From a virus: DNA of 63,881 nt. This document shows, piece by piece, positions 1-63,881 of the stretch. The notes beneath the pieces were generated by a model. It saw only the letters and a list, made by a program, of their open reading frames with translations. It searched no databases and had not been told where the DNA came from. The stretch is taken from positions 1 through 63,881 of IMG/VR virus record IMGVR_UViG_3300017963_000283; one strand, 5' to 3'. Made by a program: the position numbers and the translations under genes. The stretch's first letter is position 1; each line of letters begins with the position of its first letter.

Positions 1-42
1 CTCTTGCGCGAGATTCCGCACTTGGCAAGATAGGGGTTTGGC

Positions 43-489
43 ATGAATCCGGCAAAACCGACAGCGCTAAAGGTAATCGAGGGCAACAGGGGCAAGCGCA
101 AGCTGGAGCCGGAGAAGGAGCCGCAGCCGAAGTTGGGGTTGCCGCAGCCGCCGCGGTGGCTGTCCAAACTGGCCAAACAGGAGTGGCGCAAGCGGGGCAA
201 GCAGCTGCTGGAGCTTGGGCTGATGACGGAGTTGGACGAGGCGAACTTTGCTGCTTATTGCCAGGCTTATGCGGATCTGCAGGAGGCGCAGGCGATCATC
301 GACAAGGAAGGGGCTATCTGGGTATCTAAGAAGAGCGGATATGCGCAGGCGCATCCGGCGGTAGCTATGAAGCACAAGGCGATGGCGGATTTGCGCAAGT
401 TCTCGGCGCCGTTTGGCATGACACCAAGCGACAGGGCCGGCTTGCATGTGGAAAAGCCGAAACAGCGGCTGGAGGATTTGCTGAAGTAG
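43..489 (+). CDS. terS: Terminase small subunit, P27 family
   Basis: This 148-residue protein should recognise the packaging site and hand phage DNA to the large terminase. The start (MNPAKPTALKVIEGN) and the basic, Pro-rich N-terminal segment followed by a helical region are typical of P27-like small terminases, and the length fits. ATG 43 follows a weak purine-rich stretch. It lies just after the window edge; the HNH gene at the far right end would precede it if the molecule is circular or cos-ended. Recognition is by family pattern and by the terL gene downstream. Confidence 0.85.
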   Translation: MNPAKPTALKVIEGNRGKRKLEPEKEPQPKLGLPQPPRWLSKLAKQEWRKRGKQLLELGLMTELDEANFAAYCQAYADLQEAQAIIDKEGAIWVSKKSGYAQAHPAVAMKHKAMADLRKFSAPFGMTPSDRAGLHVEKPKQRLEDLLK

Positions 490-493
490 GGAA

Positions 494-739
494 TTGATTT
501 CCTGCCAGCTACGAAGCCAAGAGTGGGCCGGGTTTTTTAAGAAGATGTACGGTGATATAGACAAGGCAAAAGGCATACCAGTACCAGACTGGTTCATGAA
601 GCTGATTCGATCGAGTCCTGATTGGTTTTTGAGGTGGTTCTCGTCGAATTTCAACGTTGGATTAGACCTTATTGAGGTAGAGCCAAGAAATGGTTGGGTA
701 TGTAGAGAGCCTGTGAGGTTTCGCATCTCTATCCGCTGA
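494..739 (+). CDS. Small hypothetical protein between terS and terL
   Basis: An open frame of 81 codons begins with TTG at 494; an ATG at 545 (MYGDIDKAKG) with AAGAAG just before it is an alternative start. The product is Trp/Phe-rich with a basic C-terminus and I do not recognise it. It fills most of the 345-base gap between terS and terL. It could be spurious; the rest of the gap (740-834) holds two hairpins and no other gene. Confidence 0.35.
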   Translation: MISCQLRSQEWAGFFKKMYGDIDKAKGIPVPDWFMKLIRSSPDWFLRWFSSNFNVGLDLIEVEPRNGWVCREPVRFRISIR

Positions 740-765
740 GCTAGACCGTGGATTTGCGACGGTTT

Positions 766-789
766 CCAGGTTGTCCGATAACAACCTGG
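766..789 (+). other. Perfect 9-bp hairpin upstream of terL
   Basis: CCAGGTTGT (766-774) and ACAACCTGG (781-789) pair perfectly around the 6-base loop CCGATA. No strong T-run follows (GCTTTATT), so it is a weak terminator at best. Together with the next hairpin it suggests RNA-level control between terS and terL. Confidence 0.55.
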
Positions 790-807
790 GCTTTATTGAA
801 ATGGGTG

Positions 808-834
808 GGCGGTTCTTAGGAGCCGCCTTTTTTT
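808..834 (+). terminator. Terminator-like hairpin abutting the terL start
   Basis: GGCGG (808-812) pairs with CCGCC (823-827), extended inward by weaker pairs, and is followed by seven Ts (828-834) that run directly into the terL ATG at 835. The only Shine-Dalgarno-like stretch for terL (TAGGAG, about 817-822) lies inside the hairpin, so the structure may both attenuate transcription and mask the ribosome site. Confidence 0.65.
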
Positions 835-2406
835 ATGTCTGAAATTTGCAAAGTCTGCGAAAAACAGCCTTGTGAGTGTACGAGGATTGAGAAGTGGTTT
901 GACAAGGCACTCAAGTTTCCCTTGGCTGGTTGGCAAAGGGACCATTTGAAAGCGTTATTTGAAACAAAGAAAAATGGTCGCAGACAGTTTAGGACTTCAT
1001 ATTGGGCGTTGCCGAAAAAAAATGGGAAATCAAGTATAGCTGCTGGCATAGCTCTTTACGGGCTTCTTGCGGACGAAGAACCACATTCCCATGTCTATTT
1101 GGCAGCGTCTACCAGAGACCAGGCAACGATTGTATTTCGTCACGCAAAGCAGTTGTTGGAATCCAGCGAATTGCTGAAAGAGCGATGCAAGGTCATTGAT
1201 TCCACTAAGACAATTATTGACAGAGAAAACCCGACATCGTTTTTGAGGGCAGTATCTGCGGATGCGGGTACACAAGATGGGGTTGAGCCGCACTTCTGCA
1301 TCTTTGATGAGGTTCACAGGCAGAAGGGTGAAGCGGGTCGGGACTTGTGGAGTGTACTGAAGAAAGGCCAGCACACGCGGCGCGAGCCGCTGATGTTTGC
1401 TATTACGACAGCGGGTGTAGCGAGTGAGACGCCGCTTTGTTGGGAGTTGCACGAGTACGCGCTAGGTGTGAAGAATGGGGTGTTCAAAGATCCTAGTTTT
1501 TATCCCGTGATTTATTCCTTGGATGAGGATGCAGATTGGACAGACGAAGACAACTGGCGTGATGTTAATCCTGCTGCTGGAGATATTGAAAAAGAAGCTG
1601 ATAAGTTCAAGAACATCCAGTCCATGCGCGAGGAGTTCGAGATTGCCAGGCGCAGCCCGGCGGCAGAGAACGCATTTAGGCGGTTTGAGTTGAATCAGTG
1701 GGTGGCACAGGAAACGCGCTGGATTCAGCTGGCGGAGTGGGACCAGGCCGATCTGTTTGACATGCACTCGCTGGTGGGGCGGCAGTGCTGGGCCGGGCTG
1801 GACTTGTCTACTACGACAGATGTGACGGCGCTGGTGCTGGTGTTCCCGTTTGACGACCATTTCTGTGTGCTGCCGTTTTTCTGGCTGCCGGAGGAGACGA
1901 TCAACGAGCGGACCATGCGCGAGTCGGTGCCGTACAGGAACTGGGCCAGGCAGGGGCTATTGGAACTGACGCCGGGAAATGCTATTGACTACCGCTACAT
2001 CTATCAGCACATCAAGGAATTGACGGAGCTGTACAACTTCAAGGAGATAGCCATCGACCCGTGGAATGCGACACAGGTGAGCATTGATCTCGAGAATGAG
2101 GGTTATACGGTGGTCCCGGTGCGGCAGGGATATGCCAGCATGACTACGCCAAGCCGGGCATTTGAGCGGGCGGTACTGGCGCACAAGATCCGGCACAACG
2201 GGCATCCGGTGCTGCGCTGGATGGTGGATTGTGTCAGCTTGAAACAAGATCCAACAGGCAATATCAAGCCGGTGAAGCCGGACAGGTTAAAGAGCAATAA
2301 ACGAATTGATGGTGTGGTGGCGCTGATTATGGGGTTGGACAGGACGATTCGGCATCAGGCCGAGGCTGGGTTTGTGTATGAGCGGCGGGGGCTGAGGAGC
2401 ATATGA
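835..2406 (+). CDS. terL: Terminase large subunit
   Basis: This 523-residue protein is the packaging motor: an ATPase that translocates DNA into the prohead and a nuclease that cuts the concatemer. The ATPase half shows an atypical Walker A (PKKNGKSS, about residues 60-67) and a Walker B ending in FDE (about 157-159). The C-terminal half has the RNase H-like nuclease start GLDLSTTTD (about 321-329). N-terminal Cys residues (CKVCEKQPCEC) are a small addition. Length is normal for P27-partnered terminases. It overlaps the next gene by 4 bases. Confidence 0.93.
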   Translation: MSEICKVCEKQPCECTRIEKWFDKALKFPLAGWQRDHLKALFETKKNGRRQFRTSYWALPKKNGKSSIAAGIALYGLLADEEPHSHVYLAASTRDQATIVFRHAKQLLESSELLKERCKVIDSTKTIIDRENPTSFLRAVSADAGTQDGVEPHFCIFDEVHRQKGEAGRDLWSVLKKGQHTRREPLMFAITTAGVASETPLCWELHEYALGVKNGVFKDPSFYPVIYSLDEDADWTDEDNWRDVNPAAGDIEKEADKFKNIQSMREEFEIARRSPAAENAFRRFELNQWVAQETRWIQLAEWDQADLFDMHSLVGRQCWAGLDLSTTTDVTALVLVFPFDDHFCVLPFFWLPEETINERTMRESVPYRNWARQGLLELTPGNAIDYRYIYQHIKELTELYNFKEIAIDPWNATQVSIDLENEGYTVVPVRQGYASMTTPSRAFERAVLAHKIRHNGHPVLRWMVDCVSLKQDPTGNIKPVKPDRLKSNKRIDGVVALIMGLDRTIRHQAEAGFVYERRGLRSI

Positions 2407-5039
2407 ACCCGGCGGCACAAATTCGCTCAGAAATGCAATCTAAGTGGCCTGGAGCAACTGTATTCAAGCGCGGTAAGGGTTATTTGAAAATGGCTCATCC
2501 TTCTGTTGCTCGAAAGCGCAGTTTGGATACTCAGGTTGGAGCAAAGTACCACAAGGGTAATGGTCCCTGGACCGAAGCTGATGAAATAGACACTGCTTGG
2601 GTTGTTTCAAGCGGAGCGTGGGATTACGAGGTTACGAAAAACGACTTTTACTGCTATGTGCGCGATTCGGTTCCCGTGTCTTATCGTTACGTGGATGGAG
2701 TTACGTCTGGGGAGGTTGAACTTACGGTAGATCAGCCGCAATGGGTCAACGATGCTGGGGATAAAGAAAACCTTAGCATTTCGTTTTCTCAAGTTACTCC
2801 CAGCATCAATGATGACACCATACGCTGGAATGATATTGCTCCTGGCTGGGATATAGCGGTTCAGGCCCAAACAGCGCGACTGGCAAAGCGGGTCTATATT
2901 GAAAGTCTTGGTTCTCTTGGAGATGCTCCCACGGTTGGCGGTGTTGAGTATTTGTCTTTTCAACTGAAATTCCAAAAGACCTCTGGGTTGGATATTTGGA
3001 TTAACGGGGTTTTGTGGAACGAGAAGAACAACAATCCGCAGCAAACGGACGGCATTATAGAATTTAGAGATGCGTCGCAAAACGTGGTTTTTTCGTTTCA
3101 GGTTCCCTGGGCTGTCGATGCTGACGATTCTCAGCCTTCAGTGGTTCAGTATGTAAGAAACACAGGCAATCAACTATGGATAGAAGTGCGTGTTCCCTGG
3201 AGTTGGCTTCAGAGTGCGAATTATCCGATAGAAATTGATCCTACGATAGATGAACAGGTTGGGGCCAGTACCGACGATGCTTATGAAGACACAACCAGTG
3301 GAAGTGTGAATGTTACCGATACGAGAGTTCGTGCACCAGATAGTAATAGGGAGATGGCTGGTTTTCGTTGGACAACGGTAGATTTAGAATCCACAGATAC
3401 GATAGATGTGGCTTATTTTCAACTTCGTGTTTTTACTGATGCGGGTGATGATCCGTCGTGTGATTGGGAGGTAGAAAACGCCGATTCTCCCGCTACATTT
3501 TCCACTGCGTCCAATGATTTATCAAATAGGACTGTTTACGGGACTTCTGTTGCATGGGACGACACGAATATTATGACAGGTGGTGAAGGCTTTTATTCTA
3601 GTCCGTCTATCGTTTCCCTTATCGAGGCTGTTATTGCGGGGGCAAATTGGGATAACAATGATCCGATCGTGCTATTGGGTACATACAATGGGAGTTATAA
3701 CGGCGGTCCTCTTTCGTCGAGATCATACGACAACGACACCTCGCATGGAGCCAAGCTCCACATCGAATACACGGCGGGTGGCGGCGGCACACAGTATGAT
3801 GAAACAATTGCAGATAAGGCCGTCTTTTCTGATGCTACCTCAGCCATCCTGACCGGCACCATAGCACTAACAGATGCATATATAGCCGGTGAGACATGGG
3901 CCACAACTCTAGTAAACAGCCTCAGCACCACCGACTCGGCCAAGTTTGCAGAAACGCTGTCAACTCTACTGCAAGCTGCAGAATCGCTGGACGACAAAAC
4001 AGTGTTATCTGATTATCTGATAACTCAGTTGTCGGCCACTTCTACCCTGTTTGAAAAGATGGAAGTTGCTGATGCGCTGGCCACACAGCTATCAGGCAGT
4101 TCAGTTCTAGCAGAAAAGGCAATAGCTGCTGATGCGCTGGTGGCGCAACTATCCGGACTTATCAGTCAGAGTGACCTAGTCAAGTTTTCAGACCAGCTGG
4201 CCACCAGTTTGACGGGTGCTAGTGAAATATCAGATCAGGCCAAGTTCAGCGATGTGTGGGTGATTGAAACAGTCACAGCCATTGCGCTGAGTCTCAGTGA
4301 TGAGGCTAAGTTTGCAGATTCTATTTCTATGCTGTCCGATATGGTCTCTACGCTGCAGGATAAGGCGGTTATCAGCGATAGCTTGGCAACTGCTTTGCAA
4401 GGCGCACTCAAGACAACAGACAAGGCTGTCTTCGAGGAGCGGCTGCAGACCTACTTGACGGCTACGTTCAGCATCTCGGATACGGCTAAGTTTGGCGATA
4501 GCTTTGTCATAGATGTGGTGGCAGCTGGGGTTATTGAGGAAGCCATCTCGGAGAAGACCAGGCTGAGTGATTTATTTGTGACGGCTATGCAGGCGGCCAT
4601 GTCGTTGTCGGACAAGGCTGTCATGAGCGATGCTTTTAGTACCGTAATTGCTGCAGCGGGGCAGATTAGCGATTCCGTCAGCATGGGTGATAGTTTTAGC
4701 GCAGCGGCAACAAAGCGGCTGTCCATTACAAATACGGCTGTTTATAGTGATGTGTTGGATACGCAGCTGGTATCCAATATCAGCCTGCGGGAAGGTTTTG
4801 TATTAAGCGATGCTTGGGCAACTTACCTCAACGGCTCAGTGTCCTGGACTGAAGCTTTCACTGTTGGGGATAGTTTTGATGCTGCGACGCTGGGCGGAAC
4901 GGGGTTGCTGCTGGCCTCTATTCTACTGTCGGCATCGCTGGCTGCATCTGTGGCATCGTCGGCTTCTCTGGACATAACGGAAAAGTCTTTGGATGAGAGT
5001 CTAAAGGCGGGATTAAAGATAAATCGTAAAACGGTTTGA
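2403..5039 (+). CDS. Large repeat-containing structural or adhesin-like protein
   Basis: An 878-residue protein inserted between terL and portal, where phages usually have nothing or a small gene. Residues about 1-285 form an unrecognised beta-rich domain. About 290-455 resemble a DNRLRE/CBM96-type beta-sandwich (pattern SPSIVSLIEAV and HGAKLHIEY). About 465-850 are some 16 degenerate repeats of roughly 23 residues with a core like LSDKAVFSDS, followed by an Ala/Ser-rich hydrophobic stretch. No signal peptide is seen. A fibre, head decoration or host-binding protein is the best inference. Its ATG overlaps the terL stop. Confidence 0.7.
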   Translation: MNPAAQIRSEMQSKWPGATVFKRGKGYLKMAHPSVARKRSLDTQVGAKYHKGNGPWTEADEIDTAWVVSSGAWDYEVTKNDFYCYVRDSVPVSYRYVDGVTSGEVELTVDQPQWVNDAGDKENLSISFSQVTPSINDDTIRWNDIAPGWDIAVQAQTARLAKRVYIESLGSLGDAPTVGGVEYLSFQLKFQKTSGLDIWINGVLWNEKNNNPQQTDGIIEFRDASQNVVFSFQVPWAVDADDSQPSVVQYVRNTGNQLWIEVRVPWSWLQSANYPIEIDPTIDEQVGASTDDAYEDTTSGSVNVTDTRVRAPDSNREMAGFRWTTVDLESTDTIDVAYFQLRVFTDAGDDPSCDWEVENADSPATFSTASNDLSNRTVYGTSVAWDDTNIMTGGEGFYSSPSIVSLIEAVIAGANWDNNDPIVLLGTYNGSYNGGPLSSRSYDNDTSHGAKLHIEYTAGGGGTQYDETIADKAVFSDATSAILTGTIALTDAYIAGETWATTLVNSLSTTDSAKFAETLSTLLQAAESLDDKTVLSDYLITQLSATSTLFEKMEVADALATQLSGSSVLAEKAIAADALVAQLSGLISQSDLVKFSDQLATSLTGASEISDQAKFSDVWVIETVTAIALSLSDEAKFADSISMLSDMVSTLQDKAVISDSLATALQGALKTTDKAVFEERLQTYLTATFSISDTAKFGDSFVIDVVAAGVIEEAISEKTRLSDLFVTAMQAAMSLSDKAVMSDAFSTVIAAAGQISDSVSMGDSFSAAATKRLSITNTAVYSDVLDTQLVSNISLREGFVLSDAWATYLNGSVSWTEAFTVGDSFDAATLGGTGLLLASILLSASLAASVASSASLDITEKSLDESLKAGLKINRKTV

Positions 5040-5049
5040 GGGAAACAAG

Positions 5050-5625
5050 ATGAAACTGGGAAAGATGAAATCGAGTGTTAAACTCACAAGCCATCTGGAT
5101 GCAAGAGCCGGTATCAGCGAAGGGTTTAAGCCTCGTGGTCGCTGGTACATGGTTTGTCACCGGAAGAGTGAGGAGTTATGGCGTGAGCCGTGGAAAAACG
5201 TCATTGTTAATTCTGCGGTTAAGCATATGCTGAACCAGGCCATAGGAACGGGCGAGACACATATCACCGGTTGGTATATCGGCCTAATCGTCACGGGCGG
5301 AACGGTAGCTTCTGGTGATGCTCTGGAATCGCACGCAGGCTGGACCGAGATGACGGCTTACACTGGTGTTTCGAGACCGAAGTGGCAGCCGGATGCGGTG
5401 TCGGGCAAGACCATAGACAATTCAACCAACAAAGGTACGTTTTCCATTTCCGCTTCAACTTCTGTCGGCGGCGCCTTTATGTGCTCGCAGATAAGTGCTG
5501 GAGTTGAGTCTGCTACGGAGACGATGTGGGCGGCTGGAATGCTGGGAACGGAGCGCACGGGCCTGCAGGATGGAGATACGCTGACGGTCCAGGCTACCTT
5601 TAGCGGTGACGATGACGGAGCCTAA
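5050..5625 (+). CDS. Hypothetical structural protein
   Basis: 191 residues, with a strong GAGGGA ribosome site 10 bases after the repeat protein. The N-terminus is basic, and the middle resembles phage proteins carrying KNVIVNSAVKHML followed by a beta-rich Gly/Ser/Thr domain (ITGWYIGLI). Such proteins often sit in virion gene blocks. I do not know its exact role; position and composition suggest a virion accessory protein expressed with the two beta-rich genes that follow. Confidence 0.6.
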   Translation: MKLGKMKSSVKLTSHLDARAGISEGFKPRGRWYMVCHRKSEELWREPWKNVIVNSAVKHMLNQAIGTGETHITGWYIGLIVTGGTVASGDALESHAGWTEMTAYTGVSRPKWQPDAVSGKTIDNSTNKGTFSISASTSVGGAFMCSQISAGVESATETMWAAGMLGTERTGLQDGDTLTVQATFSGDDDGA

Positions 5626-5627
5626 TC

Positions 5628-5945
5628 ATGGCGCTGGTCTACTGGAACCAAAACGATAATCTGCTGGAAATTGACGGTCTGACCAATGCTCGTACCGGGT
5701 CGTATGTGACAACCGGGACCATTACGGTCACGGTCAAGGATGCATCGGCGCTAACGAACATCTCGGGCCAGACCTGGCCGGCGAGTTTTGCGGAAACGGG
5801 TTCCAGCGGTGACTGGGTAGTGGTCCTGGATGACGGCATGGTTGTCACAGCAGGCCAGAAGCTGGTGGCACAAATAACGGCAAGTGCGGCTAGTTTGAAA
5901 GGCTACTGGGAAAGCGATGTCATCGTCAGGACAAGGAAGGCTTAA
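5628..5945 (+). CDS. Hypothetical beta-rich virion protein (105 aa)
   Basis: Begins 2 bases after the preceding stop and ends directly against the next ATG. The sequence is a compact Thr/Val/Gly-rich beta protein with no Cys and no signal peptide, of the kind found as phage decoration or connector modules. I do not recognise a family. Tight spacing suggests co-translation with its neighbours. Confidence 0.6.
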   Translation: MALVYWNQNDNLLEIDGLTNARTGSYVTTGTITVTVKDASALTNISGQTWPASFAETGSSGDWVVVLDDGMVVTAGQKLVAQITASAASLKGYWESDVIVRTRKA

Positions 5946-6296
5946 ATGGCTGTAGTTACAGTATCAAGCAGTAATTCGGTAGCAACTACCACCGGGGTTA
6001 GTGCGGCAACAATAACAATACCGGCACAGACGGGTTCACAGATCGCGCTTTACGGTGCGGTTTGCAGCTGGTCGGATTCACCATCAGCTGCTAATTTTGT
6101 GATTAGTGCGGCAACATCAGTTCTATTCAAGGCTTATTTTCAGGCCGTATCCGGTGCGAATGCAACTGAGGTTGCACCGGACACTGAAAGGTTGGATTTT
6201 GTGAACTGGCTTGCTCCGACATCTCAGGCGATTACGCTTAGGATGTCGAGTGGTGGTTGTTCGGCTGTGCTCAACGCCTGGTGGGGTTACGTCTAA
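5946..6296 (+). CDS. Hypothetical beta-rich virion protein (116 aa)
   Basis: Starts at the base after the preceding stop. Ser/Thr/Ala-rich beta protein (TVSSSNSVATTTG, then ITIPAQTGSQ), resembling the small single-domain virion proteins encoded near phage capsid genes. No catalytic motif or signal peptide. Function unknown; a surface decoration protein is one possibility. Confidence 0.6.
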   Translation: MAVVTVSSSNSVATTTGVSAATITIPAQTGSQIALYGAVCSWSDSPSAANFVISAATSVLFKAYFQAVSGANATEVAPDTERLDFVNWLAPTSQAITLRMSSGGCSAVLNAWWGYV

Positions 6297-6443
6297 GTGG
6301 GTGAAATAGACCGGTGGGATCTACTCGGTCTGTGCGGCCTGGGGTTGATACTCTGGGCCGCTTTTGGTTTGTGGGGCTTTTATGCTCTGCTCATTGGCGG
6401 TGCTGTACTACTCGGTGCGGCCATCTGGGGATCACTTAGATAA
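6297..6443 (+). CDS. Tiny membrane protein upstream of portal
   Basis: GTG-started frame of 48 codons directly after the preceding stop. Its TAA shares one base with the portal ATG. The product begins VGEIDRWD and is then almost entirely hydrophobic (two possible membrane spans), ending in GSLR. The perfect fit between two genes supports it being real. Function unknown; a small holin-like or membrane-targeting protein is conceivable. Confidence 0.55.
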   Translation: MGEIDRWDLLGLCGLGLILWAAFGLWGFYALLIGGAVLLGAAIWGSLR

Positions 6444-8083
6444 TGGCTGGCATACTTAGAACAATATTGGGACGATCCAAGGGGCCGATAGACGACTATT
6501 GGTATCAGCCTTGGTTTTATGCGCAGAAGACGGCAGCCGGTGAACAGATGACGCCGCAGCTGGCAGAAACCATAGGGGCGGTGTTTGCCTGCAAGCGGCT
6601 GTTGTCGGAAGGCGTGGCAACGATCCCGTTGAATATCTACCGGCGCAGGTCCGACGGCGGCAAGACTCGAGCCGAGGACTTGCCGATTTACCGGTTGCTG
6701 CATGATGCGCCGAACGAGTTTCAGACCTCTACGGAGTTCCGGGAGTGGCTGCAGGGTGATGTAGTCATGCGGGGCCGAGCCTATGCTGAGATTGTACGGG
6801 ACCGAGGCCGGATTATATCTCTGCTGCCGCTGCAGTTTGACCGGGTGCGGCGCAAGTGGAAGGAAACTGCCGGGCTGTACTATGAGGTGATCGAGGATTC
6901 TGCCACCAGGTTTCTATCTCGTGAAGAGGTGTTTACTGTCGAGGCTTTCTGCGGTAAGGCGCCGATAGAACTAGCGCGGGAGAGTTTCGGTCTGGCACGG
7001 GCGCTGGAGTTGTATGGGGCCAGGTTTTTCGGCAACGATGCAACACCAAATGGGGCGATTCAGGTACCGGTTGAGTTGAGTGACAAGGCATATAAGAGAC
7101 TTAGGGAAGACTGGCAGCAGATGCACTCGGGCGAAAACCAGCATAAGGTTGGAATGTTAGAGGAGGGGGCAGAGTGGAAATCGATCGGGCTGCCGAATGA
7201 GCATGCACAGTTCCTGGAGAGTCGCAACTTTGAAGTCGAAGAAATAGCCAGGTGGTTTAATGTACCAGCGCATATGATCCAGCACGAGCCGTCGGCGCAG
7301 CCTCGAGCCAATGTGGAGCAGAAGTCACTTGAGTTTATTGTCTACTCCCTGCGTCCGTGGCTGGTGCGCTGGGAACAGGCTATCCAGCGCGATTTGCTGC
7401 AGGATACTCGGCTGTTTGCCGAGTTTACGGTTGAAGGGCTGCTGCGGGGTGATATTGAGACCAGATACAAGGCTTATTCGGTGGCCAGGCAGTGGGGCTG
7501 GATGTCGGAGAACGATGTCCGGCGCAAGGAGAACATGGATCCCATTGAGGGTGGTGATAATTACTTGGTGCCGCTGAATATGATCCCGATTTCACAGTTG
7601 GGTAGTCAGGCCGTAAACGAAGAGAATATGCGGCAGGCTTATCGAGTGGTGTTCGTTGATGCGATGAACAGAGTTGTAAAGAGGGAATTGGGTGATTTGC
7701 GCAGGCTGTTTGCGTCTGAGAGAAAGGTACCGCGGGAAAAGTTCCGAGCTGTGCTTGAGCGTTTTTACGGATCTTTTTCTAAAACGATTCCGGAATTGAT
7801 CCGGTTTGCTGTCGAATCTTACACGAAATCCATTTCAGACGTGACGGACCAGAAATTCAATGTCAACGAAATAGCTGGAGAATTTGCCCAAAAATACACG
7901 CTTGATTCAAAGCGGGAGTTGGTCGATTTAATTGACTCAAACGGAGATGATCCGAGGGAAAGCATTTTGAATCGGCTTGACCAGTGGGAACGTGCGGGAC
8001 GGGCCGCTTCTCTCGCTGAAAGCGAATTACAAAGATTATCTCGGGCTTTATTGCCCGGTAGTGAAAAGGAAACGGTTCAATGA
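6443..8083 (+). CDS. Portal protein, HK97 family
   Basis: 546 residues forming the dodecameric DNA gate of the head. The N-terminus has the HK97-family pattern: an ETIGAVFACKRLLSEGVATI helix, then beta segments (FDRVRRKW) and the NVEQKSLEF helix in the stem region. It carries about 130 extra C-terminal helical residues (after about residue 410) beyond a minimal HK97 portal, which may extend the barrel. It overlaps the prohead protease gene by 4 bases, the standard order. Confidence 0.92.
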   Translation: MAGILRTILGRSKGPIDDYWYQPWFYAQKTAAGEQMTPQLAETIGAVFACKRLLSEGVATIPLNIYRRRSDGGKTRAEDLPIYRLLHDAPNEFQTSTEFREWLQGDVVMRGRAYAEIVRDRGRIISLLPLQFDRVRRKWKETAGLYYEVIEDSATRFLSREEVFTVEAFCGKAPIELARESFGLARALELYGARFFGNDATPNGAIQVPVELSDKAYKRLREDWQQMHSGENQHKVGMLEEGAEWKSIGLPNEHAQFLESRNFEVEEIARWFNVPAHMIQHEPSAQPRANVEQKSLEFIVYSLRPWLVRWEQAIQRDLLQDTRLFAEFTVEGLLRGDIETRYKAYSVARQWGWMSENDVRRKENMDPIEGGDNYLVPLNMIPISQLGSQAVNEENMRQAYRVVFVDAMNRVVKRELGDLRRLFASERKVPREKFRAVLERFYGSFSKTIPELIRFAVESYTKSISDVTDQKFNVNEIAGEFAQKYTLDSKRELVDLIDSNGDDPRESILNRLDQWERAGRAASLAESELQRLSRALLPGSEKETVQ

Positions 8084-9174
8084 AAAAGGAACTGAGAACT
8101 TTCGAAATGCAGGAACTTCGAGCGGTAGCCAAAGATGACGATAAAACGCCACGAATCACCGGTTATGCGGCTGTGTTCAATAAGTGGTCTGAGGACTTGG
8201 GCGGCTTCAAAGAAAAGATCTCACCGGGTGCTTTTCGGGAGACGCTCAAAACTGCGGATGTGCGAGCCTTATTCAATCATGACCCCAATTATGTGCTGGG
8301 GAGGACATCGGCTAAAACATTAAGCTTGGAAGAAAACAACACTGGGCTAAAAGTACAGATTACACCTCCGGGAACACAGTGGGCTGATGATTTGCTGGTG
8401 TCCATCAATCGCGGGGATATTTCGCAAATGTCGTTTGGTTTTCGGGTTATTGAAGATGATTGGCACGATAAGCCAAGTGGGATTCAGCGGGTCATTCAAG
8501 AGGTGGAATTGTTCGATGTATCACCGGTGACGTTTCCAGCTTATCCACAAACATCGGTCGCGCTTCGAGACATGATGAAAAGTGAGGGGCTGGATCTTGA
8601 GGCTCTAACAAGGGTAATGATCCGCCATGAGCGTGGAATGTCTATCAAGCCGGACGATATTGAGTTTCTGCAAAGAACGATGGGTTTTCTACGCGGCATC
8701 TATGAAGAGCGCGTGATACCCAAGGATGTGAGTCGGGATTTGGCGGATCGGGGCGAGAGTTGGGATAAGCTGCGGTTGCAGGACTTCACGGAGGAAAGCT
8801 GGGAGAACTTGAGCAATGCTGAGAAACGAAAAATAGCCGGTCATTTTGCTTTCTCGTTTTCAATGCCGCCCGAGACATTTGGTGATATGAAACTAGGGCA
8901 TCACAGGGCCTCAGACGGGGCTGTAGTCTGGCGCGGGGTGGCTGCTGCTTGGCAGCGTGCCGGTCAGGTACAAGGATTGTCCGACTCAGACTTGAATGGT
9001 ATTTATTCGCATTTAGCTTCTCACTATAAGCAGTTTGATGAGGAGCCACCTGATTTTAATAGTTTGGAGCCCGAAGGGCAGGAGCCTAGGGACCAGGGCG
9101 AGGCGCGGTTGCAGCTCGCCAAGCGCCGGGTAGAACTGGCGCGACTGCGCAAGGTGTGTGACTTGAAGGACTGA
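8080..9174 (+). CDS. Prohead maturation protease with C-terminal extension
   Basis: Residues about 1-165 are an HK97-type (U35) prohead protease, which cleaves the capsid scaffold during head maturation. His67 in FNHD and Ser118 in SQMSFGF are the expected catalytic pair. The usual size is about 180-220 residues; this protein has 364. The extension (about 225-335) contains a Trp-rich helical domain (HHRASDGAVVWRGVAAAW) that I cannot assign. It might act as scaffold or as a separate accessory domain. Confidence 0.88.
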   Translation: MKKELRTFEMQELRAVAKDDDKTPRITGYAAVFNKWSEDLGGFKEKISPGAFRETLKTADVRALFNHDPNYVLGRTSAKTLSLEENNTGLKVQITPPGTQWADDLLVSINRGDISQMSFGFRVIEDDWHDKPSGIQRVIQEVELFDVSPVTFPAYPQTSVALRDMMKSEGLDLEALTRVMIRHERGMSIKPDDIEFLQRTMGFLRGIYEERVIPKDVSRDLADRGESWDKLRLQDFTEESWENLSNAEKRKIAGHFAFSFSMPPETFGDMKLGHHRASDGAVVWRGVAAAWQRAGQVQGLSDSDLNGIYSHLASHYKQFDEEPPDFNSLEPEGQEPRDQGEARLQLAKRRVELARLRKVCDLKD

Positions 9175-9236
9175 CCCGTCACAGCCTTTAACCGTTTTTT
9201 ACGGTAATTCAGTCCATTAACAATTCTCGAAACAAG

Positions 9237-9258
9237 AGCCGCTGTAGAGCGGTTTTTT
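9237..9258 (+). terminator. Terminator-like hairpin before the capsid gene
   Basis: AGCCGCT (9237-9243) and AGCGGTT (9248-9254) pair around a GTAG loop, and Ts run through 9258. The capsid ribosome site AAGGAG lies about 6 bases further on. A smaller stem (ACCGT 9191-9195 with ACGGT 9201-9205) precedes it. Either read-through is tolerated or the capsid gene has its own promoter in 9175-9236, though I see no clear -35/-10 pair. Confidence 0.7.
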
Positions 9259-9276
9259 GTTTTAAGGAGAAAAGAT

Positions 9277-10611
9277 ATGGCTAAAACAGCTTGGCAGGAT
9301 CTTTACGACAAACGTGAAGAACTGCTGGCCGAGGCGGATGCTTTGATTGACAAGGCTGCCGACGAAAAGCGTGGTTTTACGGACGAGGAACAAGAAGCCT
9401 ATGACGCAAAACTGGCTGAAGCGGAAAGACTTGCCGACACGGCGGATCGCCTCAAAGAAAAGGCCAAGCGTGCAGCTGCTGCGGAGAAGGATGTTGTGCC
9501 GAATCACGAGCCACCTGGTGAGACCAGGATCGAGGTTGGTGAGGACAGGCGCACGCTGGAACCGTGGGCGAAAGGATCTCGCGGCTTGGGCGACTTTATG
9601 GTTGCTGTGGCTCGTACAGAGCGCAATCATAACGTCTCCGATCCCAGAGTCCACCGGGCCATCCAGGGGGCTTCTGAAAAGAATCCCAGTGATGGTGGTT
9701 TTCTGGTGGATCAGGATGTGGCCGCGGGTATCCTTCAGTTGATGCATGAGACTGGTCAGGTTGCTCGACGCTGCCGGCGTGTGCCGGTGAGTACGAGCGC
9801 AAACAGTGTTAAATTCCGGGCCGTAAACGAGACCTCGCGTGCTGCCGGTTCGCGTTTTGGTGGAGTGTCGGTTGAATGGCTGGATGAGGGCGCGACTATT
9901 TCTAAGTCGAAGCCTACTTTCCGTACCATTGAATTGCACCTGCACAAATGCGCCGGACTGCTTTATGCGACTGATGAACTGTTGGCCGACGCTGCCGCTT
10001 TTGGCAGCTTTGCCGAGGAAGCCTTTGCTTCTGAGTTGGCATTTGAGTTAGACGACAGGATCATCAACGGAACCGGTGCCGGTCAACCACTTGGTGTCCT
10101 GCAGGCAACCAATGTCCGTGTCCAGGTCAACAAGGAATCGGGGCAGGCTGCGACTACGTTCAAGTTTGAGAACGCAGTCAAGATGTATGCTCGCCTGTAT
10201 TCTCGCGGCTTGGGTAGTGCGGCATGGTTTGTCAACCAGGATGTTTTCCCGCAGTTGTACACGATGTCACTTGCTGTTGGTACTGGTGGGGCCCCTGTTT
10301 ATCTGCCCGGTGGCAGTGCTGCAGGTTCGCCTTATGCCAGTCTGATGGGGCTTCCCGTCATTCCGATTGAGCAGGCTAAGACACTGGGTACGGCTGGTGA
10401 TGTGATCCTTGCCGATTTCAGCCAGTATTTGCTGGCCGAGAAGGGCGGCGTGCAGGCGGATATGTCTATGCACGTTGAGTTTACGTCTGCGCAGACCGTA
10501 TTCCGGGTGATTATCCGAGTGGATGGTCAGCCCTGGTGGAGTTCTGCATTGACACCGGCACAGGGAACAAACACGGTTAGTCCGTTTGTCATCGTCCAGG
10601 GACGGAGTTAA
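9277..10611 (+). CDS. Major capsid protein, HK97 fold
   Basis: 444 residues, with a strong AAGGAG site upstream. Residues about 1-110 are charged and coiled-coil-like, corresponding to the scaffolding delta domain removed by the protease. The rest follows the HK97 gp5 pattern (PSDGGFLVDQDVAAGIL at the start of the mature part, TDELLADAA, ASELAFELDDRIINGTGAGQ in the core). Normal length. Most abundant virion protein by inference. Confidence 0.95.
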   Translation: MAKTAWQDLYDKREELLAEADALIDKAADEKRGFTDEEQEAYDAKLAEAERLADTADRLKEKAKRAAAAEKDVVPNHEPPGETRIEVGEDRRTLEPWAKGSRGLGDFMVAVARTERNHNVSDPRVHRAIQGASEKNPSDGGFLVDQDVAAGILQLMHETGQVARRCRRVPVSTSANSVKFRAVNETSRAAGSRFGGVSVEWLDEGATISKSKPTFRTIELHLHKCAGLLYATDELLADAAAFGSFAEEAFASELAFELDDRIINGTGAGQPLGVLQATNVRVQVNKESGQAATTFKFENAVKMYARLYSRGLGSAAWFVNQDVFPQLYTMSLAVGTGGAPVYLPGGSAAGSPYASLMGLPVIPIEQAKTLGTAGDVILADFSQYLLAEKGGVQADMSMHVEFTSAQTVFRVIIRVDGQPWWSSALTPAQGTNTVSPFVIVQGRS

Positions 10612-10623
10612 GGAGGTAATAAC

Positions 10624-11082
10624 ATGAGTTCAAAAGGCTTTGTTGTAGCTGAAGAAGGACATGTTGTTAGCGTCTATCCTCCGGCTTCCGGGGTTGGCAA
10701 TGGCGACGTGTTCTCGATGCGTCATTATAATCACGCATCCATCATCATCACACAGGGAGTTGCCGCATCTGCGACAACGATCACGGTAGAAAGGGGTGAC
10801 GATTTCTCACCATCCAATTCTACTGCAATTACGTTTAGGTACTACCAGGAGGCAACTTCTGGTGGGGATACCTTGGGGGCTAGGGGCAGCGGTACGAGTC
10901 TGTCCATGACTTCTGGGTCCAAACAAATTGCAGTTATCGAGATCGATGCAGATCAGCTGACAAGTTCTGCTTCTACGCTGTATGTCAAAAACAGTGGTGG
11001 GACAAAGAATAACTACAGCTGCGTGGCAATTCTGTCTGGTGCACGTTTTGGTGCGCCGGAGAGCGCAACTGAGATTGCGTAA
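10624..11082 (+). CDS. Hypothetical, probable head decoration protein
   Basis: 152 residues with an AAGGAGG site, immediately after the capsid gene where decoration proteins are often found. It is beta-rich (SIIITQGVAASATTITV) with no Cys-based motif. I recognise only a general similarity to small virion proteins encoded behind capsid genes; decoration of the head is an inference from position. Confidence 0.65.
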   Translation: MSSKGFVVAEEGHVVSVYPPASGVGNGDVFSMRHYNHASIIITQGVAASATTITVERGDDFSPSNSTAITFRYYQEATSGGDTLGARGSGTSLSMTSGSKQIAVIEIDADQLTSSASTLYVKNSGGTKNNYSCVAILSGARFGAPESATEIA

Positions 11083-11148
11083 CTGACGCGGAACCACCGC
11101 GCTTAAACGGGAGCGGGGCAACTCGCTCCCGTATGGAGGAAAAAGTAA

Positions 11149-11622
11149 ATGCCAGTAACCAATGTTAAATCAACTTGGAACAATGGAAACCTGATTTTCG
11201 AGGATGCGAGTGGGAATGATATATTTTCCCTGTTTGCATCCGGCAAGATCGCAGTCAGCGGGACAGCCATGTCCACAACCATCACGGAACTGAATCAGAT
11301 TGCCGCGATGGGTTACATTGCATCGGCTGAGACGGCACAGAAAACGACACATATCGCAGCACCACATGCCGGGACACTGGCCAAGGTGTATATCACCAAT
11401 CACATGGCCATGTCTGCAAACGGTTCAGCAACGATTGTTGTTTATTCGTCTGCTACTAGTGCTGGTAGTGTCAGTTTGTCCGGGGCCGCATCCGGGACTG
11501 TTTCCACTATTACGCCGACCAGCAAGACGGTTGGCGCCGGTGGGGTGGTCAAGGCGGTTGTGTCTGCCAGTACGCAGACTAAGACATTTCCCGTGACCGT
11601 GACTGCAATTATCACGAGGTAA
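11149..11622 (+). CDS. Hypothetical head-region protein (157 aa)
   Basis: Strong GGAGG site precedes the ATG. N-terminal half looks like a short mixed domain (NLIFEDASGNDIFSL), followed by a Ser/Thr/Ala-rich beta domain. Sits in the head gene block, 66 bases after the previous gene. It could be a second decoration protein; function not recognisable. Confidence 0.65.
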   Translation: MPVTNVKSTWNNGNLIFEDASGNDIFSLFASGKIAVSGTAMSTTITELNQIAAMGYIASAETAQKTTHIAAPHAGTLAKVYITNHMAMSANGSATIVVYSSATSAGSVSLSGAASGTVSTITPTSKTVGAGGVVKAVVSASTQTKTFPVTVTAIITR

Positions 11623-11624
11623 TT

Positions 11625-11834
11625 ATGAAGGTGCGCATGAGGTGTGACCACCGTGAGCTTCGCTGCGGTGAAATTTATGATTTGCCCGATGTGCGGGCTT
11701 TGGCACTGGTAGAGCATGATCTGGCTTCCAAGCAGGAAGATGAGAGCAAGCCGGAGACGGCTACCAGGGAACAGCCGAGCACGGCAACGAAGGCACCACA
11801 ACGGCGAAGGAGAAAGAAACGTGAAGCGGATTGA
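11625..11834 (+). CDS. Small hypothetical protein (69 aa)
   Basis: Starts 2 bases after the preceding stop. N-terminal 35 residues are a compact domain (KVRMRCDHRELRCGEIYDL); the tail is Lys/Arg/Glu-rich and looks disordered. Its stop lies inside the next gene. The same layout (compact head plus basic tail) recurs in the next protein, so the two may be distant duplicates. Confidence 0.6.
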   Translation: MKVRMRCDHRELRCGEIYDLPDVRALALVEHDLASKQEDESKPETATREQPSTATKAPQRRRRKKREAD

Positions 11835-12132
11835 ATTGACTCATACTGTGAGCCGAGATCGTGCATTTAGTTTCCGAGCCGGTGAAGTTGTAACGGTGGA
11901 AAATACCATCGCGGATTATCTGATTTCCAGAGAAGTTGCAAAACTGATCGAAGTTATCCCGGACAAAGTAGAAGAGCCACCGGAGCCTGTTGAGACGGCT
12001 GCACCGGAAACCCCAGCCGAGGTAATCGGCATAGACATATTAAAGCCGGATAGCAAGCCTCGCAGACGGGCCAGGAAGCGGAGTAAAAATGCTGACGACA
12101 GCGAATTACAAGCAGATAACGACGCCGAATGA
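11821..12132 (+). CDS. Small hypothetical protein (103 aa)
   Basis: The GTG at 11821 with GGAGAAAG upstream fits better than the longer open frame starting at 11716. The product has a compact N-terminus (VKRIELTHTVSRDRAFSF), then a Pro/Glu-rich linker and a basic tail (PRRRARKRSK), like its upstream neighbour. It overlaps the connector gene by 44 bases. Role unknown, likely a head accessory protein. Confidence 0.6.
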   Translation: MKRIELTHTVSRDRAFSFRAGEVVTVENTIADYLISREVAKLIEVIPDKVEEPPEPVETAAPETPAEVIGIDILKPDSKPRRRARKRSKNADDSELQADNDAE

Positions 12133-12697
12133 AGAGCCGCTGACGGCTGAAGAAGCCAAGACACAGGCGCGGATTGACTTGTCGGATGACGACAACTATG
12201 TTGATTCGCTGATTCAGATTGCACGGGATCATGTAGAGCGCGTCACCAACTTTCGGCTGATTACTCAGACGTGGGACTTCTACTTTGATGACTTCCCGGA
12301 TGATGACGACGACCACATCAGGATTCCACTGGCACCGCTTCAGTCTGTGACTTACATCAAGTACGTGGACACGAACGGCACCACACAGACCTGGGATTCA
12401 GATGACTATGTGGTCCAGACCGGGTATGAGCCGGGGCGGATTGTTCTGGCTTATAACGAGGACTGGCCGACACCTCGGGATCAGTTCGAGACGGTGACGG
12501 TTCGTGCGGTGCTCGGCTTTGGTGATGACGGGGCGGATGTGCCGAGTTATATCAAGCACGCAATTCTATTGTACGTTGCTGCCTGGTATGACTACCGGGC
12601 GCTGGTACTGGATCAGAGTCGCGGCAATGTTCAGGTGCTGCCGCGGGTGGTTGCAGCCGAGGCTCTACTTGGCGCAGAACGGATCAGAGCGGTATGA
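12089..12697 (+). CDS. Head-tail connector (gp6-like adaptor)
   Basis: 202 residues. The start (ITTPNEEPLTAEEAKTQARI) followed by ARDHVERVTNFRLITQTW is the hallmark of HK97 gp6 or SPP1 gp15-like connectors, which bind below the portal. Length is normal. Overlaps the previous gene by 44 bases and the next by 4. Confidence 0.88.
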   Translation: MLTTANYKQITTPNEEPLTAEEAKTQARIDLSDDDNYVDSLIQIARDHVERVTNFRLITQTWDFYFDDFPDDDDDHIRIPLAPLQSVTYIKYVDTNGTTQTWDSDDYVVQTGYEPGRIVLAYNEDWPTPRDQFETVTVRAVLGFGDDGADVPSYIKHAILLYVAAWYDYRALVLDQSRGNVQVLPRVVAAEALLGAERIRAV

Positions 12698-13014
12698 GGC
12701 CGGGGCGATTAGACCGTAGGATTTCTTTTCAAAAGAAGACGGTCACACAAAACAGCTTTGGTGAGTTGGACGAAACCTGGGCCAACTATGCGACGGTCTG
12801 GGCCGAGCGGGTGCAGCTGCGTGGCCGTGAGTATTGGCAAGCCAAGCAGGTTGCGGCTGAACTGACAACGCGCTACCGAATACGATATAGAGATGATCTG
12901 GACCCGACTATGAGACTTATGGACGGGTCCAAAACTTATGACATTCTGTCCATCATTGAGATGGGCGGAAGGGACCACTGGCTTGAGGTATTGGCCGAGG
13001 CCAGGGCTGAGTAA
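12694..13014 (+). CDS. Head closure protein (head-tail joining)
   Basis: 106 residues beginning RPGRLDRRISFQKKT, with GELDETWANYATVWAERVQL, which matches the phage head closure or SPP1 gp16-like family that seals the connector after packaging. Overlaps the gp6-like gene by 4 bases, the standard position. Confidence 0.88.
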   Translation: MRPGRLDRRISFQKKTVTQNSFGELDETWANYATVWAERVQLRGREYWQAKQVAAELTTRYRIRYRDDLDPTMRLMDGSKTYDILSIIEMGGRDHWLEVLAEARAE

Positions 13015-13029
13015 ACAGGAGAAAAACAA

Positions 13030-13389
13030 ATGGCTAGAGTTAGCTTGACACCAGATTCGATTCTGGGGCCGTATCCTTCAAGCCCGTCTGCCGGACAGTT
13101 CGATGTGACACTGACGGCAGTGGATGAGGTAAGCGGCAACGAGTTTGCATTGAGCGGAAAAGAAGTGCTCGTGTTCTACAACAGCGGTGCTACTGATGCC
13201 GGAATTACACTGACATCTGTAGCTGATGAACAGAACCGGACCGGCGATTTGACGGCAACGCTGGGCGCCAATGAAATGGCTGCTTTCCATGTCGGTGCGC
13301 TGGAAGGGTGGCGGCAGACCACAGGTGCTTTTTACTTTACCGGGTCCATCAGTGGCTTGAAAGTGGCTGTGCTGCGCTTGACTTACTAA
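13030..13389 (+). CDS. Hypothetical connector-region protein (119 aa)
   Basis: Good AGGAG site. Single beta-rich domain (QFDVTLTAVDEVSGNEFAL; GALEGWRQTTGAFYFTG). Similar small proteins appear between head closure and tail completion genes in many phages, but I cannot name its role. Ends one base before the next start. Confidence 0.65.
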   Translation: MARVSLTPDSILGPYPSSPSAGQFDVTLTAVDEVSGNEFALSGKEVLVFYNSGATDAGITLTSVADEQNRTGDLTATLGANEMAAFHVGALEGWRQTTGAFYFTGSISGLKVAVLRLTY

Positions 13390-13390
13390 G

Positions 13391-13840
13391 ATGGCCAGGC
13401 GCGATGATGTCATTGTCATAGACGGTTTTGAGGATGCTGCGCGTATCCTCGAGAAGCTGGGCGATGATGTGCGCAAAAGGGCTTATCGTAAGCCTTTACA
13501 ATTAGCCGGGGAGCCTCTCAAGCAGGATATAGAAGAGCGGGCATACAAGGCGCCGGGCGGTCCTACTTATCCACAAAAGGGCCACTTTGCCGATCATATC
13601 AAGATCAGTACCAGTATCCGCAAGGGTGGTGATTTGCTGGTCAAGGCTGGTGTGGAAAAAGGATATGCCTGGGCCAACTTTGTTGAGTATGGACCACCAC
13701 GAGAGAAAAGCAATATGCCCAGACCGTTTATGCGTCCGGCCTACGAAAGTTCCAAGGTTCGAGAAGAGACCAGACGGGTATTCGGTGAGGCTCTGTGGGA
13801 CGAGATTGAGAAGGAGTTGATGAAACTTGGCATACGTTGA
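13391..13840 (+). CDS. Tail completion protein, HK97 gp10 family
   Basis: 149 residues. Pattern of the gp10/HK97 family: an N-terminal helix (DAARILEKLGDDVRKRAYRK), a basic middle, and WANFVEYGPPREKSNMPRPF. The F-x-E-x-G and R-P-F residues are characteristic. It should act at the head-tail interface. Overlaps the next gene by 14 bases. Confidence 0.87.
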   Translation: MARRDDVIVIDGFEDAARILEKLGDDVRKRAYRKPLQLAGEPLKQDIEERAYKAPGGPTYPQKGHFADHIKISTSIRKGGDLLVKAGVEKGYAWANFVEYGPPREKSNMPRPFMRPAYESSKVREETRRVFGEALWDEIEKELMKLGIR

Positions 13841-14252
13841 GCAAGCACTGGTAGCCAGGCTTGAGGCGGTTACGGGTGTATCATCGGCTGTTTATGATTC
13901 CAGCTTCTCTGGATACAGGATCTATCCGTACAAGCTGCCGCAGAATCCTACGCTGGATGCAATCACTTATCACCTGATCTATGGTGAATCGTTCGAGAGT
14001 CACCAGGGCTCCAGCGGTCTTCGCTTCCCGCGCTTTCAGATCGACTGCTGGAGCGCCAACTATGATACGGCCAAGTTTCTGGCAGAACAGGTCAGGCTGG
14101 CGCTGCAGGGATATACCGGGACATCCGCCGGCGTGACTGTCACGGCAATTCTGAAAGACTCGGATAACCCGGACTTTTACGACGATGACATCAACATTTG
14201 GCGTGTCAGTGCGGATTATTCCGTACACCACGAGGAGGAAAAGCCAAGTTAA
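13827..14252 (+). CDS. Tail terminator / DUF3168 protein
   Basis: 141 residues with the DUF3168 pattern: VEQALVARLEAVTGVSS at the N-terminus, PYKLPQNPTLDAITYHLI, then PRFQIDCWSANYDTAKFLAEQV. This family caps the tail tube at the head-proximal end. Position between the gp10-like gene and the tail tube agrees. Confidence 0.87.
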   Translation: MAYVEQALVARLEAVTGVSSAVYDSSFSGYRIYPYKLPQNPTLDAITYHLIYGESFESHQGSSGLRFPRFQIDCWSANYDTAKFLAEQVRLALQGYTGTSAGVTVTAILKDSDNPDFYDDDINIWRVSADYSVHHEEEKPS

Positions 14253-14288
14253 AGTCTAGCTGTTTTTTTGTTTCTAATAGAACCGTTG

Positions 14289-14313
14289 AGCCGCTCTTAT
14301 GGGCGGCTTTTTT
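14289..14313 (+). terminator. Rho-independent terminator before the tail tube gene
   Basis: AGCCGC (14289-14294) pairs with GCGGCT (14303-14308) around an 8-base loop, followed by a T-run to 14313. The major tail gene starts 24 bases later with its own CAGGAG site. A second T-run (14261-14267) precedes the hairpin. It may set different mRNA levels for connector and tail genes. Confidence 0.75.
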
Positions 14314-14337
14314 ATTGTCAAAACCAGGAGAAATTAA

Positions 14338-14778
14338 ATGTCCACATCAAATGCACTGGATGCCTATGGCACCCTATTAAAAATCGGTGATGGTGGAGGC
14401 ACTGAGACATTTACGGCCATCGCCGAGTGCACCAACATATCCGGGCCGAATCTGAGTCTTGATCTGGTAGAGGTCACTCACCACGAGTCCACCGGCGCTT
14501 TCAAAGAGCGCATCGGGACTTTGCTGGACGGTGGCACGATCAGTCTGGATCTCAGCTTTATTCCGACTGCGGCAACTCACAGAGATGCATCGGGCGGATT
14601 GCTTGACGATATGCTGAACAAAACCAAGCGCAACTTCCAGCTGCAGTTTCCCGATTCCGGGTCTACTACCTGGAGCTTTGCGGCGTATGTTAATGCGTTT
14701 AATGTGACAGCGCCGGTGGAAGGGAAACTGGGTGCTTCTGTCACAATTACCATAACCGGTGTACCGACACTTGCTTAA
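14338..14778 (+). CDS. Major tail tube protein
   Basis: 146 residues, strong CCAGGAG site. Pattern typical of siphophage tail tube proteins: early LLKIGDGGGTETFTAIAECT, LVEVTHHESTGAFKERIGTL, a middle GTISLDLSF, and a C-terminal VEGKLGASVTITITGVPTL. These subunits stack as hexamers. It directly precedes the tail chaperone genes, as expected. Confidence 0.92.
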   Translation: MSTSNALDAYGTLLKIGDGGGTETFTAIAECTNISGPNLSLDLVEVTHHESTGAFKERIGTLLDGGTISLDLSFIPTAATHRDASGGLLDDMLNKTKRNFQLQFPDSGSTTWSFAAYVNAFNVTAPVEGKLGASVTITITGVPTLA

Positions 14779-14781
14779 TTT

Positions 14782-15180
14782 ATGGACAAGAAAAAGTTAA
14801 CACTTTCCGACTTAGCCAAGCATTGCAGAATCGAGCCGGTGGAATTGCCGGAGCTTGACGGCATCGTTTATGTGCGCAGCTTTACAGCTGCCAAGCGGTT
14901 ACGCCTTATTGAAGAGCACTTCGACATGAAGGGCGGGCAGACGGTCCCAAAAGAGGACAAGAGCTTTCAGTTGCAGTTTGCAGTCGTCCGAGCCTCGCTT
15001 TGTGACGAGGACGGGCGGCTGATTGCCGACAACGACGATGCCCAGGATGCTCTTGAGCAGATGAGCGCACAGACGCTGGACCGCATCTGTGAGGCGGCAA
15101 TGGAGCTGAATGGTCTGCGCGACCAGGAAGCCGTTGCAAAAAACTTGCCGAGCCAGGGCGACAGTTCGCCTTCAAGCTAG
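14782..15180 (+). CDS. Tail assembly chaperone, G-type (zero frame)
   Basis: 132-residue product that should bind tape measure and tube subunits during tail assembly. Position between tail tube and tape measure genes is diagnostic, as is a slippery heptamer near its 3' end (15138-15144) that lets ribosomes move to the T frame. The zero-frame product ends shortly after the shift site, with residues NLPSQGDSSPSS unique to it. Confidence 0.85.
   Translation: MDKKKLTLSDLAKHCRIEPVELPELDGIVYVRSFTAAKRLRLIEEHFDMKGGQTVPKEDKSFQLQFAVVRASLCDEDGRLIADNDDAQDALEQMSAQTLDRICEAAMELNGLRDQEAVAKNLPSQGDSSPSS
15138..15144 (+). promoter_or_regulatory. Programmed -1 frameshift slippery site A AAA AAC
   Basis: The heptamer AAAAAAC is in exact phase: zero-frame codons are GCA-AAA-AAC (Ala-Lys-Asn), so both tRNAs can re-pair after slipping back one base. 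A -1 shift leads straight into an uninterrupted frame to 15503. This is the canonical X XXY YYZ arrangement of siphophage G/GT chaperone pairs. Confidence 0.9.
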
Positions 15181-15503
15181 CCCTGGCACTGCATCTGCCG
15201 GTCGAGGAACTGCTTGAGCGCATGTCATCCAGGGAATTTGCCGAGTGGCAGGCTTACTACGAGATGGAGTCTTTTGGGCCGCTAGTCCAAGAGGTCCAAC
15301 TAGCCAAATTATCCTATCTGTTCGCACAGGCGTGGTTTGCCAATAAGGAGAAGAACGTGCGCTTTGATCCACGAGACTTCCTGGTCACGCCCAGCCTCAC
15401 CCAAGTCAGGCCCAGGAAGCAGACCTGGCAGCAGCAGCTTGAGATTGTCAAGATGATTGCTAAAGCAACAAACACCAAGATAACCAGCGGAGAAGTCAAC
15501 TAA
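15144..15503 (+). CDS. Tail assembly chaperone T part of the G-T fusion
   Basis: Read in the -1 frame after the slippery site, the protein continues LAEPGRQFAFKLALALHLPV, then EELLERMSSREFAEWQAYYE, the signature of T-type chaperone domains. No good independent start lies near the frame's beginning; an internal ATG at 15222 would miss the conserved LALALHLPVEELLER region. So this part is expected only as the C-terminus of a G-T fusion starting at 14782. It ends against the tape measure ATG. Confidence 0.87.
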   Translation, partial: LAEPGRQFAFKLALALHLPVEELLERMSSREFAEWQAYYEMESFGPLVQEVQLAKLSYLFAQAWFANKEKNVRFDPRDFLVTPSLTQVRPRKQTWQQQLEIVKMIAKATNTKITSGEVN

Positions 15504-18500
15504 TGGCAGCTGTAGGAACACTGTATGTCGGGCTGCAGGCCAAGGTTGCGCAGTTCGGCAAGGACATGGATGCGGCTGCACGTAAGGTGCGCAAGGTCGG
15601 CTTCCAGCTGCAGGACGTGGGCCGGGGGCTGACGGCGGGGCTAACTTTGCCGATCGTTGGGATTGGTGCGGCTGCAATCAAAATGTCCACCGATTTTAAC
15701 GAGTCCATGGCCAATGTTGCCACACTAATACCAGGCAATACGGAGCGGGTCAATGAGTTAAAGGATGCAGTTCAGGATGCTGCCATTGCTACTGGTACAA
15801 GTACCACAACCATGTCCGAGGGCTTGTATCAGTTAATATCCGCCTTTGGCGATTCGGCTGAAACGGCTGATTTGTTAACTTTGGCCGCAACTTCTGCAAA
15901 GGCTGGGTTAGCCACAGTTCCGGATGCTATCAACCTTTTATCCGCAACAACAAAGGCGTATGGCGACACATCTCTAGAAGCGCAACAAAAAGTCAGCGAT
16001 TTGGCTTTCACCACTGTCAAGTTGGGACAGACCACATTTCCTGAATTAGCCGCTTCAATGGGTCGCGTCATTCCAAATGCTGTAACACTCGGAGTTGCTC
16101 AAGAGGAGCTTTTTGCCACCTTTGCAACATTAACCGGTGTCACCGGAAATGCATCTGAGGTATCAACGCAATTTTCGGCAGTTCTCAAGGCGATGATAAA
16201 GCCGACCAAGGAGATGGGGATAGCTATTGAAGATCTTGGAATGGGTAATGCTGAAGCTATTATTCAGACCTTGGGTTTTCGTGGTGCGCTTGAGGCCCTG
16301 GTAGCTCAAACTGATGGTTCACAGGAATCTGTTGCTGCACTATTTGGGCGAGCAGAAGCATTAAATGCGGTTTTTTCTTTGCTTGGGCCACAGTCCGAAA
16401 CCTTTACCGAAAAGCTGGGTGCCATGGGTACTGCTGCAGGAGCTACCGGTATTGCATTTAAGGAGCAGACCGAAGGTGTTAATGCTGCTGGATTTGCATG
16501 GGAGCAAGTAAAGGTGCAGGTGTCGGTATTGGCACAACGTCTTGGTGATGCTCTCGGTCCAGCCCTTTTGAATATTGTTGAGAACTATATTAAACCATTG
16601 ATTGCTTATTTAGGATCCTGGGTTGATTGGTTCACTACTCTGGATTCCAGTATACAGACGTTCATCATTGCAGTTGCTGGTGTTGCCGCTGCGCTGGGTC
16701 CGGTTTTGGTGGCTATCGGTTTTATGCTAACTAACTTGGCTGCTCTGGGTCCGGCTTTAGCTTCTATTGGTGGGATGTTGATTGGTCCAGGGAGTCTTGG
16801 CGCTGCCATAGCCACTGTAATTACTTTCTTGAGCGGTCCAGCCGGTATTATTGTTGCGGTTGGTGCTGTAGTTGCTGCTATCGGTATTTGGTTTAGTCAA
16901 ACTGAACAGGGGTCAACGATTCTGTCGAGTCTTTGGGAGATTGTAAAACTTCTGGGTGAGATTTTCTGGAACCTTGCTACCGTTATCGGAACCACTGTCT
17001 ACAATGCTATTGCCGATTTCGTCAATACTGTTTGGCAAAACGTCAAACCGGCTTTTGATTTCATCTACGATATTATCGCCAACTGGGTTAGCGTTGCGCT
17101 TGAGGCTCTGATAGAGCATCTTCAGACAGCACGGGACAATCTAGAAACGGTTGGGAAGTGGCTTGGTTTAGTTGGTGATGATGCTGATGACATGGTTAAG
17201 GAACAGGATAAAGTTACCAAGGCCGTTGAAGATACATCCAAGGCAATTACCAAGCCAAGCACCGGCTTTATCCCAGCATTAGAGAAAACTTCCTTTGCAT
17301 CTTCTGGAATGACTCAAGAACTAAGAGATGCAAAAGAAGAGGTTGATAAACTTGCCAAAAAGTTTGAACTATCTCGCCGTCCAGTTATCTTGCTAAAAGA
17401 TAAGATGCTGGATTATAGGGATGTTCTGAAAAACGAGATAAAAAAATATACCGAAGAGGCCAAGGATTCTACCGATAAGCTCAAGAAATCACTTGAATCT
17501 CTTGGTGATCCAGCTGTGTTGACTGGTATTAAAGCAGCAGCTAACGAAGATCCTTGGCTTAACTTAAACAGTGTTATAGGGGCAACATCCGTCCAACTAA
17601 TTGGGCCAGACGGTAAGGGTGGCGTGGCTGGAGATTTTGGCAAAACTGGTGAAGCGGTCAAAACACTGGGCGCTACCATGAGCGAGCAGGTGTCCACGGT
17701 AGCCACCAACTTTGCCCAGAGCATCGGCGACATCATCTTTGACTGGGGCGGCGCCTGGGATACGCTGAAGAGTATTGCCGAGGCAGGGGCCAAGGCGATT
17801 ATCAGCAGTTTAATTGAGACTCTGGTCACACCGTTTATTAACAAGATAACCGGGGCTCTTAGCGGAGCACTGGGTAGCATATTTGGTGGCAGTGGTGGCG
17901 TGGCCGGCACAGTTGGCGGCGTTGCGGGTGGTGGCGGTGGCTTAGGCGGCATTTTTCAAGGCGGTGCCGGTGCTGCGGGTGGCATTCTTGGCTCACTTGG
18001 ATCTATTGGTTCTATTGCTGCCGGCATTGGTGCGATTGCCGGATTTTTTAGCGATGAAGGCGAGGACAGGGACGAGATAGAACGTAATACCAGATATACG
18101 TCTATTGCACTTATCGGGCCGTTAGGTGTGATAGATCGTCTCATTCAGATCATAGACCAGAACTGGCTTTTCCACGATGCGTTGACTGGTGATGGAAGCG
18201 TCCTTGACCACCTAGGCAACATCCGTTGGTTTCTGTTGCCGGACATCAAAAAGATTCTGATGGGTGGTAATGAGTTGGTTACAGAAGCAGCCGGTACTCC
18301 CGGTGGCGCCACGAGCATCCAGAAGCTAATTGACTTTGAAGAGATGAGTCAAGGTGCCAGAACCTTCCGGGATGTAATGGTCGGCGGCATCATGGACATG
18401 ATAAACGCAGCCGAGCGTTTCCGCTACGAGTCCCAGCGTATGTCCTCTCGGGATTATGTGCAGAATGTGGTTATCCCTGAAATTAACCGGGCTGTCGTGA

Positions 18501-18547
18501 CTCGGCAAAGAACACTGAACACAGGCGGGAGAACAACTAGCAGATAA
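15503..18547 (+). CDS. Tail tape measure protein
   Basis: 1014 residues, the ruler for tail length. N-terminal ALKYVGLQA-like start (AAVGTLYVGLQAKVAQFG), a conserved tape-measure core (MSTDFNESMANVATLIPGNT and on), hydrophobic segments at about 385-485, charged helical stretches around 590-680 and a Gly-rich region near 785-850. At about 3 kb it predicts a tail of roughly 150 nm by the usual 1.5 angstrom per residue rule. Base composition in the middle is more AT-rich than in the flanking genes. Confidence 0.93.
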   Translation: MAAVGTLYVGLQAKVAQFGKDMDAAARKVRKVGFQLQDVGRGLTAGLTLPIVGIGAAAIKMSTDFNESMANVATLIPGNTERVNELKDAVQDAAIATGTSTTTMSEGLYQLISAFGDSAETADLLTLAATSAKAGLATVPDAINLLSATTKAYGDTSLEAQQKVSDLAFTTVKLGQTTFPELAASMGRVIPNAVTLGVAQEELFATFATLTGVTGNASEVSTQFSAVLKAMIKPTKEMGIAIEDLGMGNAEAIIQTLGFRGALEALVAQTDGSQESVAALFGRAEALNAVFSLLGPQSETFTEKLGAMGTAAGATGIAFKEQTEGVNAAGFAWEQVKVQVSVLAQRLGDALGPALLNIVENYIKPLIAYLGSWVDWFTTLDSSIQTFIIAVAGVAAALGPVLVAIGFMLTNLAALGPALASIGGMLIGPGSLGAAIATVITFLSGPAGIIVAVGAVVAAIGIWFSQTEQGSTILSSLWEIVKLLGEIFWNLATVIGTTVYNAIADFVNTVWQNVKPAFDFIYDIIANWVSVALEALIEHLQTARDNLETVGKWLGLVGDDADDMVKEQDKVTKAVEDTSKAITKPSTGFIPALEKTSFASSGMTQELRDAKEEVDKLAKKFELSRRPVILLKDKMLDYRDVLKNEIKKYTEEAKDSTDKLKKSLESLGDPAVLTGIKAAANEDPWLNLNSVIGATSVQLIGPDGKGGVAGDFGKTGEAVKTLGATMSEQVSTVATNFAQSIGDIIFDWGGAWDTLKSIAEAGAKAIISSLIETLVTPFINKITGALSGALGSIFGGSGGVAGTVGGVAGGGGGLGGIFQGGAGAAGGILGSLGSIGSIAAGIGAIAGFFSDEGEDRDEIERNTRYTSIALIGPLGVIDRLIQIIDQNWLFHDALTGDGSVLDHLGNIRWFLLPDIKKILMGGNELVTEAAGTPGGATSIQKLIDFEEMSQGARTFRDVMVGGIMDMINAAERFRYESQRMSSRDYVQNVVIPEINRAVVTRQRTLNTGGRTTSR

Positions 18548-20628
18548 TGGCCTTCGCAAAACTGAACTACCTCAAGATCGAGGACAACATAGCACGGCAG
18601 GCGCGGCTGACGGCAGTGGATCCGGCTGACGACTCGGTGGATCAGGCCGATAGCAACTTTCCGGTATCTAATATGCAGCTACTGCCGGTGTCCAAGCCGG
18701 GGCGCATCTGGAACCGGGTATCGTCGAGCGGGACCGGCAGCATGAATCTACAGGTATCGTTTACGGCGGCACAGAGCATCAATGTGATTGCGCTGGTGGG
18801 CCACAACTTGTCGTCGTCTGCCACGATCACGTTAAACGGCGGATCCTCTTTTAACCCTACCTCAAGCCAAGGCACGATGACCTGGCGGCGCAATGTGGCC
18901 TGGCATTATTTCAGCGCAGCCGAGTCTCACAAGTATTGGAACATAGAAATATCCGACGAGAAGAACGCCTATGGATTTGCGCAGATCGGCTATCTTGTCA
19001 TGGGTACACTAACAGAGTTGGACTTTGGCTACTCGCTGTCGTCCAGCTTTGCCGATGAGATGATCGGCTTGCGCAGCCAGACAGAGACGGCCGTGCCGAT
19101 CAACCGCCATCTGGCAGAGCGGTACCGGCTGATGCTGGAGTTCCAGCACGAGACAACCACGGACATCAGCACCTTGCGCTCGCTGTTTCTGGACTTGCTG
19201 GGGCCGGACGAGCCGGCGCTGTTTATCCCATACACCTCCGGCACTGAGGCTGTCTTTGGCCGCATCAATCAGGACAGCTTCCAGCGCGTCTACAGTTCAC
19301 CGGATACGGCGAGTGTGGCGGTTGAGTTGGTGGACGATCCCACGGGTGTTCCGGTAGTGGCTTACATGCCGGTGCTCAGGGACAACAGGGAGTTGCCGGA
19401 CGGCAGCAGCTTTACTAGGCAAACAGTAGCCTACTACAAGAATGAGCATCTCGAGCTGGTGGAGGTGGGCAGTGGTGTGCTGCGGACCGGCTGGGCCGGG
19501 AGTGTGGCCGGCATCAGTACCAGCAGCGGGCCGCACCATTATGACTATGACGAATATGGGACACTGCTGGAACCTGCGCGGACGAATGCGCTGAGCTATG
19601 GGCAGGACTTGAGCGTTTATACGCTAAGCGGTGTCACGGTGGCATCTGCGTCTACGGATGAGCCAAAGGCCACAGCAAGCGGGCTGGCATATAAGATAGA
19701 GGAAGCGCAAGCATCTGGGGCGCATCAGGTGTCATCTTCTGCCGTATCTTTTACGGCTGATACCGTCCAGGCTGTTGCACTGTTTTTGAAGGCGTCTGAA
19801 AGAACAGAATGTAAATATTACCTGGATGCGACAACGGGAACGAGTTATGCCGGAGCCACGATAGACTTGAGTGCTGCAACAATAGCGTCTTATGCTGGTA
19901 ATTCGGGCATATTACAAAGCGGCGCCATTGAAAGCTATGCAAACAGCTGGTACCGGGTCAACATGGGTGTACAGCTCGGCAGCGGCGTGACAAATGCCCA
20001 GCAAAGAGTATTGCTTGCCGATGCCACTAGCAGCGCCACCTATTCCGGTGTCTCCGGCTACGGCTTATATGCGTGGAATTTCCAGCACGAGGCAGACAAG
20101 TCGTTTTCGTCTAGTCCGATACTGACATCCGGTGCAACTTCTACCAGAAATGCCGATTTGTTATACGCGCCTTTTGATTTTGATACTCAGACCATGAGTG
20201 TGTATGTCAAATACATCAAAGCCAAGGTAGATACGGGAACGCAAGCACTAGTTCATATTGGAGGGGCTGCTGCAGCTGCTGATCCTCGTTTGGTGCTTTA
20301 TGAAACAGGTTCAGAGCAGCCGGGGTTCTCATATGATGACGGCATAAATTCACGGGCGATTACCGATACAACGGTGCTTGCTATTGGAGACACGGTGGAA
20401 CTATTGGGTGTTTTGTATCCAGACGGAACGGGCAAGGTTACAGTGTCTCAAAATGGTGGGGCAGCATCTACTTCCAGCGCATTTGCAGCCAATACATTTC
20501 CAGGTGCATTCAACGCTGATCGAATTTATATAGGATCTCAAGGTTCGACTGTTCAAGGGCCGTTTGTCGTCCAAGAAGTGAAGACATACCGAGGCGTCCA
20601 AACACTGGAGTTCATGCGTGAACTATGA
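18547..20628 (+). CDS. Tail-tip protein with C-terminal carbohydrate-binding-like domain
   Basis: 693 residues following the tape measure. Residues 1-270 resemble a tail or baseplate adaptor (PVSNMQLLPVSKPGRIWNRV, many aromatic beta segments). Residues about 330-690 start with LLEPARTNALSYGQDLSVYT, the signature of phage fibre domains of the head-spike/CBM type, and end with a LamG-like beta-sandwich (RIYIGSQGS). It probably positions or forms a receptor-binding element. It overlaps the next gene by 4 bases. Confidence 0.75.
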   Translation: MAFAKLNYLKIEDNIARQARLTAVDPADDSVDQADSNFPVSNMQLLPVSKPGRIWNRVSSSGTGSMNLQVSFTAAQSINVIALVGHNLSSSATITLNGGSSFNPTSSQGTMTWRRNVAWHYFSAAESHKYWNIEISDEKNAYGFAQIGYLVMGTLTELDFGYSLSSSFADEMIGLRSQTETAVPINRHLAERYRLMLEFQHETTTDISTLRSLFLDLLGPDEPALFIPYTSGTEAVFGRINQDSFQRVYSSPDTASVAVELVDDPTGVPVVAYMPVLRDNRELPDGSSFTRQTVAYYKNEHLELVEVGSGVLRTGWAGSVAGISTSSGPHHYDYDEYGTLLEPARTNALSYGQDLSVYTLSGVTVASASTDEPKATASGLAYKIEEAQASGAHQVSSSAVSFTADTVQAVALFLKASERTECKYYLDATTGTSYAGATIDLSAATIASYAGNSGILQSGAIESYANSWYRVNMGVQLGSGVTNAQQRVLLADATSSATYSGVSGYGLYAWNFQHEADKSFSSSPILTSGATSTRNADLLYAPFDFDTQTMSVYVKYIKAKVDTGTQALVHIGGAAAAADPRLVLYETGSEQPGFSYDDGINSRAITDTTVLAIGDTVELLGVLYPDGTGKVTVSQNGGAASTSSAFAANTFPGAFNADRIYIGSQGSTVQGPFVVQEVKTYRGVQTLEFMREL

Positions 20629-23417
20629 GTGACTTACTGGTAGAAATCGCGCTGGACAACGGCACGCTCTATTACTCCATCCACGGTACCTCCACCTCCA
20701 CGGCTTATTATGAAGGGCGTATCACGGGCATTGACAGCCTGAAGCGGACCATCCGGCCTGGTGGTGGCGTGTCGGCCATTCAGACGATTGGCTTTGAACT
20801 GGCGGACCAGGACGGCACACTGCGGACGCTGCATGAGAACCAGACCTTCAAGCGCCGGGCTGTCACAGTTAAGCTGGTAGACGACGAGGACAATGCTGTT
20901 ACTACACAGTTCGTGGGTGTGGTGGAGAGCGTAGCCGTCACGCCGGACTTGCTGCAGATAGAAGCGCGAGATGATTCCTGGGACGTACTGACGGAGAAGG
21001 TGCCGCTGCGAGTGTTCCCGGACATCTTTGGTGATATGCCGATCACTACACCAGTAGCACTGATTCCTATTGTCATCGGTACCGTATCCAGCACCAGCTT
21101 CGAGTCTCGGGGATCTATTCCGGCTTATCTGGTAGACCCATCCGTAACGGCGGCTAAGTACCGCTATGTGGCTGCACAGCATCCGCTCAAGTCTATTACA
21201 AAAGTGTATAGCCGGGGCAACGAAGTACCGTCTGGAGACTGGACTACAACCTATGTGGATACTACTACCAGCTACGGCACGGTCCGCATGACATACATTG
21301 ACGTTGACTACGACCTACGCGACGAAAACGGCGTGGATGATGTCACCTATGACGCCACCGGTATCACCGATGACAATTTGGAGTCCGGCAATTTGGAAAC
21401 GGATATTCCAGATTCACTCAAGCTGGTGCTGTCGAACCTGGACCAAACCTCGCCGCTGGTGGCAGCAGACTTCGCCAGTACCACTACAGTCAATGCGCAG
21501 TACACAGCACAATCTATCTCACTGTCTAATAACGGCTTGGCTGTGACCGAGTGGGGCATGACCTGGCTGGATGTGGTGGACATGTTTGCCGAGTCGTTCA
21601 ACTTGCAGTTTTTTGTCAACTCATCCGGCAAATTTAAGATGCGCTTTGATGATGCGCAGACCGGGACCAGTACCAAGACATACTTTGACTCACAGGACAT
21701 CATCCAGGGCAGCTTTTCTATCGATTCGCCCAGCGATAACGTATCCACGCTGGAGTGCTCCTACGCTTATGACTTTGCACGGGGACGTTTTACGGCCAGG
21801 AAGAGTTATAACGATGCTACGGAGCAGACTGCGCTGGGCCGGAATATCGAGGAAGAGGCTGAACTGCACGGCATCCGCTCCATCAACGATGCGCAGAAGA
21901 TAGCACAGATCAGACTGTTCCAGCAGCGCTCCAGTCGGGATGTGGTGTCATTTCGCATTCCAGCCAAGTCCTATCTAGAGCTGGGAGACTTTGTTTCCGT
22001 CACGCATTGGGCTGGACCGTCCAGCAATAACGTCGGCTATGATGAGACGCTGTTCTGCATCTACGAGTTGAACTTGACTGTTGATGGAAACGGGCTGTTT
22101 CATGACTTGCTATTGATAGACCATCCTGGGCTGACGGTGGGCTCGCCGGCGGATTCGGAAGAAACCAGGACCACGCAAACGCTGTCGCAGCGGTCGCCGG
22201 ATATTGCCTCTGATGTGGTGTGGACCTCTACGGATGCGGATACGGTCGCTTGGTCCGCCAATGATCTGAAGATTGGCGATGCTTTATACGAAACGATTTC
22301 TAGCAGCAATACGGGGAATATGTCTGCGAAGACATATGTTTATTTCGATCCGGATACCTCTGAAAGTACATATCAGGTAACCACCACGTTTTCGAGTGCG
22401 GTAGGAGGGCGAAAGGTTCTGCTGGCTGAATGTGTGAACGGAACCAACTCAGCAAAAATTAAAAATTACGTGGGCTGGGTTGAAACGGGCGTGGGTGGTG
22501 GTGGATCGGATATGCCCAATCAAGTTACTGAAGATGAGATTACAACACCGGACCTTGGTTCAATCAATGCCGATCTGGGGAGTATTACTGCCGGAACAGT
22601 AACGGGTGCAACGATTCGCACGGCAGCTAGTGGTGCGAGAATCCAACTGACTTCCAGCGCGCTTGAAGTTTATGATGCGTCGGTTAAGAGAATAGACATT
22701 CCGACAACTGCCGATCGAATAAACTTTTATCATACAGGTTCATTAAATGGCTTCTTTCAGGGGTCAGACGGAGTTGGCGGAATTGCGTGTTTTGGGAACT
22801 TGGCAGCACTTGACTCTGGTAACGGTATTAGATTGGTGGGTGGAGGTGATGGTACTGCCGGGATTGATGCTTTTGGAGGCTGTACATATTTGACAGTTTA
22901 TGGAAACTTGCTCCCATCTTCAACGGGAACGGATTTGGGCGGTTCTTCAAATAGGTGGGATTTATACGGCGAAACCATTTATGCTTATGGCAACATTCAA
23001 CCGTCATCTGATGATAGCGGATCGGTGGGTACCGCAAGCGTCGCTTTTGGCAATGTTTACGCCAATGAGGGAGACTTTGACTATCTTGATACTATAGATT
23101 TAGGATCTCTTTTATGGAAATGTCCAACCCGTCCAGATACGGATGATAGTTACAATTTTGGTCATCCTGATTACAGGTGGTCAACCATTTACTGCACAAC
23201 ATTAACCGAGGGAGACATTGAATTTGCAAATGGTTGGAATATAAGAGAGTTGGGCCTGCGCGACGAGAACAGGAATAAATCGTTTGGTTGGATTAGAAAA
23301 CACCATCCAGACGGACTCCAAATATCGGATCAAAGTGGTAAACTAGTTTTAGTTATTCATGGGAACGGGAATTTGTATGTTTCCGGTAAGATATTACCCA
23401 TGAACGAATTACCGTGA
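20625..23417 (+). CDS. Tail hub / fibre protein
   Basis: 930 residues. The first ~480 look like a tail hub (beta domains, RLFQQRSSRDVVSFRIPAKS, typical of siphophage central tail proteins). The region from about 640 on is fibre-like, with LGSINADLGSITAGTVTGAT and repeated GTDLGGSSNRWDLYGETIYA motifs, then a C-terminal segment. Such Gly-x-Ser-x-x-RW repeats are common in phage tail fibres. Base composition turns AT-rich in the fibre half, suggesting a separately acquired host-range module. Confidence 0.8.
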   Translation: MSDLLVEIALDNGTLYYSIHGTSTSTAYYEGRITGIDSLKRTIRPGGGVSAIQTIGFELADQDGTLRTLHENQTFKRRAVTVKLVDDEDNAVTTQFVGVVESVAVTPDLLQIEARDDSWDVLTEKVPLRVFPDIFGDMPITTPVALIPIVIGTVSSTSFESRGSIPAYLVDPSVTAAKYRYVAAQHPLKSITKVYSRGNEVPSGDWTTTYVDTTTSYGTVRMTYIDVDYDLRDENGVDDVTYDATGITDDNLESGNLETDIPDSLKLVLSNLDQTSPLVAADFASTTTVNAQYTAQSISLSNNGLAVTEWGMTWLDVVDMFAESFNLQFFVNSSGKFKMRFDDAQTGTSTKTYFDSQDIIQGSFSIDSPSDNVSTLECSYAYDFARGRFTARKSYNDATEQTALGRNIEEEAELHGIRSINDAQKIAQIRLFQQRSSRDVVSFRIPAKSYLELGDFVSVTHWAGPSSNNVGYDETLFCIYELNLTVDGNGLFHDLLLIDHPGLTVGSPADSEETRTTQTLSQRSPDIASDVVWTSTDADTVAWSANDLKIGDALYETISSSNTGNMSAKTYVYFDPDTSESTYQVTTTFSSAVGGRKVLLAECVNGTNSAKIKNYVGWVETGVGGGGSDMPNQVTEDEITTPDLGSINADLGSITAGTVTGATIRTAASGARIQLTSSALEVYDASVKRIDIPTTADRINFYHTGSLNGFFQGSDGVGGIACFGNLAALDSGNGIRLVGGGDGTAGIDAFGGCTYLTVYGNLLPSSTGTDLGGSSNRWDLYGETIYAYGNIQPSSDDSGSVGTASVAFGNVYANEGDFDYLDTIDLGSLLWKCPTRPDTDDSYNFGHPDYRWSTIYCTTLTEGDIEFANGWNIRELGLRDENRNKSFGWIRKHHPDGLQISDQSGKLVLVIHGNGNLYVSGKILPMNELP

Positions 23418-23440
23418 TTTGTATTTGTGAGGGGTAAGTC

Positions 23441-23752
23441 ATGAAGGTATTTTTATCGCTTTTTGTGCTTTTGAGTATTGCTTGTTTTGTTGTTGCTGAT
23501 CCCGGAGAAGGTTATATCATCAAGAGAACCATACCCGCCCAATTTGTTGATGGTGTACAGATATCGAGTGAGCAAATTGTTCACTTCAGACAAACATTGA
23601 ACTGGGGTTCCTGTACATCCTCTTGGGATTTACTGTTGACTGAAATTCATGAAAATGAAGCTCGGAAGCTGCGCAGGATAGTCATTGAAGAGGGAATAGC
23701 CGGTTTAGAGTTACGTGGATTTGAGTGTGTTTCTGTGATTTTAGTCGAATAG
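23441..23752 (+). CDS. Small secreted protein
   Basis: 103 residues with a clear Sec signal (MKVFLSLFVLLSIACFVVAD, cleavage near Ala19). The mature part is short, with two Cys and no known motif. Its place between tail fibres and the cohesin/dockerin genes suggests a periplasmic or surface role late in infection. GAGGGG site upstream. Confidence 0.6.
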   Translation: MKVFLSLFVLLSIACFVVADPGEGYIIKRTIPAQFVDGVQISSEQIVHFRQTLNWGSCTSSWDLLLTEIHENEARKLRRIVIEEGIAGLELRGFECVSVILVE

Positions 23753-23756
23753 CAAT

Positions 23757-23954
23757 ATGGTTAGTATAGATTTTGCTGTAACTAGGGACACCCTAAAGGC
23801 ACTGTCGTTGGACGTTGTTCGTCTTGAGGTTAAGCTATCAGAACTGCAGGCAGAGAATGAGCGCCTCAAGTCTGTGCTGGAAGAGAAAAACGCAACGATA
23901 CGACAGCTTGAGAAAGAGAAGCGCCGGCCGGTGGAAGGAGTGACTGCAAGCTAG
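23757..23954 (+). CDS. Small coiled-coil protein (65 aa)
   Basis: Heptad-rich sequence (LEVKLSELQAENERLKSVLE) predicts one long coiled coil. No signal peptide or membrane span. Starts four bases after the previous stop with a weak ribosome site. Function unknown. Confidence 0.55.
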   Translation: MVSIDFAVTRDTLKALSLDVVRLEVKLSELQAENERLKSVLEEKNATIRQLEKEKRRPVEGVTAS

Positions 23955-23959
23955 GGAAA

Positions 23960-24490
23960 ATGGTTATGGCTACTTTTCTCAGCCGCCTCCGGGCGGCTTT
24001 TTTATTGCCTGTTTTTTGTTGTCTGCTACAGGCACAGTCGGTGCAGCTGCAGTGGGATGCGAACAGCGAAGCCGATCTGCTGGGTTATCGCATGTACCGC
24101 TCTACTCAGTCCGGCTTCGGTTACCAGGCCATCGGTGAGATTACCTGCCCACCGGAGGACACGAGCTGCTGCACCTTTACAGACGATACCATTCTGCCAC
24201 GTGAGACTTATTACTATGTGGCCACTGCGTATGACAGCGAGGAACTGGAGTCCGGCTTTTCCAATGAGGTGAACTATACCGGCGTTTGTCCCGGTGATGT
24301 GAACGGCGATGGCAACAGGGACATCTTAGACGCCGGATTGATTCTGAATCACACCGTCAACCTATTTCCACTGACTGGGCTGGACCTGGAAGCAGCTGAC
24401 GTGAACGGGGATGGAGCCGTCAATGTCCTAGATGCGCAGCATTTAAAAAATCATATTGTAGGGACGGATCTTTTAGATGCTTGTAATTGA
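23960..24490 (+). CDS. Secreted FN3-dockerin protein
   Basis: 176 residues: signal peptide (RLRAAFLLPVFCCLLQAQS, about 9-27), a fibronectin type III-like domain (about 28-105, with DANSEADLLGYRMYRST and TYYYVATAYDSE), then a type I-like dockerin of two calcium loops: DVNGDGNRDILDA (113-125) and DVNGDGAVNVLDA (147-159), each followed by LxxxH or LKNH. Dockerins bind cohesin domains; the next gene encodes one. The gene overlaps that gene by 14 bases. Its first codons overlap a terminator hairpin. An unexpected protein for a phage; function inferred. Confidence 0.8.
   Translation: MVMATFLSRLRAAFLLPVFCCLLQAQSVQLQWDANSEADLLGYRMYRSTQSGFGYQAIGEITCPPEDTSCCTFTDDTILPRETYYYVATAYDSEELESGFSNEVNYTGVCPGDVNGDGNRDILDAGLILNHTVNLFPLTGLDLEAADVNGDGAVNVLDAQHLKNHIVGTDLLDACN
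23981..24003 (+). terminator. Terminator hairpin inside the dockerin gene start
   Basis: AGCCGCC (23981-23987) pairs with GGCGGCT (23992-23998), followed by a T-run to 24003. It lies within codons 8-15 of the FN3-dockerin gene, so transcripts from upstream could be cut there. TTG 24005 is a possible downstream start but would remove the charged part of the signal peptide. Confidence 0.75.
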
Positions 24491-25136
24491 AAGTAAGGCA
24501 GCCAAAGCAGGTGAGCAAGTCCAGGTCGGAATCTGGCTGGACGAGCGCACCGTCTACGGCTTGCAGTTTGACATCGTTTACGATCCGGCGGCACTGGAGT
24601 TTGTGTCCTGGGACAGCGCACTAGCAGCTACTACCAATCCAGAGACGGGCCGGTTTAATTTTGCTGTAGCCAGGGACGGGACACAACAGCCGCTGCCGGA
24701 GTATATCGGCAGTTTAGTTTTTAACGTCAGCGGTCCTTCTACATTATCTATTGTGGACGTAGTAGCCGGTGACTCGACAGCACAAGCAGTTTCTCTGTCC
24801 ACTCAGGACGGGGCAATAACTATTGAGGAGAACAACGTGAACTTACGAATCGAGTTTCAAGAATTTCAATCCGGGGTGCCCATTCCAGATAGTGCGGATG
24901 GTATCAGAGTATTCGAATCGGACGGGGCAGATCCTGCCACGGCTAATCTCGTGGTTCTTGGAGATATTGCTACGTTGGTTGGAACGTTTACCGTCTCATC
25001 GAATCGCGGGCAGAGGTGGTATTTCGGTGCTTATTTCAACGAAGGCGGCATTGGTCCAGCGGGCAATGTCACGGTATTCGACACCAACGTCCCTCCTACT
25101 GAAGCGCCTGGTGCGCCGACTGTAACTGTTGTCTAA
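24477..25136 (+). CDS. Cohesin-domain protein
   Basis: 219 residues. Residues about 5-118 follow the cohesin fold: AKAGEQVQVGIWL, VYGLQFDIVYDPAALEFVSW, IGSLVFNVSG and a closing DGAITIE strand. Residues 120-219 form a second beta domain (LRIEFQEFQSGVPIPDSADG) of unknown type. It has no signal peptide of its own. It overlaps the dockerin gene by 14 bases in the +1 frame, so it is either separately translated or joined to it by frameshifting. Cohesins bind dockerins, usually in cellulosomes or related surface complexes. Confidence 0.75.
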   Translation: MLVIESKAAKAGEQVQVGIWLDERTVYGLQFDIVYDPAALEFVSWDSALAATTNPETGRFNFAVARDGTQQPLPEYIGSLVFNVSGPSTLSIVDVVAGDSTAQAVSLSTQDGAITIEENNVNLRIEFQEFQSGVPIPDSADGIRVFESDGADPATANLVVLGDIATLVGTFTVSSNRGQRWYFGAYFNEGGIGPAGNVTVFDTNVPPTEAPGAPTVTVV

Positions 25137-25237
25137 TGAACGTGCGGCAACTTCTCGAATGGATCTGGTATTGGCTGCGCAGACGCGGCCACCGACCCAA
25201 AGAAGCACCACCAGCACCATCGGTTGAAAGAGCATGA
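25136..25237 (+). CDS. Tiny basic protein (33 aa)
   Basis: ATG shares a base with the cohesin gene stop, and the stop overlaps the next ATG (ATGA). The product, MNVRQLLEWIWYWLRRRGHR and a Pro-rich tail, is an amphipathic Trp-rich helix. Position at the start of the lysis cassette suggests membrane interaction. Too short for any family call. Confidence 0.45.
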   Translation: MNVRQLLEWIWYWLRRRGHRPKEAPPAPSVERA

Positions 25238-25704
25238 GAATCACAGTCCTGCGTCTCAACGGTGAGAAAGAAGACACCGTTGGCCTGCTGTTTGTGGACC
25301 GGCAGTGGTTCGGCCTGACTCTCGAGGATGAGCAGCGGCTGGTGAAGGTACCGGCAGAAACGCGCATCCCAGCCGGTGACTATGAGGTGGAGCTGCGCAA
25401 GGCGGGGACATTACACGACAGGTACAAAGATCTCTACTCCTGGCACGAGGGGATGCTGCATATTCGCAAGGTTCCCGGCTTTACGTGGATCTACTTCCAC
25501 CGCGGCGTCAGGGAGTCGCATTCGGCGGGCTGCATCCTGGTAGCGGATGGGCTGAGCCGGTCCAATATCGGCGGCAGGCTGGCAGAACTAGCTAACTCGG
25601 CTGAAGGCTACGAGCGGTTCTACCAGCACGTTCTGCCAGCAGCACGGGCCGGGGATCTGCGGGTAACGATCCAGGACGAGATAAAGATGGAGACAATATT
25701 ATGA
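25234..25704 (+). CDS. DUF5675-family lysis-region protein
   Basis: 156 residues matching the DUF5675 pattern found in phage lysis modules: GLLFVDRQWFGLTLEDEQR, IPAGDYEVEL, and GMLHIRKVPGFTWIYFHRGV followed by a Ser-His-Ser-Ala-Gly-Cys-Ile segment reminiscent of L,D-transpeptidase active sites (H...SxGC). A peptidoglycan-related activity is plausible but not shown. No other endolysin candidate was recognised in the window, so it may be the endolysin. Confidence 0.7.
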   Translation: MRITVLRLNGEKEDTVGLLFVDRQWFGLTLEDEQRLVKVPAETRIPAGDYEVELRKAGTLHDRYKDLYSWHEGMLHIRKVPGFTWIYFHRGVRESHSAGCILVADGLSRSNIGGRLAELANSAEGYERFYQHVLPAARAGDLRVTIQDEIKMETIL

Positions 25705-25853
25705 GACCAAAAGTAGCAATCACTATGATCCTCGGTTTTGCGCTGGGCTTTTCATTTGCCGGGCTGGTCCCGGCTGCAGCTGTTAAGGCATGGCCGGCGC
25801 TGTTTGTAGCAGTACCGTTGGCACTGTGGGCGGTCTGGAAGTTGAAGGTGTGA
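25701..25853 (+). CDS. Small membrane protein, possible holin
   Basis: 50 residues with two hydrophobic spans (ITMILGFALGFSFAGLV and ALFVAVPLALWAVW) and a basic end. ATGA overlap with the DUF5675-like gene places it in the lysis cassette. Size and topology fit a class II holin or antiholin; inference only. Confidence 0.6.
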   Translation: MRPKVAITMILGFALGFSFAGLVPAAAVKAWPALFVAVPLALWAVWKLKV

Positions 25854-25854
25854 C

Positions 25855-26358
25855 ATGGGATTTCTAGGCGACATTTTCGGCGGTGGCTTGAAAGGGGCAA
25901 TGGAAGGTGTGGATGTTATCCTGTCCCGGTTCAAGGGCAAGCCGATAGGTGAGCAGGAAAAGGCCGAGATCAAGCTGGCACTGGAGCAGTTGCTACAGAA
26001 GCGCGACTCGGAAATAGAGCAGACCATTCGCACTGAACTGACAGCCAAGGAGCGTATCTTAGTTGCCGAGTTAAGTTCGGGTGACAACTACACCAGACGG
26101 GCTCGGCCCACGGTTGTCTATTTCGGATTACTGGTGATTACCTATAACTACTGTGTCATCCCGACTATCCAGACATTGCAGGGGCTGATGCTGCAGCCGT
26201 TCGCGTTGCCCACGGAGTTCTGGATAGCCTGGGGCGGTATTGTCTCGACATGGGTGGTTGGTAGATCGGCTGAGAAGCGCGGCACCAGAAACAGGCTAGT
26301 CAGCAATATTACGGGTGCTCCGCTGGTAGGAAGCAGGCTCCTGGATGAGCCAAGCTAG
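25855..26358 (+). CDS. Holin of the 3-TM phage family
   Basis: 167 residues. The N-terminal GFLGDIFGGGLKGAMEGV, a charged helix and ELSSGDNYTRRARPTVVYFG before two membrane spans match the phage 3TM holin family. Such holins open the inner membrane to release endolysin. Starts one base after the small membrane protein. Confidence 0.8.
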   Translation: MGFLGDIFGGGLKGAMEGVDVILSRFKGKPIGEQEKAEIKLALEQLLQKRDSEIEQTIRTELTAKERILVAELSSGDNYTRRARPTVVYFGLLVITYNYCVIPTIQTLQGLMLQPFALPTEFWIAWGGIVSTWVVGRSAEKRGTRNRLVSNITGAPLVGSRLLDEPS

Positions 26359-26369
26359 GCGGTGTTGAA

Positions 26370-26645
26370 GTGAACAATCAAGACCGAGACTTACTCAACT
26401 GCTATGTCGGCGAGTTCTCAGCACTGCGCACGCTGGTCCAGGAACACATCAAGCAGGGGCAGGAGTTTAGAGCAGACCTGAAGGCCGACATCAAGGCGCT
26501 GGAGGCTACCATCCGGGGCAATGGATCGCAGGGGCTGTGCAGCCGGGTAGATGCCGTGGAGTCTCGTGTCAAATGGCTCTGGGGCGTGTTCACGGCAGCG
26601 GTGCTGGCCGTGGTAACGGCAATGCTGGGCAAAGGCGGTGGCTAA
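26370..26645 (+). CDS. XhlA-like membrane-anchored coiled-coil protein
   Basis: 91 residues, GTG start: soluble helical part (FSALRTLVQEHIKQGQEFRA) followed by a C-terminal membrane span (LWGVFTAAVLAVVTAMLG). This layout matches XhlA/hemolysin-type lysis accessory proteins. Between the holin and the spanin-like gene, consistent with that role. Confidence 0.65.
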   Translation: MNNQDRDLLNCYVGEFSALRTLVQEHIKQGQEFRADLKADIKALEATIRGNGSQGLCSRVDAVESRVKWLWGVFTAAVLAVVTAMLGKGGG

Positions 26646-26648
26646 TGG

Positions 26649-26999
26649 ATGACCCGCCTATTACTGTGTCTGCTGCTATGTCTGTCACCCTGCCTTGACT
26701 GCGGCAGGAAGCGTATCCCAGCCGAGACGCCGGAACAGATAGCCACTTATGGCCGCTTGGCTGTGCTGGATTTTAACCAGAAGAACAGCCGCTGCCAGAA
26801 GCTCATCAAGCAGTACAATGCCAAGCTACAGCAGCTGAACCGGCTGGCTAGTGTGCTGGACCTCCACGAGAACACCTTGGAACAGCAGCGGGAATTGCTA
26901 CGGCAGGCGCTTGGGCTGATCCGGGAATTGCGGCAGCTGTATGAGGGCTCTGCCGATAACCTGGAGCAAATAGAAGAGACACTAGAGGCGATGTTGTGA
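26649..26999 (+). CDS. Spanin-like lipoprotein / coiled-coil protein
   Basis: 116 residues. The start TRLLLCLLLCLSPCLDCGRK is a signal peptide with a lipobox-like LDC, followed by a long coiled coil (LIKQYNAKLQQLNRLASVLD and on). In lysis cassettes this organisation suggests an outer-membrane spanin or similar. Cys-rich signal leaves the exact lipidated Cys uncertain. Confidence 0.6.
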   Translation: MTRLLLCLLLCLSPCLDCGRKRIPAETPEQIATYGRLAVLDFNQKNSRCQKLIKQYNAKLQQLNRLASVLDLHENTLEQQRELLRQALGLIRELRQLYEGSADNLEQIEETLEAML

Positions 27000-27115
27000 C
27001 TGGAATATTCTGGGCCATTCAGGCGCTGGTAGTGCCTGTTATTGCTGTTGTACTGGCCGGGTTCCTGTTCCGGCTGGGCTGGAAACTGGCTGATGCTGTG
27101 GTGGGGCAGAAATGA
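26996..27115 (+). CDS. Tiny membrane protein at end of lysis cassette
   Basis: GTG-started frame of 39 codons overlapping the previous stop by 4 bases (GTGA). Composition is a single or double hydrophobic span (VTGIFWAIQALVVPVIAVVL) with a short polar tail. Possible inner-membrane partner or antiholin. The stop abuts the minus-strand terminator. Confidence 0.5.
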   Translation: MTGIFWAIQALVVPVIAVVLAGFLFRLGWKLADAVVGQK

Positions 27116-27140
27116 AAAAGCCCCGCTGGTGGGCGGGGCT
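27115..27140 (-). terminator. Terminator of the minus-strand operon
   Basis: AGCCCCGC (27119-27126) and GCGGGGCT (27133-27140) form an 8-bp stem with a TGGTGG loop. The As at 27115-27119 give a T-run on the minus strand, so it ends minus-strand transcription right at the convergent boundary with the lysis genes. On the plus strand the T-run is missing, but the stem may still slow polymerase. Confidence 0.8.
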
Positions 27141-27146
27141 GGGTTG

Positions 27147-27383
27147 TCATGAATTGTCAAATGGAAGTTTGACGTGAGCCCATGCTTGGTAATCAGCTAG
27201 GTGATAGTAGGCACCTTCGATGTTTCCATCCAAGATCATTTCTTGGGCAAGGGACAGGTCTTTAATGGCATCATCGGCTGCCCATGTCAAACCACCATCG
27301 TTCGCTCTCCATTCCTTGAGGACTTCGTTTTTACATTCATGAAGTATGTCGAGAATCCTGTTTTGCTGTTCTGTGGTTTTCAT
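27147..27383 (-). CDS. Small hypothetical protein, minus operon last gene
   Basis: 78 residues, mostly helical and acidic (NRILDILHECKNEVLKEW; IKDLSLAQEMILDG). No family recognised. It overlaps the upstream gene by 4 bases and ends next to the operon terminator. Confidence 0.6.
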   Translation of the reverse strand: MKTTEQQNRILDILHECKNEVLKEWRANDGGLTWAADDAIKDLSLAQEMILDGNIEGAYYHLADYQAWAHVKLPFDNS

Positions 27384-27544
27384 TTCTTCTCCTTCCGTGG
27401 CCTGCCGCCGCGCTTGCCGTTTTCACGGGCTGCTTGGCGCTTGGCCTCTGATGTTGACTGCCCACCCTTGCGGCCACCGATGGCGGCAAAGTGGCGGGCG
27501 ATGTCGGCCTCTGAAATTTCGTTGTGGCAGTGGGGACAGATCAT
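27380..27544 (-). CDS. Small basic protein with CxxC and AT-hook-like tail
   Basis: 54 residues from ATG at 27544, chosen because it forms a 4-base overlap with the upstream gene; the longer open frame upstream is not needed. MICPHCHNEI gives a single CxxC; the tail GGRKGGQS...GKRGGRPRKEKK resembles an AT-hook (GRPRK), suggesting DNA binding. Confidence 0.6.
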   Translation of the reverse strand: MICPHCHNEISEADIARHFAAIGGRKGGQSTSEAKRQAARENGKRGGRPRKEKK

Positions 27545-27804
27545 AACGCCTCCACTAATCGCTTGAACATCTTGTTTGCATATGATCGGGAATAGAATCC
27601 GGCTACATAATCCACTCCGGCAAGGCTCGTACCTGCACACCAAGTTCCTCCATCTCTCGGCATATCTCCCGGCATTGCCGAGTAAACCTGTCTGTTTTCG
27701 TAAGAAATGCGGATTACCGTTCGTTTACCGTCCTCGCGTTGGAGGAGTTGGTAGCCATTAATTTCTTTGATTACGTCATAAAATTTTTCACCGTCGGTAT
27801 ACAT
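27541..27804 (-). CDS. Small hypothetical protein, minus operon
   Basis: 87 residues with an AGGAGGT-type site upstream on the minus strand. Mixed alpha/beta sequence with no recognisable motif (GYQLLQREDGKRTVIRI). Second gene of the operon. Function unknown; early-type operons of this size often carry host-takeover or anti-defence proteins. Confidence 0.6.
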   Translation of the reverse strand: MYTDGEKFYDVIKEINGYQLLQREDGKRTVIRISYENRQVYSAMPGDMPRDGGTWCAGTSLAGVDYVAGFYSRSYANKMFKRLVEAL

Positions 27805-27826
27805 GAGAACCTCCTCTGGTCTGTTC

Positions 27827-28093
27827 TTAGTAGCCCCTCATCTTTCTTTCGAGGCCGAATTGCCAGACTCGACGAGCGTTGCGTTCGCTCCTGGTTTCAG
27901 AGTCATATTTGCCGCTCAGCGCACGAGGTTGAGTTTGGCCGGGGGCTTCGATGGCCCAAGCTGCTGCAACTGCTTCTTGCTGCGGATAACCTTCCCGCAG
28001 CAGTTGGCGGATGGTATCCATTTGATTGTTCTTTTCAGCCTTCAATTCTCTAAATCTCTCATTTGCCGTCTTTCTTTCTTCGTTCTTCATCAT
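27827..28093 (-). CDS. First gene of minus operon, apparently leaderless
   Basis: 88 residues from the first of two tandem ATGs (28093 and 28090). The -10 element ends six bases before this ATG, so transcription should begin at or next to the start codon and no ribosome site can exist. Product is highly charged and helical (MMKNEERKTANERFRELKAE), with QLLREGYPQQEAVAAAWAIE, ending in a basic tail. The longer 117-codon frame would begin upstream of the promoter and is unlikely. Function unknown. Confidence 0.65.
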   Translation of the reverse strand: MMKNEERKTANERFRELKAEKNNQMDTIRQLLREGYPQQEAVAAAWAIEAPGQTQPRALSGKYDSETRSERNARRVWQFGLERKMRGY

Positions 28094-28099
28094 ATCTAT

Positions 28100-28128
28100 A
28101 TGATACCCAATGCCGCTTAGGTTGTCAA
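28100..28128 (-). promoter_or_regulatory. Sigma70-type promoter of the minus operon
   Basis: On the minus strand: TTGACA (28128-28123), a 17-base spacer, TATCAT (28105-28100). A consensus -35 with optimal spacing makes it the strongest promoter I can see in the window. It lies about 60 bases from a GTTTCAC repeat array. Confidence 0.8.
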
Positions 28129-28141
28129 GCAAAAAATGTAC

Positions 28142-28156
28142 TTTTTTTGAAAAAAA
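28142..28156. repeat. A/T palindrome TTTTTTTGAAAAAAA (copy 1)
   Basis: An identical 15-base sequence occurs at 30156-30170, in front of the XRE regulator gene. Both lie in short intergenic gaps. A-tracts flanking a central G would bend DNA and could act as UP elements or a nucleoid-protein site. Confidence 0.55.
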
Positions 28157-28189
28157 ATTTAGGAGGCCGGCAACTGCCAATCGCGGGCC

Positions 28190-28227
28190 GTTTCACTGTT
28201 TCACCACGTTTCACAATTTGGTGAAAC
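28190..28227. promoter_or_regulatory. GTTTCAC repeat array, putative operator
   Basis: GTTTCAC occurs at 28190-28196, 28198-28204 and 28208-28214 in direct orientation, and GGTGAAAC at 28220-28227 is the inverted match of GTTTCACC (28198-28205). It sits between the minus operon promoter and the first plus-strand early gene, so a repressor or activator could control both directions from here. Sites are seen; binding is inferred. Confidence 0.6.
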
Positions 28228-28258
28228 CTTGCCGAATAGTGAACAGCCCGACACTACC

Positions 28259-29473
28259 ATGAACCACCCTAAATGTATCGTCTGCGGGTCGCTGGATACC
28301 ATCAATGCCAAAGTTGACCCACACATCCCCCGTTGTAAAAAGCACAAGGACTACCACTTCTACCGCACATGTCCATCCTGCGGCAAAAAAGAGCTGGTAG
28401 CGCACGGCCACACCGACTCCCTGTGCAGGGAGTGCCACTTGCGGGGCCGTACCAAGCAGAAGCACCAGACCCGGGACGAGAATTGCTCTAAAAAGTTTCT
28501 GAAGTTTCTCAGCAAGGCCAGGACCAGGCGGGAGCTGGAGGACCGCTTCGAGGAGCCGGACAAGCTGCTACAGCAGGACTATCCCGGCTACTCCCTGTTC
28601 CAGCAGCGCAATGAGTTTGGCGAGCCGATCTGGATTCTACTGCCGGTTGTCAATGACAAGATCGAGATCAAGCAGCGGGACTGGCGGTACGCCATTGGCG
28701 TAGATGACGAGAGCGATCTCGACCCATACCTTTCGGTGCAACTGCCCAACTCTTTCGTTGACGGCAGGATTCGCATCGTGCCGATCTTTGACGTTCACCT
28801 CGGCCATGTGGCGCATAGAAAAGAGAAGTTCCTGAGTTATCTGCGCTGGATTGAAGAGAATCCTAACATCTATGTAATTCTCGGCGGTGACATTATGGAA
28901 AACGCGTTGGACGATGGCCGGGGCATGTCCTACGAAAGCACGAATCCTCAATCACAGATAGACTTGTGTGAAAAGCTGCTGAGCCGCATCGCCCATAAGA
29001 TACTCTGTTCAACTGTCGGTAATCATGAATGGCGCACGTACAAGAAGTCGGGCATCGACCCGATGCGATTCTTGTGTTCCCGGCTCGAAATACCCTATTT
29101 TGACGGTCCGGTGTTTATGTCGGTTTCAGCCAATTCATATACGTGGCTGTTCTACATCTTCCACGGGCGCAGCAACGCACAGACCAAGGGCGGAAAACTG
29201 AATGCGGCACAAGCTGCCAAGCGATTCACGGGCCTGATTCACTTTCTCGTCTCGGGACACACCCATGACCCACAAGTCAACCCAGAGACGCTAATCAGCA
29301 TCGACTACGAGCATGCTAGGTTGAAATATACAACTCAATGGACGGTAGTTGCCCAGAGTTTCTTAGGCTGGAAAAACACCTATGCCTACCGCGCTGGCTA
29401 TCCACCGCCGGGGCGGGGTGGGGTGACAATGGAAGTATTTGACAATGGCGAGTATAGAGCAACGCTGAAATAG
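28259..29473 (+). CDS. Calcineurin-like metallophosphoesterase with zinc-ribbon N-terminus
   Basis: About 404 residues from ATG 28259 (TTG 28229 is a possible earlier start). N-terminal Cys pairs (CIVCG, CPSCG, CRECH) look like zinc ribbons. The phosphoesterase part carries FDVHLGH, GGDIMEN, GNHEWR, a FHGRS segment and GHTHD, the metal ligands of the Mre11/calcineurin fold. It probably cleaves phosphodiesters in nucleic acid or nucleotides; the zinc ribbons favour nucleic acid. First gene of the plus-strand early block, next to the GTTTCAC array. Confidence 0.85.
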   Translation: MNHPKCIVCGSLDTINAKVDPHIPRCKKHKDYHFYRTCPSCGKKELVAHGHTDSLCRECHLRGRTKQKHQTRDENCSKKFLKFLSKARTRRELEDRFEEPDKLLQQDYPGYSLFQQRNEFGEPIWILLPVVNDKIEIKQRDWRYAIGVDDESDLDPYLSVQLPNSFVDGRIRIVPIFDVHLGHVAHRKEKFLSYLRWIEENPNIYVILGGDIMENALDDGRGMSYESTNPQSQIDLCEKLLSRIAHKILCSTVGNHEWRTYKKSGIDPMRFLCSRLEIPYFDGPVFMSVSANSYTWLFYIFHGRSNAQTKGGKLNAAQAAKRFTGLIHFLVSGHTHDPQVNPETLISIDYEHARLKYTTQWTVVAQSFLGWKNTYAYRAGYPPPGRGGVTMEVFDNGEYRATLK

Positions 29474-29510
29474 GGTCGTGCATTGCTTCCACTACCCATT
29501 TAATAACTAC

Positions 29511-29546
29511 ATTACCTATAAACGGTGCAACTGGATTACCTATAAA
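29511..29546 (+). repeat. Two direct repeats ATTACCTATAAA
   Basis: Perfect 12-base copies at 29511-29522 and 29535-29546, separated by 12 bases (24-base period, about two helical turns). The second ends on the A of the next gene's ATG. No ribosome site precedes that ATG. An operator or iteron pair is plausible. Confidence 0.6.
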
Positions 29547-29788
29547 TGAGCAAGCTGCAAATAGCCGTGATCCGGCTGGACGATACCCAGTGGCACGGCG
29601 ACTGGACCGACTGCCCAGAACTACTGGAGCCGGACACCTGCTATGCCGTGGGCTTCCTGGTGTACCAGGACGACGACAAGGTGGTGCTGTCCGGTGTAGC
29701 CAGTGAGACAGGCAAGCATGCCGGGGTCTGTGTCATTCCGCGAGGGGCGGTGCAGGAAATAGAGGAGGTGTGCCTTGGAGCAGTCTGA
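29546..29788 (+). CDS. Small acidic hypothetical protein (80 aa)
   Basis: Compact acidic protein (IRLDDTQWHGDWTDCPELLE; FLVYQDDDKVVLSGVASETG) with no known motif. No clear Shine-Dalgarno sequence; the direct repeat pair covers its start region. It overlaps the next frame by 14 bases. Confidence 0.55.
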   Translation: MSKLQIAVIRLDDTQWHGDWTDCPELLEPDTCYAVGFLVYQDDDKVVLSGVASETGKHAGVCVIPRGAVQEIEEVCLGAV

Positions 29789-29969
29789 GATATTTAGCCA
29801 GGTGATAGCCGATCTGCAGGACAGGGACCAGCTGGGCTGGAAGAACTACCGCAGGGAACTGACGGCAGATACCTATGACGACCCGTTAAAAGAAGCCTAC
29901 GAGGAGGCGCTGGACCTGGCTGTCTACTTGAAGTGCGCCATACTGCAGCGACAAAACGATGAGACTTGA
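29775..29969 (+). CDS. Small hypothetical protein (64 aa)
   Basis: TTG start with GGAGG upstream. Helical sequence (GWKNYRRELTADTYDDPLKE) whose pattern ...YEEALDLAVYLKCAILQR resembles a short MazG-like or related phage early protein, but it is too short to assign. Overlaps the next frame by 11 bases. Confidence 0.55.
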   Translation: MEQSEIFSQVIADLQDRDQLGWKNYRRELTADTYDDPLKEAYEEALDLAVYLKCAILQRQNDET

Positions 29970-30141
29970 CGATCACCCCGGCTGGAAGTGCGTAGAGACT
30001 GCCGTTATCATGGTGTTTGCGCTGGTGTTTCTCTACCTGAATGCCAGCCACTTTGATGCAACTGAATGGGAGACCATGAAGGAGCTCTTGATCGTTGGGC
30101 TTGCGCTGCGGCTGATCGGTCGGGCCAAGCTCAAGCACTAA
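29959..30141 (+). CDS. Small membrane protein (60 aa)
   Basis: One clear membrane span (VIMVFALVFLYLNASHF) and a second hydrophobic segment (LLIVGLALRLIG) with a basic C-terminus. Follows the previous gene with overlap. Function unknown. Confidence 0.5.
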   Translation: MRLDDHPGWKCVETAVIMVFALVFLYLNASHFDATEWETMKELLIVGLALRLIGRAKLKH

Positions 30142-30155
30142 ATCCTACCTAATAT

Positions 30156-30170
30156 TTTTTTTGAAAAAAA
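30156..30170. repeat. A/T palindrome TTTTTTTGAAAAAAA (copy 2)
   Basis: Identical to 28142-28156. A -10-like TATACT follows at 30192-30197, but no good -35 lies at the right distance, so this element may supply upstream binding for the regulator promoter. Confidence 0.5.
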
Positions 30171-30209
30171 CTGTTTACAATCTGTCCGGCTTATACTAAA
30201 GTCTATTTT

Positions 30210-30443
30210 GTGAACAGCAAAGTTCAAAAGAACTCACCTTTACGACGTGCTCGACGCAAGCGCGGGCTGACTCAATTTCAGGTGGCAGTTGAAACTGAGT
30301 TGAGCGTCGGAACTATTCATTATATCGAAAACGGTATCACTCGGAACGGCTCCAACATCAAAACGGTTGCTGATTATCTGGGTGTTGATATGGATACCGT
30401 TTTGGATTGGCACGAATCCATTGATGCTGAGAATGCGGCATGA
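30210..30443 (+). CDS. XRE-family HTH regulator
   Basis: 77 residues, GTG start. The middle (LTQFQVAVETELSVGTIHYI) is a Cro/C1-type helix-turn-helix, ending ENGITRNGSNIKTVADYLGV. The size fits a Cro-like repressor. It could bind the GTTTCAC array or the A/T palindromes, which bracket this region; no evidence shows which. No integrase or larger C1-type repressor accompanies it, so it does not by itself indicate lysogeny. Confidence 0.8.
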   Translation: MNSKVQKNSPLRRARRKRGLTQFQVAVETELSVGTIHYIENGITRNGSNIKTVADYLGVDMDTVLDWHESIDAENAA

Positions 30444-30715
30444 AGGCTGTTCCTGGACTATTCAAATACAATTTGACATCGGGAGCATCTACAGTAGATA
30501 GGTTTATCTTGACTCAACGACAAGTATTCGAACTCGTCAACAGCATGAGAGACGGTGCAGCCAAAGACGCCAGACGCCGCCGCGAATGCAGCACCAGCAT
30601 TGTTCGTGCTTTCCACAACGGCGGCTATGTCAGCTTTGATGAGGCGGCAATGATGCTGCTGGACAAGGCTGGGCTGACGCTGCGTGAGTACCACGCATGG
30701 AGGGCAAGTAAATGA
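30440..30715 (+). CDS. Small hypothetical protein (91 aa)
   Basis: ATGA overlap with the XRE gene. Mostly helical (RQVFELVNSMRDGAAKDARR; AMMLLDKAGLTLREYHAW). No domain recognised; basic patches allow nucleic-acid binding. Likely co-regulated with the XRE protein. Confidence 0.55.
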   Translation: MKAVPGLFKYNLTSGASTVDRFILTQRQVFELVNSMRDGAAKDARRRRECSTSIVRAFHNGGYVSFDEAAMMLLDKAGLTLREYHAWRASK

Positions 30716-30882
30716 AGCGGCTGTTTATGTGGCTGCTGTTCGGCTTATATCCAGTTCGCTGCAGCTGGTGCGGCAAGCACATCCGCTGGAGCACCGTCAG
30801 TCACTCCCACGGCATCTGCGAGAGATGCGCTGAGGAGTTGATGGAAGCCTACCGGGAGCCGGTATACGGAGATGCGGCATGA
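30712..30882 (+). CDS. Small Cys4 zinc-finger-like protein (56 aa)
   Basis: ATGA overlaps on both sides. Hydrophobic start (MKRLFMWLLFGLYPV) followed by CSWCGKHIRW and GICERCAEEL, four Cys in two CxxC pairs, i.e. a zinc ribbon. Function unknown. Confidence 0.6.
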   Translation: MKRLFMWLLFGLYPVRCSWCGKHIRWSTVSHSHGICERCAEELMEAYREPVYGDAA

Positions 30883-31058
30883 CTGAACGACATAAAAGCA
30901 AACGAGATTTGCAAATTGACACAGAGACTCAGTCTTACTTTCGCTATTGGCGTTGGCTTGTTTCCAGTACAGCGACAAAGCAGGAGTTTCAGACGAGCTC
31001 CAATTATTATCCAATTTGCGTACCAAATCGACGCAATCTTTCCGGACAACAAAAATGA
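30879..31058 (+). CDS. Small basic hypothetical protein (59 aa)
   Basis: Begins with an ATGA overlap and ends with another (next ATG at 31055), which supports it over the overlapping frame. Basic, aromatic product (SYFRYWRWLVSSTATKQEFQ). No family recognised. Confidence 0.5.
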   Translation: MTERHKSKRDLQIDTETQSYFRYWRWLVSSTATKQEFQTSSNYYPICVPNRRNLSGQQK

Positions 31059-31306
31059 CTGAGCACGAAGGGCAAGCATACCAGGACAGTTTAGCCAATC
31101 TCGAGAACATGCTGGGCATCCGCGAAGAGTGCAGCCACAACTGCTGCGTCTGTGGCCGGGAGACATACCACGAGCCTGATATGTATGGCGACTACTATTG
31201 CAGCGCGGTCTGCTACACCAAAGACACGGGCATCAAGATCACATGCCTGGACTGTGGCAAGCAGAACTGCCGCTGCTGCTGGGAGGATTTCTTTAACGGA
31301 GTTTAA
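31055..31306 (+). CDS. Cys-rich small protein (83 aa)
   Basis: ATG 31055 (MTEHEGQAYQDSL) is favoured by its ATGA overlap over the earlier start at 30947. Contains CSHNCCVCGRE, YYCSAVCY and CLDCGKQNCRCC: ten or more Cys, probably two zinc sites. It might bind nucleic acid or protein. Unknown function. Confidence 0.55.
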   Translation: MTEHEGQAYQDSLANLENMLGIREECSHNCCVCGRETYHEPDMYGDYYCSAVCYTKDTGIKITCLDCGKQNCRCCWEDFFNGV

Positions 31307-31328
31307 GTTTGGCCCTGGTAAGTCATGT

Positions 31329-31589
31329 GTGAAGTTGATTCAAACAAAGGAGTATCCAGCGTTGATTAAGGAAAAATGGGTAGTACCACAACCAAAATCC
31401 ACCGGATGTTTCGGTGGTCCAGGGCCAATGACTGATTATGCAGACCAGCAATTTCTCGCTGCCTACCAAGTACACCACTCCTACAGCGAGAGCAGGGGCC
31501 GGGACAGCAGTTTCCTCCTTCCTGCTGTCCTGGTCTACCTGGTCTACGTCTACTGCTGGTGCTTAGCCTGGGGGTGGCCGAATGCTTAG
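31329..31589 (+). CDS. Hypothetical membrane protein (86 aa)
   Basis: The GTG at 31329 is the best start I can see; the open frame extends further upstream but overlaps the Cys-rich gene out of frame. Soluble N-terminus (KEYPALIKEKWVVPQPKSTG), then a C-terminal membrane span (LLPAVLVYLVYVYCWCLAW). Unknown. Confidence 0.45.
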   Translation: MKLIQTKEYPALIKEKWVVPQPKSTGCFGGPGPMTDYADQQFLAAYQVHHSYSESRGRDSSFLLPAVLVYLVYVYCWCLAWGWPNA

Positions 31590-31692
31590 CTGGATTGTAG
31601 CTTTTATCGCGTTCTGGACGTTTGAATTTGCTTTTGCCTGCTTCATGGGCGGCTTGCTGAAGCAAGCACGGGAGGCGCAGTGTCGCAGCTAG
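31582..31692 (+). CDS. Tiny membrane protein (36 aa)
   Basis: ATG overlaps the previous stop by 8 bases. Product MLSWIVAFIAFWTFEFAFAC and a basic tail: one membrane span. Overlaps the next gene's GTG. Role unknown. Confidence 0.4.
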   Translation: MLSWIVAFIAFWTFEFAFACFMGGLLKQAREAQCRS

Positions 31693-31934
31693 CGCAACAG
31701 CTACAGCCAGAGCGGGAATGGCGCGAGACTTGGCCGCCGGTGGCGCTGCACAAGTCTGATCCGAGGTACTGGCACTGGAAGGGTGTATTCCCCCCCGAGG
31801 TGCATTGTGAAACCAACCTTGGAATGCTTCGGGGCATTCAACTGGATAATCATTTCTATGAGTGCCATGAATGGAACGGACGTTACTGGCGCCGGTTTCG
31901 CAACTGGCACTACATCATGGATTACAACCGATGA
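31680..31934 (+). CDS. Small Trp/His-rich hypothetical protein (84 aa)
   Basis: GTG start with GGGAGG upstream. Unusual richness in Trp, Tyr and His (WRETWPPVALHKSDPRYWHW; WRRFRNWHYIMDY). No family recognised. ATGA overlap with the next gene. Confidence 0.5.
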   Translation: MSQLAQQLQPEREWRETWPPVALHKSDPRYWHWKGVFPPEVHCETNLGMLRGIQLDNHFYECHEWNGRYWRRFRNWHYIMDYNR

Positions 31935-32128
31935 GTTTTTCGGACTACATAAAACGAGTTTTCAGGTGTGAGGACGAGATAGTAAACGAGCGCATCGAGA
32001 GCGGGCGCCAGCATCTCATCGAGCAGGGCATGGACCCACACTACCGCTACAGGCCGGAGGCCGTGGTCGGTGGCTGGTGTGAGCGGTGCGGTGAGTTGAT
32101 TTGCGAGTGCGAGGAGGAGCGGCTTTGA
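31931..32128 (+). CDS. Small zinc-ribbon protein (65 aa)
   Basis: ATG 31931 preferred by ATGA overlap. Basic-acidic helix followed by WCERCGELICECEEE, a Cys4 cluster. Unknown function; one of many small Cys proteins in this early region. Confidence 0.5.
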   Translation: MSFSDYIKRVFRCEDEIVNERIESGRQHLIEQGMDPHYRYRPEAVVGGWCERCGELICECEEERL

Positions 32129-32358
32129 CATCGCATATTCTATATGACGAGGAAGAGGGAATGGCTTGCCTTTATTGTCCTGATTCTGGCTGGGTATATG
32201 GACCGGTGTTTTACGACGATTTGGTGGAAGATGGAGATGATGCACAGCAAGTCGCCGGCCAGTTTCTAGAATTTTGCAAGCCGATTGATCCACGTTCTTA
32301 CGGACTCAAGGAATTGATCCGACAGTACAACCAATTCTTAGAGGTTTATGAGAAATGA
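32125..32358 (+). CDS. Small acidic hypothetical protein (77 aa)
   Basis: TTG at 32125 is preferred because GAGGAGGAG precedes it and it overlaps the previous stop by 4 bases. Product is acidic (YDDLVEDGDDAQQVAGQFLE) with two Cys. No family recognised. Confidence 0.5.
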   Translation: MTSHILYDEEEGMACLYCPDSGWVYGPVFYDDLVEDGDDAQQVAGQFLEFCKPIDPRSYGLKELIRQYNQFLEVYEK

Positions 32359-32651
32359 CCTGGGAGGACTTTTTGCGCACCAAGCCATGTCTCAAGTGTG
32401 GCAGTTGGCCGGTAGAGCTAGCGCATATTCACGGCTTGGTCAGTCCCAAGACCGACCAAGTTATGCCACGGCGTAAAGGCTTGGCTAGGTTCGCAGCTAT
32501 CCCGCTCTGTCCGGGCTGTCATAGGACAGGCAAGGACAGCATACACCGGCTGGGCGAGGATGAGTTTTTTCGGCAACTGGGGCGCCACCAGTGCTATGTG
32601 TTTCAGAAGCTGGTGGGTTACTTGGCTGAGTACAAAGGATGGGCAACATGA
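32355..32651 (+). CDS. Putative HNH-like nuclease (DUF968-like)
   Basis: 98 residues. CLKCG, an internal AHIHG, and CPGCHRTGKDSIHRLGEDEF match the zinc-bound HNH-type DUF968/Ref-like phage proteins implicated in recombination. The His and Cys ligands are all present. Near the SSB-like and exonuclease genes, which agrees with a DNA role. Activity not demonstrable from sequence. Confidence 0.65.
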   Translation: MTWEDFLRTKPCLKCGSWPVELAHIHGLVSPKTDQVMPRRKGLARFAAIPLCPGCHRTGKDSIHRLGEDEFFRQLGRHQCYVFQKLVGYLAEYKGWAT

Positions 32652-32666
32652 GAGAGGAGATAAGCA

Positions 32667-33077
32667 ATGAGAGAAAGTGATTTTTTCCCAAGCGATTTTA
32701 TCAAGGCAGATGATCTGGGAAACAGGGAAGTAACACTGACCATCAACTCGGTGGCGCGTGAGGAGTTCAACGACAACGGGCGTAAGGACTACAAGCCGGT
32801 TGTTAGCTTCAAGAAGACGGACAAGCGGCTGGTGCTCAACCGCACCAACTTCCGCACCATAGCCGATATGCATGGAGAGGACACCGACGAGTGGAGCGGT
32901 AAGCCGATCACCATCTACAGGACGCAAGTTGATTTCCGCGGCAAGCAGGTCAAGGCAATTCGGGTCAAGCTGGACGAGCCACAGCAGGCAGAAGAGGCAT
33001 GGCCGGAGGATCCGCCGGTAGATGAGCCGGACGGGTTGGACATCGACAGTATTACCGATGATGACATTCCTTTCTAA
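32667..33077 (+). CDS. SSB-like single-stranded DNA-binding protein
   Basis: 136 residues. OB-fold-like strands (NREVTLTINSVAREEF; GKPITIYRTQVDFRGKQVKA) followed by an acidic tail ending DSITDDDIPF, like the C-terminal DDIPF tip of SSBs that recruits partner proteins. Right beside nuclease genes, as in phage recombination modules. Confidence 0.75.
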   Translation: MRESDFFPSDFIKADDLGNREVTLTINSVAREEFNDNGRKDYKPVVSFKKTDKRLVLNRTNFRTIADMHGEDTDEWSGKPITIYRTQVDFRGKQVKAIRVKLDEPQQAEEAWPEDPPVDEPDGLDIDSITDDDIPF

Positions 33078-33086
33078 CGACATGAC

Positions 33087-33398
33087 ATGCGCAGGAAGCT
33101 GTCTAATAAAGGGATTTGTGGGTTTTTGCGGGACACAGCTCGGCTTTACAACTTCGAGGAGTTTTCGTTTCTCAGCTGTGGCTGCATCTACTACAAAGTC
33201 ACCGGCAAGGCTGGCCGCTGGACCAGCTGTCACCGCAAGGACTGCGGCAGGTTGGATGCACCACGGACTTGCGCTTGCGGCTTAAATGAGGAGTTGACGT
33301 TGCAGACACTATCAGCGCACAGGCTGGGCGATGCGGTACAAGTGGAAAAGCTGAGGCAGCAGCGACGGCAGCACTACGAGGAGTGCGGGAGGGAGTGA
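33087..33398 (+). CDS. Cys-rich hypothetical protein (103 aa)
   Basis: Contains LSCGCIYYKV, CHRKDCGRL and CACGLNE, several Cys/His pairs suggesting zinc binding, then a charged helix with Arg/Gln. No recognised family; may be a nucleic-acid accessory factor. Overlaps the next GTG. Confidence 0.5.
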   Translation: MRRKLSNKGICGFLRDTARLYNFEEFSFLSCGCIYYKVTGKAGRWTSCHRKDCGRLDAPRTCACGLNEELTLQTLSAHRLGDAVQVEKLRQQRRQHYEECGRE

Positions 33399-33640
33399 AG
33401 TTGGTGAACATACAGCAACTTAGATATGAAAACGAAGCCCTTCGCAAAGAGCGGCATGAAGGATTTCTGGTTCGAGATGAATTGCGCAGCATTATCCAAG
33501 AGCAGAAGCAGCGCATCAAGGAGCTGGAGAATGGGTTGATTTCCATTCGGAATCGATTATACCCCAATAGCCTTGGAGAATACGATTGGGTTGAGGCTCA
33601 AGATCTTATCACGCGGTTACTAGACGGAGAACAAAACTAA
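33395..33640 (+). CDS. Coiled-coil protein, copy A of a duplicated module
   Basis: 81 residues from GTG 33395 (GTGA overlap with previous stop, GGGAGGG upstream). Coiled-coil N-terminus, then the module NGLISIRNRLYPNSLGEYDW and VEAQDLITRLLDGEQ. Nearly the same module ends the protein at 35825-36340, so the two are recent paralogues. The stop overlaps the next ATG by one base. Confidence 0.55.
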   Translation: MKLVNIQQLRYENEALRKERHEGFLVRDELRSIIQEQKQRIKELENGLISIRNRLYPNSLGEYDWVEAQDLITRLLDGEQN

Positions 33641-34299
33641 TGCCAACCATACCCTACATCAACAAAGCGGGCCAGCGCATCCCCGGCGTAACGACTGTGC
33701 TAAATAACATCGGCTGGGGCAAGAATCCATTGATGTGGTGGGCTTGGAACGAGGGCCGCGAGGGCCGGGACTTCAGGGACACCAGTAAGAAGGCCTGTGA
33801 TGCAGGAACGATCTGTCATGCCATGATCGAGGCTGAACTGAAGGAGAGAGATGTTGAAGCAATTGCGGCAGCATTTGAAGCAGAAGCGGATGTGATGAAC
33901 AAGGCTGAGGCTGGTTACCTGTCCTATCTGGACTGGGCTGAAAACCAGCAGCTAACTGTAATCAAAACAGAGATACACCTGGTCAGCGAACAGCACCAGT
34001 TCGGCGGCACACCGGATGTAATAGCGCGGTACGGCGTGAACCGGAAGCTAATTATGCTGGACTTGAAAACCTCAAACAACATATACGAAACCATGTTATC
34101 CCAGCTGGCAGCCTACGAGCAGCTATGGCTCGAGAACGGCGGTGACAATCTGGACGGCGGCTTGCACCTGCTGCGGGTAGGTAAGGACCAGGCCAGTTTC
34201 CATCACCATTTCTGGCAGTCGCTGCTCGAGGGCTGGGAGACATTCCTGCACGCGCTGGAGCTGCACCGGCTGCAGAAAGAACTAAAGAGGATCATATAG
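33640..34299 (+). CDS. PD-(D/E)XK exonuclease
   Basis: 219 residues. Conserved GTICHAMIEAE (His and Glu), FGGTPDVIARYG (Asp), IMLDLKTSNN (D-x-K) and MLSQLAAYEQLWL (Gln) in order are the RecB/Cas4-like PD-(D/E)XK core. Phage enzymes of this class generate ssDNA ends for recombination, often with an SSB or annealing protein nearby; here an SSB-like gene lies 0.6 kb upstream. Confidence 0.85.
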   Translation: MPTIPYINKAGQRIPGVTTVLNNIGWGKNPLMWWAWNEGREGRDFRDTSKKACDAGTICHAMIEAELKERDVEAIAAAFEAEADVMNKAEAGYLSYLDWAENQQLTVIKTEIHLVSEQHQFGGTPDVIARYGVNRKLIMLDLKTSNNIYETMLSQLAAYEQLWLENGGDNLDGGLHLLRVGKDQASFHHHFWQSLLEGWETFLHALELHRLQKELKRII

Positions 34300-34301
34300 C
34301 A

Positions 34302-35825
34302 ATGGCTGAACAACGATTTTGGATCCAGGGCAGCGGGGGCGACGGCACAAATGAGTCACCGTATAAGCGCGGTGGCTACATGGTCTATGGCGAGAACTAT
34401 CCGCTCAAGACCCGGCCTTATCCGCGCTTCTGGATGGAGTCTGTGACTGGGACCAAGAAAGTAACCGGCTTACGTCATTGGCCGGAGGTGGTCGAGAACG
34501 TGCTTGAGCCTACCTCATTCGAAATGCAGCTTACCTTAAAAGCCGAAAATGCTTTTGCTGCCGCGACTGTGCCGGTCAAGATTGTCGTAATTCTAGAACT
34601 GAAAGAAAGCTACAGCGGTCCTGTGATCGGCGACCCAATCCGGCTGTACTTTTGGACATGGGCAAATGATGAGCAGGGAGGGCCTGCGCCGGAGCCGGAA
34701 CCCGAACCAGAGCCGGGGGAGAAAAGGCACATCATCTTCTGTAGCGATGGCAGGGTTTACGATGTGCCTGAAAGTGTGCGGCTGGAGGCTGAGCTTAACA
34801 ACGATGTTTCCGGCATCAGAAATGCCGTGAATGTGATGGAGTGGCACTCAGACCTGAGCATGGCTGAGTTCAAGGCCAAGTACTTCTCACAATCAGCTCC
34901 TACCGATCCTGACTGGTGGAAGGTTACTGTGCCGGACCGGGGCGGCTTGCAGGTTGCGCTGTCCTTTGACAACTACTTGCAAGGAAACTACTGGGCGGTA
35001 ATTGATCGCAGTGTGTCTATCGGGGCAACGTGGATTAACTTGTGGGCATGGGATCAAGCAATAGGATCAATTCCAGAGTATCTGGAGTGGATGGAAGACA
35101 TTATTATCTATGCAAAAAAGCGGGATCTGGAAATCATCTGCAAGACAACCGGGGAACCGTCAACGATCACTTTTATGGAGCATTTTTACGATTACGTGTT
35201 TGCCTGGACGATTGGCAACGAACCAAGGCTTGAACCACCCGACCTCAGCATTGAGAACGAAGCAGAGCGAGTCATCCAGCAATGCCAAGCTGTGAGGGAC
35301 GAGTTTCCCAATGCAATTCTCACGGGACCGGCCTGGGCTGGCTGGGAGTCTAGGGATATTCGGCAGGCTTGTCTCGACAAAGGCTTGATGGATATTGTGA
35401 ACTTCGAGTCTTTCGACTTCTATCCTGGGAGCATCAGCTACACCTACGATCCGCTACTTAACAACGAGCGGATGTGGGTCAGCGAGTGGAACGTCCTGCC
35501 TGGTACAAACGAGAGCGTCTTTCGGTGGTGGCTGAAGCGGTTTCAAGAGTTGGGCTTGCCTACTGTCCCGATATTCTTGGGCAACTGGACAGGCGACAGC
35601 GGTGCCAATGCCTTTGCCCTATGGGACCAGGACGGCAACGAAAGAGGCTATCAGGTGCAAGTGCTTAGAGAGCTGTTTGGTGCAGAGCCACCACAGAGCG
35701 ACGATGCAGCGGCTATCATGCGGGCGCTGGTGAGGACGCTGGGGCCGGAGAACCGCGAGGGCATCCTGACACAGAAGGGCATGGAGACATTTGCGGAGTT
35801 TTATGAGCAGGAGAAGGAGAAGTGA
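34302..35825 (+). CDS. GH-A clan glycoside hydrolase-like protein
   Basis: 507 residues. An N-terminal beta domain (about 1-128) and an EPEPEPEPGE linker lead to a TIM-barrel-like region. WTIGNEP with Glu307 and MWVSEWN with Glu395 match the acid/base and nucleophile of clan GH-A glycosidases (88 residues apart). No signal peptide. It lies in the early region, between the exonuclease and coiled-coil genes. It could degrade host polysaccharide as a virion enzyme or modify sugar inside the cell. Substrate unknown. Confidence 0.75.
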   Translation: MAEQRFWIQGSGGDGTNESPYKRGGYMVYGENYPLKTRPYPRFWMESVTGTKKVTGLRHWPEVVENVLEPTSFEMQLTLKAENAFAAATVPVKIVVILELKESYSGPVIGDPIRLYFWTWANDEQGGPAPEPEPEPEPGEKRHIIFCSDGRVYDVPESVRLEAELNNDVSGIRNAVNVMEWHSDLSMAEFKAKYFSQSAPTDPDWWKVTVPDRGGLQVALSFDNYLQGNYWAVIDRSVSIGATWINLWAWDQAIGSIPEYLEWMEDIIIYAKKRDLEIICKTTGEPSTITFMEHFYDYVFAWTIGNEPRLEPPDLSIENEAERVIQQCQAVRDEFPNAILTGPAWAGWESRDIRQACLDKGLMDIVNFESFDFYPGSISYTYDPLLNNERMWVSEWNVLPGTNESVFRWWLKRFQELGLPTVPIFLGNWTGDSGANAFALWDQDGNERGYQVQVLRELFGAEPPQSDDAAAIMRALVRTLGPENREGILTQKGMETFAEFYEQEKEK

Positions 35826-36340
35826 TGACTGAGCGCTGTATTACCTGTGGAAAGTGGTTGAACTGCGATCACGGAAAAGCAAGGGAAGAGATGAAGTCTC
35901 TCCGCAAAGAGCGGGATGATATGACCAAGGAGCTTGTTGATACGATCAAGCTGGCGTCAAGGCAAAAGGGGCGCATCGAGGAGTTGGAGGGCAACCTTGA
36001 GGACGCGCAGAAACTCTACCGCAAGCAAACCGGATGCCTTGCTGAAACAGAGACTAAGCTGAAAATCGAGCGGAAAGCTAACGCAGGGTTACGCATTCAA
36101 AATCGTGATTGCTGGAAGCGCATCAAGGAGCTGGAGCGACTGGAAATAGAAAGAGCCGAGTGTTGCATCGAAAACGAACGGCTGGCAAAAGAGCGGCTGG
36201 AGCGCATCAAGGAGCTGGAAGAGGGCTTGATTTCCATTAAAGAGCGGTTATATCCCAGCAGCCTTGGAGAATACGATTGGGTTGAGGCTCAAGATATTAT
36301 CAGTAAATTGCTGGAGAAGGAGCAGGAGAAGGGGAAGTGA
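35825..36340 (+). CDS. Coiled-coil protein with Cys start, copy B of duplicated module
   Basis: 171 residues from ATG 35825. A CxxC...C start (RCITCGKWLNCDHG), then a long coiled coil. It contains IERAECCIENERLAKERLER, which recurs in the gene at 37370, and the C-terminal module EGLISIKERLYPSSLGEYDW, which recurs in the gene at 33395. So it links two paralogue pairs. Its 3' end (GGAGCAGGAGAAGGGGAAG) is repeated elsewhere in this block. Confidence 0.6.
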   Translation: MTERCITCGKWLNCDHGKAREEMKSLRKERDDMTKELVDTIKLASRQKGRIEELEGNLEDAQKLYRKQTGCLAETETKLKIERKANAGLRIQNRDCWKRIKELERLEIERAECCIENERLAKERLERIKELEEGLISIKERLYPSSLGEYDWVEAQDIISKLLEKEQEKGK

Positions 36341-36909
36341 TGGGTGACAAGCTAAATATGCCAAGGCAGGCAGAAGAACTGTTTCTAGCTGCATTCCAGG
36401 ATAACGGTTGGAGTTGGAAGGGACTGGCTGATTTGATGAGGGAAGTCTTTATTACTAAGGGTGATTTAGAGGAGTTCATTCTGGAGCTGGGTGGAACTCC
36501 AGACAATTACGGAGAGGAGCAAAAGTCGGTGGATTATAAGAAATTTGCTATGAGCGTAGATCCTGACGAGTGGGGAGAAGATTTAGCTCAGCGAGCACAT
36601 CCAATGACCTGCGCGATTGCTCTGGAGAATGCCATTGCCATAGGGGAAATACGAGCTAACGAAAAGTTGAAAGAGCACAGTGAGAGACTGGAGCAAGAGC
36701 GGGATGAGTGGAAACAGGCGTATCAAGGGCGTGCCGAAAAGCTGGGCAGTAGAATTGAAGCACAGAAGCGGCGTATCGCGAAACTCAAGAAAGCGCTCCA
36801 ACCATTCGCTGATGAATATGCCGCTACTCGCATCAAGCCTAAAAATTTGCTGATGCCAATTCGGTATTTCGAGAATGCTTATCAAGTGTTAAAGGGCCTG
36901 GAGGATTGA
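36340..36909 (+). CDS. Hypothetical coiled-coil protein (189 aa)
   Basis: Starts at ATG 36340 with GAAGGGGAAG upstream. N-terminal part LFLAAFQDNGWSWKGLADLM is globular; the second half is coiled coil (RLEQERDEWKQAYQGRAEKL). No family recognised. Member of a block of coiled-coil genes joined by repeated junction sequence. Confidence 0.55.
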   Translation: MGDKLNMPRQAEELFLAAFQDNGWSWKGLADLMREVFITKGDLEEFILELGGTPDNYGEEQKSVDYKKFAMSVDPDEWGEDLAQRAHPMTCAIALENAIAIGEIRANEKLKEHSERLEQERDEWKQAYQGRAEKLGSRIEAQKRRIAKLKKALQPFADEYAATRIKPKNLLMPIRYFENAYQVLKGLED

Positions 36910-36911
36910 CG

Positions 36912-37106
36912 GTGAATTGGAATTTGATTGGATTGTGGTTATCGGGCGTCGTGCTTGGTTTTTTTGTGGCATCCATCTGGTTTCGGCATAAATCGGATAA
37001 ATGGCAACCAAAGCTTGCTATTGATTATGAAAAACCAGAAGAGGGAAACAGGAGAAGGGGAAGTGACTATTGTTCACGGGCTAGATATGGGCAAACAGGA
37101 GCCTAA
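36912..37106 (+). CDS. Small membrane protein (64 aa)
   Basis: GTG 36912: one membrane span (LIGLWLSGVVLGFFVASIWF) then a basic tail. The C-terminal third overlaps the next gene in a different frame, so the true end may be variable. Low certainty on function. Confidence 0.45.
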   Translation: MNWNLIGLWLSGVVLGFFVASIWFRHKSDKWQPKLAIDYEKPEEGNRRRGSDYCSRARYGQTGA

Positions 37107-37275
37107 GCCTGACATTGAGGGATGGCTGGATGCAGTTGCACACCAGGCACGAAATCTGACGAAATGGGAAGAAGGCTTCATTGAGAGCATCTCCGACCAA
37201 TGGGGGAGATCTGGATTTCTGAGCGAGAGGCAGATTGAAATCCTAGAACGAATTTATGCAGAGAAGGTGCCGTAA
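37063..37275 (+). CDS. Small hypothetical protein (70 aa)
   Basis: GTG 37063 follows the repeated GAGAAGGGGAA junction; ATG 37087 is an alternative. Helical product with DIEGWLDAVAHQARNLTKWE and FLSERQIEILERIYAEK. No family recognised. Confidence 0.5.
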   Translation: MTIVHGLDMGKQEPKPDIEGWLDAVAHQARNLTKWEEGFIESISDQWGRSGFLSERQIEILERIYAEKVP

Positions 37276-37298
37276 ATGGAGCAGGAGAAGGGGAAGTG

Positions 37299-37370
37299 AT
37301 GTTTGACACTGGGTTGAGATGTACCCTACTAAATTGGGCATATCTCAAATTAACTGAAAAGGGAGGGTGA
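37299..37370 (+). CDS. Possible micro-ORF (23 aa)
   Basis: ATG after another copy of GAGCAGGAGAAGGGGAAGTG; stop overlaps the next gene start. Product MFDTGLRCTLLNWAYLKLTE plus three residues. Supported only by its fit between genes; may simply be a leader created by duplication of the junction. Confidence 0.3.
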   Translation: MFDTGLRCTLLNWAYLKLTEKGG

Positions 37371-37771
37371 TGACTGACTACAAAGAAGCCTATGAGCAAG
37401 CACTTGAACAGCTTGATCTGGAGTTGGCAGCTAACGAGAAGCTGTCAAGGCGCATCAAGGAGCTGGAGCGCCTGGAAATAGAGAGAGCCGAGTGTTGCAT
37501 CGAAAACGAACGGCTGGCAAAAGAGCGACTGGAGCGCATAAAGGAGCTGGAAACACGACTGGAGTTAGCAGAACGCAAGGCTGCTGCGCTGGATTGGCTG
37601 GACGCTTGTGCTTTGGCAGACACACCGCAGGACATTCACATCTACTATGGGTATCCGTTGCCACGACATGATGATCCCGGTGTCTGTGTTGTAAATACCT
37701 ACGGTTCAGATCAGGGTGAAGGGCCGAACCTGGTCGAAGCCATCGAAGCAGCAATGGAGAAGGAGAAATAG
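37370..37771 (+). CDS. Coiled-coil protein, paralogue of the 35825 gene
   Basis: 133 residues. Shares ERLEIERAECCIENERLAKE with the 35825 gene at near identity, then a different C-terminal domain (PQDIHIYYGYPLPRHDDPGV; GPNLVEAIEAAMEKEK) typical of phage proteins of unknown function that end in a short EAIEAA motif. A chimera of a shared coiled coil and a new tail. Confidence 0.55.
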   Translation: MTDYKEAYEQALEQLDLELAANEKLSRRIKELERLEIERAECCIENERLAKERLERIKELETRLELAERKAAALDWLDACALADTPQDIHIYYGYPLPRHDDPGVCVVNTYGSDQGEGPNLVEAIEAAMEKEK

Positions 37772-37775
37772 AGAA

Positions 37776-37820
37776 TGCCGCTGGTGAGTTTTCTCTTGCT
37801 GGGTTAGCCAGCCAGCGGCA
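37776..37820 (+). other. Large inverted repeat in non-coding gap
   Basis: TGCCGCTGG (37776-37784) and CCAGCGGCA (37812-37820) are perfect 9-base complements with an inner GCTGG/CCAGC pair competing inside. The region 37772-37941 has no gene I can support. Structured RNA, attenuator or replication feature are possible. Confidence 0.6.
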
Positions 37821-37941
37821 GAAATGGGGCTGGTGAATGCCGGAGGTACGAGTGGCATGGTTGGTAGGCTAAAAGGTGGAATTAAAGTCTTACGGTGTCG
37901 GGGTGGGGAATCCCGGCTCCCAGCCTCAGAAGGTAAACAAT

Positions 37942-38409
37942 ATGTTTACAAGCAAGAGTGAGAATAAACACATGAACAGCCTCTTGACAGTCCAGGATGT
38001 AGCAGAGATACTGCAGGTGTCCATCGACACGATACGCAAGTACGTGCGCATGGAGTGCATCCCGTATGTCAAGCTGACAAGCGGTAAGGCATCGGCGGTG
38101 CGCTTTCGGGAGGAGAGTCTTGAAGCGTGGCTACTACACAGAGAAGTCAACCACGAGAGGCAGAAATGGAGCGGAGCGGGGCAGGACAGAATAACAAAAA
38201 TTATGTCAAGTTCTGCCTCGACTGGTTCTAGCGGCTGTAAGTTACACGCATGTAAAGACTTAAAAAAAGGACTTGGCCGGGACCGAGATGAATTGGGTCG
38301 TATAAGTAATATTACGGCGGCTTTTACCCACCACTTTACACCAAGATATACAGCAATTTACCAGAATTGCCCGTATTGGGCAGCCAGGGGTGACGTGTGT
38401 CTGAATTGA
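37942..38409 (+). CDS. Excisionase-like HTH DNA-binding protein
   Basis: 155 residues from ATG 37942 (GAAGG upstream). Residues about 12-60 (LLTVQDVAEILQVSIDTIRK, YVRMECIPYVKL, FREESLEAWL) match the HTH_17 winged-helix family of excisionases and small regulators. The remaining ~85 residues are basic, Ser-rich and unrecognised. No integrase is near, so a regulatory or initiator role is more likely than excision. Confidence 0.7.
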   Translation: MFTSKSENKHMNSLLTVQDVAEILQVSIDTIRKYVRMECIPYVKLTSGKASAVRFREESLEAWLLHREVNHERQKWSGAGQDRITKIMSSSASTGSSGCKLHACKDLKKGLGRDRDELGRISNITAAFTHHFTPRYTAIYQNCPYWAARGDVCLN

Positions 38410-38693
38410 GAGCGGGGATTAACAGCCTAGAACACCAGCTGTCCTGGGTTCCCGGTAATTATAATAAACCGAACTGGAGGTATGCTTTGAAACAGGACGA
38501 AGTCATCCAGATATTGTGTCGATTGCAGGAGGAGGTCCACACCGCCCTGAACCTAGACAGCGCCAACGATGGGGAAGCGATCGAGTTCATTGTGACGGCA
38601 GTCCGCCATGAACTTGCTTCCAGGAAGCCAGAGTCTCCTTACCAACCCAAGCCAATGATCTCAAAGCCATACACGGTGAAGAAACCGTTTTAG
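38397..38693 (+). CDS. Small hypothetical protein (98 aa)
   Basis: GTG start with AGGGG upstream, overlapping the HTH gene by 13 bases. Helical, with ALKQDEVIQILCRLQEEVHT; a Pro-rich basic tail. No family recognised. Confidence 0.5.
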   Translation: MSELRAGINSLEHQLSWVPGNYNKPNWRYALKQDEVIQILCRLQEEVHTALNLDSANDGEAIEFIVTAVRHELASRKPESPYQPKPMISKPYTVKKPF

Positions 38694-38767
38694 GAGTAGA
38701 AAATGCAAGATCCAAATCTTCTCGATTGGCGAATGAACGGAGCACAGACTAGATGAACCATACCCGA

Positions 38768-38820
38768 CTGCCGCAGCTTTACCACGAGACAGCGGCAGCC
38801 GGGACGCATAACAGCGTCCT
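38768..38820 (+). other. Tandem hairpins in the gap before the helicase gene
   Basis: CTGCCGC (38768-38774) pairs with GCGGCAG (38792-38798), and GGACGC (38802-38807) pairs with GCGTCC (38814-38819). The 190-base gap 38694-38883 holds only a 17-codon frame otherwise. Possible leader structure controlling the helicase-methyltransferase gene, or part of an origin. Confidence 0.6.
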
Positions 38821-38883
38821 GCCAGTCTAGTCCCAGCCGGGGCCGGGCGCAAGACGCGCTGAGAGTTTACGAGGTAGACAAGC

Positions 38884-41139
38884 ATGGAATATGAGGAGTT
38901 CCTGAGGTCCAAGATCATATCGGCAGAGCGTATTGGCAAGTCTGTTTGTGACCAGGACATCAATACGATCCTTTATCCGTTTCAAAAAGATGTGGTGCGC
39001 TGGGCCGTTGAGTGTGGCCGTGCTGCTTTGTTTGAGGACTGCGGCTTGGGTAAGACATTTCAGCAGTTGGAGTGGGCTAGATTAGTTTCAAACGGGTCTA
39101 CTATTATTTTTACACCGCTAGCCGTATCTCATCAAACGAAAAAGGAAGCGGCTAAGCTCGGCATTGAAGCCAAGGTAGTAGCTTCACAAAGCGAATGCCA
39201 GGACGGCATCAATATCACAAACTACGAGAAGCTACATCATTTTGATCCGGCAGCATTTGACTCCATTGTTCTTGATGAATCTTCAATTCTAAAATCCTTC
39301 GATGGTGTCTACCGAAAAAGGCTAACTGAGTTTGCAAGAGACATACCATTTCGACTGGCCTGTACTGCTACACCGGCACCAAATGATCTTATTGAATTGA
39401 CCAATCACAGCGAGTTTTTAGATGTTATGAGCGGCAAAGAAATACTCGCTCTTTTCTTTATCCAAGATGGAAACACGACCCATAAGTGGAGAATTAAAGG
39501 CCACGCCAAGCAAGCATTTTGGAAATGGCTGGCATCCTGGGCGGTGGCAATTAGAATGCCTGAAGACCTTGGATATGCAAACGATGCTTTCCAACTTCCC
39601 GATTTGCGCATTCACGATGTAGTCGTGGAGGGAGAATCGCCTCGAGTTGCTTTGTTTGATTTGGGAAACCTAACCTTGTCAGAGCGAAGAAAGGCCAGGC
39701 AAATGAGTATAGATCAGCGGGTGGCCGCATGTGCTGATCTGGTTAATGCATCTAATGAGCCGTGGCTTATTTGGTGTGATCTAAATGCGGAAAGTGCCGC
39801 ACTTTCAAAGGCTATGCCGGATGCAACTGAAGTCAAGGGCTCAGATTCTTCCGATCACAAGACTAACTCGCTGCTGGGGTTCTCCGATGGCAGTATTCGT
39901 GTCCTGGTGAGCAAGCCTTCTATTGCCGGTCATGGGATGAATTGGCAGCACTGTTCAAAGGTTGCTTTCGTTGGCCTGTCGGATTCATTTGAAGCATTTT
40001 ACCAGGCGGTTAGAAGATGTTGGAGATTCGGTCAAAAGAAGCCGGTTGATTGTTACATTATCACATCCAGAGCCGAAGGAGCCGTTCGAGACAATATCGA
40101 GAGGAAGGAAAAACAAGCTGCCGAGATGATGGATAGTTTGGTGACGCACATGAAAGGGCTTTCCATCCGTCAGGTAAGGAGACAGATCATGGATTACGAG
40201 GAGGATCAATGGGACGGCAGGGATTGGAAGTTGCACTTGGGGGATGCGGTAAACGTATTGGACCAGATTGACGAGGGCTCCGTTGGTCTCAGTGTTTTCT
40301 CACCTCCATTCCCAGGTATGTATGCCTACACCAACTCAGCACATGACATGGGCAACGTCAAAGATATTGAGGAGATGATTTCTCATTTCAGATTCTTAGC
40401 ACCTAAGCTGCTGCGTGTACACATGGCTGGGCGGTCCTGTTGTGTTCATTTGACACAAGTGCCTGCATTCAAGTCGGTAGACGGATACATCGGATTGAAG
40501 GATTTCCGAGGTGCCGTCATCAGAATGATGGAGGAACAAGGTTGGATTTTTTACGGAGAGGTTACTATCGACAAAGATCCGCAGGTGAAAGCTATCCGTA
40601 CGAAAGATCGTGGCCTGTTATTCAAAACACTGGCCAAGGATTCGAGTCACATGCACATGGCTCTGGCCGATTATATGCTGCAGTTTCGCAAGCCGGGTGA
40701 TTCCCCGGAGCCGATTAAGGCCGGCATCTCAAAGCGATATGACAATTTAGATGGATGGATTTCATCCGATCAGTGGATTGAGTGGGCGGCTCCTGTTTGG
40801 TATCGCCAGACCGATTATTGGCCTGGTGGGATTCGGGAAACGGATGTTCTCGAGAATTATCGACGAGCAAAAGATGCCGACGACGAGAAGCATTTGTGTC
40901 CGCTGCAGCTGGGTGTAATTGAAAGAGCTATTAAGCTGTGGAGCAATCCCGGTGATTTAATACTGGATCCATTTGCCGGTATTGGCTCCACCGGTTTCCA
41001 GGCAGTTAGGTACAAGCGGCGCTTTCTCGGGATTGAGTTGAAGCGATCCTATGCGGAAGTTGCCGTCAGGAATTTAAGGAAAGCTGAAATGATGTATCAC
41101 CAGCGCACACTAATGGATGCAATGGAGGAATCGGCATGA
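38884..41139 (+). CDS. SNF2-like helicase fused to DNA methyltransferase
   Basis: 751 residues. The N-terminal half is an SF2 helicase: YPFQKDVVRW (about 31), CGLGKT Walker A (53-58), LDESS (130-134), TATPAP (161-166) and a motif VI-like RRCWRFGQ. The C-terminal ~300 residues are an adenine-N6 or cytosine-N4 methyltransferase: LHLGDAVNVLDQI, SPPFPGMY motif IV (473-480) and DPFAGIGSTG SAM-binding motif (695-704). Helicase and methylase in one chain may couple DNA tracking with modification. No endonuclease domain is seen. Confidence 0.88.
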   Translation: MEYEEFLRSKIISAERIGKSVCDQDINTILYPFQKDVVRWAVECGRAALFEDCGLGKTFQQLEWARLVSNGSTIIFTPLAVSHQTKKEAAKLGIEAKVVASQSECQDGINITNYEKLHHFDPAAFDSIVLDESSILKSFDGVYRKRLTEFARDIPFRLACTATPAPNDLIELTNHSEFLDVMSGKEILALFFIQDGNTTHKWRIKGHAKQAFWKWLASWAVAIRMPEDLGYANDAFQLPDLRIHDVVVEGESPRVALFDLGNLTLSERRKARQMSIDQRVAACADLVNASNEPWLIWCDLNAESAALSKAMPDATEVKGSDSSDHKTNSLLGFSDGSIRVLVSKPSIAGHGMNWQHCSKVAFVGLSDSFEAFYQAVRRCWRFGQKKPVDCYIITSRAEGAVRDNIERKEKQAAEMMDSLVTHMKGLSIRQVRRQIMDYEEDQWDGRDWKLHLGDAVNVLDQIDEGSVGLSVFSPPFPGMYAYTNSAHDMGNVKDIEEMISHFRFLAPKLLRVHMAGRSCCVHLTQVPAFKSVDGYIGLKDFRGAVIRMMEEQGWIFYGEVTIDKDPQVKAIRTKDRGLLFKTLAKDSSHMHMALADYMLQFRKPGDSPEPIKAGISKRYDNLDGWISSDQWIEWAAPVWYRQTDYWPGGIRETDVLENYRRAKDADDEKHLCPLQLGVIERAIKLWSNPGDLILDPFAGIGSTGFQAVRYKRRFLGIELKRSYAEVAVRNLRKAEMMYHQRTLMDAMEESA

Positions 41140-41468
41140 AACCAACAGAGAGGGTAGCATTCATCTCAGCACCATACCGGGCCAAAAACGGCAGGACTGT
41201 CCGTCAAAACGTTCGCCAGGCCGAGAAGTATGCCTTGAAATACTGGCGGCTTGGCTATGCCGTAATCTGTCCGCATCTCAATACAGCCTTCTTCGACGGT
41301 GAAGCGCCGGATGATACTTGGCTGGCCGGAGACTTGGCATTTATTGAGCGGCTGGACCCGGCTACGGATGTGATTGTGATGCTACCGGGCTGGCTGGAGT
41401 CGGAAGGCAGCTTAGCTGAGAACAGATTAGCGAAAGCTAGAGACATACAGGTGATTGAAGAGACATGA
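41136..41468 (+). CDS. DUF4406 / nucleoside deoxyribosyltransferase-like protein
   Basis: 110 residues. VAFISAPYRA and VIVMLPGWLESEGSLAENRL match DUF4406, a family related to nucleoside 2-deoxyribosyltransferases, with the conserved Ser, Asp and Glu. May handle modified nucleosides. ATGA overlap with the helicase-methylase gene. Confidence 0.75.
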   Translation: MKPTERVAFISAPYRAKNGRTVRQNVRQAEKYALKYWRLGYAVICPHLNTAFFDGEAPDDTWLAGDLAFIERLDPATDVIVMLPGWLESEGSLAENRLAKARDIQVIEET

Positions 41469-41556
41469 TAAACACGGGCCAGTCGCAGCAGGTGCCGACG
41501 CCCAGCGCTCGAGATAGCCACTAGCTGACAACTTACAGCTATCACAGCGCACAGCC

Positions 41557-41597
41557 GAGAGCCGACACCGCCTGCCATTTTATGCCAGCCGGCTCTC
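41557..41597 (+). other. 8-bp inverted repeat before the MT-A70 gene
   Basis: GAGAGCCG (41557-41564) and CGGCTCTC (41590-41597) are perfect complements 25 bases apart, in the 144-base gap 41469-41612 that has no gene. The MT-A70 start follows 15 bases later. Third structured gap around the DNA-modification genes. Confidence 0.55.
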
Positions 41598-41612
41598 ACG
41601 GGGAAGAGGGAG

Positions 41613-42563
41613 TTGGAAGAAAGCGAAAATCTTGCAACCGCGCCAATATCACGAGTTGAATTTTGGGCGAATCAAATTCTTGCTGAATGGCGAAGGAGTG
41701 TCGAAGCAATCATTGAAACCGGACGACTCATAGAGCGGGCACTCGCAGAGTTGGAGTATGGACAGAAAGCAGAACTATGGGAGAGGTTGCCGTTTTCACA
41801 ACAGACGGGATCCTGTTTGTGTCGCATAGCCAAAGATGCTCGAATTTACCACTATAGTAGTAAATTACCCCCGGCTTGGCGGACGATCTACGAGCTGACC
41901 AAACTCGATGATGAAACCTGGGGGTTGGCTCTTGAAAATGGCACGATCAACCCAAACATGGGGCAGCACGACGCTGCCAAACTCGCAAGAGAATTAAAAC
42001 GCCAAGAGAAGCTAGGCAAACTCGCCAGTCCAAATCCAACGCTTTCAACAGAAACTCGTTACCCAGTTATCTATGCAGATCCACCTTGGGATTATTCTCA
42101 CGGGAATCGAGCACATGATAACAGGGCATTTGATAACCAATACCAAACGATGTCGCTGGAAGACATCTGTAGCTTACCTGTAAAAGAAATTTCAACAGAC
42201 GATTCAATTTTGTTTCTGTGGGTAACAAATCCAAAGGTTGCGGAAGCTTGTAGTGTTATTGATGCTTGGGGTTTTACTTACAAAACCAATATTGCTTGGA
42301 TAAAAGATAAGATTGGCATGGGCTTTTATGTCCGCCAGCAACACGAGTTGTTGTTTCTAGCCACAAGGGGCAATATCCCAGCTCCATCTCCAGCTTCACG
42401 AATCAGCTCGGTATTTGAATCTCCCCGCAAAAAACACAGTCAAAAACCAGAGGCATTTTATCAAATTATTGAGCGAATGTATCCGGGCGTACCAAAGATT
42501 GAATTGTTTTGTCGGATGCCGCAAAAAGGCTGGGCTAGTTGGGGAAATGAGGTGGCCTCCTAA
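41613..42563 (+). CDS. MT-A70 family adenine methyltransferase
   Basis: 316 residues from TTG 41613 (GGGAG upstream). The DPPW catalytic motif (156-159) and the following MT-A70 core (NQYQTMSLEDICSLPVKE; FLWVTNPKVAEAC; ASRISSVFESPRKKHSQKPE) indicate an N6-adenine methyltransferase on DNA, probably protecting phage DNA. N-terminal 130 residues resemble the DUF3102-like helical part of such phage enzymes. TAATG overlap with the next gene. Confidence 0.87.
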   Translation: MEESENLATAPISRVEFWANQILAEWRRSVEAIIETGRLIERALAELEYGQKAELWERLPFSQQTGSCLCRIAKDARIYHYSSKLPPAWRTIYELTKLDDETWGLALENGTINPNMGQHDAAKLARELKRQEKLGKLASPNPTLSTETRYPVIYADPPWDYSHGNRAHDNRAFDNQYQTMSLEDICSLPVKEISTDDSILFLWVTNPKVAEACSVIDAWGFTYKTNIAWIKDKIGMGFYVRQQHELLFLATRGNIPAPSPASRISSVFESPRKKHSQKPEAFYQIIERMYPGVPKIELFCRMPQKGWASWGNEVAS

Positions 42564-43039
42564 TGGCTATTTTATATCCAGAGAGATTTGCACAAGCCAA
42601 ACCAGCTGGCTTTGATGGCGTTTTTAATTGGGATTTTTTGGATGGTTGTTTCGGGAAAACGATCAGGCCCATGGATTTCGATGGCGTGGTTGAACGTCAC
42701 TCTAATTTTTTGATTTTCGAGACGAAAGATGAGGGGGTAGAAATCCCATTTGGCCAAGCATTGACACTGAAAAACTTAGTTTTACTTGGTAAGGGGAAAA
42801 TTACCGTCTTCCACGTAGTTGGCAAAAATGAAACCTTAATCACCCAGTTAAATGAATGGCATTACGTAAATGGGGATTTGCGCATAGTGGAACAGTCTGC
42901 CGATGCGAATTTTATTAGACGTCGGTGTTGCGATTGGTTTGAAAAGGTAAACGGCGGTAAATCAAAAGAAGAAAATACTGAGAATGAGCCAATAATTCGA
43001 TCATACCTAGAAATAACAGCAAGGGACATCAAATGGTGA
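42563..43039 (+). CDS. Nuclease-like protein next to MT-A70
   Basis: 158 residues. MDFDGVVERHSNFLIFETKD gives a D...E-x-K arrangement, and IPFGQALTLKNLVLL follows as in PD-(D/E)XK-like phage proteins. Overlaps the methyltransferase stop by one base. AT-richer than its neighbours. It could be a repair or resolvase-type nuclease or a modification-linked restriction enzyme; assignment is tentative. Confidence 0.55.
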   Translation: MAILYPERFAQAKPAGFDGVFNWDFLDGCFGKTIRPMDFDGVVERHSNFLIFETKDEGVEIPFGQALTLKNLVLLGKGKITVFHVVGKNETLITQLNEWHYVNGDLRIVEQSADANFIRRRCCDWFEKVNGGKSKEENTENEPIIRSYLEITARDIKW

Positions 43040-43076
43040 AAGCAGCGCACCAGCAGCACAACTGGAGCCACTACCA

Positions 43077-43742
43077 ATGAAGCGCACACTGCAAGTCATC
43101 AACTGGGACAAGTGGCAGAGTTACCGCAAGGATCGGGGCCAGCCGCCTTGGATCAAAGTCCATCGTTGCCTCATGCGTAACCCGGAATGGGTATCTCTTA
43201 CAGACGCCGAAAGAGGGCAGCTTGTGTGCATCTGGTTGCTGGCTGCAGACCATGATGGGCGAGTGCCGGAGGATGCCATGCTGATAAAGCGGCTTTGCTT
43301 CTTACGCAGCAAGCCTAACTTGAAGAAATTCATACAGTTAGAGTTTCTGACGTCAACACGACGTCAACTTGACGTACCAAAAGCAGAGGAGAGTAGAGAA
43401 GAGGAGAGTAGAGAAGAGGATGCGCGCGCGCAAGCAAACGGACACTTTGACGTCTTCTGGAAGGCATATCCGAGAAAGGTAGGAAAGCCTAAAGCATCCG
43501 ACTCTTTTCACAAAAAAGTACCGGCGTCTGACTTCGACACATTAATGGCCTCTCTCGAGGGTTGGAAGAAGTGTGAGCAGTGGCAGGACATCAACTATGT
43601 GCCGCATCCGAGTACATGGCTTAACCGGGAGGGGTGGAAGGATGAGCCGCCGCCGCCGAGGACACGAGCATCACCGCAGCAGCACAACAACACCAAGGAC
43701 AGGGCAGAGGAGATCAACAGCATACTGGGCAAACGCAAATGA
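43077..43742 (+). CDS. Replication initiator-like protein
   Basis: 221 residues. The first ~95 residues (INWDKWQSYRKDRGQPPWIK, LTDAERGQLVCIWLLAADHD, DGRVPEDAMLIKRLC) are a winged-helix of the phage replisome organiser/DnaT-like type. A repetitive EESREEE linker and then VFWKAYPRKVGKPKASDSF, a motif typical of phage replication proteins, follow. The gene contains tandem DNA repeats that could mark an origin. Confidence 0.78.
   Translation: MKRTLQVINWDKWQSYRKDRGQPPWIKVHRCLMRNPEWVSLTDAERGQLVCIWLLAADHDGRVPEDAMLIKRLCFLRSKPNLKKFIQLEFLTSTRRQLDVPKAEESREEESREEDARAQANGHFDVFWKAYPRKVGKPKASDSFHKKVPASDFDTLMASLEGWKKCEQWQDINYVPHPSTWLNREGWKDEPPPPRTRASPQQHNNTKDRAEEINSILGKRK
43349..43415 (+). repeat. Iteron-like repeats inside the replication gene
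   Basis: GACGTCAAC at 43349-43357 and 43360-43368, then two perfect tandem copies of GAGGAGAGTAGAGAA at 43386-43400 and 43401-43415, then a GCGCGCGC run. Origins in lambda-like phages lie within the initiator gene as such repeats. The 15-mers encode the EESRE linker in frame. Confidence 0.55.
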
Positions 43743-44377
43743 CAACGGGTGACTTTATCAGCAACATCGAGAGCATGTGGAGCCGCAAGGTACCGGCGGA
43801 GAGTCTATTGGCTTATGAGGAACTGTTAGACGGCTTCGACGACTGGCGGCTGCAGGAGTTGCTCAATCGGGTGCTTAGCGACAACACCTACTTTCCTAAG
43901 CCGAAGGACATCTGGGTAGCGGCTAAGGAGCTCGGCTTTTTCAAGTCGGCGGACAAGCGCAGTCGCACCACCAGCATCCACACCTGGCAGCCGAGTAACT
44001 GCAAGTTGTGTAGCGGTGACGGCAGGCTGACGGTATTCATGGCTGTGCTGTATGAGACGGACGAGGTAGGACAGCGACACCAGAAGCTGAAGCTGCGGCG
44101 CATCTTTCGTGCATCTGATTATCCGGCCATAGCGGACTACCAGCCGGAGCTGGAGGAGCATGACTTTTTGTTTCGGTGCAGTTGTCCAGCCGGGGATGCG
44201 GACAGCTTGCCGCGCAACTGGCCGAAGTGGAAGGGTGGTAGTGGCAGTTATCAGCCGGTAGGCCGGGAGCATGAGCCGGTGTCCAGGGGTAGCTTGGCTG
44301 CGGTGCAGGATATGGCTGAAAAGGCACGACAACAAAAGCCGCGCAGCCGTTGGGATGACGAGGGGGTGCCGTTTTGA
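43739..44377 (+). CDS. Hypothetical replication accessory protein with zinc site
   Basis: 212 residues, ATGA overlap with the initiator. N-terminal helical region (ESLLAYEELLDGFDDWRLQE, then NTYFPKPKDIW) resembles helicase-loader-type N-domains; NCKLCSGDGRL and FRCSCPAGD supply Cys ligands. Its place right after an initiator suggests a loader role; weak assignment. Confidence 0.6.
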   Translation: MTTGDFISNIESMWSRKVPAESLLAYEELLDGFDDWRLQELLNRVLSDNTYFPKPKDIWVAAKELGFFKSADKRSRTTSIHTWQPSNCKLCSGDGRLTVFMAVLYETDEVGQRHQKLKLRRIFRASDYPAIADYQPELEEHDFLFRCSCPAGDADSLPRNWPKWKGGSGSYQPVGREHEPVSRGSLAAVQDMAEKARQQKPRSRWDDEGVPF

Positions 44378-44868
44378 AGACGTGCAGCAAGTGCGGCGAG
44401 ACTAAGCCGGTGTCGGAGTTCGGCTCTAACGGCAAGGGTGGCATACGAACTGGGTGTAAGCAGTGCCGAAATGAGTACCAGCGCAGTAAGGCTGCCATGC
44501 GCCGGTGCCGTATCTGTGGTGAACCGCTGCCGATCACGGCCTTTCACAAGAACGGCATGGGTGGCAGGCGCTACGAGTGCAAGGAGTGTCGGATGCGGGG
44601 CCGGGATATTCTGCTCAAGTATAACCCACAGCATCCCAAGCGCAACCGCTGTTCCCTCTGCCAGCAGCCGGTGGGCAAGCGCAAGGTAGTTGAGCCACGG
44701 GACACGGACCAAGGCAGCATCGAGTATTGGCCGTACTGTCTGCCGTGCTGGGAGCGGCTGCAGGAGTGGCGGCGGCGGGGTGTGGATGTGCCGTTGCTGC
44801 GGCGGGCGGTGGCTGAGCATGGGCCGGGCGGTAGCGGCAGAGTGGGTAAGAAGAGGGGGGCGGTATGA
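44374..44868 (+). CDS. Multi-zinc-finger protein
   Basis: 164 residues with three Cys4 modules: CSKCGETKPVSEF with TGCKQCRNEY, CRICGEPLPITAF with YECKECRMRG, and CSLCQQPVG with YCLPCWERL. The first two are repeats of the CxxCGxxKPxxEF finger common in phage HNH-like and DNA-binding proteins. ATGA overlaps with the genes on both sides. Confidence 0.7.
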   Translation: MKTCSKCGETKPVSEFGSNGKGGIRTGCKQCRNEYQRSKAAMRRCRICGEPLPITAFHKNGMGGRRYECKECRMRGRDILLKYNPQHPKRNRCSLCQQPVGKRKVVEPRDTDQGSIEYWPYCLPCWERLQEWRRRGVDVPLLRRAVAEHGPGGSGRVGKKRGAV

Positions 44869-45332
44869 ACTATCTCGGCATAGACCCTGGCCAGAGCGGG
44901 GGCATAGCTGTGCTAGGCGCCAATGGAGCGCATGAGGCGTGGCCGATGCCGAAGACGGAGCGGGATGTGTGGATGCTATTGGATGAGAATATCGGGGGGC
45001 CAATATCCGTGCTTGATGACTTCGCCTTGATCGAGGCGGTGCATTCCTTCCCCGGCCAGGGTGTAGCTAGTAGTTTTAAGTTCGGCATGAGTTACGGCGG
45101 CTTGAGGATGGCTTTAACGGCAGCTGGTATCCCGTTCGAGGAAATTACACCGCAGCAGTGGCAGCGGGCGCTGGGCATCAAGCCACGGCAGCGCAAGAAG
45201 GGTGAGAGCAAGACGCAGTTCAAAAACCGCTTAAAGGCCAAAGCGCAGCAGTTGTTCCCGGATGTCAAGATGACACTGGCTATCTGTGATGCGCTGCTGA
45301 TAGCCGAGGTATGCCGGAGGATGAGGACATGA
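44865..45332 (+). CDS. RuvC-like Holliday junction resolvase
   Basis: 155 residues with the RNase H-fold pattern of phage RuvC proteins: NYLGIDPGQSGGIAVL (Asp7), LIEAVHSFPGQGVASSF (Glu), YGGLRMALTAAGIPFEEITP QW region, and a final AICDALLIAE (Asp). It should cut four-way DNA junctions before packaging. Normal length. Confidence 0.85.
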   Translation: MNYLGIDPGQSGGIAVLGANGAHEAWPMPKTERDVWMLLDENIGGPISVLDDFALIEAVHSFPGQGVASSFKFGMSYGGLRMALTAAGIPFEEITPQQWQRALGIKPRQRKKGESKTQFKNRLKAKAQQLFPDVKMTLAICDALLIAEVCRRMRT

Positions 45333-45541
45333 GTTTTAACAAGCTGAATAGTGTTGATTGGAAACAGTACGAGACGCTCAGCTGTTTACACGCAAGCGGT
45401 AAGAAGATCCTTGAGCACATTCAGATGGGTGAAGCATTTGACGAGGATGAAGTGGATCGGTTTGGGGAATTGCTAGGGCAGCTTGGGACCATTATTGATT
45501 CGTTGCGGATTCCGTACATTAAAGGAGTTGGTGGTGCTTAA
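45329..45541 (+). CDS. Small acidic hypothetical protein (70 aa)
   Basis: ATG 45329 chosen for its ATGA overlap with the resolvase; the earlier ATG at 45311 lies inside it. Helical, acidic (MGEAFDEDEVDRFGELLGQL). No family recognised. Ends overlapping the PP-loop gene start. Confidence 0.5.
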   Translation: MSFNKLNSVDWKQYETLSCLHASGKKILEHIQMGEAFDEDEVDRFGELLGQLGTIIDSLRIPYIKGVGGA

Positions 45542-46358
45542 AGTGCTGAGCTTAGGTGCCGGTGTGCAGTCATCGACGGTGCTTTTGATGTCCTGTAAGG
45601 GTGAGTTGCCTAAGCTGGATGCGGCTATTTTTGCTGATACTCAGTGGGAACCGCCGTGGGTATATGAGCAGTTAGAAAAGCTGAAGAAAGAGTGTTACAC
45701 GGCTGGCATTAGCTTCTATCGGGTCAGTAAGGGCCATATTAAGCAGGATGCGTTGGAGTCGCAAGTTAGGGGTAAGGCTGAAGAGGGAAAGCGCTGGGCA
45801 TCACTACCCTACCGCACCAGACAGAAAGATGGCTCCATCGGCATGATTCGGCGTCAATGTACCAGCGAGTACAAGATTTATCCTATTGAGCGGAAGCTGC
45901 GTGAGTTGATCGGTTTGAAGCCGCGACAGCGAGCACCGAAAGAGCCGGTTATTGAGCAATGGTTCGGCATCTCCAGGGATGAAATATCCAGGATGCGCGA
46001 TCCTAAGCATAAGTGGCTCGTGTATCGCTATCCGCTGATTTTCGATATTCCAATGGATCGCAAGGGCTGTCAGGAATGGCTCAGGAGCAATGGTTACGAG
46101 ATCCCTCGCAGATCGGCTTGTGTAGCTTGTCCTTATCACTCCAATGCAGAGTGGCGGGAGATACGACAAGAGCCGGAGGTGTGGAAGGATGCGGTTGAGT
46201 TTGATCGGGCGATTCGGAAATGCGGTGGTACGCGTGGGGATATGTTTGTCCATCGAGATGCAGTACCACTGGATGAGGCCGACATAGATAGCGCAGAGGA
46301 CAGGGGCCAAGAAGTGTTTGGGTTTATGAACGAATGTGAGGGTATGTGCGGAGTATAA
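45534..46358 (+). CDS. PP-loop ATPase, PAPS reductase-like
   Basis: 274 residues from GTG 45534 with AAAGGAG upstream. LSLGAGVQSSTVLLM is a PP-loop (adenine nucleotide alpha-hydrolase) and CTSEYKIYPIERKLREL plus CVACPYHSNAEWREI are typical of the phage branch of CysH/PAPS reductase-like proteins. Members adenylate or reductively transfer sulfur; in phages the true substrate is usually unknown. It is not QueC-like. Start of the island, 0.4 kb before the TGT-like gene. Confidence 0.82.
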   Translation: MLKVLSLGAGVQSSTVLLMSCKGELPKLDAAIFADTQWEPPWVYEQLEKLKKECYTAGISFYRVSKGHIKQDALESQVRGKAEEGKRWASLPYRTRQKDGSIGMIRRQCTSEYKIYPIERKLRELIGLKPRQRAPKEPVIEQWFGISRDEISRMRDPKHKWLVYRYPLIFDIPMDRKGCQEWLRSNGYEIPRRSACVACPYHSNAEWREIRQEPEVWKDAVEFDRAIRKCGGTRGDMFVHRDAVPLDEADIDSAEDRGQEVFGFMNECEGMCGV

Positions 46359-46374
46359 GCCGGAGGAGCAGGAC

Positions 46375-46563
46375 ATGAAAAGCAAAGTAAGGGTGCTGGA
46401 GTTACGCATTTGCAAGCACGGGCTGAACGAGCGCTGCTGCGTGTACTGTCTCGGGCTGAGCCGGGACAGCCGGGAGCAGCGGGCGGTGTATGACTGTGAG
46501 CGTATTATGACTACGCTGCACACGGGGCCGGGGTATATCAAGCGGGGAGTGTGGAGTAGATGA
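46375..46563 (+). CDS. Small Cys-rich protein (62 aa)
   Basis: ATG 46375 with GGAGGAG upstream is preferred over the earlier GTG. ICKHGLNERCCVYC suggests a zinc site; the rest is basic. Unknown function. ATGA overlap with the next gene. Confidence 0.55.
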   Translation: MKSKVRVLELRICKHGLNERCCVYCLGLSRDSREQRAVYDCERIMTTLHTGPGYIKRGVWSR

Positions 46564-46748
46564 GGATTGTGCTTTTAAGTTGGAAGGAAACATCTTTTGA
46601 TCGAACGTCCTGGCATGAAGTATTTGCTTGGGTTCCAAAGATTATAGATACGAAAACAAGTGTTTATTTTGTCTGGCTGGAAACGGTAGAGCGTAGATGG
46701 TGCGATCCAGGTACGGGCGGTTGGGAATATAGGATGGTACCGAAATGA
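46560..46748 (+). CDS. Small Trp-rich protein, paralogue of 53372-53566
   Basis: 62 residues with FAWVPKIIDTKTSVYFVWLE, TVERRW and a final WEYRMV. The protein at 53372 has FAWKPVKVF...VQWVWLEWVERR...WEYR in the same order, so they are paralogues. AT-rich compared with neighbours. Overlaps the TGT-like gene by 4 bases. Confidence 0.55.
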   Translation: MRIVLLSWKETSFDRTSWHEVFAWVPKIIDTKTSVYFVWLETVERRWCDPGTGGWEYRMVPK

Positions 46749-47440
46749 CTATTCACTATCACGGTACTCCGATAACACCGAAGAATATCCTACAACTCCT
46801 TGCCGGACATCACTTTTGCGTTAGTTTTTCAGATCCCAGAGATGTGAAGACCTGTCATCAAATAGGCCAAAGTGTGATGCTCGACAATGGCGCTTTTACC
46901 TTTTGGACACAGGGAAAAGAAGTTGATTGGAATGAATACTATAAATGGGTTGATCCTTGGCTTGACTATGCTACAACCTGGGCGGTGATTCCAGATGTGA
47001 TTGATGGTGGAACGGATCTGAATGACTCGCTGATTGCGAAATGGCCGTTTGGTAAAAGAGGAGCACCTGTATGGCACTTAGACGAACCGTTGAAGAGACT
47101 TTGTGAGTTGGCTGAGAATTGGGACAAGATTTGTTTTGGCTCCTCTGGGGTGTTTGCCAAAGTGGGTTCAAATCCTTGGCAGGGGCGCATCGCTCAGGCG
47201 TTTGAAGAATTGAGCAAACAGTTCAAGCGGTTGCCGTGGATACACATGATGCGGGGCATGAATCAGTGTGGAAAGATTTGGCCTTTTGCCTCTGTGGATT
47301 CTACCGACATAGCCAGAAACCACCATAAAAGCAATGCGGTTGCGATGGCTGCGTCTTGGGACACGATCCAGTGTCCAGGTAAATGGATTCCGTATGAACA
47401 ACTAAAAATGACAGAAGTGGATGAGTGGCGGAATTATTGA
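46745..47440 (+). CDS. TGT/DpdA-like (deaza)guanine transglycosylase
   Basis: 231 residues. VMLDNGAFTFW (Asp47) parallels the DSGGF active-site loop of tRNA-guanine transglycosylases, and VIPDVIDGG (Asp84), VWHLDEPL, ICFGSSGVF, IHMMRGM and FASVDSTD (Asp185) follow the order expected for the compact phage DpdA group that inserts 7-deazaguanines into DNA. No zinc site is seen, which fits the small phage versions. No preQ0 synthesis genes (FolE, QueD, QueE, QueC) are recognised in the window, so any base would have to come from the host. Function inferred. Confidence 0.62.
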   Translation: MTIHYHGTPITPKNILQLLAGHHFCVSFSDPRDVKTCHQIGQSVMLDNGAFTFWTQGKEVDWNEYYKWVDPWLDYATTWAVIPDVIDGGTDLNDSLIAKWPFGKRGAPVWHLDEPLKRLCELAENWDKICFGSSGVFAKVGSNPWQGRIAQAFEELSKQFKRLPWIHMMRGMNQCGKIWPFASVDSTDIARNHHKSNAVAMAASWDTIQCPGKWIPYEQLKMTEVDEWRNY

Positions 47441-47441
47441 A

Positions 47442-48323
47442 ATGAGTTGGGTGGTCTTTCTCGGCGGTAGTGAATCGCACCGGCCATTTGTGGAAGCGGC
47501 ACGGCAGCAGTACCGTATTGTGATGTTTGACGTGGATGCGGCGGCGCCATGCCGGGAACTGGCAGACGAGTTTCAGGCTGTTAGCTGTCATGACTACTGG
47601 GAGATGAGTTCGCACTGTGAAATGCTGGACGGCATTGCCGGTGTCATGTCCCATTGCTCGGCAGTCCAGGCGATCAAGGCACGGGCGGAACTAGCTGAGG
47701 ATTTCGGCTTGCCGTGCTATTCACCATTGGTGGCCAAGGTGGTTTACAACAAAGCGAAATGGAAGGCTAAGTTGTCTAAAGAAGTAGATGAACTTGGGAT
47801 AGGGTGGATGGCAACACCGGAGTTCTGCAAGCTGGACGGAAACGACTTGGGCTACAGCTGGCATGGGCAGTCGCTGATGAAGCCGATTCATGGCTTTGGC
47901 GGTGATGGTGTGGTGCCGGGTTTCTTTGCCTGTAACTGGGAGTATCCGGGCTGGATGCTCGAGAGCTTTGTGGATGGTGCCGAGTACAGTATCAACGGTT
48001 ACAGGCGCGGCGGCGACATTGGCCTGCTGGCCATTCTGCGCAAGTTCTCATTTCGGGAATATCTAAGCGTGGCCTGGGAGGAGCGGTTTCAGCGCGTAGC
48101 ACAGCGGGTGCTGTACTGGCTAGGCATTAACCACAGCTTTTTCGCAGTGGATGTGATTGACGACGGGGAGAAGCTGTGGGTGATAGATGTGGGGCTGCTG
48201 CTTGATTCGGGTGTGGATGTGCTGTTGACGCGCTATGGCCGGGCGCCGTATGAGCTGGCGGTGCAGCTGGCTACCGGTGCTGAGCTGCAGCCGTGGGGAA
48301 CATTGGAAGCGGGGTGTTCATGA
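47442..48323 (+). CDS. ATP-grasp ligase 1
   Basis: 293 residues from ATG 47442, one base after the TGT-like stop. ATP-grasp features: NKAKWK, QSLMKPIHGFGGDGV (glycine loop) and MLESFVDGAEYSINGY. The usual final metal-binding E-x-N is replaced by VIDVGLLLDSG, so chemistry may differ from standard carboxylate-amine ligases. Overlaps the next ATP-grasp gene by 4 bases, implying the two act together. Confidence 0.78.
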   Translation: MSWVVFLGGSESHRPFVEAARQQYRIVMFDVDAAAPCRELADEFQAVSCHDYWEMSSHCEMLDGIAGVMSHCSAVQAIKARAELAEDFGLPCYSPLVAKVVYNKAKWKAKLSKEVDELGIGWMATPEFCKLDGNDLGYSWHGQSLMKPIHGFGGDGVVPGFFACNWEYPGWMLESFVDGAEYSINGYRRGGDIGLLAILRKFSFREYLSVAWEERFQRVAQRVLYWLGINHSFFAVDVIDDGEKLWVIDVGLLLDSGVDVLLTRYGRAPYELAVQLATGAELQPWGTLEAGCS

Positions 48324-49279
48324 AAAGCGTGCTGATGATCGGCAAGGGCATTCAGGAAGAGCTGGCAATACCGATAGTCGAGGCTGAAGGTTACCGCTGC
48401 TTGACAACGGACAGGGACAAGAAGCGCAAGCCGGACTGCCGCATAGACGGCAAAGACTACAGCGGCTTGGTTGGATGGGCGGATGGTGCTGGTGTGGCTG
48501 GTGTGTTTACTTTTACCGAAATGGTGGAGTCGATGGCACAGGTAGCGGCCAGGCTAGGTCTGCCAGGTGTTAATATCGAGTCGGCATACTACTGCCAGAA
48601 CAAGCACTTGGCTTATATGTGCTGGGCCGATCCGCTGCACAATATACCGCATCCAGAGGTCAAGTATGTCTGCGACTACAATGCTGAGTTTGTAGCCAAG
48701 CCGCTGCGGGGCTGTGGTGGTAGCGGTATTGTTGGCTTTACGGGTCCGGCACTGGTGCAGCAGAAAGTAGAGGGCACACACCACGACATCAATGGCCTGT
48801 TCTATGACCACCAGTTTATCCCGCTGGGCATCAGCGACCGCTTCTTCGATAACAACTTCAACGAAGTTGAGATACGCATTCCAACGGCACTACCAGAGGA
48901 CCGGCAGCAGGAGTTGTACGGGCTGGTAGAAAGCGGGGCTCGTGCACTGGGTATCGAATGGGGCCCAGTTAAGGCAGATGCTGTATTCGACGGACAGCGA
49001 TTTTATCTGCTGGAAATGGCACCGCGATTGCACGGGCCTCGTAATTCTCTAATGGCATGGCCGGCGGCTGGGTTTTCGCCGCTGATACCGGCCATTCATG
49101 TGATAGCCGGGGGTGCGCCAGTGGCGTATGAGGTGTGCTGTGACTGTAGGGTGATTGGGCAGACGATAACGGTGATTCAGGCGAGTGAATATGTAGAGCG
49201 TTATGTTGGGTGGCCGCACGAACTGATATATGCGCTGGATGATAGCTCGGTGTTCTTAATAAAGCAGGGGAAGCTGTAG
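48320..49279 (+). CDS. ATP-grasp ligase 2
   Basis: 319 residues from ATG 48320. NKHLAYMCW, FVAKPLRGCGGSGI, ALVQQKVEGTHHDINGL and LLEMAPRLHGPRN give a full set of ATP-grasp motifs, with the E-x-x-x-R of carbamoyl-phosphate synthetase-like enzymes. Such enzymes join a carboxylate to an amine, thiol or hydroxyl. Different from enzyme 1 by sequence, so not a simple duplicate. Confidence 0.8.
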   Translation: MKSVLMIGKGIQEELAIPIVEAEGYRCLTTDRDKKRKPDCRIDGKDYSGLVGWADGAGVAGVFTFTEMVESMAQVAARLGLPGVNIESAYYCQNKHLAYMCWADPLHNIPHPEVKYVCDYNAEFVAKPLRGCGGSGIVGFTGPALVQQKVEGTHHDINGLFYDHQFIPLGISDRFFDNNFNEVEIRIPTALPEDRQQELYGLVESGARALGIEWGPVKADAVFDGQRFYLLEMAPRLHGPRNSLMAWPAAGFSPLIPAIHVIAGGAPVAYEVCCDCRVIGQTITVIQASEYVERYVGWPHELIYALDDSSVFLIKQGKL

Positions 49280-49281
49280 CA

Positions 49282-49428
49282 ATGAGAGTAGGTAAGCGGG
49301 GCCGAAAGTGGGTTTATGTCGTTGCCGGGATTTGGCTGATGCTGTTGCCGTTCGGGGTTTCCTTTGAAGTTGATCCTATTTTTGTGGCCGGTGCGCTCCT
49401 GTTGTTGATTGGAGTAGAAATTGGATAG
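49282..49428 (+). CDS. Tiny membrane protein (48 aa)
   Basis: Starts two bases after the ATP-grasp stop; overlaps the methyltransferase start by 8 bases. Basic start (RVGKRGRKWV) then two hydrophobic spans. Function unknown; one of several such proteins in this island. Confidence 0.5.
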   Translation: MRVGKRGRKWVYVVAGIWLMLLPFGVSFEVDPIFVAGALLLLIGVEIG

Positions 49429-50602
49429 CAGTTTTGATTTGGTGCATTGTGACCGAGAGGGCTACTGGACAGAAAAGTCTGACAGGTTTTGCTTTTTGTG
49501 TGGGAAAAGCAATTCGGTTCAGTTCTATTTGAAGAATTGGATAATTGCGGGGCTTGGTACGGTAAAGATTGGATTCAAGCGGTGTCTCGATTGTGGTTTG
49601 GTGTATCAGTCGCCAGCGGTCGATCCGCACAAATATGACGAGAGTTATGCTACTGGGACTATTTATTGTTCTTGTAGATCAGAGCCTTCAAGCGAAAAGA
49701 AATATGCAATCGAGCGTCAGTTGAATTTTATAAAAGACTTGGTGCCTGACCCTGGATGCGCACTTCAGATTGGATGCTCAGACGGTTACACCATTTCTTG
49801 TTTTCGTGAACTAGGTTGGGATTGCATCGGTGTCGATCCCTGTATTGCCACTTCTAAGATTGCGAAGGAGAGATATGGCGTTGATGTTGAGGTGGCTTTT
49901 TTTGAAAACTGGGCGATAAAGGACAACTCTCAATATGATCTGATTATTGCCACTCATGTTATTGAGCACTTGATGAATCCTTTTGATGTGCTTATTCCAG
50001 CTGTTTCCAAGCTGAAGCCTGGTGGTTATTTCTTACAGGAAGTGCCCCTTTTTGAAAAACAGGATCTTTGGCCACCGGCTTATTTCAGCCTGGGCCATGT
50101 CAACTACTTTTCTCGTGCTGCAATGTTGAGACTGCTGGCCAATGTCAATCTTGAGTCGGTAGGTGACCTCGTAACGGTCGATACGGGCTTGGAGTATCCG
50201 TATTACACGAGCCTATCAAGAAAAACCAGCGATTCGACGGAAGCGGAAAATTATTGCAAAAGACAGGATGAGCATTGGGCCAAGGTAGATCATAAGTTGC
50301 GCAAAGAGTTGCGCGGTATTGATCGAGTTGTGGTTTGGGGTGCCGGTGTTCACACGACCTATCTATTTGCACATACGGGAATAGAAGATTACGCAAATGT
50401 AGACTTTCTGGTGGATGTGGACCAGTCAAAACAGGCATCCGGCTTCGGTGATTATCAGGTATGTTCGCCGGAAGCAATAGACTTCAAGGACTCGACATTG
50501 GCCATAGTTGTTTCCTCATATTCTGCCGAGTCGGAAATTCTGGAAACGATTTGGGGTAAATGTGGAAATGCAAAGGTAATTGGTTTGTATGAACAAGACT
50601 GA
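49421..50602 (+). CDS. Sugar C-methyltransferase-like SAM enzyme
   Basis: 393 residues from TTG 49421. Layout of the NovU/TylC3 type: N-terminal zinc-binding part (FCFLCGKSNS, RCLDCGLVYQ), a class I SAM domain (ALQIGCSDGYTISCFRELGW, then IIATHVIEHLMNPF) and a C-terminal Rossmann-like domain (VVVWGAGVHTTYLFAHTG). Members methylate carbons of nucleotide-linked keto-sugars. The gene is visibly AT-richer than the ATP-grasp genes beside it, suggesting separate acquisition. Confidence 0.78.
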   Translation: MDSSFDLVHCDREGYWTEKSDRFCFLCGKSNSVQFYLKNWIIAGLGTVKIGFKRCLDCGLVYQSPAVDPHKYDESYATGTIYCSCRSEPSSEKKYAIERQLNFIKDLVPDPGCALQIGCSDGYTISCFRELGWDCIGVDPCIATSKIAKERYGVDVEVAFFENWAIKDNSQYDLIIATHVIEHLMNPFDVLIPAVSKLKPGGYFLQEVPLFEKQDLWPPAYFSLGHVNYFSRAAMLRLLANVNLESVGDLVTVDTGLEYPYYTSLSRKTSDSTEAENYCKRQDEHWAKVDHKLRKELRGIDRVVVWGAGVHTTYLFAHTGIEDYANVDFLVDVDQSKQASGFGDYQVCSPEAIDFKDSTLAIVVSSYSAESEILETIWGKCGNAKVIGLYEQD

Positions 50603-50660
50603 AATGAAGACAGGGCCAGGAATGCGGCCATGCTGGTGATGAAAAACGAGGGGAGATGAC

Positions 50661-50990
50661 ATGGTGAGATGGTGGGTATTTTGTCTAGGTGTTTGCTTGT
50701 TTATTTGTCCTGGCTGTGGAAGACGACAGGAACAATCAGCGCAGAGGGCAAAGGTTCAGCTAGAAAAATGTGAGTTAGGCGGAGATGTGATTTTTGAAAG
50801 GCATCGCCTCAAGAGAAGATCTGAGTGGAGCAAGAATCCCTGTGACTGTTATCTAGACGATGCGGACAAGTTTATGGGCGAATTAAAACGGAGAAATGTT
50901 GAAATTTTGAGCATAGAGGTGATTTATACCGAGTGTAATCACAATCAAGTCCCGGTTGAGTTTCTAATAACTTATCGGGAGAAAAAATGA
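50661..50990 (+). CDS. Small lipoprotein (109 aa)
   Basis: Signal peptide with a lipobox-like end (VFCLGVCLFICPGCG, lipid on the last Cys). The mature part has a Cys-containing segment (NPCDCYLDDADKFMGELKRR). Overlaps the transketolase start by 4 bases. Surface or periplasmic role; may be for superinfection exclusion or lysis. Not recognised. Confidence 0.6.
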   Translation: MVRWWVFCLGVCLFICPGCGRRQEQSAQRAKVQLEKCELGGDVIFERHRLKRRSEWSKNPCDCYLDDADKFMGELKRRNVEILSIEVIYTECNHNQVPVEFLITYREKK

Positions 50991-51769
50991 ACAAGATTGA
51001 GATAGCCAAGCACATCCGCAGGCGCCTTCTACAGCTCATCTATGAGGCCAAGTCCGGCCATCCCGGGGGCTCGCTGTCCTGTGTGGAAATACTGGTGCAG
51101 TTGTACTGGGACACGATGATTGATGACTGCGACAAGTTCATCTTGTCTAAAGGCCATGCCTGTCCGGCCTGGTATGCGGTGCTGGAGTGTATGTGTGAGG
51201 AGCACAAGTACAGCTGGGAAGCGGCCAAGCTGCGGGAGTTCGGCAGCAAGTACCAGGGCCATCCATCGGTGTGGCATTTGCCGGAAGTGAAAACATCCAC
51301 AGGTAGCTTGGGCCAGGGCTTCGGCTTTGCTGCAGGTGTGGCACTAGGTAAGAAGGCACTGCGGCGGCGGGAGCGGGTGTATGTGCTGCTGGGCGATGGC
51401 GAGCTGCAAGAGGGGATGGTGTGGGAGACGGCTATGTTCGCAGCACATTACAAGCTGAAGAAGCTGTGCGCCATTGTGGACTACAACAAGATGCAGTCGG
51501 ATGACTACGTGGCCAATGTCATGGGACTCGAGCCGCTGATGGACAAGTGGAAGGCGTTTGGCTGGGATGTCTACGAGGTAGACGGCCACAGCTATGACGA
51601 GCTGGGCGCGGCGCTGGGGCGGCTGGGCAAGCGAAATATGCCGCTGGCGGTCATAGCGCATACGGTGAAGGGTAAGGGTGTGAAGTACATGGAAGGGGAT
51701 CCGGCTTGGCACGGTAGTGTTGAGTTGAGCGGAGAGCAGTTCGAGGAGGCGGTAAATGGACTGGTTTGA
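50987..51769 (+). CDS. Transketolase, N-terminal (TPP-binding) subunit
   Basis: 260 residues. SGHPGGSLS (23-31), STGSLGQGFGFAAGVALG, and the TPP/metal motif GDGELQEG...N (136-143, Asn167) are all intact. With the C-terminal subunit at 52105 it should transfer two-carbon ketol units between sugar phosphates or to an unusual acceptor. The two halves are separated by two small genes, a split form seen in archaea and in bacterial sugar-biosynthesis loci. Confidence 0.92.
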   Translation: MNKIEIAKHIRRRLLQLIYEAKSGHPGGSLSCVEILVQLYWDTMIDDCDKFILSKGHACPAWYAVLECMCEEHKYSWEAAKLREFGSKYQGHPSVWHLPEVKTSTGSLGQGFGFAAGVALGKKALRRRERVYVLLGDGELQEGMVWETAMFAAHYKLKKLCAIVDYNKMQSDDYVANVMGLEPLMDKWKAFGWDVYEVDGHSYDELGAALGRLGKRNMPLAVIAHTVKGKGVKYMEGDPAWHGSVELSGEQFEEAVNGLV

Positions 51770-51893
51770 ATTGATTAACACATGGATTGAACAACCAGCA
51801 AGTAGGGCGGACGCCCTTTTTATTGCAGGGGTCATTTGCTTTATTTTTACACTTGCTCATCTGTTGGATCATGAAAGGCAGGAGAGGCGGTAA
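51756..51893 (+). CDS. Tiny membrane protein (45 aa)
   Basis: Overlaps the transketolase stop. One span (ALFIAGVICFIFTLAHLL) with a basic end. Inserted between the two transketolase subunits. GAGGCGGTAAATGGACT at its start is repeated before the next gene. Unknown. Confidence 0.45.
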   Translation: MDWFELINTWIEQPASRADALFIAGVICFIFTLAHLLDHERQERR

Positions 51894-52115
51894 ATGGACT
51901 TGATTGACAGGTTTCAGGAATACATTGACAAGCAAAATGTCAGTCTTTTGATTTGGATTGGAGATCCTGAAATTGGAGGACCAAGAGAAATTGTCACATC
52001 AAAAAAACAGGTGCTTTTTATGAATTGTGGTGACATGCCGCTGCGAGAGGCCATTGAGGTGGTAATGATTGCCGATCTAAATGTGAGGCCAGAGGGTAAG
52101 CTAAATGCAAGCTAA
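51894..52115 (+). CDS. Small hypothetical protein (73 aa)
   Basis: Directly after the tiny membrane protein, with the same GAGG-CGGTAA-ATGGACT junction. Mixed sequence (FQEYIDKQNVSLLIWIGDPE). No family recognised. Overlaps the transketolase C subunit by 11 bases. Confidence 0.5.
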   Translation: MDLIDRFQEYIDKQNVSLLIWIGDPEIGGPREIVTSKKQVLFMNCGDMPLREAIEVVMIADLNVRPEGKLNAS

Positions 52116-53094
52116 GTCAGTCACAGAAGCAGATAGCAACCGTGAAGCATTTGGTCGCGCACTGGTAGAACTGGCCAAGAAGCACAAGTTCTTCGTCTTG
52201 GATGCAGACGTAGCAGGCGGTACAGGTGTTCACCACTTCCGCACAGCCTATCCCAAGCGGTACTTCAACTGCGGTATAGCTGAGCAGAGCATGGTATGTA
52301 TAGCGGCTGGACTGCAGGCCGAGACTGACTGGCCGGTGTTTGTTACGACATTTGCGGCATTCGGTCTGCGGGCATGGGAACACATTCGGCTGTCTATCGG
52401 CTACTGTAACCGCAATGTCAAGGTAGTCTGCTCCCATCCCGGGCTGGACGTAGGGCCGGACGGTGCTTCGGCACAGTCTCTCGAGGACTTGGCCTGCTTT
52501 CGGGCCATACCCAAGCTGACGGTGGTGGCACCGGCAGATCCAGTTGAGACGGCTAGGGCAACAGAAGCGATTCTACTGGAGCCGGGGCCGGTGTACATGC
52601 GCACGGGCCGTAGCGTGGCCAGGCGGATCTATGGCGATGACTACAAGTTCAAGCTGCACTTCGGGGATGTGCTGCGCGACGGCTGTGATGTGACGATTTT
52701 TGCCTGCGGTGTCCAGGTGGCACGGGCTCTGGATGCGGCGGCAATTATGGCGGGCAGCATCGAGGCCAGGGTGGTCAACGTGCATACCATCAAGCCGCTG
52801 GACTATGTGCTAATTCACAAGTGCGCTGAGGAGACGGGCTGTTTTGTGGTAACAGAGGATCACAACGTACACGGCGGTCTGGGTAGCGCCATCATGGAAG
52901 CGATGCGGCTGTTCCCGGTACCAACGGCACAGGTAGGGGTGCGGGACCAGTTTGGGCAGTCCGGGGAGCCGGAGCAACTGGCCGAGGCTTATGGGCTGTC
53001 ACCGCTGCACATAGTCAGGGCGGCGCGGTCGGTAGTCAGGATAACTCAGGATCCGGGCTTGAGGGCGGCCTGGATGGGACGGAGGGCAGGATGA
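52105..53094 (+). CDS. Transketolase, C-terminal subunit
   Basis: 329 residues. FNCGIAEQSMVCIAAGLQ contains the catalytic Glu (about 60) that activates TPP; GASAQSLEDLACFRAIPKLT and the C-terminal VNVHTIKPLDYVLI domain are typical. Complete pyrimidine and C-terminal domains, so with the 50987 subunit an active enzyme is expected. Normal length for the split form. Confidence 0.92.
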   Translation: MQAKSVTEADSNREAFGRALVELAKKHKFFVLDADVAGGTGVHHFRTAYPKRYFNCGIAEQSMVCIAAGLQAETDWPVFVTTFAAFGLRAWEHIRLSIGYCNRNVKVVCSHPGLDVGPDGASAQSLEDLACFRAIPKLTVVAPADPVETARATEAILLEPGPVYMRTGRSVARRIYGDDYKFKLHFGDVLRDGCDVTIFACGVQVARALDAAAIMAGSIEARVVNVHTIKPLDYVLIHKCAEETGCFVVTEDHNVHGGLGSAIMEAMRLFPVPTAQVGVRDQFGQSGEPEQLAEAYGLSPLHIVRAARSVVRITQDPGLRAAWMGRRAG

Positions 53095-53110
53095 GATTGG
53101 AGGTTAGATC

Positions 53111-53353
53111 ATGAAAGACTATGTTTACGCGAGGGATTATCGGAAAGGTTTTACCTACTGTAGGAGATGCAAACATTCGAGATCGGTGGCATGGGATTAT
53201 TCCTCTTCAATGTTGCCGGATGAAGGGCTACATCACACTATACGTTGTGGAGTCAACGAGAGAAATGCTGAAGATAAGAACACGGGTAATTGCAAGGACT
53301 ATGAGAAGGCCGATATTTTTACCAGAGCACTTCATTTCATGGACCTGTTTTAG
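53111..53353 (+). CDS. Small Cys-containing protein (80 aa)
   Basis: ATG 53111 with GGAGG upstream. FTYCRRCKHSRS and TIRCGVNERNAEDKNTGNCK suggest a zinc ribbon. No family. A second frame of similar length overlaps it entirely; the Cys pattern makes this one more likely. Confidence 0.5.
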   Translation: MKDYVYARDYRKGFTYCRRCKHSRSVAWDYSSSMLPDEGLHHTIRCGVNERNAEDKNTGNCKDYEKADIFTRALHFMDLF

Positions 53354-53371
53354 TTGGGGACGGAGGGCAGG

Positions 53372-53566
53372 ATGAGATGGACTGAATGGGAGCCTAATTG
53401 GGACTGGGAAAAGTGGTTTGCCTGGAAGCCGGTCAAGGTCTTCAGCCGTTCAAGGGTTCAGTGGGTTTGGCTGGAATGGGTTGAGCGTAGAGTGATGAAA
53501 GTAGACAGGATGCGCTCTGGTATAAAACGGGCTCATTGGGAATACAGGGATAGGAGGGCAGGATGA
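53372..53566 (+). CDS. Small Trp-rich protein, paralogue of 46560-46748
   Basis: 64 residues from ATG 53372. FAWKPVKVFSRSRVQWVWLE, WVERR and WEYR in the same order as the 46560 gene. Preceded by GGACGGAGGGCAGGATGAGA, which also occurs just before the stop of the transketolase C gene. Unknown function. Confidence 0.55.
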   Translation: MRWTEWEPNWDWEKWFAWKPVKVFSRSRVQWVWLEWVERRVMKVDRMRSGIKRAHWEYRDRRAG

Positions 53567-53901
53567 GTGATAAATGGGAATGGTTTGGTTATGCCCAACA
53601 TCTGATTGTTGCCCGTAGTTGTCATTTTCATTTAGCTACCCGTATCAACGGCAGATATTTGGTTTCAACTGTTGGTGATTATCGCCCTGGGGATAAAAGC
53701 AAGATGGAGAGCATCGGTTCAAACGAAGGGGATTATTTTGAGACATTTGTTTTCAACTGTACGTCCAAAATGGATTCTTGTGGGTGTTGTCCAGAGATCG
53801 AAAGCTATGAGGAGTTAGACGGTAGGAGATCTTCTTATGCTTGGGATGCTCAACGTATTCACCTCGAATATTGTGAGAAATACAGCAAGGAGCAGTCATG
53901 A
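53563..53901 (+). CDS. Hypothetical protein (112 aa)
   Basis: ATGA overlap on both sides. Sequence has KWEWFGYAQHLIVARSCHFH and a CTSKMDSCGCCPEIE cluster of four Cys. I do not recognise a family, though the start resembles small phage proteins of unknown role (HFHLATRINGRYLVSTVGDY). Confidence 0.55.
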   Translation: MSDKWEWFGYAQHLIVARSCHFHLATRINGRYLVSTVGDYRPGDKSKMESIGSNEGDYFETFVFNCTSKMDSCGCCPEIESYEELDGRRSSYAWDAQRIHLEYCEKYSKEQS

Positions 53902-54578
53902 GTATAGCCTTAGTTACAGGCGGCAACAGGGGCATCGGCAGGGCCATTGTCGAGGTACTGGAAGCGGCTGGCCATGACGTGATTTACACCTACCACATGA
54001 GGCGGGACGGCGGCGGGCGGCAGCTGGACATCGGCAAGCCGGAAGAGGTGCAGCAGTTTCTCAAGACAATACCACCGCCTGTCATCCTGGTGAACAATGC
54101 AGCTATGACCCAGGAGAAGCCGTTTCTGGAGATAACGGACGAGGAGTGGGGTCATATGCTGTCTGTGAATTTGCTGGGTGCGGTCACTCTGTGCCGGGTG
54201 GTGATACCGCACATGATAAAGAACGGCTGGGGCCGTATCGTCAATGTGGCTTCGATTGGCGGACAGTGGGGTGGTACAAATCAGGTCCACTATGCTGCAT
54301 CCAAGGCGGCGCTCATTAACTTCACGCAGTCGCTAGCGCGGTTGTACTCGCGGTTTGGCATTACCGTCAATGCTATAGCACCGGGGCTGGTACGAACGGA
54401 CATGAGCGGGCCGGAGCTTGAGACGGAAGCCGGGGCGATGAAGGCGGCGTCTATCCCGGTCGGTTGCGTGGCTGAGCCGAGAGACGTGGCCTACTGGGTA
54501 GAGGTGTTGGTGTCAAGCCGGGCTGGGTATATGACGGGGCAGACACTAAATGTAAACGGAGGGATGTACTTTGGATGA
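53898..54578 (+). CDS. FabG-like short-chain dehydrogenase/reductase
   Basis: 226 residues, a classical SDR: TGGNRGIG (7-14), NNAA (66-69), catalytic Ser119, Tyr132 and Lys136, and the C-terminal GQTLNVNGGMYF. NAD(P)-dependent reduction or oxidation of a keto group is expected. SDRs of this type sit with split transketolases in sugar-modification loci, so it may act on the transketolase product. Confidence 0.9.
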   Translation: MSIALVTGGNRGIGRAIVEVLEAAGHDVIYTYHMRRDGGGRQLDIGKPEEVQQFLKTIPPPVILVNNAAMTQEKPFLEITDEEWGHMLSVNLLGAVTLCRVVIPHMIKNGWGRIVNVASIGGQWGGTNQVHYAASKAALINFTQSLARLYSRFGITVNAIAPGLVRTDMSGPELETEAGAMKAASIPVGCVAEPRDVAYWVEVLVSSRAGYMTGQTLNVNGGMYFG

Positions 54579-54774
54579 GGTAGAAAGAGCGCATTTACGA
54601 GATAGTACAAGGTGTCCATATTGTGAAAGGTTTTCAGTTTCGCCCAATCCATCAGAAGTGGAGGATGTTTATATCGGTGGTGAAAAGCTGGACCGAGACA
54701 AGTGGATTGACTTGGTTTGTTTGGCATGTGGAACTACGTCGATAGTTTTGGTTGATCGGAGAAAGAATGGATAA
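54571..54774 (+). CDS. Small zinc-ribbon protein (67 aa)
   Basis: TTG 54571 start overlapping the SDR stop. CPYCERF and LVCLACGTTS form a Cys4 zinc site on either side of a short basic-acidic loop. Unknown function. Confidence 0.5.
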   Translation: MDEVERAHLRDSTRCPYCERFSVSPNPSEVEDVYIGGEKLDRDKWIDLVCLACGTTSIVLVDRRKNG

Positions 54775-54901
54775 CAGGTGGATAGAAACATGGCTGGACC
54801 GGTGGTTTCCGTACTTTATTGCTATTGTAATGGTGCTGATGGTGCCGACGCTAGTAGTGGTGATGGTATGGTTTTTTCTGGACCTGGCGGGGGTGATGTG
54901 A
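54767..54901 (+). CDS. Tiny membrane protein (44 aa)
   Basis: ATG overlaps the previous stop by 8 bases; TGATG junction with the next gene. Amphipathic start (NRWIETWLDRWF) and one long span (IAIVMVLMVPTLVVVMVWFF). Not recognised. Confidence 0.5.
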   Translation: MDNRWIETWLDRWFPYFIAIVMVLMVPTLVVVMVWFFLDLAGVM

Positions 54902-55152
54902 TGCTGCGAAAGGTTGTGCTTTGGGTTCTAATATTTCCGCTCTTCATGATTTGTGCTGCGGTTATAGCACTACTTGCTTTTGGGGTCCCGTTTATCGCCG
55001 CCTGGTGTGTATTTAGCTTGATAGGTGGGGGCTTTTGGGGATGGTTTCTTGCTGTGTGGATATTTATGGCCGGTTTAACCATGGAAGGTATGATTGTGGC
55101 AAGCGAGGGTTCCGCTAGTGGCGGACCACCAGATTATCCGGGATTGATGTGA
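54901..55152 (+). CDS. Small membrane protein (83 aa)
   Basis: ATG 54901 is favoured over the longer frame at 54778 because it is directly coupled to the previous gene. Two to three hydrophobic spans with Gly-rich turns (VLIFPLFMICAAVIALLAFG; GGGFWGWFLAVWIFM). Function unknown. Confidence 0.5.
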   Translation: MLRKVVLWVLIFPLFMICAAVIALLAFGVPFIAAWCVFSLIGGGFWGWFLAVWIFMAGLTMEGMIVASEGSASGGPPDYPGLM

Positions 55153-55224
55153 GCCGCAGGACAACAATACCCAAGCCGGTACAAGGGCGGGCGCAAGCGT
55201 CCAGACTGGACACTGGAGGATGAG

Positions 55225-55617
55225 TTGAAATTGAATAAGAGTGAGCTTAATGGGTTGAAAACGAATATTGTGCTTGAAATTGACAAGGGTGAAAAAGTTG
55301 AAGAGTTTGTGCGGCTTGGTAAGTGTGGGGACTTCAAATGTGGCGGCGGTATGTTCACGGGTGACAGTGATGTCTTCATTGAAATAGATTCTTTTTCAGA
55401 AGCAGGGAGGGAGTCTATTCCAGAAGTTATTGAGCTTCTTAGGAATCCTCCCAATAACAACGTAAGAGAAAACAGTTTCAGGCTTATGGATTTGGACACC
55501 AATGAGCTTGTTTGTTTTAAAGCTGAGATTAAGCTCGCTAGTTTTCTGGGTCGCTATAAATTTCTTTTGGTTATTTCTGTGTGTTCCTTGGAAATAAAGG
55601 AGTTGTTTTTCCTTTGA
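55225..55617 (+). CDS. Hypothetical protein, possibly N-terminally truncated
   Basis: 130 residues from TTG 55225, weak start. The same frame continues upstream to the previous stop and reads QQYPSRYKGGRKRPDWTLED without any start codon, which looks like real coding sequence that has lost its beginning. The body (ELNGLKTNIVLEIDKGEKVE) is unrecognised. AT-rich relative to the ATP-grasp gene downstream. Confidence 0.5.
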   Translation: MKLNKSELNGLKTNIVLEIDKGEKVEEFVRLGKCGDFKCGGGMFTGDSDVFIEIDSFSEAGRESIPEVIELLRNPPNNNVRENSFRLMDLDTNELVCFKAEIKLASFLGRYKFLLVISVCSLEIKELFFL

Positions 55618-56699
55618 ATAAACAGAACCTCTGGATTGTCGGCGGCGGTGAAGAGGCGGTACCGGGCATCGAGCGGGCCAAGCAGATGGGACTGCGTGTG
55701 ATTGTTTCAGACGGCAATAGTAAGGCGCCGGGCTTCGACTTGGCCGATGCGCACTTTGTGGTGAGCACCTACGATTACCTGGCACATATACGGCTGGCGG
55801 ACAAGCTGAAGCACAAGCCGGACGGCGTCATCTGCATGGGCTGTGATGTGCCGGTGACGGTGGCAAGGCTGGCCGAGCATTTGGGTTGTACCACCATCGG
55901 CATGTTTGTAGCAACTTTATCGGCTGACAAGTATTGGCAGAAGTGCGAGCTGCGGCGGCAGGGTATCCAGGTGCCACGGTTCTGGAACTTGTACAAGACA
56001 ACACTGGGCGAGGTCGAGGGGCAGTTGCCGCTGGTTATCAAGCCGATAGACAGCCGCGGCGCAAGAGGTGTCCGGCTGGTGCGCAACGCTGCTGATATTC
56101 GGCATGCCTACGAGGAGGCTAGGCAGTACGGTAGCGGTGTTCTGGCCGAGGAGTTTTTGGAAGGGCCACAGATCAGCACCGAGTCTGTTATCACAGCTAC
56201 AGGGGCGGCTACACCGGGCTTCTCCGACCGCAACTACGACTTCGAGGCTACCTATCCCTACATGGTTGAAAACGGCGGCACCATGCCGTCACAGCTCAGC
56301 CTCGAGCAGCAGGCGCAGGTGTGCTGGACGGCGGAAGCGGCGGCGCGGGCGCTGGGTTTTGTCAACTGCACAGCTAAGGGCGACCTGGTGCTGACTAAGG
56401 ACGGGCCGAAGGTGATCGAGATGGCGGCCAGGCTGAGCGGCGGCTACTTCGCCACGGACCAGATACCGCTGAGCACCGGCGTGGACCTGGTAGGGATAGC
56501 CATACGGCTGGCTCTGGGCGAGGCTGTGGATATTCAGGATGCAATACCGAAAAAGCATATGCCGGTGGCCATACGCTACCAGATACCGGACGGGGTGAAG
56601 GACCATACGCAGCGGGGGCTGCACCACATTGCGCTGGCTACCAGCCGGGAGTCGGCGGTGTGGCAGGCTGAGTATATGTGCAGGATTATGGGGGAGTAA
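55614..56699 (+). CDS. ATP-grasp ligase 3
   Basis: 361 residues from TTG 55614, which follows AAAGGAG by 11 bases; a GTG at 55581 would add 11 residues. Complete ATP-grasp: NLWIVGGGEEAVPGIERAKQ (preATP-grasp), LVIKPIDSRGARGV, LAEEFLEGPQISTES, and VIEMAARLSGGYFATDQIP. Close in style to the stand-alone ATP-grasp proteins found in surface-polysaccharide loci beside transketolases and SDRs. Product unknown. Confidence 0.85.
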   Translation: MNKQNLWIVGGGEEAVPGIERAKQMGLRVIVSDGNSKAPGFDLADAHFVVSTYDYLAHIRLADKLKHKPDGVICMGCDVPVTVARLAEHLGCTTIGMFVATLSADKYWQKCELRRQGIQVPRFWNLYKTTLGEVEGQLPLVIKPIDSRGARGVRLVRNAADIRHAYEEARQYGSGVLAEEFLEGPQISTESVITATGAATPGFSDRNYDFEATYPYMVENGGTMPSQLSLEQQAQVCWTAEAAARALGFVNCTAKGDLVLTKDGPKVIEMAARLSGGYFATDQIPLSTGVDLVGIAIRLALGEAVDIQDAIPKKHMPVAIRYQIPDGVKDHTQRGLHHIALATSRESAVWQAEYMCRIMGE

Positions 56700-56703
56700 T
56701 TTT

Positions 56704-57081
56704 ATGAAATCCATCAGTGTGACAGTAACAGACGAAAATAAGGACGGTTGGGTGCAAATCGCAAAGCGGAGAGGTTTCTCGTCGTCTAGAGCCATGCGGG
56801 AAGCTATGAAGTTATGGACTGATGTAGAGGACGACTTTCTAGAACTAACTGGAAGGCTGGCCGATCAGTTCAATGTTTCAAGGTCTACCGTTATCCAGCA
56901 CTGTGTATGGGAATTAGTTGCTCGGGAAATAGCATTGGAAAATATGAGCAAATTTAGCCAGCCGGTTGAATTGTTTCCAAAAACAATAGGCGGCAAGTTA
57001 ATTACAGGTGAGGAGTTCTTCAAGACTAGAATCGCTGAATGGACAATACGTCTTGAGGCTGAAGAAACAGATGAAGACTAG
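56704..57081 (+). CDS. Hypothetical protein with RHH/HTH-like part (125 aa)
   Basis: ATG 56704. KSISVTVTDENKDGWVQIAK and RRGFSSSRAMREAMKLW resemble a ribbon-helix-helix start, and LADQFNVSRSTVIQHCVWEL a second HTH-like segment. A small DNA-binding protein is plausible. Overlaps the next gene by 11 bases. Confidence 0.5.
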   Translation: MKSISVTVTDENKDGWVQIAKRRGFSSSRAMREAMKLWTDVEDDFLELTGRLADQFNVSRSTVIQHCVWELVAREIALENMSKFSQPVELFPKTIGGKLITGEEFFKTRIAEWTIRLEAEETDED

Positions 57082-57526
57082 CGATAGACTAGCTATTTCC
57101 AAGAATATATTAGTCCGTAACGACAAGGGAACGGTCTTGTTTTGTGAAGCCTGCGAGAGGTGTTTTATCGTGAAAAAAGGGGATGATTTGAGAAAGGCCT
57201 GTTCGGCTGAATGTCAAGCTGAATTACGGGGTACTAAATCGGCGCAATCAAAGGTAATAGCTAGGGCGCTTGCTAAGCTGGGCAGGGAACCGTTGTCGGT
57301 TAAGGTGTCCGGAGTTTTTCTGCGTGCGTTAATGGCTGGGCTTGAGCCGAAGTCAAACTCGGCTACGTTCGAAATCAAGGGATCGCCACACCTTGAAATC
57401 AATGTGCAGATAGAAAATGGATCAGCTAGATGTTTCGGCTACAACACGAAAACCGGGGTATTTCGTGAGTTAAATGATTGTGGGGATTTGAAGGAAGCGA
57501 AAGAGGCAATGCTGACAGAAGCCTGA
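57071..57526 (+). CDS. Hypothetical zinc-binding protein (151 aa)
   Basis: ATG 57071. FCEACERCF and KACSAECQAELRG give a Cys4 site with CxxC pairs like those of rRNA- or DNA-binding zinc fingers; the C-terminal half is mixed alpha/beta. No family recognised. Confidence 0.5.
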   Translation: MKTSDRLAISKNILVRNDKGTVLFCEACERCFIVKKGDDLRKACSAECQAELRGTKSAQSKVIARALAKLGREPLSVKVSGVFLRALMAGLEPKSNSATFEIKGSPHLEINVQIENGSARCFGYNTKTGVFRELNDCGDLKEAKEAMLTEA

Positions 57527-57528
57527 GC

Positions 57529-57756
57529 ATGAAAAAGTTCGAGGGGGATTATTCCGCCATTCGTAGGACTCGGCGAATGATGGAGGGGAAAGTACCAAGC
57601 GGGTCTATTCACGCCTTGTATTTATCCAGTCTTGTTTCCGGCTTGAGGGAATGGGAAAACCACATAGCAAGAGGTCGCCCATGCCGAACGACCTCCCGCC
57701 ACCGCTCTAGATCTGGACACATTATATCCGGGCCGTATGACCGGGAGGATGGATGA
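57529..57756 (+). CDS. Small basic hypothetical protein (75 aa)
   Basis: ATG 57529. Basic sequence (FEGDYSAIRRTRRMMEGKVP) with a Ser/Arg-rich end. ATGA overlap with the next gene. Unknown. Confidence 0.45.
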   Translation: MKKFEGDYSAIRRTRRMMEGKVPSGSIHALYLSSLVSGLREWENHIARGRPCRTTSRHRSRSGHIISGPYDREDG

Positions 57757-57935
57757 AAGAGCAGCTAGACGACGATGTTAGGAAGGTTGCCCTGTTTTTG
57801 CAGAAGATGAAGCGGTCGCCAGATTGGCCGCGAGTGAGGCAGATTATTCTCCATGTGAAGCCGAGCGAGGGTGTGATAGCTAAAATTCAGATTGAGTGCC
57901 CTAAGTTTTTTAACCTCAAGGACGGTCATTGGTGA
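57753..57935 (+). CDS. Small hypothetical protein (60 aa)
   Basis: ATGA overlap with the previous gene. Basic helical sequence (DDVRKVALFLQKMKRSPDWP; ECPKFFNLKDGHW). Last gene before a non-coding stretch. Unknown. Confidence 0.5.
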   Translation: MKEQLDDDVRKVALFLQKMKRSPDWPRVRQIILHVKPSEGVIAKIQIECPKFFNLKDGHW

Positions 57936-58067
57936 TGTTTGGCTTATGAACATGATATAATAATAATGAGGACATAGTTTTTCTGACGTAAATTGGTTAA
58001 CGGTAGACACCGAACCAGATAGCTAGTTTTGATTGGTCCCACCGGCAGACGCCGACCCCATCTTTGA
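57936..58067 (+). promoter_or_regulatory. Non-coding stretch with -10-like element and hairpin
   Basis: No gene is supported here. A perfect TATAAT lies at 57956-57961 but without a convincing -35. At the end, TTGATCG (58064-58070) and CGATCAA (58077-58083) form a 7-bp hairpin with a 6-base loop followed by TTT. The middle contains GGTTAACGGTAGACACCG, which looks D-arm-like, but no complete tRNA fold could be built. Confidence 0.4.
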
Positions 58068-58427
58068 TCGAAAGCACGATCAATTTCAAAAGAAAATTGT
58101 AAGCATGGCATAAAGGCTTCTTGCTGTGTTTATTGTAGGGCTGTACCTAACCCAGCTTATGCTGGTGGTAAGTATAAACATTGTTCTAACTGTGGTAAGA
58201 AAAAACACGAATCTGAATTTAGTCCAGATTTGAGGCAATTGGATCGTCTGCACAGTTACTGTAAACAATGCCGAGCAAGATACATGCGGTCCAAGTATTG
58301 GGAGGATGCTTGGGTTAGTCCTTGGAATACAACGGAACAAGATTTATATGACTTTATAGCGCGTCCAAACTCAGAGGGTAAGAGACTGTCCGAAGGGTTT
58401 AGGATGATGGACAACGATTTCGACTAA
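58068..58427 (+). pseudogene. Zinc-finger protein lacking a normal start
   Basis: The frame from the TGA at 58065-58067 to 58427 reads ENCKHGIKASCCVYCRA, then KYKHCSNCGKKKHESEFSPD and LHSYCKQCRARYM, convincing zinc-finger coding sequence with the CxxC...EFxxD pattern also seen in the 44374 gene. No ATG, GTG or TTG precedes the fingers; the first TTG is 58230, which would cut them in half. Either a non-standard start (such as ATT at 58083) is used or the gene has decayed. Confidence 0.5.
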
Positions 58428-58490
58428 AGTCCTGACGATCCTCACGATGACGGTGAGTTGATCTCGGCACAATATCAATATGGGAGAGGT

Positions 58491-58835
58491 ATGTCTAGAA
58501 GAAGAAAACGCGGGCAAACCGCTGTTTTAGTTACACCTTACAATTCCAGAAAGACGATACCACGGCAGGAGGCTCGTTTGCAGGTTCAGTTCTGCCAAGC
58601 CGAGATGGTATCGGATGAGCCGTTTACCGTTCGCAGCTTGTGGTTTCCGGCTTTCAAGGATGAGTTGAAATACCAGGAAGGCAGGTATGTGACCGGTTTT
58701 ACTCACGGTGCCTGGAATGGGAAAGAAGGGAACGCTGGTGTTGTTCGCTGCAGACCTCCAGCGGGAAGGTTTTCGCCTGAATACATCGAACTAAAAGGCT
58801 TGATGGCGCAAGGGCCAATCAAGCGGGGAGTGTAA
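58491..58835 (+). CDS. Hypothetical basic protein (114 aa)
   Basis: ATG 58491 with GGGAGAGG upstream is preferred over TTG 58458. Basic start (SRRRKRGQTAVLVTPYNSRK), then a beta-rich region. No family recognised. Stop overlaps the next ATG. Confidence 0.5.
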   Translation: MSRRRKRGQTAVLVTPYNSRKTIPRQEARLQVQFCQAEMVSDEPFTVRSLWFPAFKDELKYQEGRYVTGFTHGAWNGKEGNAGVVRCRPPAGRFSPEYIELKGLMAQGPIKRGV

Positions 58836-59080
58836 TGGCTTTCTATTATTGCGAAGAATGTGATGCAACACATAAAGAGGGTGAAGGGTGCGGAAAGGCT
58901 CCCGCTGGGGTAGAGCGTAAACTTGCTGCCATAGATGGCAAGTTGGATGCTCTGTTGCTGCACCTTGGCGTATCCCAGCTACCGATTATGAAGCCGGGTA
59001 TGGTGAAGCGGCTGTGGGAGTTTCTTGACAAGGAGATGAAAGAAACACTCGATGAGTCGCAGATTGACAGCCTGTTATGA
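58835..59080 (+). CDS. Small Cys-containing protein (81 aa)
   Basis: MAFYYCEECDATHKEGEGCG begins with a zinc-like CxxC...H...C cluster; the rest is helical (ERKLAAIDGKLDALLLHLGV). ATGA overlap with the next gene. Unknown. Confidence 0.5.
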   Translation: MAFYYCEECDATHKEGEGCGKAPAGVERKLAAIDGKLDALLLHLGVSQLPIMKPGMVKRLWEFLDKEMKETLDESQIDSLL

Positions 59081-59283
59081 TCCTGCCGTTTCAAGCCAAG
59101 CAAAAAGCCAATGCCGTCACAGCACCAAATGACCCGGAGTGGCTCTGGCAGCAAATCCACGATGCACTTATCAAGAGCGAAGCAAAGACGGCGTTTAAGC
59201 TACTGGTGCGCTATTTGCAGCGGATGGAAGAGTACCGGGCGGCTAGTCATGTTGAGCGAATGCTGAATGGGGCGAGCAAGTGA
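59077..59283 (+). CDS. Small hypothetical protein (68 aa)
   Basis: ATGA overlap with the previous gene and GTGA with the next. Helical sequence (DPEWLWQQIHDALIKSEAKT; LVRYLQRMEEYRAAS). No family. Confidence 0.5.
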   Translation: MILPFQAKQKANAVTAPNDPEWLWQQIHDALIKSEAKTAFKLLVRYLQRMEEYRAASHVERMLNGASK

Positions 59284-59408
59284 AGAAACGGACTTTTCAA
59301 GAAGAGCTGGAGCACTATCGTTTCATGGCTGATTTTTTCGGCGTGCTAGCGATAGTTTTGGCATTAATTTCTTTGCTTCTAGTTGCTTTAGATTTGTGTC
59401 TCAAGTAG
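59280..59408 (+). CDS. Tiny membrane protein (42 aa)
   Basis: GTG start overlapping the previous stop. One span (FFGVLAIVLALISLLLVALD) after a short charged helix. Unknown. Confidence 0.45.
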   Translation: MKKRTFQEELEHYRFMADFFGVLAIVLALISLLLVALDLCLK

Positions 59409-59426
59409 TGGTTGGAAGGGTCTTCT

Positions 59427-59735
59427 ATGGCTATTGTCAAACTCAACCTAAGATCAGCCGAAAATAAGGCCAGAGACAAGGTGCTATCTAAGGCATACAA
59501 GGTTGGTTGGCTGGATTTTGAGGCTAAGCTTGGTTGCTGTGTTACCGGGTATGTCATAACGAGCGGTGAGATGGACTTATTTGGTCCTGAAATCGAAGCT
59601 AGCAGGAGCAGCGGTTATGTGGATGCTAAGCGGTATCATGACGGCAAGGTTCCACTTGCCGAAGCTGGTCATTCATTTTCAACCGGTATTCTAGTGGCAG
59701 TTAGTGGCGGCAATAAAGAAGAGTGGCCCAAGTAG
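59427..59735 (+). CDS. Hypothetical protein (102 aa)
   Basis: ATG 59427 (GGAAGG upstream) is preferred over TTG 59412. Mixed sequence with FEAKLGCCVTGYVITSGEMD. It overlaps the glycosyltransferase gene by 13 bases. No family recognised. Confidence 0.5.
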   Translation: MAIVKLNLRSAENKARDKVLSKAYKVGWLDFEAKLGCCVTGYVITSGEMDLFGPEIEASRSSGYVDAKRYHDGKVPLAEAGHSFSTGILVAVSGGNKEEWPK

Positions 59736-61192
59736 CGGTTAATCAAGCCAGTTCTCTCGACCCAGTAGGAGATGCACGGCACTGGGTTAAGAGCATAGAC
59801 ACTTCTCGCGGCTTCCTGTTTCTGTTCGGTGGTCTCAAAAGCCATATCGAGGCACTTCTGGAGAAAGGGCCAAAAGACTTGATCCTGTTTGTGCTGGAGC
59901 CGGATCGCTTCCTGGCCTATCAGCATGAACGGGTGTTGATGTTTCATACACTAGAGGATCTTGGCCGTTCGTTTCCAGTCTGGGACATCCGGCGCAAGGG
60001 CTTCAAGCTGGCATCTATCCCAAGCTACCGACTGCTCTATCCTAAGCTGTACCGGGACTGGGTGATGTGGATGGAGAAACAGGCGGCGGCAACAGCTGTG
60101 GACCTGGTTACGTCGCACCGGTTCTCGCGGGAATGGCAGAAGAACACGCTGGAGAATATGGTCTGGCTGAAAAAGGCCGGTCCTGTCAGTGACCTGTTCG
60201 GTAAATGGCAGAAAAAGCCGTTTGTCATTGTTTCGGCCGGCCCTTCGCTAGACACTTCCCTGGATGAGCTGAGAAAAGCACAGGGCAGGGCATTCATCGT
60301 AGCTGCCGGGACCACGGCGCCGATTCTGCAGCGGGAAGGCATCGAGCCGAGCATGTACATCGCCTTTGATGCCGGGCTGGCGAACTGGAGAGCGCATTTT
60401 AGGGGTTTGAAAATAAAGGCCCCCCTCCTATTCGATTTAATGGTTCATCCGTTCTGTTTACAGGACCATTTTGGACCTAAAACTGTGATGCAGATCTGGC
60501 CGTTCGAGTATCTGGCACAGGCGCTGCAGTACGACCTCGGGATTGTCCGGGTAGGGCCGTCAGTGGCTAATAGTGCTATGCGGCTAGGTGTCAGGATGGG
60601 CGCGAGCCCTATTATTCTCGTGGGCCAGGACTTGGGCTTCAGGAGTGGCCGCTATCACGCTAAAGGAACACACCAGACCATCGAAGCGGTGCCGATACCT
60701 GATATACGGGCCAAGATACCGGCGGTCGGCGGCGGCACGATAGAGACAACACTGACGATGCAGACGTTTTTCTGGAACTTCTGTGAGATCGTATCCACCA
60801 ATCCGGGCCGCTACATCAATGCATCCTTTGGGGCGAAGATTCCAGGCACAGAGGACATGCCGCTATCTGAGGTGGTTGATTCAGTGCTGACAACGGACTA
60901 TAGCCGAGAACTGGCAATACTGAAATGCGAAAAGGGCAAATTCAACTTGCTGGGCTTGGCCGATGAGTTGCAAAAAACGATAGATGTCTCAGTGGACCTG
61001 CTGAAGAACACCGAAAAGCGGGTGCTGTCCAACTACTTGAACACCAGAGCACTCAATCCGCTGTCGTTTATCCTGAGCCCGATCTGGTCTCACCCACGCT
61101 GCGATGAGGACTGGGGATATGAGAAGACACGAGAGGAGCTGGGCTGGGTGCTGCCGATATTGAGAAAAACGGTCGAGGAGTTGCGGGCGTAA
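59723..61192 (+). CDS. Maf/DUF115-type glycosyltransferase-like protein
   Basis: 489 residues, GTG start. FVIVSAGPSLDTSLDELRKA, AAGTTAPILQREGIEPSMYI, and VGPSVANSAMRLGVRMGASP then IILVGQDLGFRSGRYHAKGT match the DUF115/MptE-like core of Maf proteins, which transfer nonulosonic or other sugars to flagellin and are related to 6-hydroxymethylpterin kinases. N-terminal ~165 residues are a Maf-type N-domain. As the only glycosyltransferase recognised in the window, it may use a sugar made by the transketolase, SDR and methyltransferase. Acceptor unknown. Confidence 0.8.
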   Translation: MAQVAVNQASSLDPVGDARHWVKSIDTSRGFLFLFGGLKSHIEALLEKGPKDLILFVLEPDRFLAYQHERVLMFHTLEDLGRSFPVWDIRRKGFKLASIPSYRLLYPKLYRDWVMWMEKQAAATAVDLVTSHRFSREWQKNTLENMVWLKKAGPVSDLFGKWQKKPFVIVSAGPSLDTSLDELRKAQGRAFIVAAGTTAPILQREGIEPSMYIAFDAGLANWRAHFRGLKIKAPLLFDLMVHPFCLQDHFGPKTVMQIWPFEYLAQALQYDLGIVRVGPSVANSAMRLGVRMGASPIILVGQDLGFRSGRYHAKGTHQTIEAVPIPDIRAKIPAVGGGTIETTLTMQTFFWNFCEIVSTNPGRYINASFGAKIPGTEDMPLSEVVDSVLTTDYSRELAILKCEKGKFNLLGLADELQKTIDVSVDLLKNTEKRVLSNYLNTRALNPLSFILSPIWSHPRCDEDWGYEKTREELGWVLPILRKTVEELRA

Positions 61193-61383
61193 TGTTTACG
61201 AAAGATGGGAAGGTCCATTTAGAGGTGGGCAGGGATATTGACGAGGCCACCTACCGGAAGATTCAAAAAGCCGCATATAGGCTTGGTGTGACTCCCGATG
61301 AATGGCTTGAGATAGTGTTCAAACGCTGGATTGAGATGTTTGACGATATCGAGTGCACTAATGAGGAATTGAAGCGTGATTAG
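61192..61383 (+). CDS. Small hypothetical protein (63 aa)
   Basis: TAATG overlap with the Maf-like gene. Sequence DIDEATYRKIQKAAYRLGVT PDEWLE resembles a ribbon-helix-helix or similar small regulator. Unknown. Confidence 0.5.
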   Translation: MFTKDGKVHLEVGRDIDEATYRKIQKAAYRLGVTPDEWLEIVFKRWIEMFDDIECTNEELKRD

Positions 61384-62212
61384 CACATTGGGCTTGATTG
61401 GATTTTTATTTGCTGGAGGCATCATGACTTTACATCAGCAGGCACTGCATCCACAGGTGCGCATCCGAGCGGCGGATGCCGGCGGCAGTGGGACAGTCAT
61501 CTACTCACAGAAAGCGGATGATGGATTCTACTCGACGCTGATTTTGACCTGTCATCACGTCGTTGAGAAAAACATCAACGTCAAGGATGATTGGGATTCC
61601 GTGCTGAAGAAGCAGAAGAAAAGGGAGTCACTGACACCCGTTGTAGTTGAGTTTTTTAACTGGGATTCGGTACCACACGGCAAAGCACCGCTGACGCACG
61701 GCACCACGGGCGACATTGTAGCCTACAGCCAAAAGCACGACATAGCACTGGTACATCTGCGGTTGAGAGAGAAGCCCCCGGTAGCTAAGCTGCTGCCGCC
61801 GGGTAAAGTGGAAGATGTCATCATCGGCAGTGAAGTGGTCATCGTGGGCTGTGCTTTGCTGCATGACCCGATTATGACACGAGGCAGTGTTACCCACCAG
61901 GGCGATTTGATTGACGGCATGGACTACTGGATGAGTGATGCGCAGATCATCTTCGGCAACTCGGGCGGAGCGGCATTTGCTCATCTGAACGGCGGTTATT
62001 ATTTCATCGGCATTCCATCCAGGATCGACATTGCCGGCTGGAGTGCTCCCGTGACGCATCTCGGCTATTTTTCACCCGTACCGCGCATCTACAAGTTTTT
62101 CCGAGAGCAGATGTATGAGTTTCTGATTCCAGGCAGCAAAAAGACGGAAGCCGAATGTCTGGATGAATTGGAAAAGCGCCGGGAACTGGAAGAGAAGAAA
62201 CTGTACGAATAG
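61376..62212 (+). CDS. Trypsin-like serine protease
   Basis: 278 residues, GTG start at 61376 giving a hydrophobic N-terminus (ISTLGLIGFLFAGGI, possible signal or anchor); ATG 61424 with GGAGG is an alternative that would make it cytoplasmic. Complete HtrA-type triad: His61 in TCHHVV, Asp122 in HDIALVHL, Ser196 in FGNSGGAAF. Acidic helical tail. May process virion proteins or cut host proteins; chymotrypsin-fold proteases are uncommon in phages. Confidence 0.85.
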   Translation: MISTLGLIGFLFAGGIMTLHQQALHPQVRIRAADAGGSGTVIYSQKADDGFYSTLILTCHHVVEKNINVKDDWDSVLKKQKKRESLTPVVVEFFNWDSVPHGKAPLTHGTTGDIVAYSQKHDIALVHLRLREKPPVAKLLPPGKVEDVIIGSEVVIVGCALLHDPIMTRGSVTHQGDLIDGMDYWMSDAQIIFGNSGGAAFAHLNGGYYFIGIPSRIDIAGWSAPVTHLGYFSPVPRIYKFFREQMYEFLIPGSKKTEAECLDELEKRRELEEKKLYE

Positions 62213-62215
62213 CCT

Positions 62216-63040
62216 ATGGCCAATTACATAGTACGCACAGTAGACGGGCTCGAGCACAGCTTAGACGGTGTAAGGCCGTTACAACTGACAAGCGGTGCCG
62301 AGTATGTGTTCCACGATGAGCAGGACCGGGGCATTCCTTTTCGCTGTCCGATCCGGTCGGTAACGGCCATTATTGACAGGTCGCAGTATCAGACCACACA
62401 GACCAAGGACGATGCAGCCAAGGAAACATGGATTAACAACCAGAGTGTAGTGAGTGAGCAGATCCGTGAAAATGTTCTGAAAGAGGCTAAGCAGAACGCG
62501 GATCGCTATGTGGTGAGACCACTGGAGACCGGCAAGCGCAAATTACAGATATTCGACACTGCAGAAATAGAAGCGGGTCCGGTTGAGATCGACTGGCCGG
62601 AGTTACCGAAGTGGCCGCTCAAGACACCTCCTAAGCAGTACCTAAGCCGTCATCCACATGGTAAGCACTCATCGCTGGCGCGGGCGCTGCTGGTACCGCT
62701 GAGAGCCGTAGTCGAGACACTGGTTGCTTTTGCCAATGACAACTACCGGGAGCGGCTGGCCGAGGAAGACCCAAGCGAGCCGGCGCTGGTTATCAAGGTA
62801 ACAGACATTGGTGATGAGCCATACGCCACGATGCCTGCAGATGCATTTAACGAGATGGTAGCTAATAACGAGCTGCAGCCGGTGCTGTCACCGGTATGGA
62901 AGAAGGGCCAGCGCTACTTCAGGCCGGAACAGCGGCAGGACGGCTCCTTTGTGCTGCGCCAGTGCCGTATGGAGTTTGATGGCCGAGCCAAGCCGCAGCA
63001 AGTGAACCTGAACGTGCCGAGAGGTGCTATTACGGGATGA
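62216..63040 (+). CDS. Hypothetical protein (274 aa)
   Basis: Starts 3 bases after the protease. N-terminal beta part (NYIVRTVDGLEHSLDGVRPL), charged middle, and a C-terminal region with a proline/lysine-rich segment (YLSRHPHGKHSSLARALLVP). No family recognised. ATGA overlap with the next gene. Coupled to the protease, so possibly its substrate or partner. Confidence 0.6.
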   Translation: MANYIVRTVDGLEHSLDGVRPLQLTSGAEYVFHDEQDRGIPFRCPIRSVTAIIDRSQYQTTQTKDDAAKETWINNQSVVSEQIRENVLKEAKQNADRYVVRPLETGKRKLQIFDTAEIEAGPVEIDWPELPKWPLKTPPKQYLSRHPHGKHSSLARALLVPLRAVVETLVAFANDNYRERLAEEDPSEPALVIKVTDIGDEPYATMPADAFNEMVANNELQPVLSPVWKKGQRYFRPEQRQDGSFVLRQCRMEFDGRAKPQQVNLNVPRGAITG

Positions 63041-63288
63041 GCGAAGGAAGGCGTTATAAAGTTATTTATGTAGCCTTTGAGTTATTAGAAGCTGCGTTGT
63101 TGGGGCAAGGTGGTTTATTTACTGGAGTTTCAAACTTGCCGTTAGATATTAGAATCGTCAAAGTGTTTCAAAATGATAATGATTGGATTGGCCATAGACG
63201 CTTTGGGGTGATTGTTGAAAGCTCGTTGTGGCCAATTCTAGAAGCTGGTGAGAAAATTCCAGAACAGGACGTCGTTATTAAGCAGTGA
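63037..63288 (+). CDS. Small hypothetical protein (83 aa)
   Basis: ATGA overlaps on both sides. AT-rich. Sequence YKVIYVAFELLEAALLGQGG, then FGVIVESSLWPILEAGEKIP. A pattern seen in small phage proteins of unknown function. Confidence 0.55.
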   Translation: MSEGRRYKVIYVAFELLEAALLGQGGLFTGVSNLPLDIRIVKVFQNDNDWIGHRRFGVIVESSLWPILEAGEKIPEQDVVIKQ

Positions 63289-63515
63289 GCGATAACAAGT
63301 ATAAGATGTCTCTAGCAGAAGCACAGCGTATATCACTACTTGTATCCATATCCGATCCACAGGCGGCAATGACGATTGCGCATCTGGTCATATCCAGGAT
63401 GACAGACGAGGAAGTTATTGATTTGATAAGAGCCATTGAAGAGGCTGGTCAGGAAGTCAAGAAGGGCAGGACCGACGAAGACTGGCTCGAGAAAGTAGCC
63501 AAAGGGATTCAGTAA
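63285..63515 (+). CDS. Small hypothetical protein (76 aa)
   Basis: Helical acidic-basic sequence (LLVSISDPQAAMTIAHLVIS; EEVIDLIRAIEEAGQEVKKG). Unknown function. Ends directly before the HNH gene GTG. Confidence 0.5.
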   Translation: MSDNKYKMSLAEAQRISLLVSISDPQAAMTIAHLVISRMTDEEVIDLIRAIEEAGQEVKKGRTDEDWLEKVAKGIQ

Positions 63516-63854
63516 GTGCCACACAGACCCAAGAAGCCATGTAGCCATCCAAGCTGTCCAAGGCTGGTGACAAGAGGCCGGTACTGCGAAGAGCACAAGC
63601 TACCAGTCGAGGAAAACAGAGCAACGTCACCAGAAAGAGGATATGACTGGAAGTGGAGAAGAGCACGGGTCAACTTCCTGAAAAAGCATCCCCTGTGTGT
63701 TGAATGCCTATCCCTGGGCTTGGTAACTGCTGCTGAGGTAGTGGACCATATCAAGCCGCATCGGGGAGACAAGAAGCTGTTTTGGAATGCGAAGGATAAT
63801 TGGCAAAGCCTTTGTACTGAACACCATAACCGGAAGACGGGGAGGGGGGAGTGA
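63516..63854 (+). CDS. HNH endonuclease next to the packaging genes
   Basis: 112 residues, GTG start. CSHPSCPRLV, a YDWKWRRAR segment, HPLCVECLSLG, VVDHIKPHRGD and NWQSLCTEHHNRKT form the complete HNH motif of the terminase-associated nuclease. In HK97-like cos phages this protein works with the terminase to cut DNA at cos. The gene ends 27 bases before the window end; terS begins 43 bases after the window start. Confidence 0.9.
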   Translation: MPHRPKKPCSHPSCPRLVTRGRYCEEHKLPVEENRATSPERGYDWKWRRARVNFLKKHPLCVECLSLGLVTAAEVVDHIKPHRGDKKLFWNAKDNWQSLCTEHHNRKTGRGE

Positions 63855-63881
63855 AAATCGTGTCAAGTCGAGCTCTGCTAC

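Follow-up and report, generated by a model that had tools for sequence, protein, structure and literature searches.

An overlapping dockerin and cohesin gene pair in a long-tailed phage, with counterparts on bacterial DNA

Introduction

Few known protein interactions are as tight as that between cohesin and dockerin, which is widely used in protein engineering; what the pairing does outside cellulosomes is, to our knowledge, largely unexplained. Bacteria and archaea are known to have non-cellulosomal pairs (PMC9012536), and phages have already yielded dockerin-like genes (PMC3558961) and one cohesin (record MW353175). The earlier dockerin-like gene, gene 40 of Vibrio phage VvAW1, was suggested to be of bacterial origin, and the passage on this gene mentions no cohesin alongside it (PMC3558961).

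The window analysed here is the whole of a linear IMG/VR virus record (IMGVR_UViG_3300017963_000283; 63,881 bases). It carries side by side a dockerin gene (ORF1) and a cohesin gene (ORF2), for which an initial annotation had proposed a phage-coded docking system. The locus raises the question of whether the two products dock onto each other, and whether such a system is the phage's own. No description of a phage-borne adjacent cohesin-dockerin pair with a cellular counterpart was found in the literature searched.

Results and discussion

The pair lies between tail-tip and lysis genes

The window is a genuine long-tailed phage, as seen from its TerL, portal, head protease, major head protein and tape measure. 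ORF1 and ORF2 sit 3' of a tail-tip gene and 5' of the DUF5675 and holin genes (Table 1), in agreement with the placement between tail fibre and lysis genes given by the initial annotation. Accessory genes, lom of phage lambda among them, occupy this position. No promoter-like site was found near the two genes, and a terminator-like site falls within the ORF1 start; this hairpin may be due to chance or may be a true stop for the preceding gene. A 33-codon ORF (window 25136-25237) shares 1 nt with the ORF2 stop and runs into the DUF5675 start, giving a chain of overlapping genes.

Two further regions were noted. An 878-aa ORF between terminase and portal (window 2403-5039) is unmatched in Pfam, PHROGs, NCBIfam and the phage collection. 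A cassette of cellular-type genes (window 45483-63040) contains PAPS reductase-like, queuine tRNA-ribosyltransferase-like (46745), ATP-grasp (48293, 55581) and methyltransferase genes, together with a split transketolase (50987, 52105), an SDR, an MptE/PseD-like gene (59723) and a trypsin-like protease. Its content suggests glycan or surface modification, and perhaps DNA modification as well.

Table 1. Features of the dockerin-cohesin locus and its neighbours (window positions)
Feature	Positions	Strand	Evidence or remark
Tail-tip/fibre-like protein, 930 aa, upstream neighbour	20625..23417	+	PF13550 and PF12219 just below cut-off
Second protein with signal-peptide-like start, 103 aa, upstream neighbour	23441..23752	+	no family
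ORF1, 176 aa: signal peptide, FN3-like domain, type I dockerin	23960..24490	+	PF00404 E=2.9e-12
Predicted Sec signal peptide of ORF1, residues 1 to about 26	23960..24037	+	hydropathy
Strong terminator-like hairpin and T run in the ORF1 signal-peptide coding region	23981..24005	+	
FN3-like domain of ORF1	24038..24280	+	via relatives
Dockerin calcium loop 1, DVNGDGNRDILD, residues 113-124	24296..24331	+	canonical spacing, invariant positions in relatives' alignment
Dockerin calcium loop 2, DVNGDGAVNVLD, residues 147-158	24398..24433	+	
ORF1/ORF2 overlap, 14 nt, ORF2 in +1 frame	24477..24490	+	TAG abuts the ORF2 ATG in the ORF2 frame
ORF2, 219 aa: cohesin and orphan C-terminal region	24477..25136	+	PF00963 E=1.7e-7
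Cohesin domain of ORF2, residues 2-116	24480..24824	+	acidobacterial cohesin profile E=4e-9
C-terminal region of ORF2, residues 117-219, Pro-rich tail at end	24825..25133	+	low model confidence
DUF5675, downstream neighbour	25234..25704	+	PF18925 E=3.2e-19
GTA_holin_3TM, downstream neighbour	25855..26358	+	PF11351 E=5.5e-18

ORF1 combines a signal peptide, an FN3-like domain and a dockerin

Dockerin_1 (PF00404) matched residues 111-166 of ORF1 with 47 bits against a cut-off of 22.9, and by its sequence the protein is a member of the type I dockerin family. Both calcium loops read out by the initial annotation are real. They belong to two near-symmetric repeats (12 of 21 residues identical) with 12-residue F-hand calcium loops, and the domain is flanked by Cys110 and Cys175. 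The signal peptide assigned to this gene was upheld by hydropathy and by an equivalent N-terminus in all five aligned relatives. The FN3 domain assigned with it is not significant in ORF1 alone, where PF00041 stays below its curated cut-off (weak fibronectin match, E=0.08); the region is called FN3-like because fn3 scores above its Pfam cut-off in two aligned relatives, L366 and L368. No catalytic domain was found in ORF1, whose sole match across the whole record was itself.

ORF2 begins with a complete cohesin and lacks a recognisable export signal

The cohesin-like fold proposed for the start of the second gene was borne out by sequence and by modelling. Cohesin (PF00963) matched residues 3-88 of ORF2 with 32 bits (cut-off 24.1), and an acidobacterial-only cohesin profile, which reported none of 2,800 shuffled control sequences, matched over its model positions 3-131 of 131. 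The domain is complete because this profile reaches the model end, though Pfam aligns only residues 3-88. The AlphaFold model of the domain (pTM 0.65, about 10 strands, the last 27 residues, 93-119, of low confidence) was computed from an alignment of cohesin-like sequences, which can lean it toward a cohesin. Its best PDB matches were cohesins, first 2jh2 from Clostridium perfringens (E=1.3e-5) and then cellulosomal ones, and the full-length ORF2 model again retrieved cohesins. The structure prediction set as a test of the second protein thus came out in favour of a cohesin. On its sequence and predicted fold, ORF2 is a member of the cohesin family (PF00963), a nine-strand jelly-roll beta sandwich. 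The C. perfringens glycoside hydrolase cohesin(-FN3) modules (PDB 2jh2, 2w1n), among the closest fold matches, resemble the window pair in that a cohesin stands next to an FN3 module; they differ in being parts of large secreted enzymes and share only about 20% identity.

Domain and homology searches found no relatives of residues 117-219, and the C-terminus ends resembling the start of a further FN3 domain. No signal peptide was found by hydropathy, nor any virion-attachment domain of known type, and when viral contigs, genome contigs and the phage collection were searched directly with ORF2, no relative emerged. The codon use of ORF2 resembles that of neighbouring genes, and its frame is open over 219 codons. 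A flavobacterial cohesin profile also matched ORF2 (E=1e-4); as support this match is partly circular, because the sequences of the profile came from an ORF2-derived motif.

The two frames are probably not joined

The initial annotation was right about the adjacency of the dockerin and cohesin genes, both above their Pfam cut-offs, and about their coordinates, 14-nt overlap and +1 frame. Its further suggestion that the overlap allows a fused product looks unlikely. A single FN3-dockerin-cohesin protein, made by a +1 frameshift or split in the record by a sequencing error, would fit the frame relation of the overlapping genes, and fused forms do occur, both in flavobacterial phages and in bacteria, the latter with the cohesin ahead of the dockerin. 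Against it, the TAG directly 5' of the ORF2 ATG leaves a frameshift window of four codons, in which inspection revealed no obvious slippery site (the P-site AAT is not slippery). Moreover, ORF1 stops at a terminal cysteine conserved in relatives whose proteins stop there too, and an overlapping split pair is the natural state in one bacterial genome (G322, see below). The slippery site and the open overlap of a programmed +1 frameshift gene are both absent, and a fusion is unlikely because of the TAG before the ATG, the lack of a slippery site and the conserved cysteine end. Sequencing error as the cause of a split was rejected, as deleting one base of the T run leaves the two frames unfused. 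Taken with both of its variants, the fused protein is highly improbable.

Similar pairs are present on bacterial DNA

The search of bacterial genomes for counterparts, which the initial annotation had proposed, was productive. It was made in a sample of 396 genomes of Acidobacteriota, the phylum of the MAG 'uncultured Acidobacteria bacterium LaPlata_bin-3695' (G016). Full-length relatives of ORF1 were present in G196 (53% identity, E=1.2e-40), in G244 (45%, three copies) and in G322 (44%). All five aligned relatives have a signal-like start, an FN3 domain and a dockerin followed by the conserved cysteine. In G196, the FN3-dockerin gene is directly followed by a gene for a signal peptide, a cohesin (E=4.5e-13) and cadherin-like repeats, and the pair adjoins housekeeping-like genes (gyrase- and tRNA-synthetase-like, as read from sequence). 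In G322, the FN3-dockerin gene overlaps by 4 nt a gene for a signal peptide and cohesin with three fn3 domains.

The window pair shares with these two cellular pairs the domains, the gene order and the terminal-Cys dockerin, and with G322 also the gene overlap. It differs in that both cellular partners carry signal peptides whereas the phage cohesin has none, and in that the cohesin proteins of the cells, at 607 and 906 aa, are much longer and bear cadherin-like or FN3 repeats. G266 and G170 each have a single protein with both cohesin and dockerin, and a further cohesin gene lies two genes downstream. The G266 protein has the C-terminal order cohesin-dockerin; its dockerin matches ORF1 at 51-53%, and no relative of ORF2 other than its cohesin (about 30-33% identity) was found in the sample. 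Cohesins as such are present in 163 of the 396 genomes. Similar-looking proteins of about 290 aa, of no family, lie between the cohesin-dockerin and cohesin genes in two genomes of the sample (L370:453-1328, L375:1252-2118).

The same kind of two-gene unit thus also stands on bacterial DNA, and the phage pair is therefore acquired or shared cargo rather than specifically phage-coded. The docking system of the initial annotation is to be amended in this respect; docking itself remains the most economical reading.

The pair is accessory in its phage

The closest phage by summed head and packaging similarity is L128 (G037; TerL 45%, head protein 53%). Neither a dockerin nor a cohesin module was found in it or in the other TerL relatives searched, and the pair is therefore accessory. 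By its place between tail-tip and lysis genes and its absence from the relatives searched, ORF1/ORF2 resembles a lom-position accessory gene (moron). An alignment search with TerL retrieved mostly Firmicutes prophages (42-46% identity) and one acidobacterial contig (46%), while single-protein TerL and MCP scans gave one or no relative. The host cannot be read from TerL because its relatives are at most 46% identical and mostly Firmicutes prophages; the link of this phage to Acidobacteriota is indirect.

Prophages of G244 carry the dockerin gene as well. The element on contig C21 has an integrase, a repressor, a major head protein, a tape measure (31% identical to that of the window) and an FN3-dockerin gene, and contig C58 holds a second, similar element with such a gene. 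No convincing cohesin was found 3' of the dockerin gene in the three G244 loci. One candidate, the frame L366:7427-8026 after a G244 dockerin gene, was rejected: it has no Pfam match, scored 13 bits in an unfiltered search and overlaps an FN3 gene.

These prophages bear on the idea that the exported ORF1 is the working part, acting on cohesin-bearing surface proteins of the host, for example to coat or mask the infected cell, with ORF2 as a remnant of the captured pair. ORF1 is indeed well conserved with its chromosomal relatives (53%), cohesins are frequent in the Acidobacteriota sample, and ORF2, which may be a decaying passenger, lacks a signal peptide and ends like the start of another FN3 domain. 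On the other hand, ORF2 keeps a full-length cohesin, a 219-codon open frame and neighbour-like codon use, and we regard this reading as unlikely.

A putative bridge outside the cell

Several observations suggest that the ORF1 dockerin is likely to bind the ORF2 cohesin, namely the adjacency of the genes, the recurrence of their order on bacterial DNA and the existence of fused forms. The two domains might instead have no affinity for each other and serve two unrelated accessory proteins as generic modules, one calcium-stabilised and one a beta sandwich. Domain presence alone leaves the implications unclear (PMC9012536). Such modules are also carried by many bacteria that are not cellulolytic. 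However, two modules, each uncommon in phages, stand here in overlapping genes whose order recurs on bacterial DNA, and the absence of mutual binding seems distinctly doubtful to us.

Any such binding would not make the pair a cellulosome. ORF1 and ORF2 use the same two interaction modules as the clostridial cellulosome, but without scaffoldin, carbohydrate-binding module or enzyme. No scaffoldin with several cohesins was found, the whole record holding one cohesin, and no glycoside hydrolase was found among the window ORFs scanned; there is no sign of a cellulosome-making host. With the bacterial and archaeal modules that likewise occur outside cellulosomes (PMC9012536) the pair shares this setting, and it differs from them in being phage-borne and in having one partner without export signal.

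Most likely, to judge from the bacterial counterparts, the phage acquired and partly remodelled a bacterial surface-docking pair. In the specific form that we favour, and to which we give an even chance, the pair would be accessory cargo derived from an acidobacterial two-gene docking unit, and exported ORF1 would dock ORF2 into a bridge outside the cell. ORF1 would leave the cell through Sec and have its shape held by calcium. ORF2 has no signal peptide and would therefore be kept inside until lysis or be carried on the virion, so that the partners would meet at lysis or at the virion. The dockerin of secreted ORF1 and the cohesin of released or virion-borne ORF2 would then form an FN3-Doc:Coh-X bridge outside the cell. 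Before lysis, ORF1 could dock onto surface proteins of the host that bear cohesins. Several points speak against this scheme: ORF2 lacks the signal peptide of its cellular counterparts, its C-terminal half has no relatives, its cohesin is only about 30% identical to the nearest relative found, the TerL relatives are mostly from Firmicutes, a hairpin lies in the ORF1 start, and the G244 dockerin genes have no convincing cohesin gene after them.

The missing signal peptide would also suit a packaged protein. ORF2 could be a virion protein whose cohesin grips dockerins on the host surface for receptor binding, with exported ORF1 blocking the site and limiting superinfection. Its gene comes right after the tail genes, and other phages have dockerins in tail-like proteins (L202, L205). 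Yet ORF2 shows no known virion-attachment domain and the phages related by TerL are without cohesin, and we hold this role to be quite improbable.

Under the favoured scheme of an acquired docking pair, a short phage-borne unit shared with Acidobacteriota offers a minimal system for testing such pairs on a bacterial surface, and it suggests that phages move docking pairs between cells.

Cohesin and dockerin modules in other phages

A dockerin scan of viral contigs returned 15 loci, including lysin-like and tail-like proteins. A match to ORF1 in L002 proved to be merely the FN3 domain of a tail protein, and a cohesin-dockerin-cohesin ORF (G010) was rejected as a phage case, being open at the contig end and probably in host flank.

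The 251-kb phage G006 (IMGVR_UViG_3300021431_004083, 251,549 bp; L208, L209, L210, L211, L223) encodes a cohesin (L208:7668-8717) with a signal peptide and a C-terminal membrane anchor, alongside at least seven dockerin ORFs, of which six have signal-like starts. From its sequence, this jumbo phage looks like the bearer of a complete phage-coded surface docking set. FN3-, leucine-rich- or CAP-like parts also occur among its dockerin ORFs.

A motif scan, for which the motif was taken from ORF2, gave about 68 cohesin-like domains, carried by proteins that freshwater-type phages export (L224-L303). PF00963 matched all 50 records tested at E<=0.01 (19 above cut-off), while dockerin matches in these records were all below cut-off. 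Each of the 49 full-length proteins has a signal-like start, and 23 show a type IX-like tail by pattern. In Flavobacterium phage vB_FspM_immuto, gp15 (record MW353175) is annotated as a cohesin protein and carries Por_Secre_tail; gp14 and gp15 are collinear with one fused protein in relatives. In flavobacterial phages the cohesin/dockerin-like unit can thus be one fused gene or two adjacent ones, a pattern that favours a joint function. Immuto and the related freshwater phages share with the window phage-encoded adjacent cohesin/dockerin-like genes; gp15 differs by its own signal peptide and Por secretion tail, and the domains are only distantly related to those of the window. In the same phage, gp13 combines a C-type lectin with a dockerin-like loop, and gp13, gp14 and gp15 (L343, 9747-12642) look like a putative anchored chain.

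The jumbo phage and flavobacterial cases are not homologous operons of ORF1/ORF2, and represent a repeated use of these modules by phages. It is conceivable, if on the unlikely side, that phages of several unrelated groups each have a cohesin-dockerin docking system of their own at work on infected cells or on virions. A virion-borne cohesin would then meet its exported dockerin partner in the window phage, the jumbo phage would anchor one cohesin in the membrane and export several dockerin proteins, and the flavobacterial phages would place cohesins on the surface via host type IX secretion. The parallel cases hint at surface docking as a strategy of phages more broadly, undescribed as such in the literature searched.

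Further dockerins lie at or near the ends of cell-wall-hydrolase-like and tail-like proteins (L200, L203, L204, L207, L202, L205). The L200 and L201 genes contain in-frame TAG codons, and these phages are possibly recoded.
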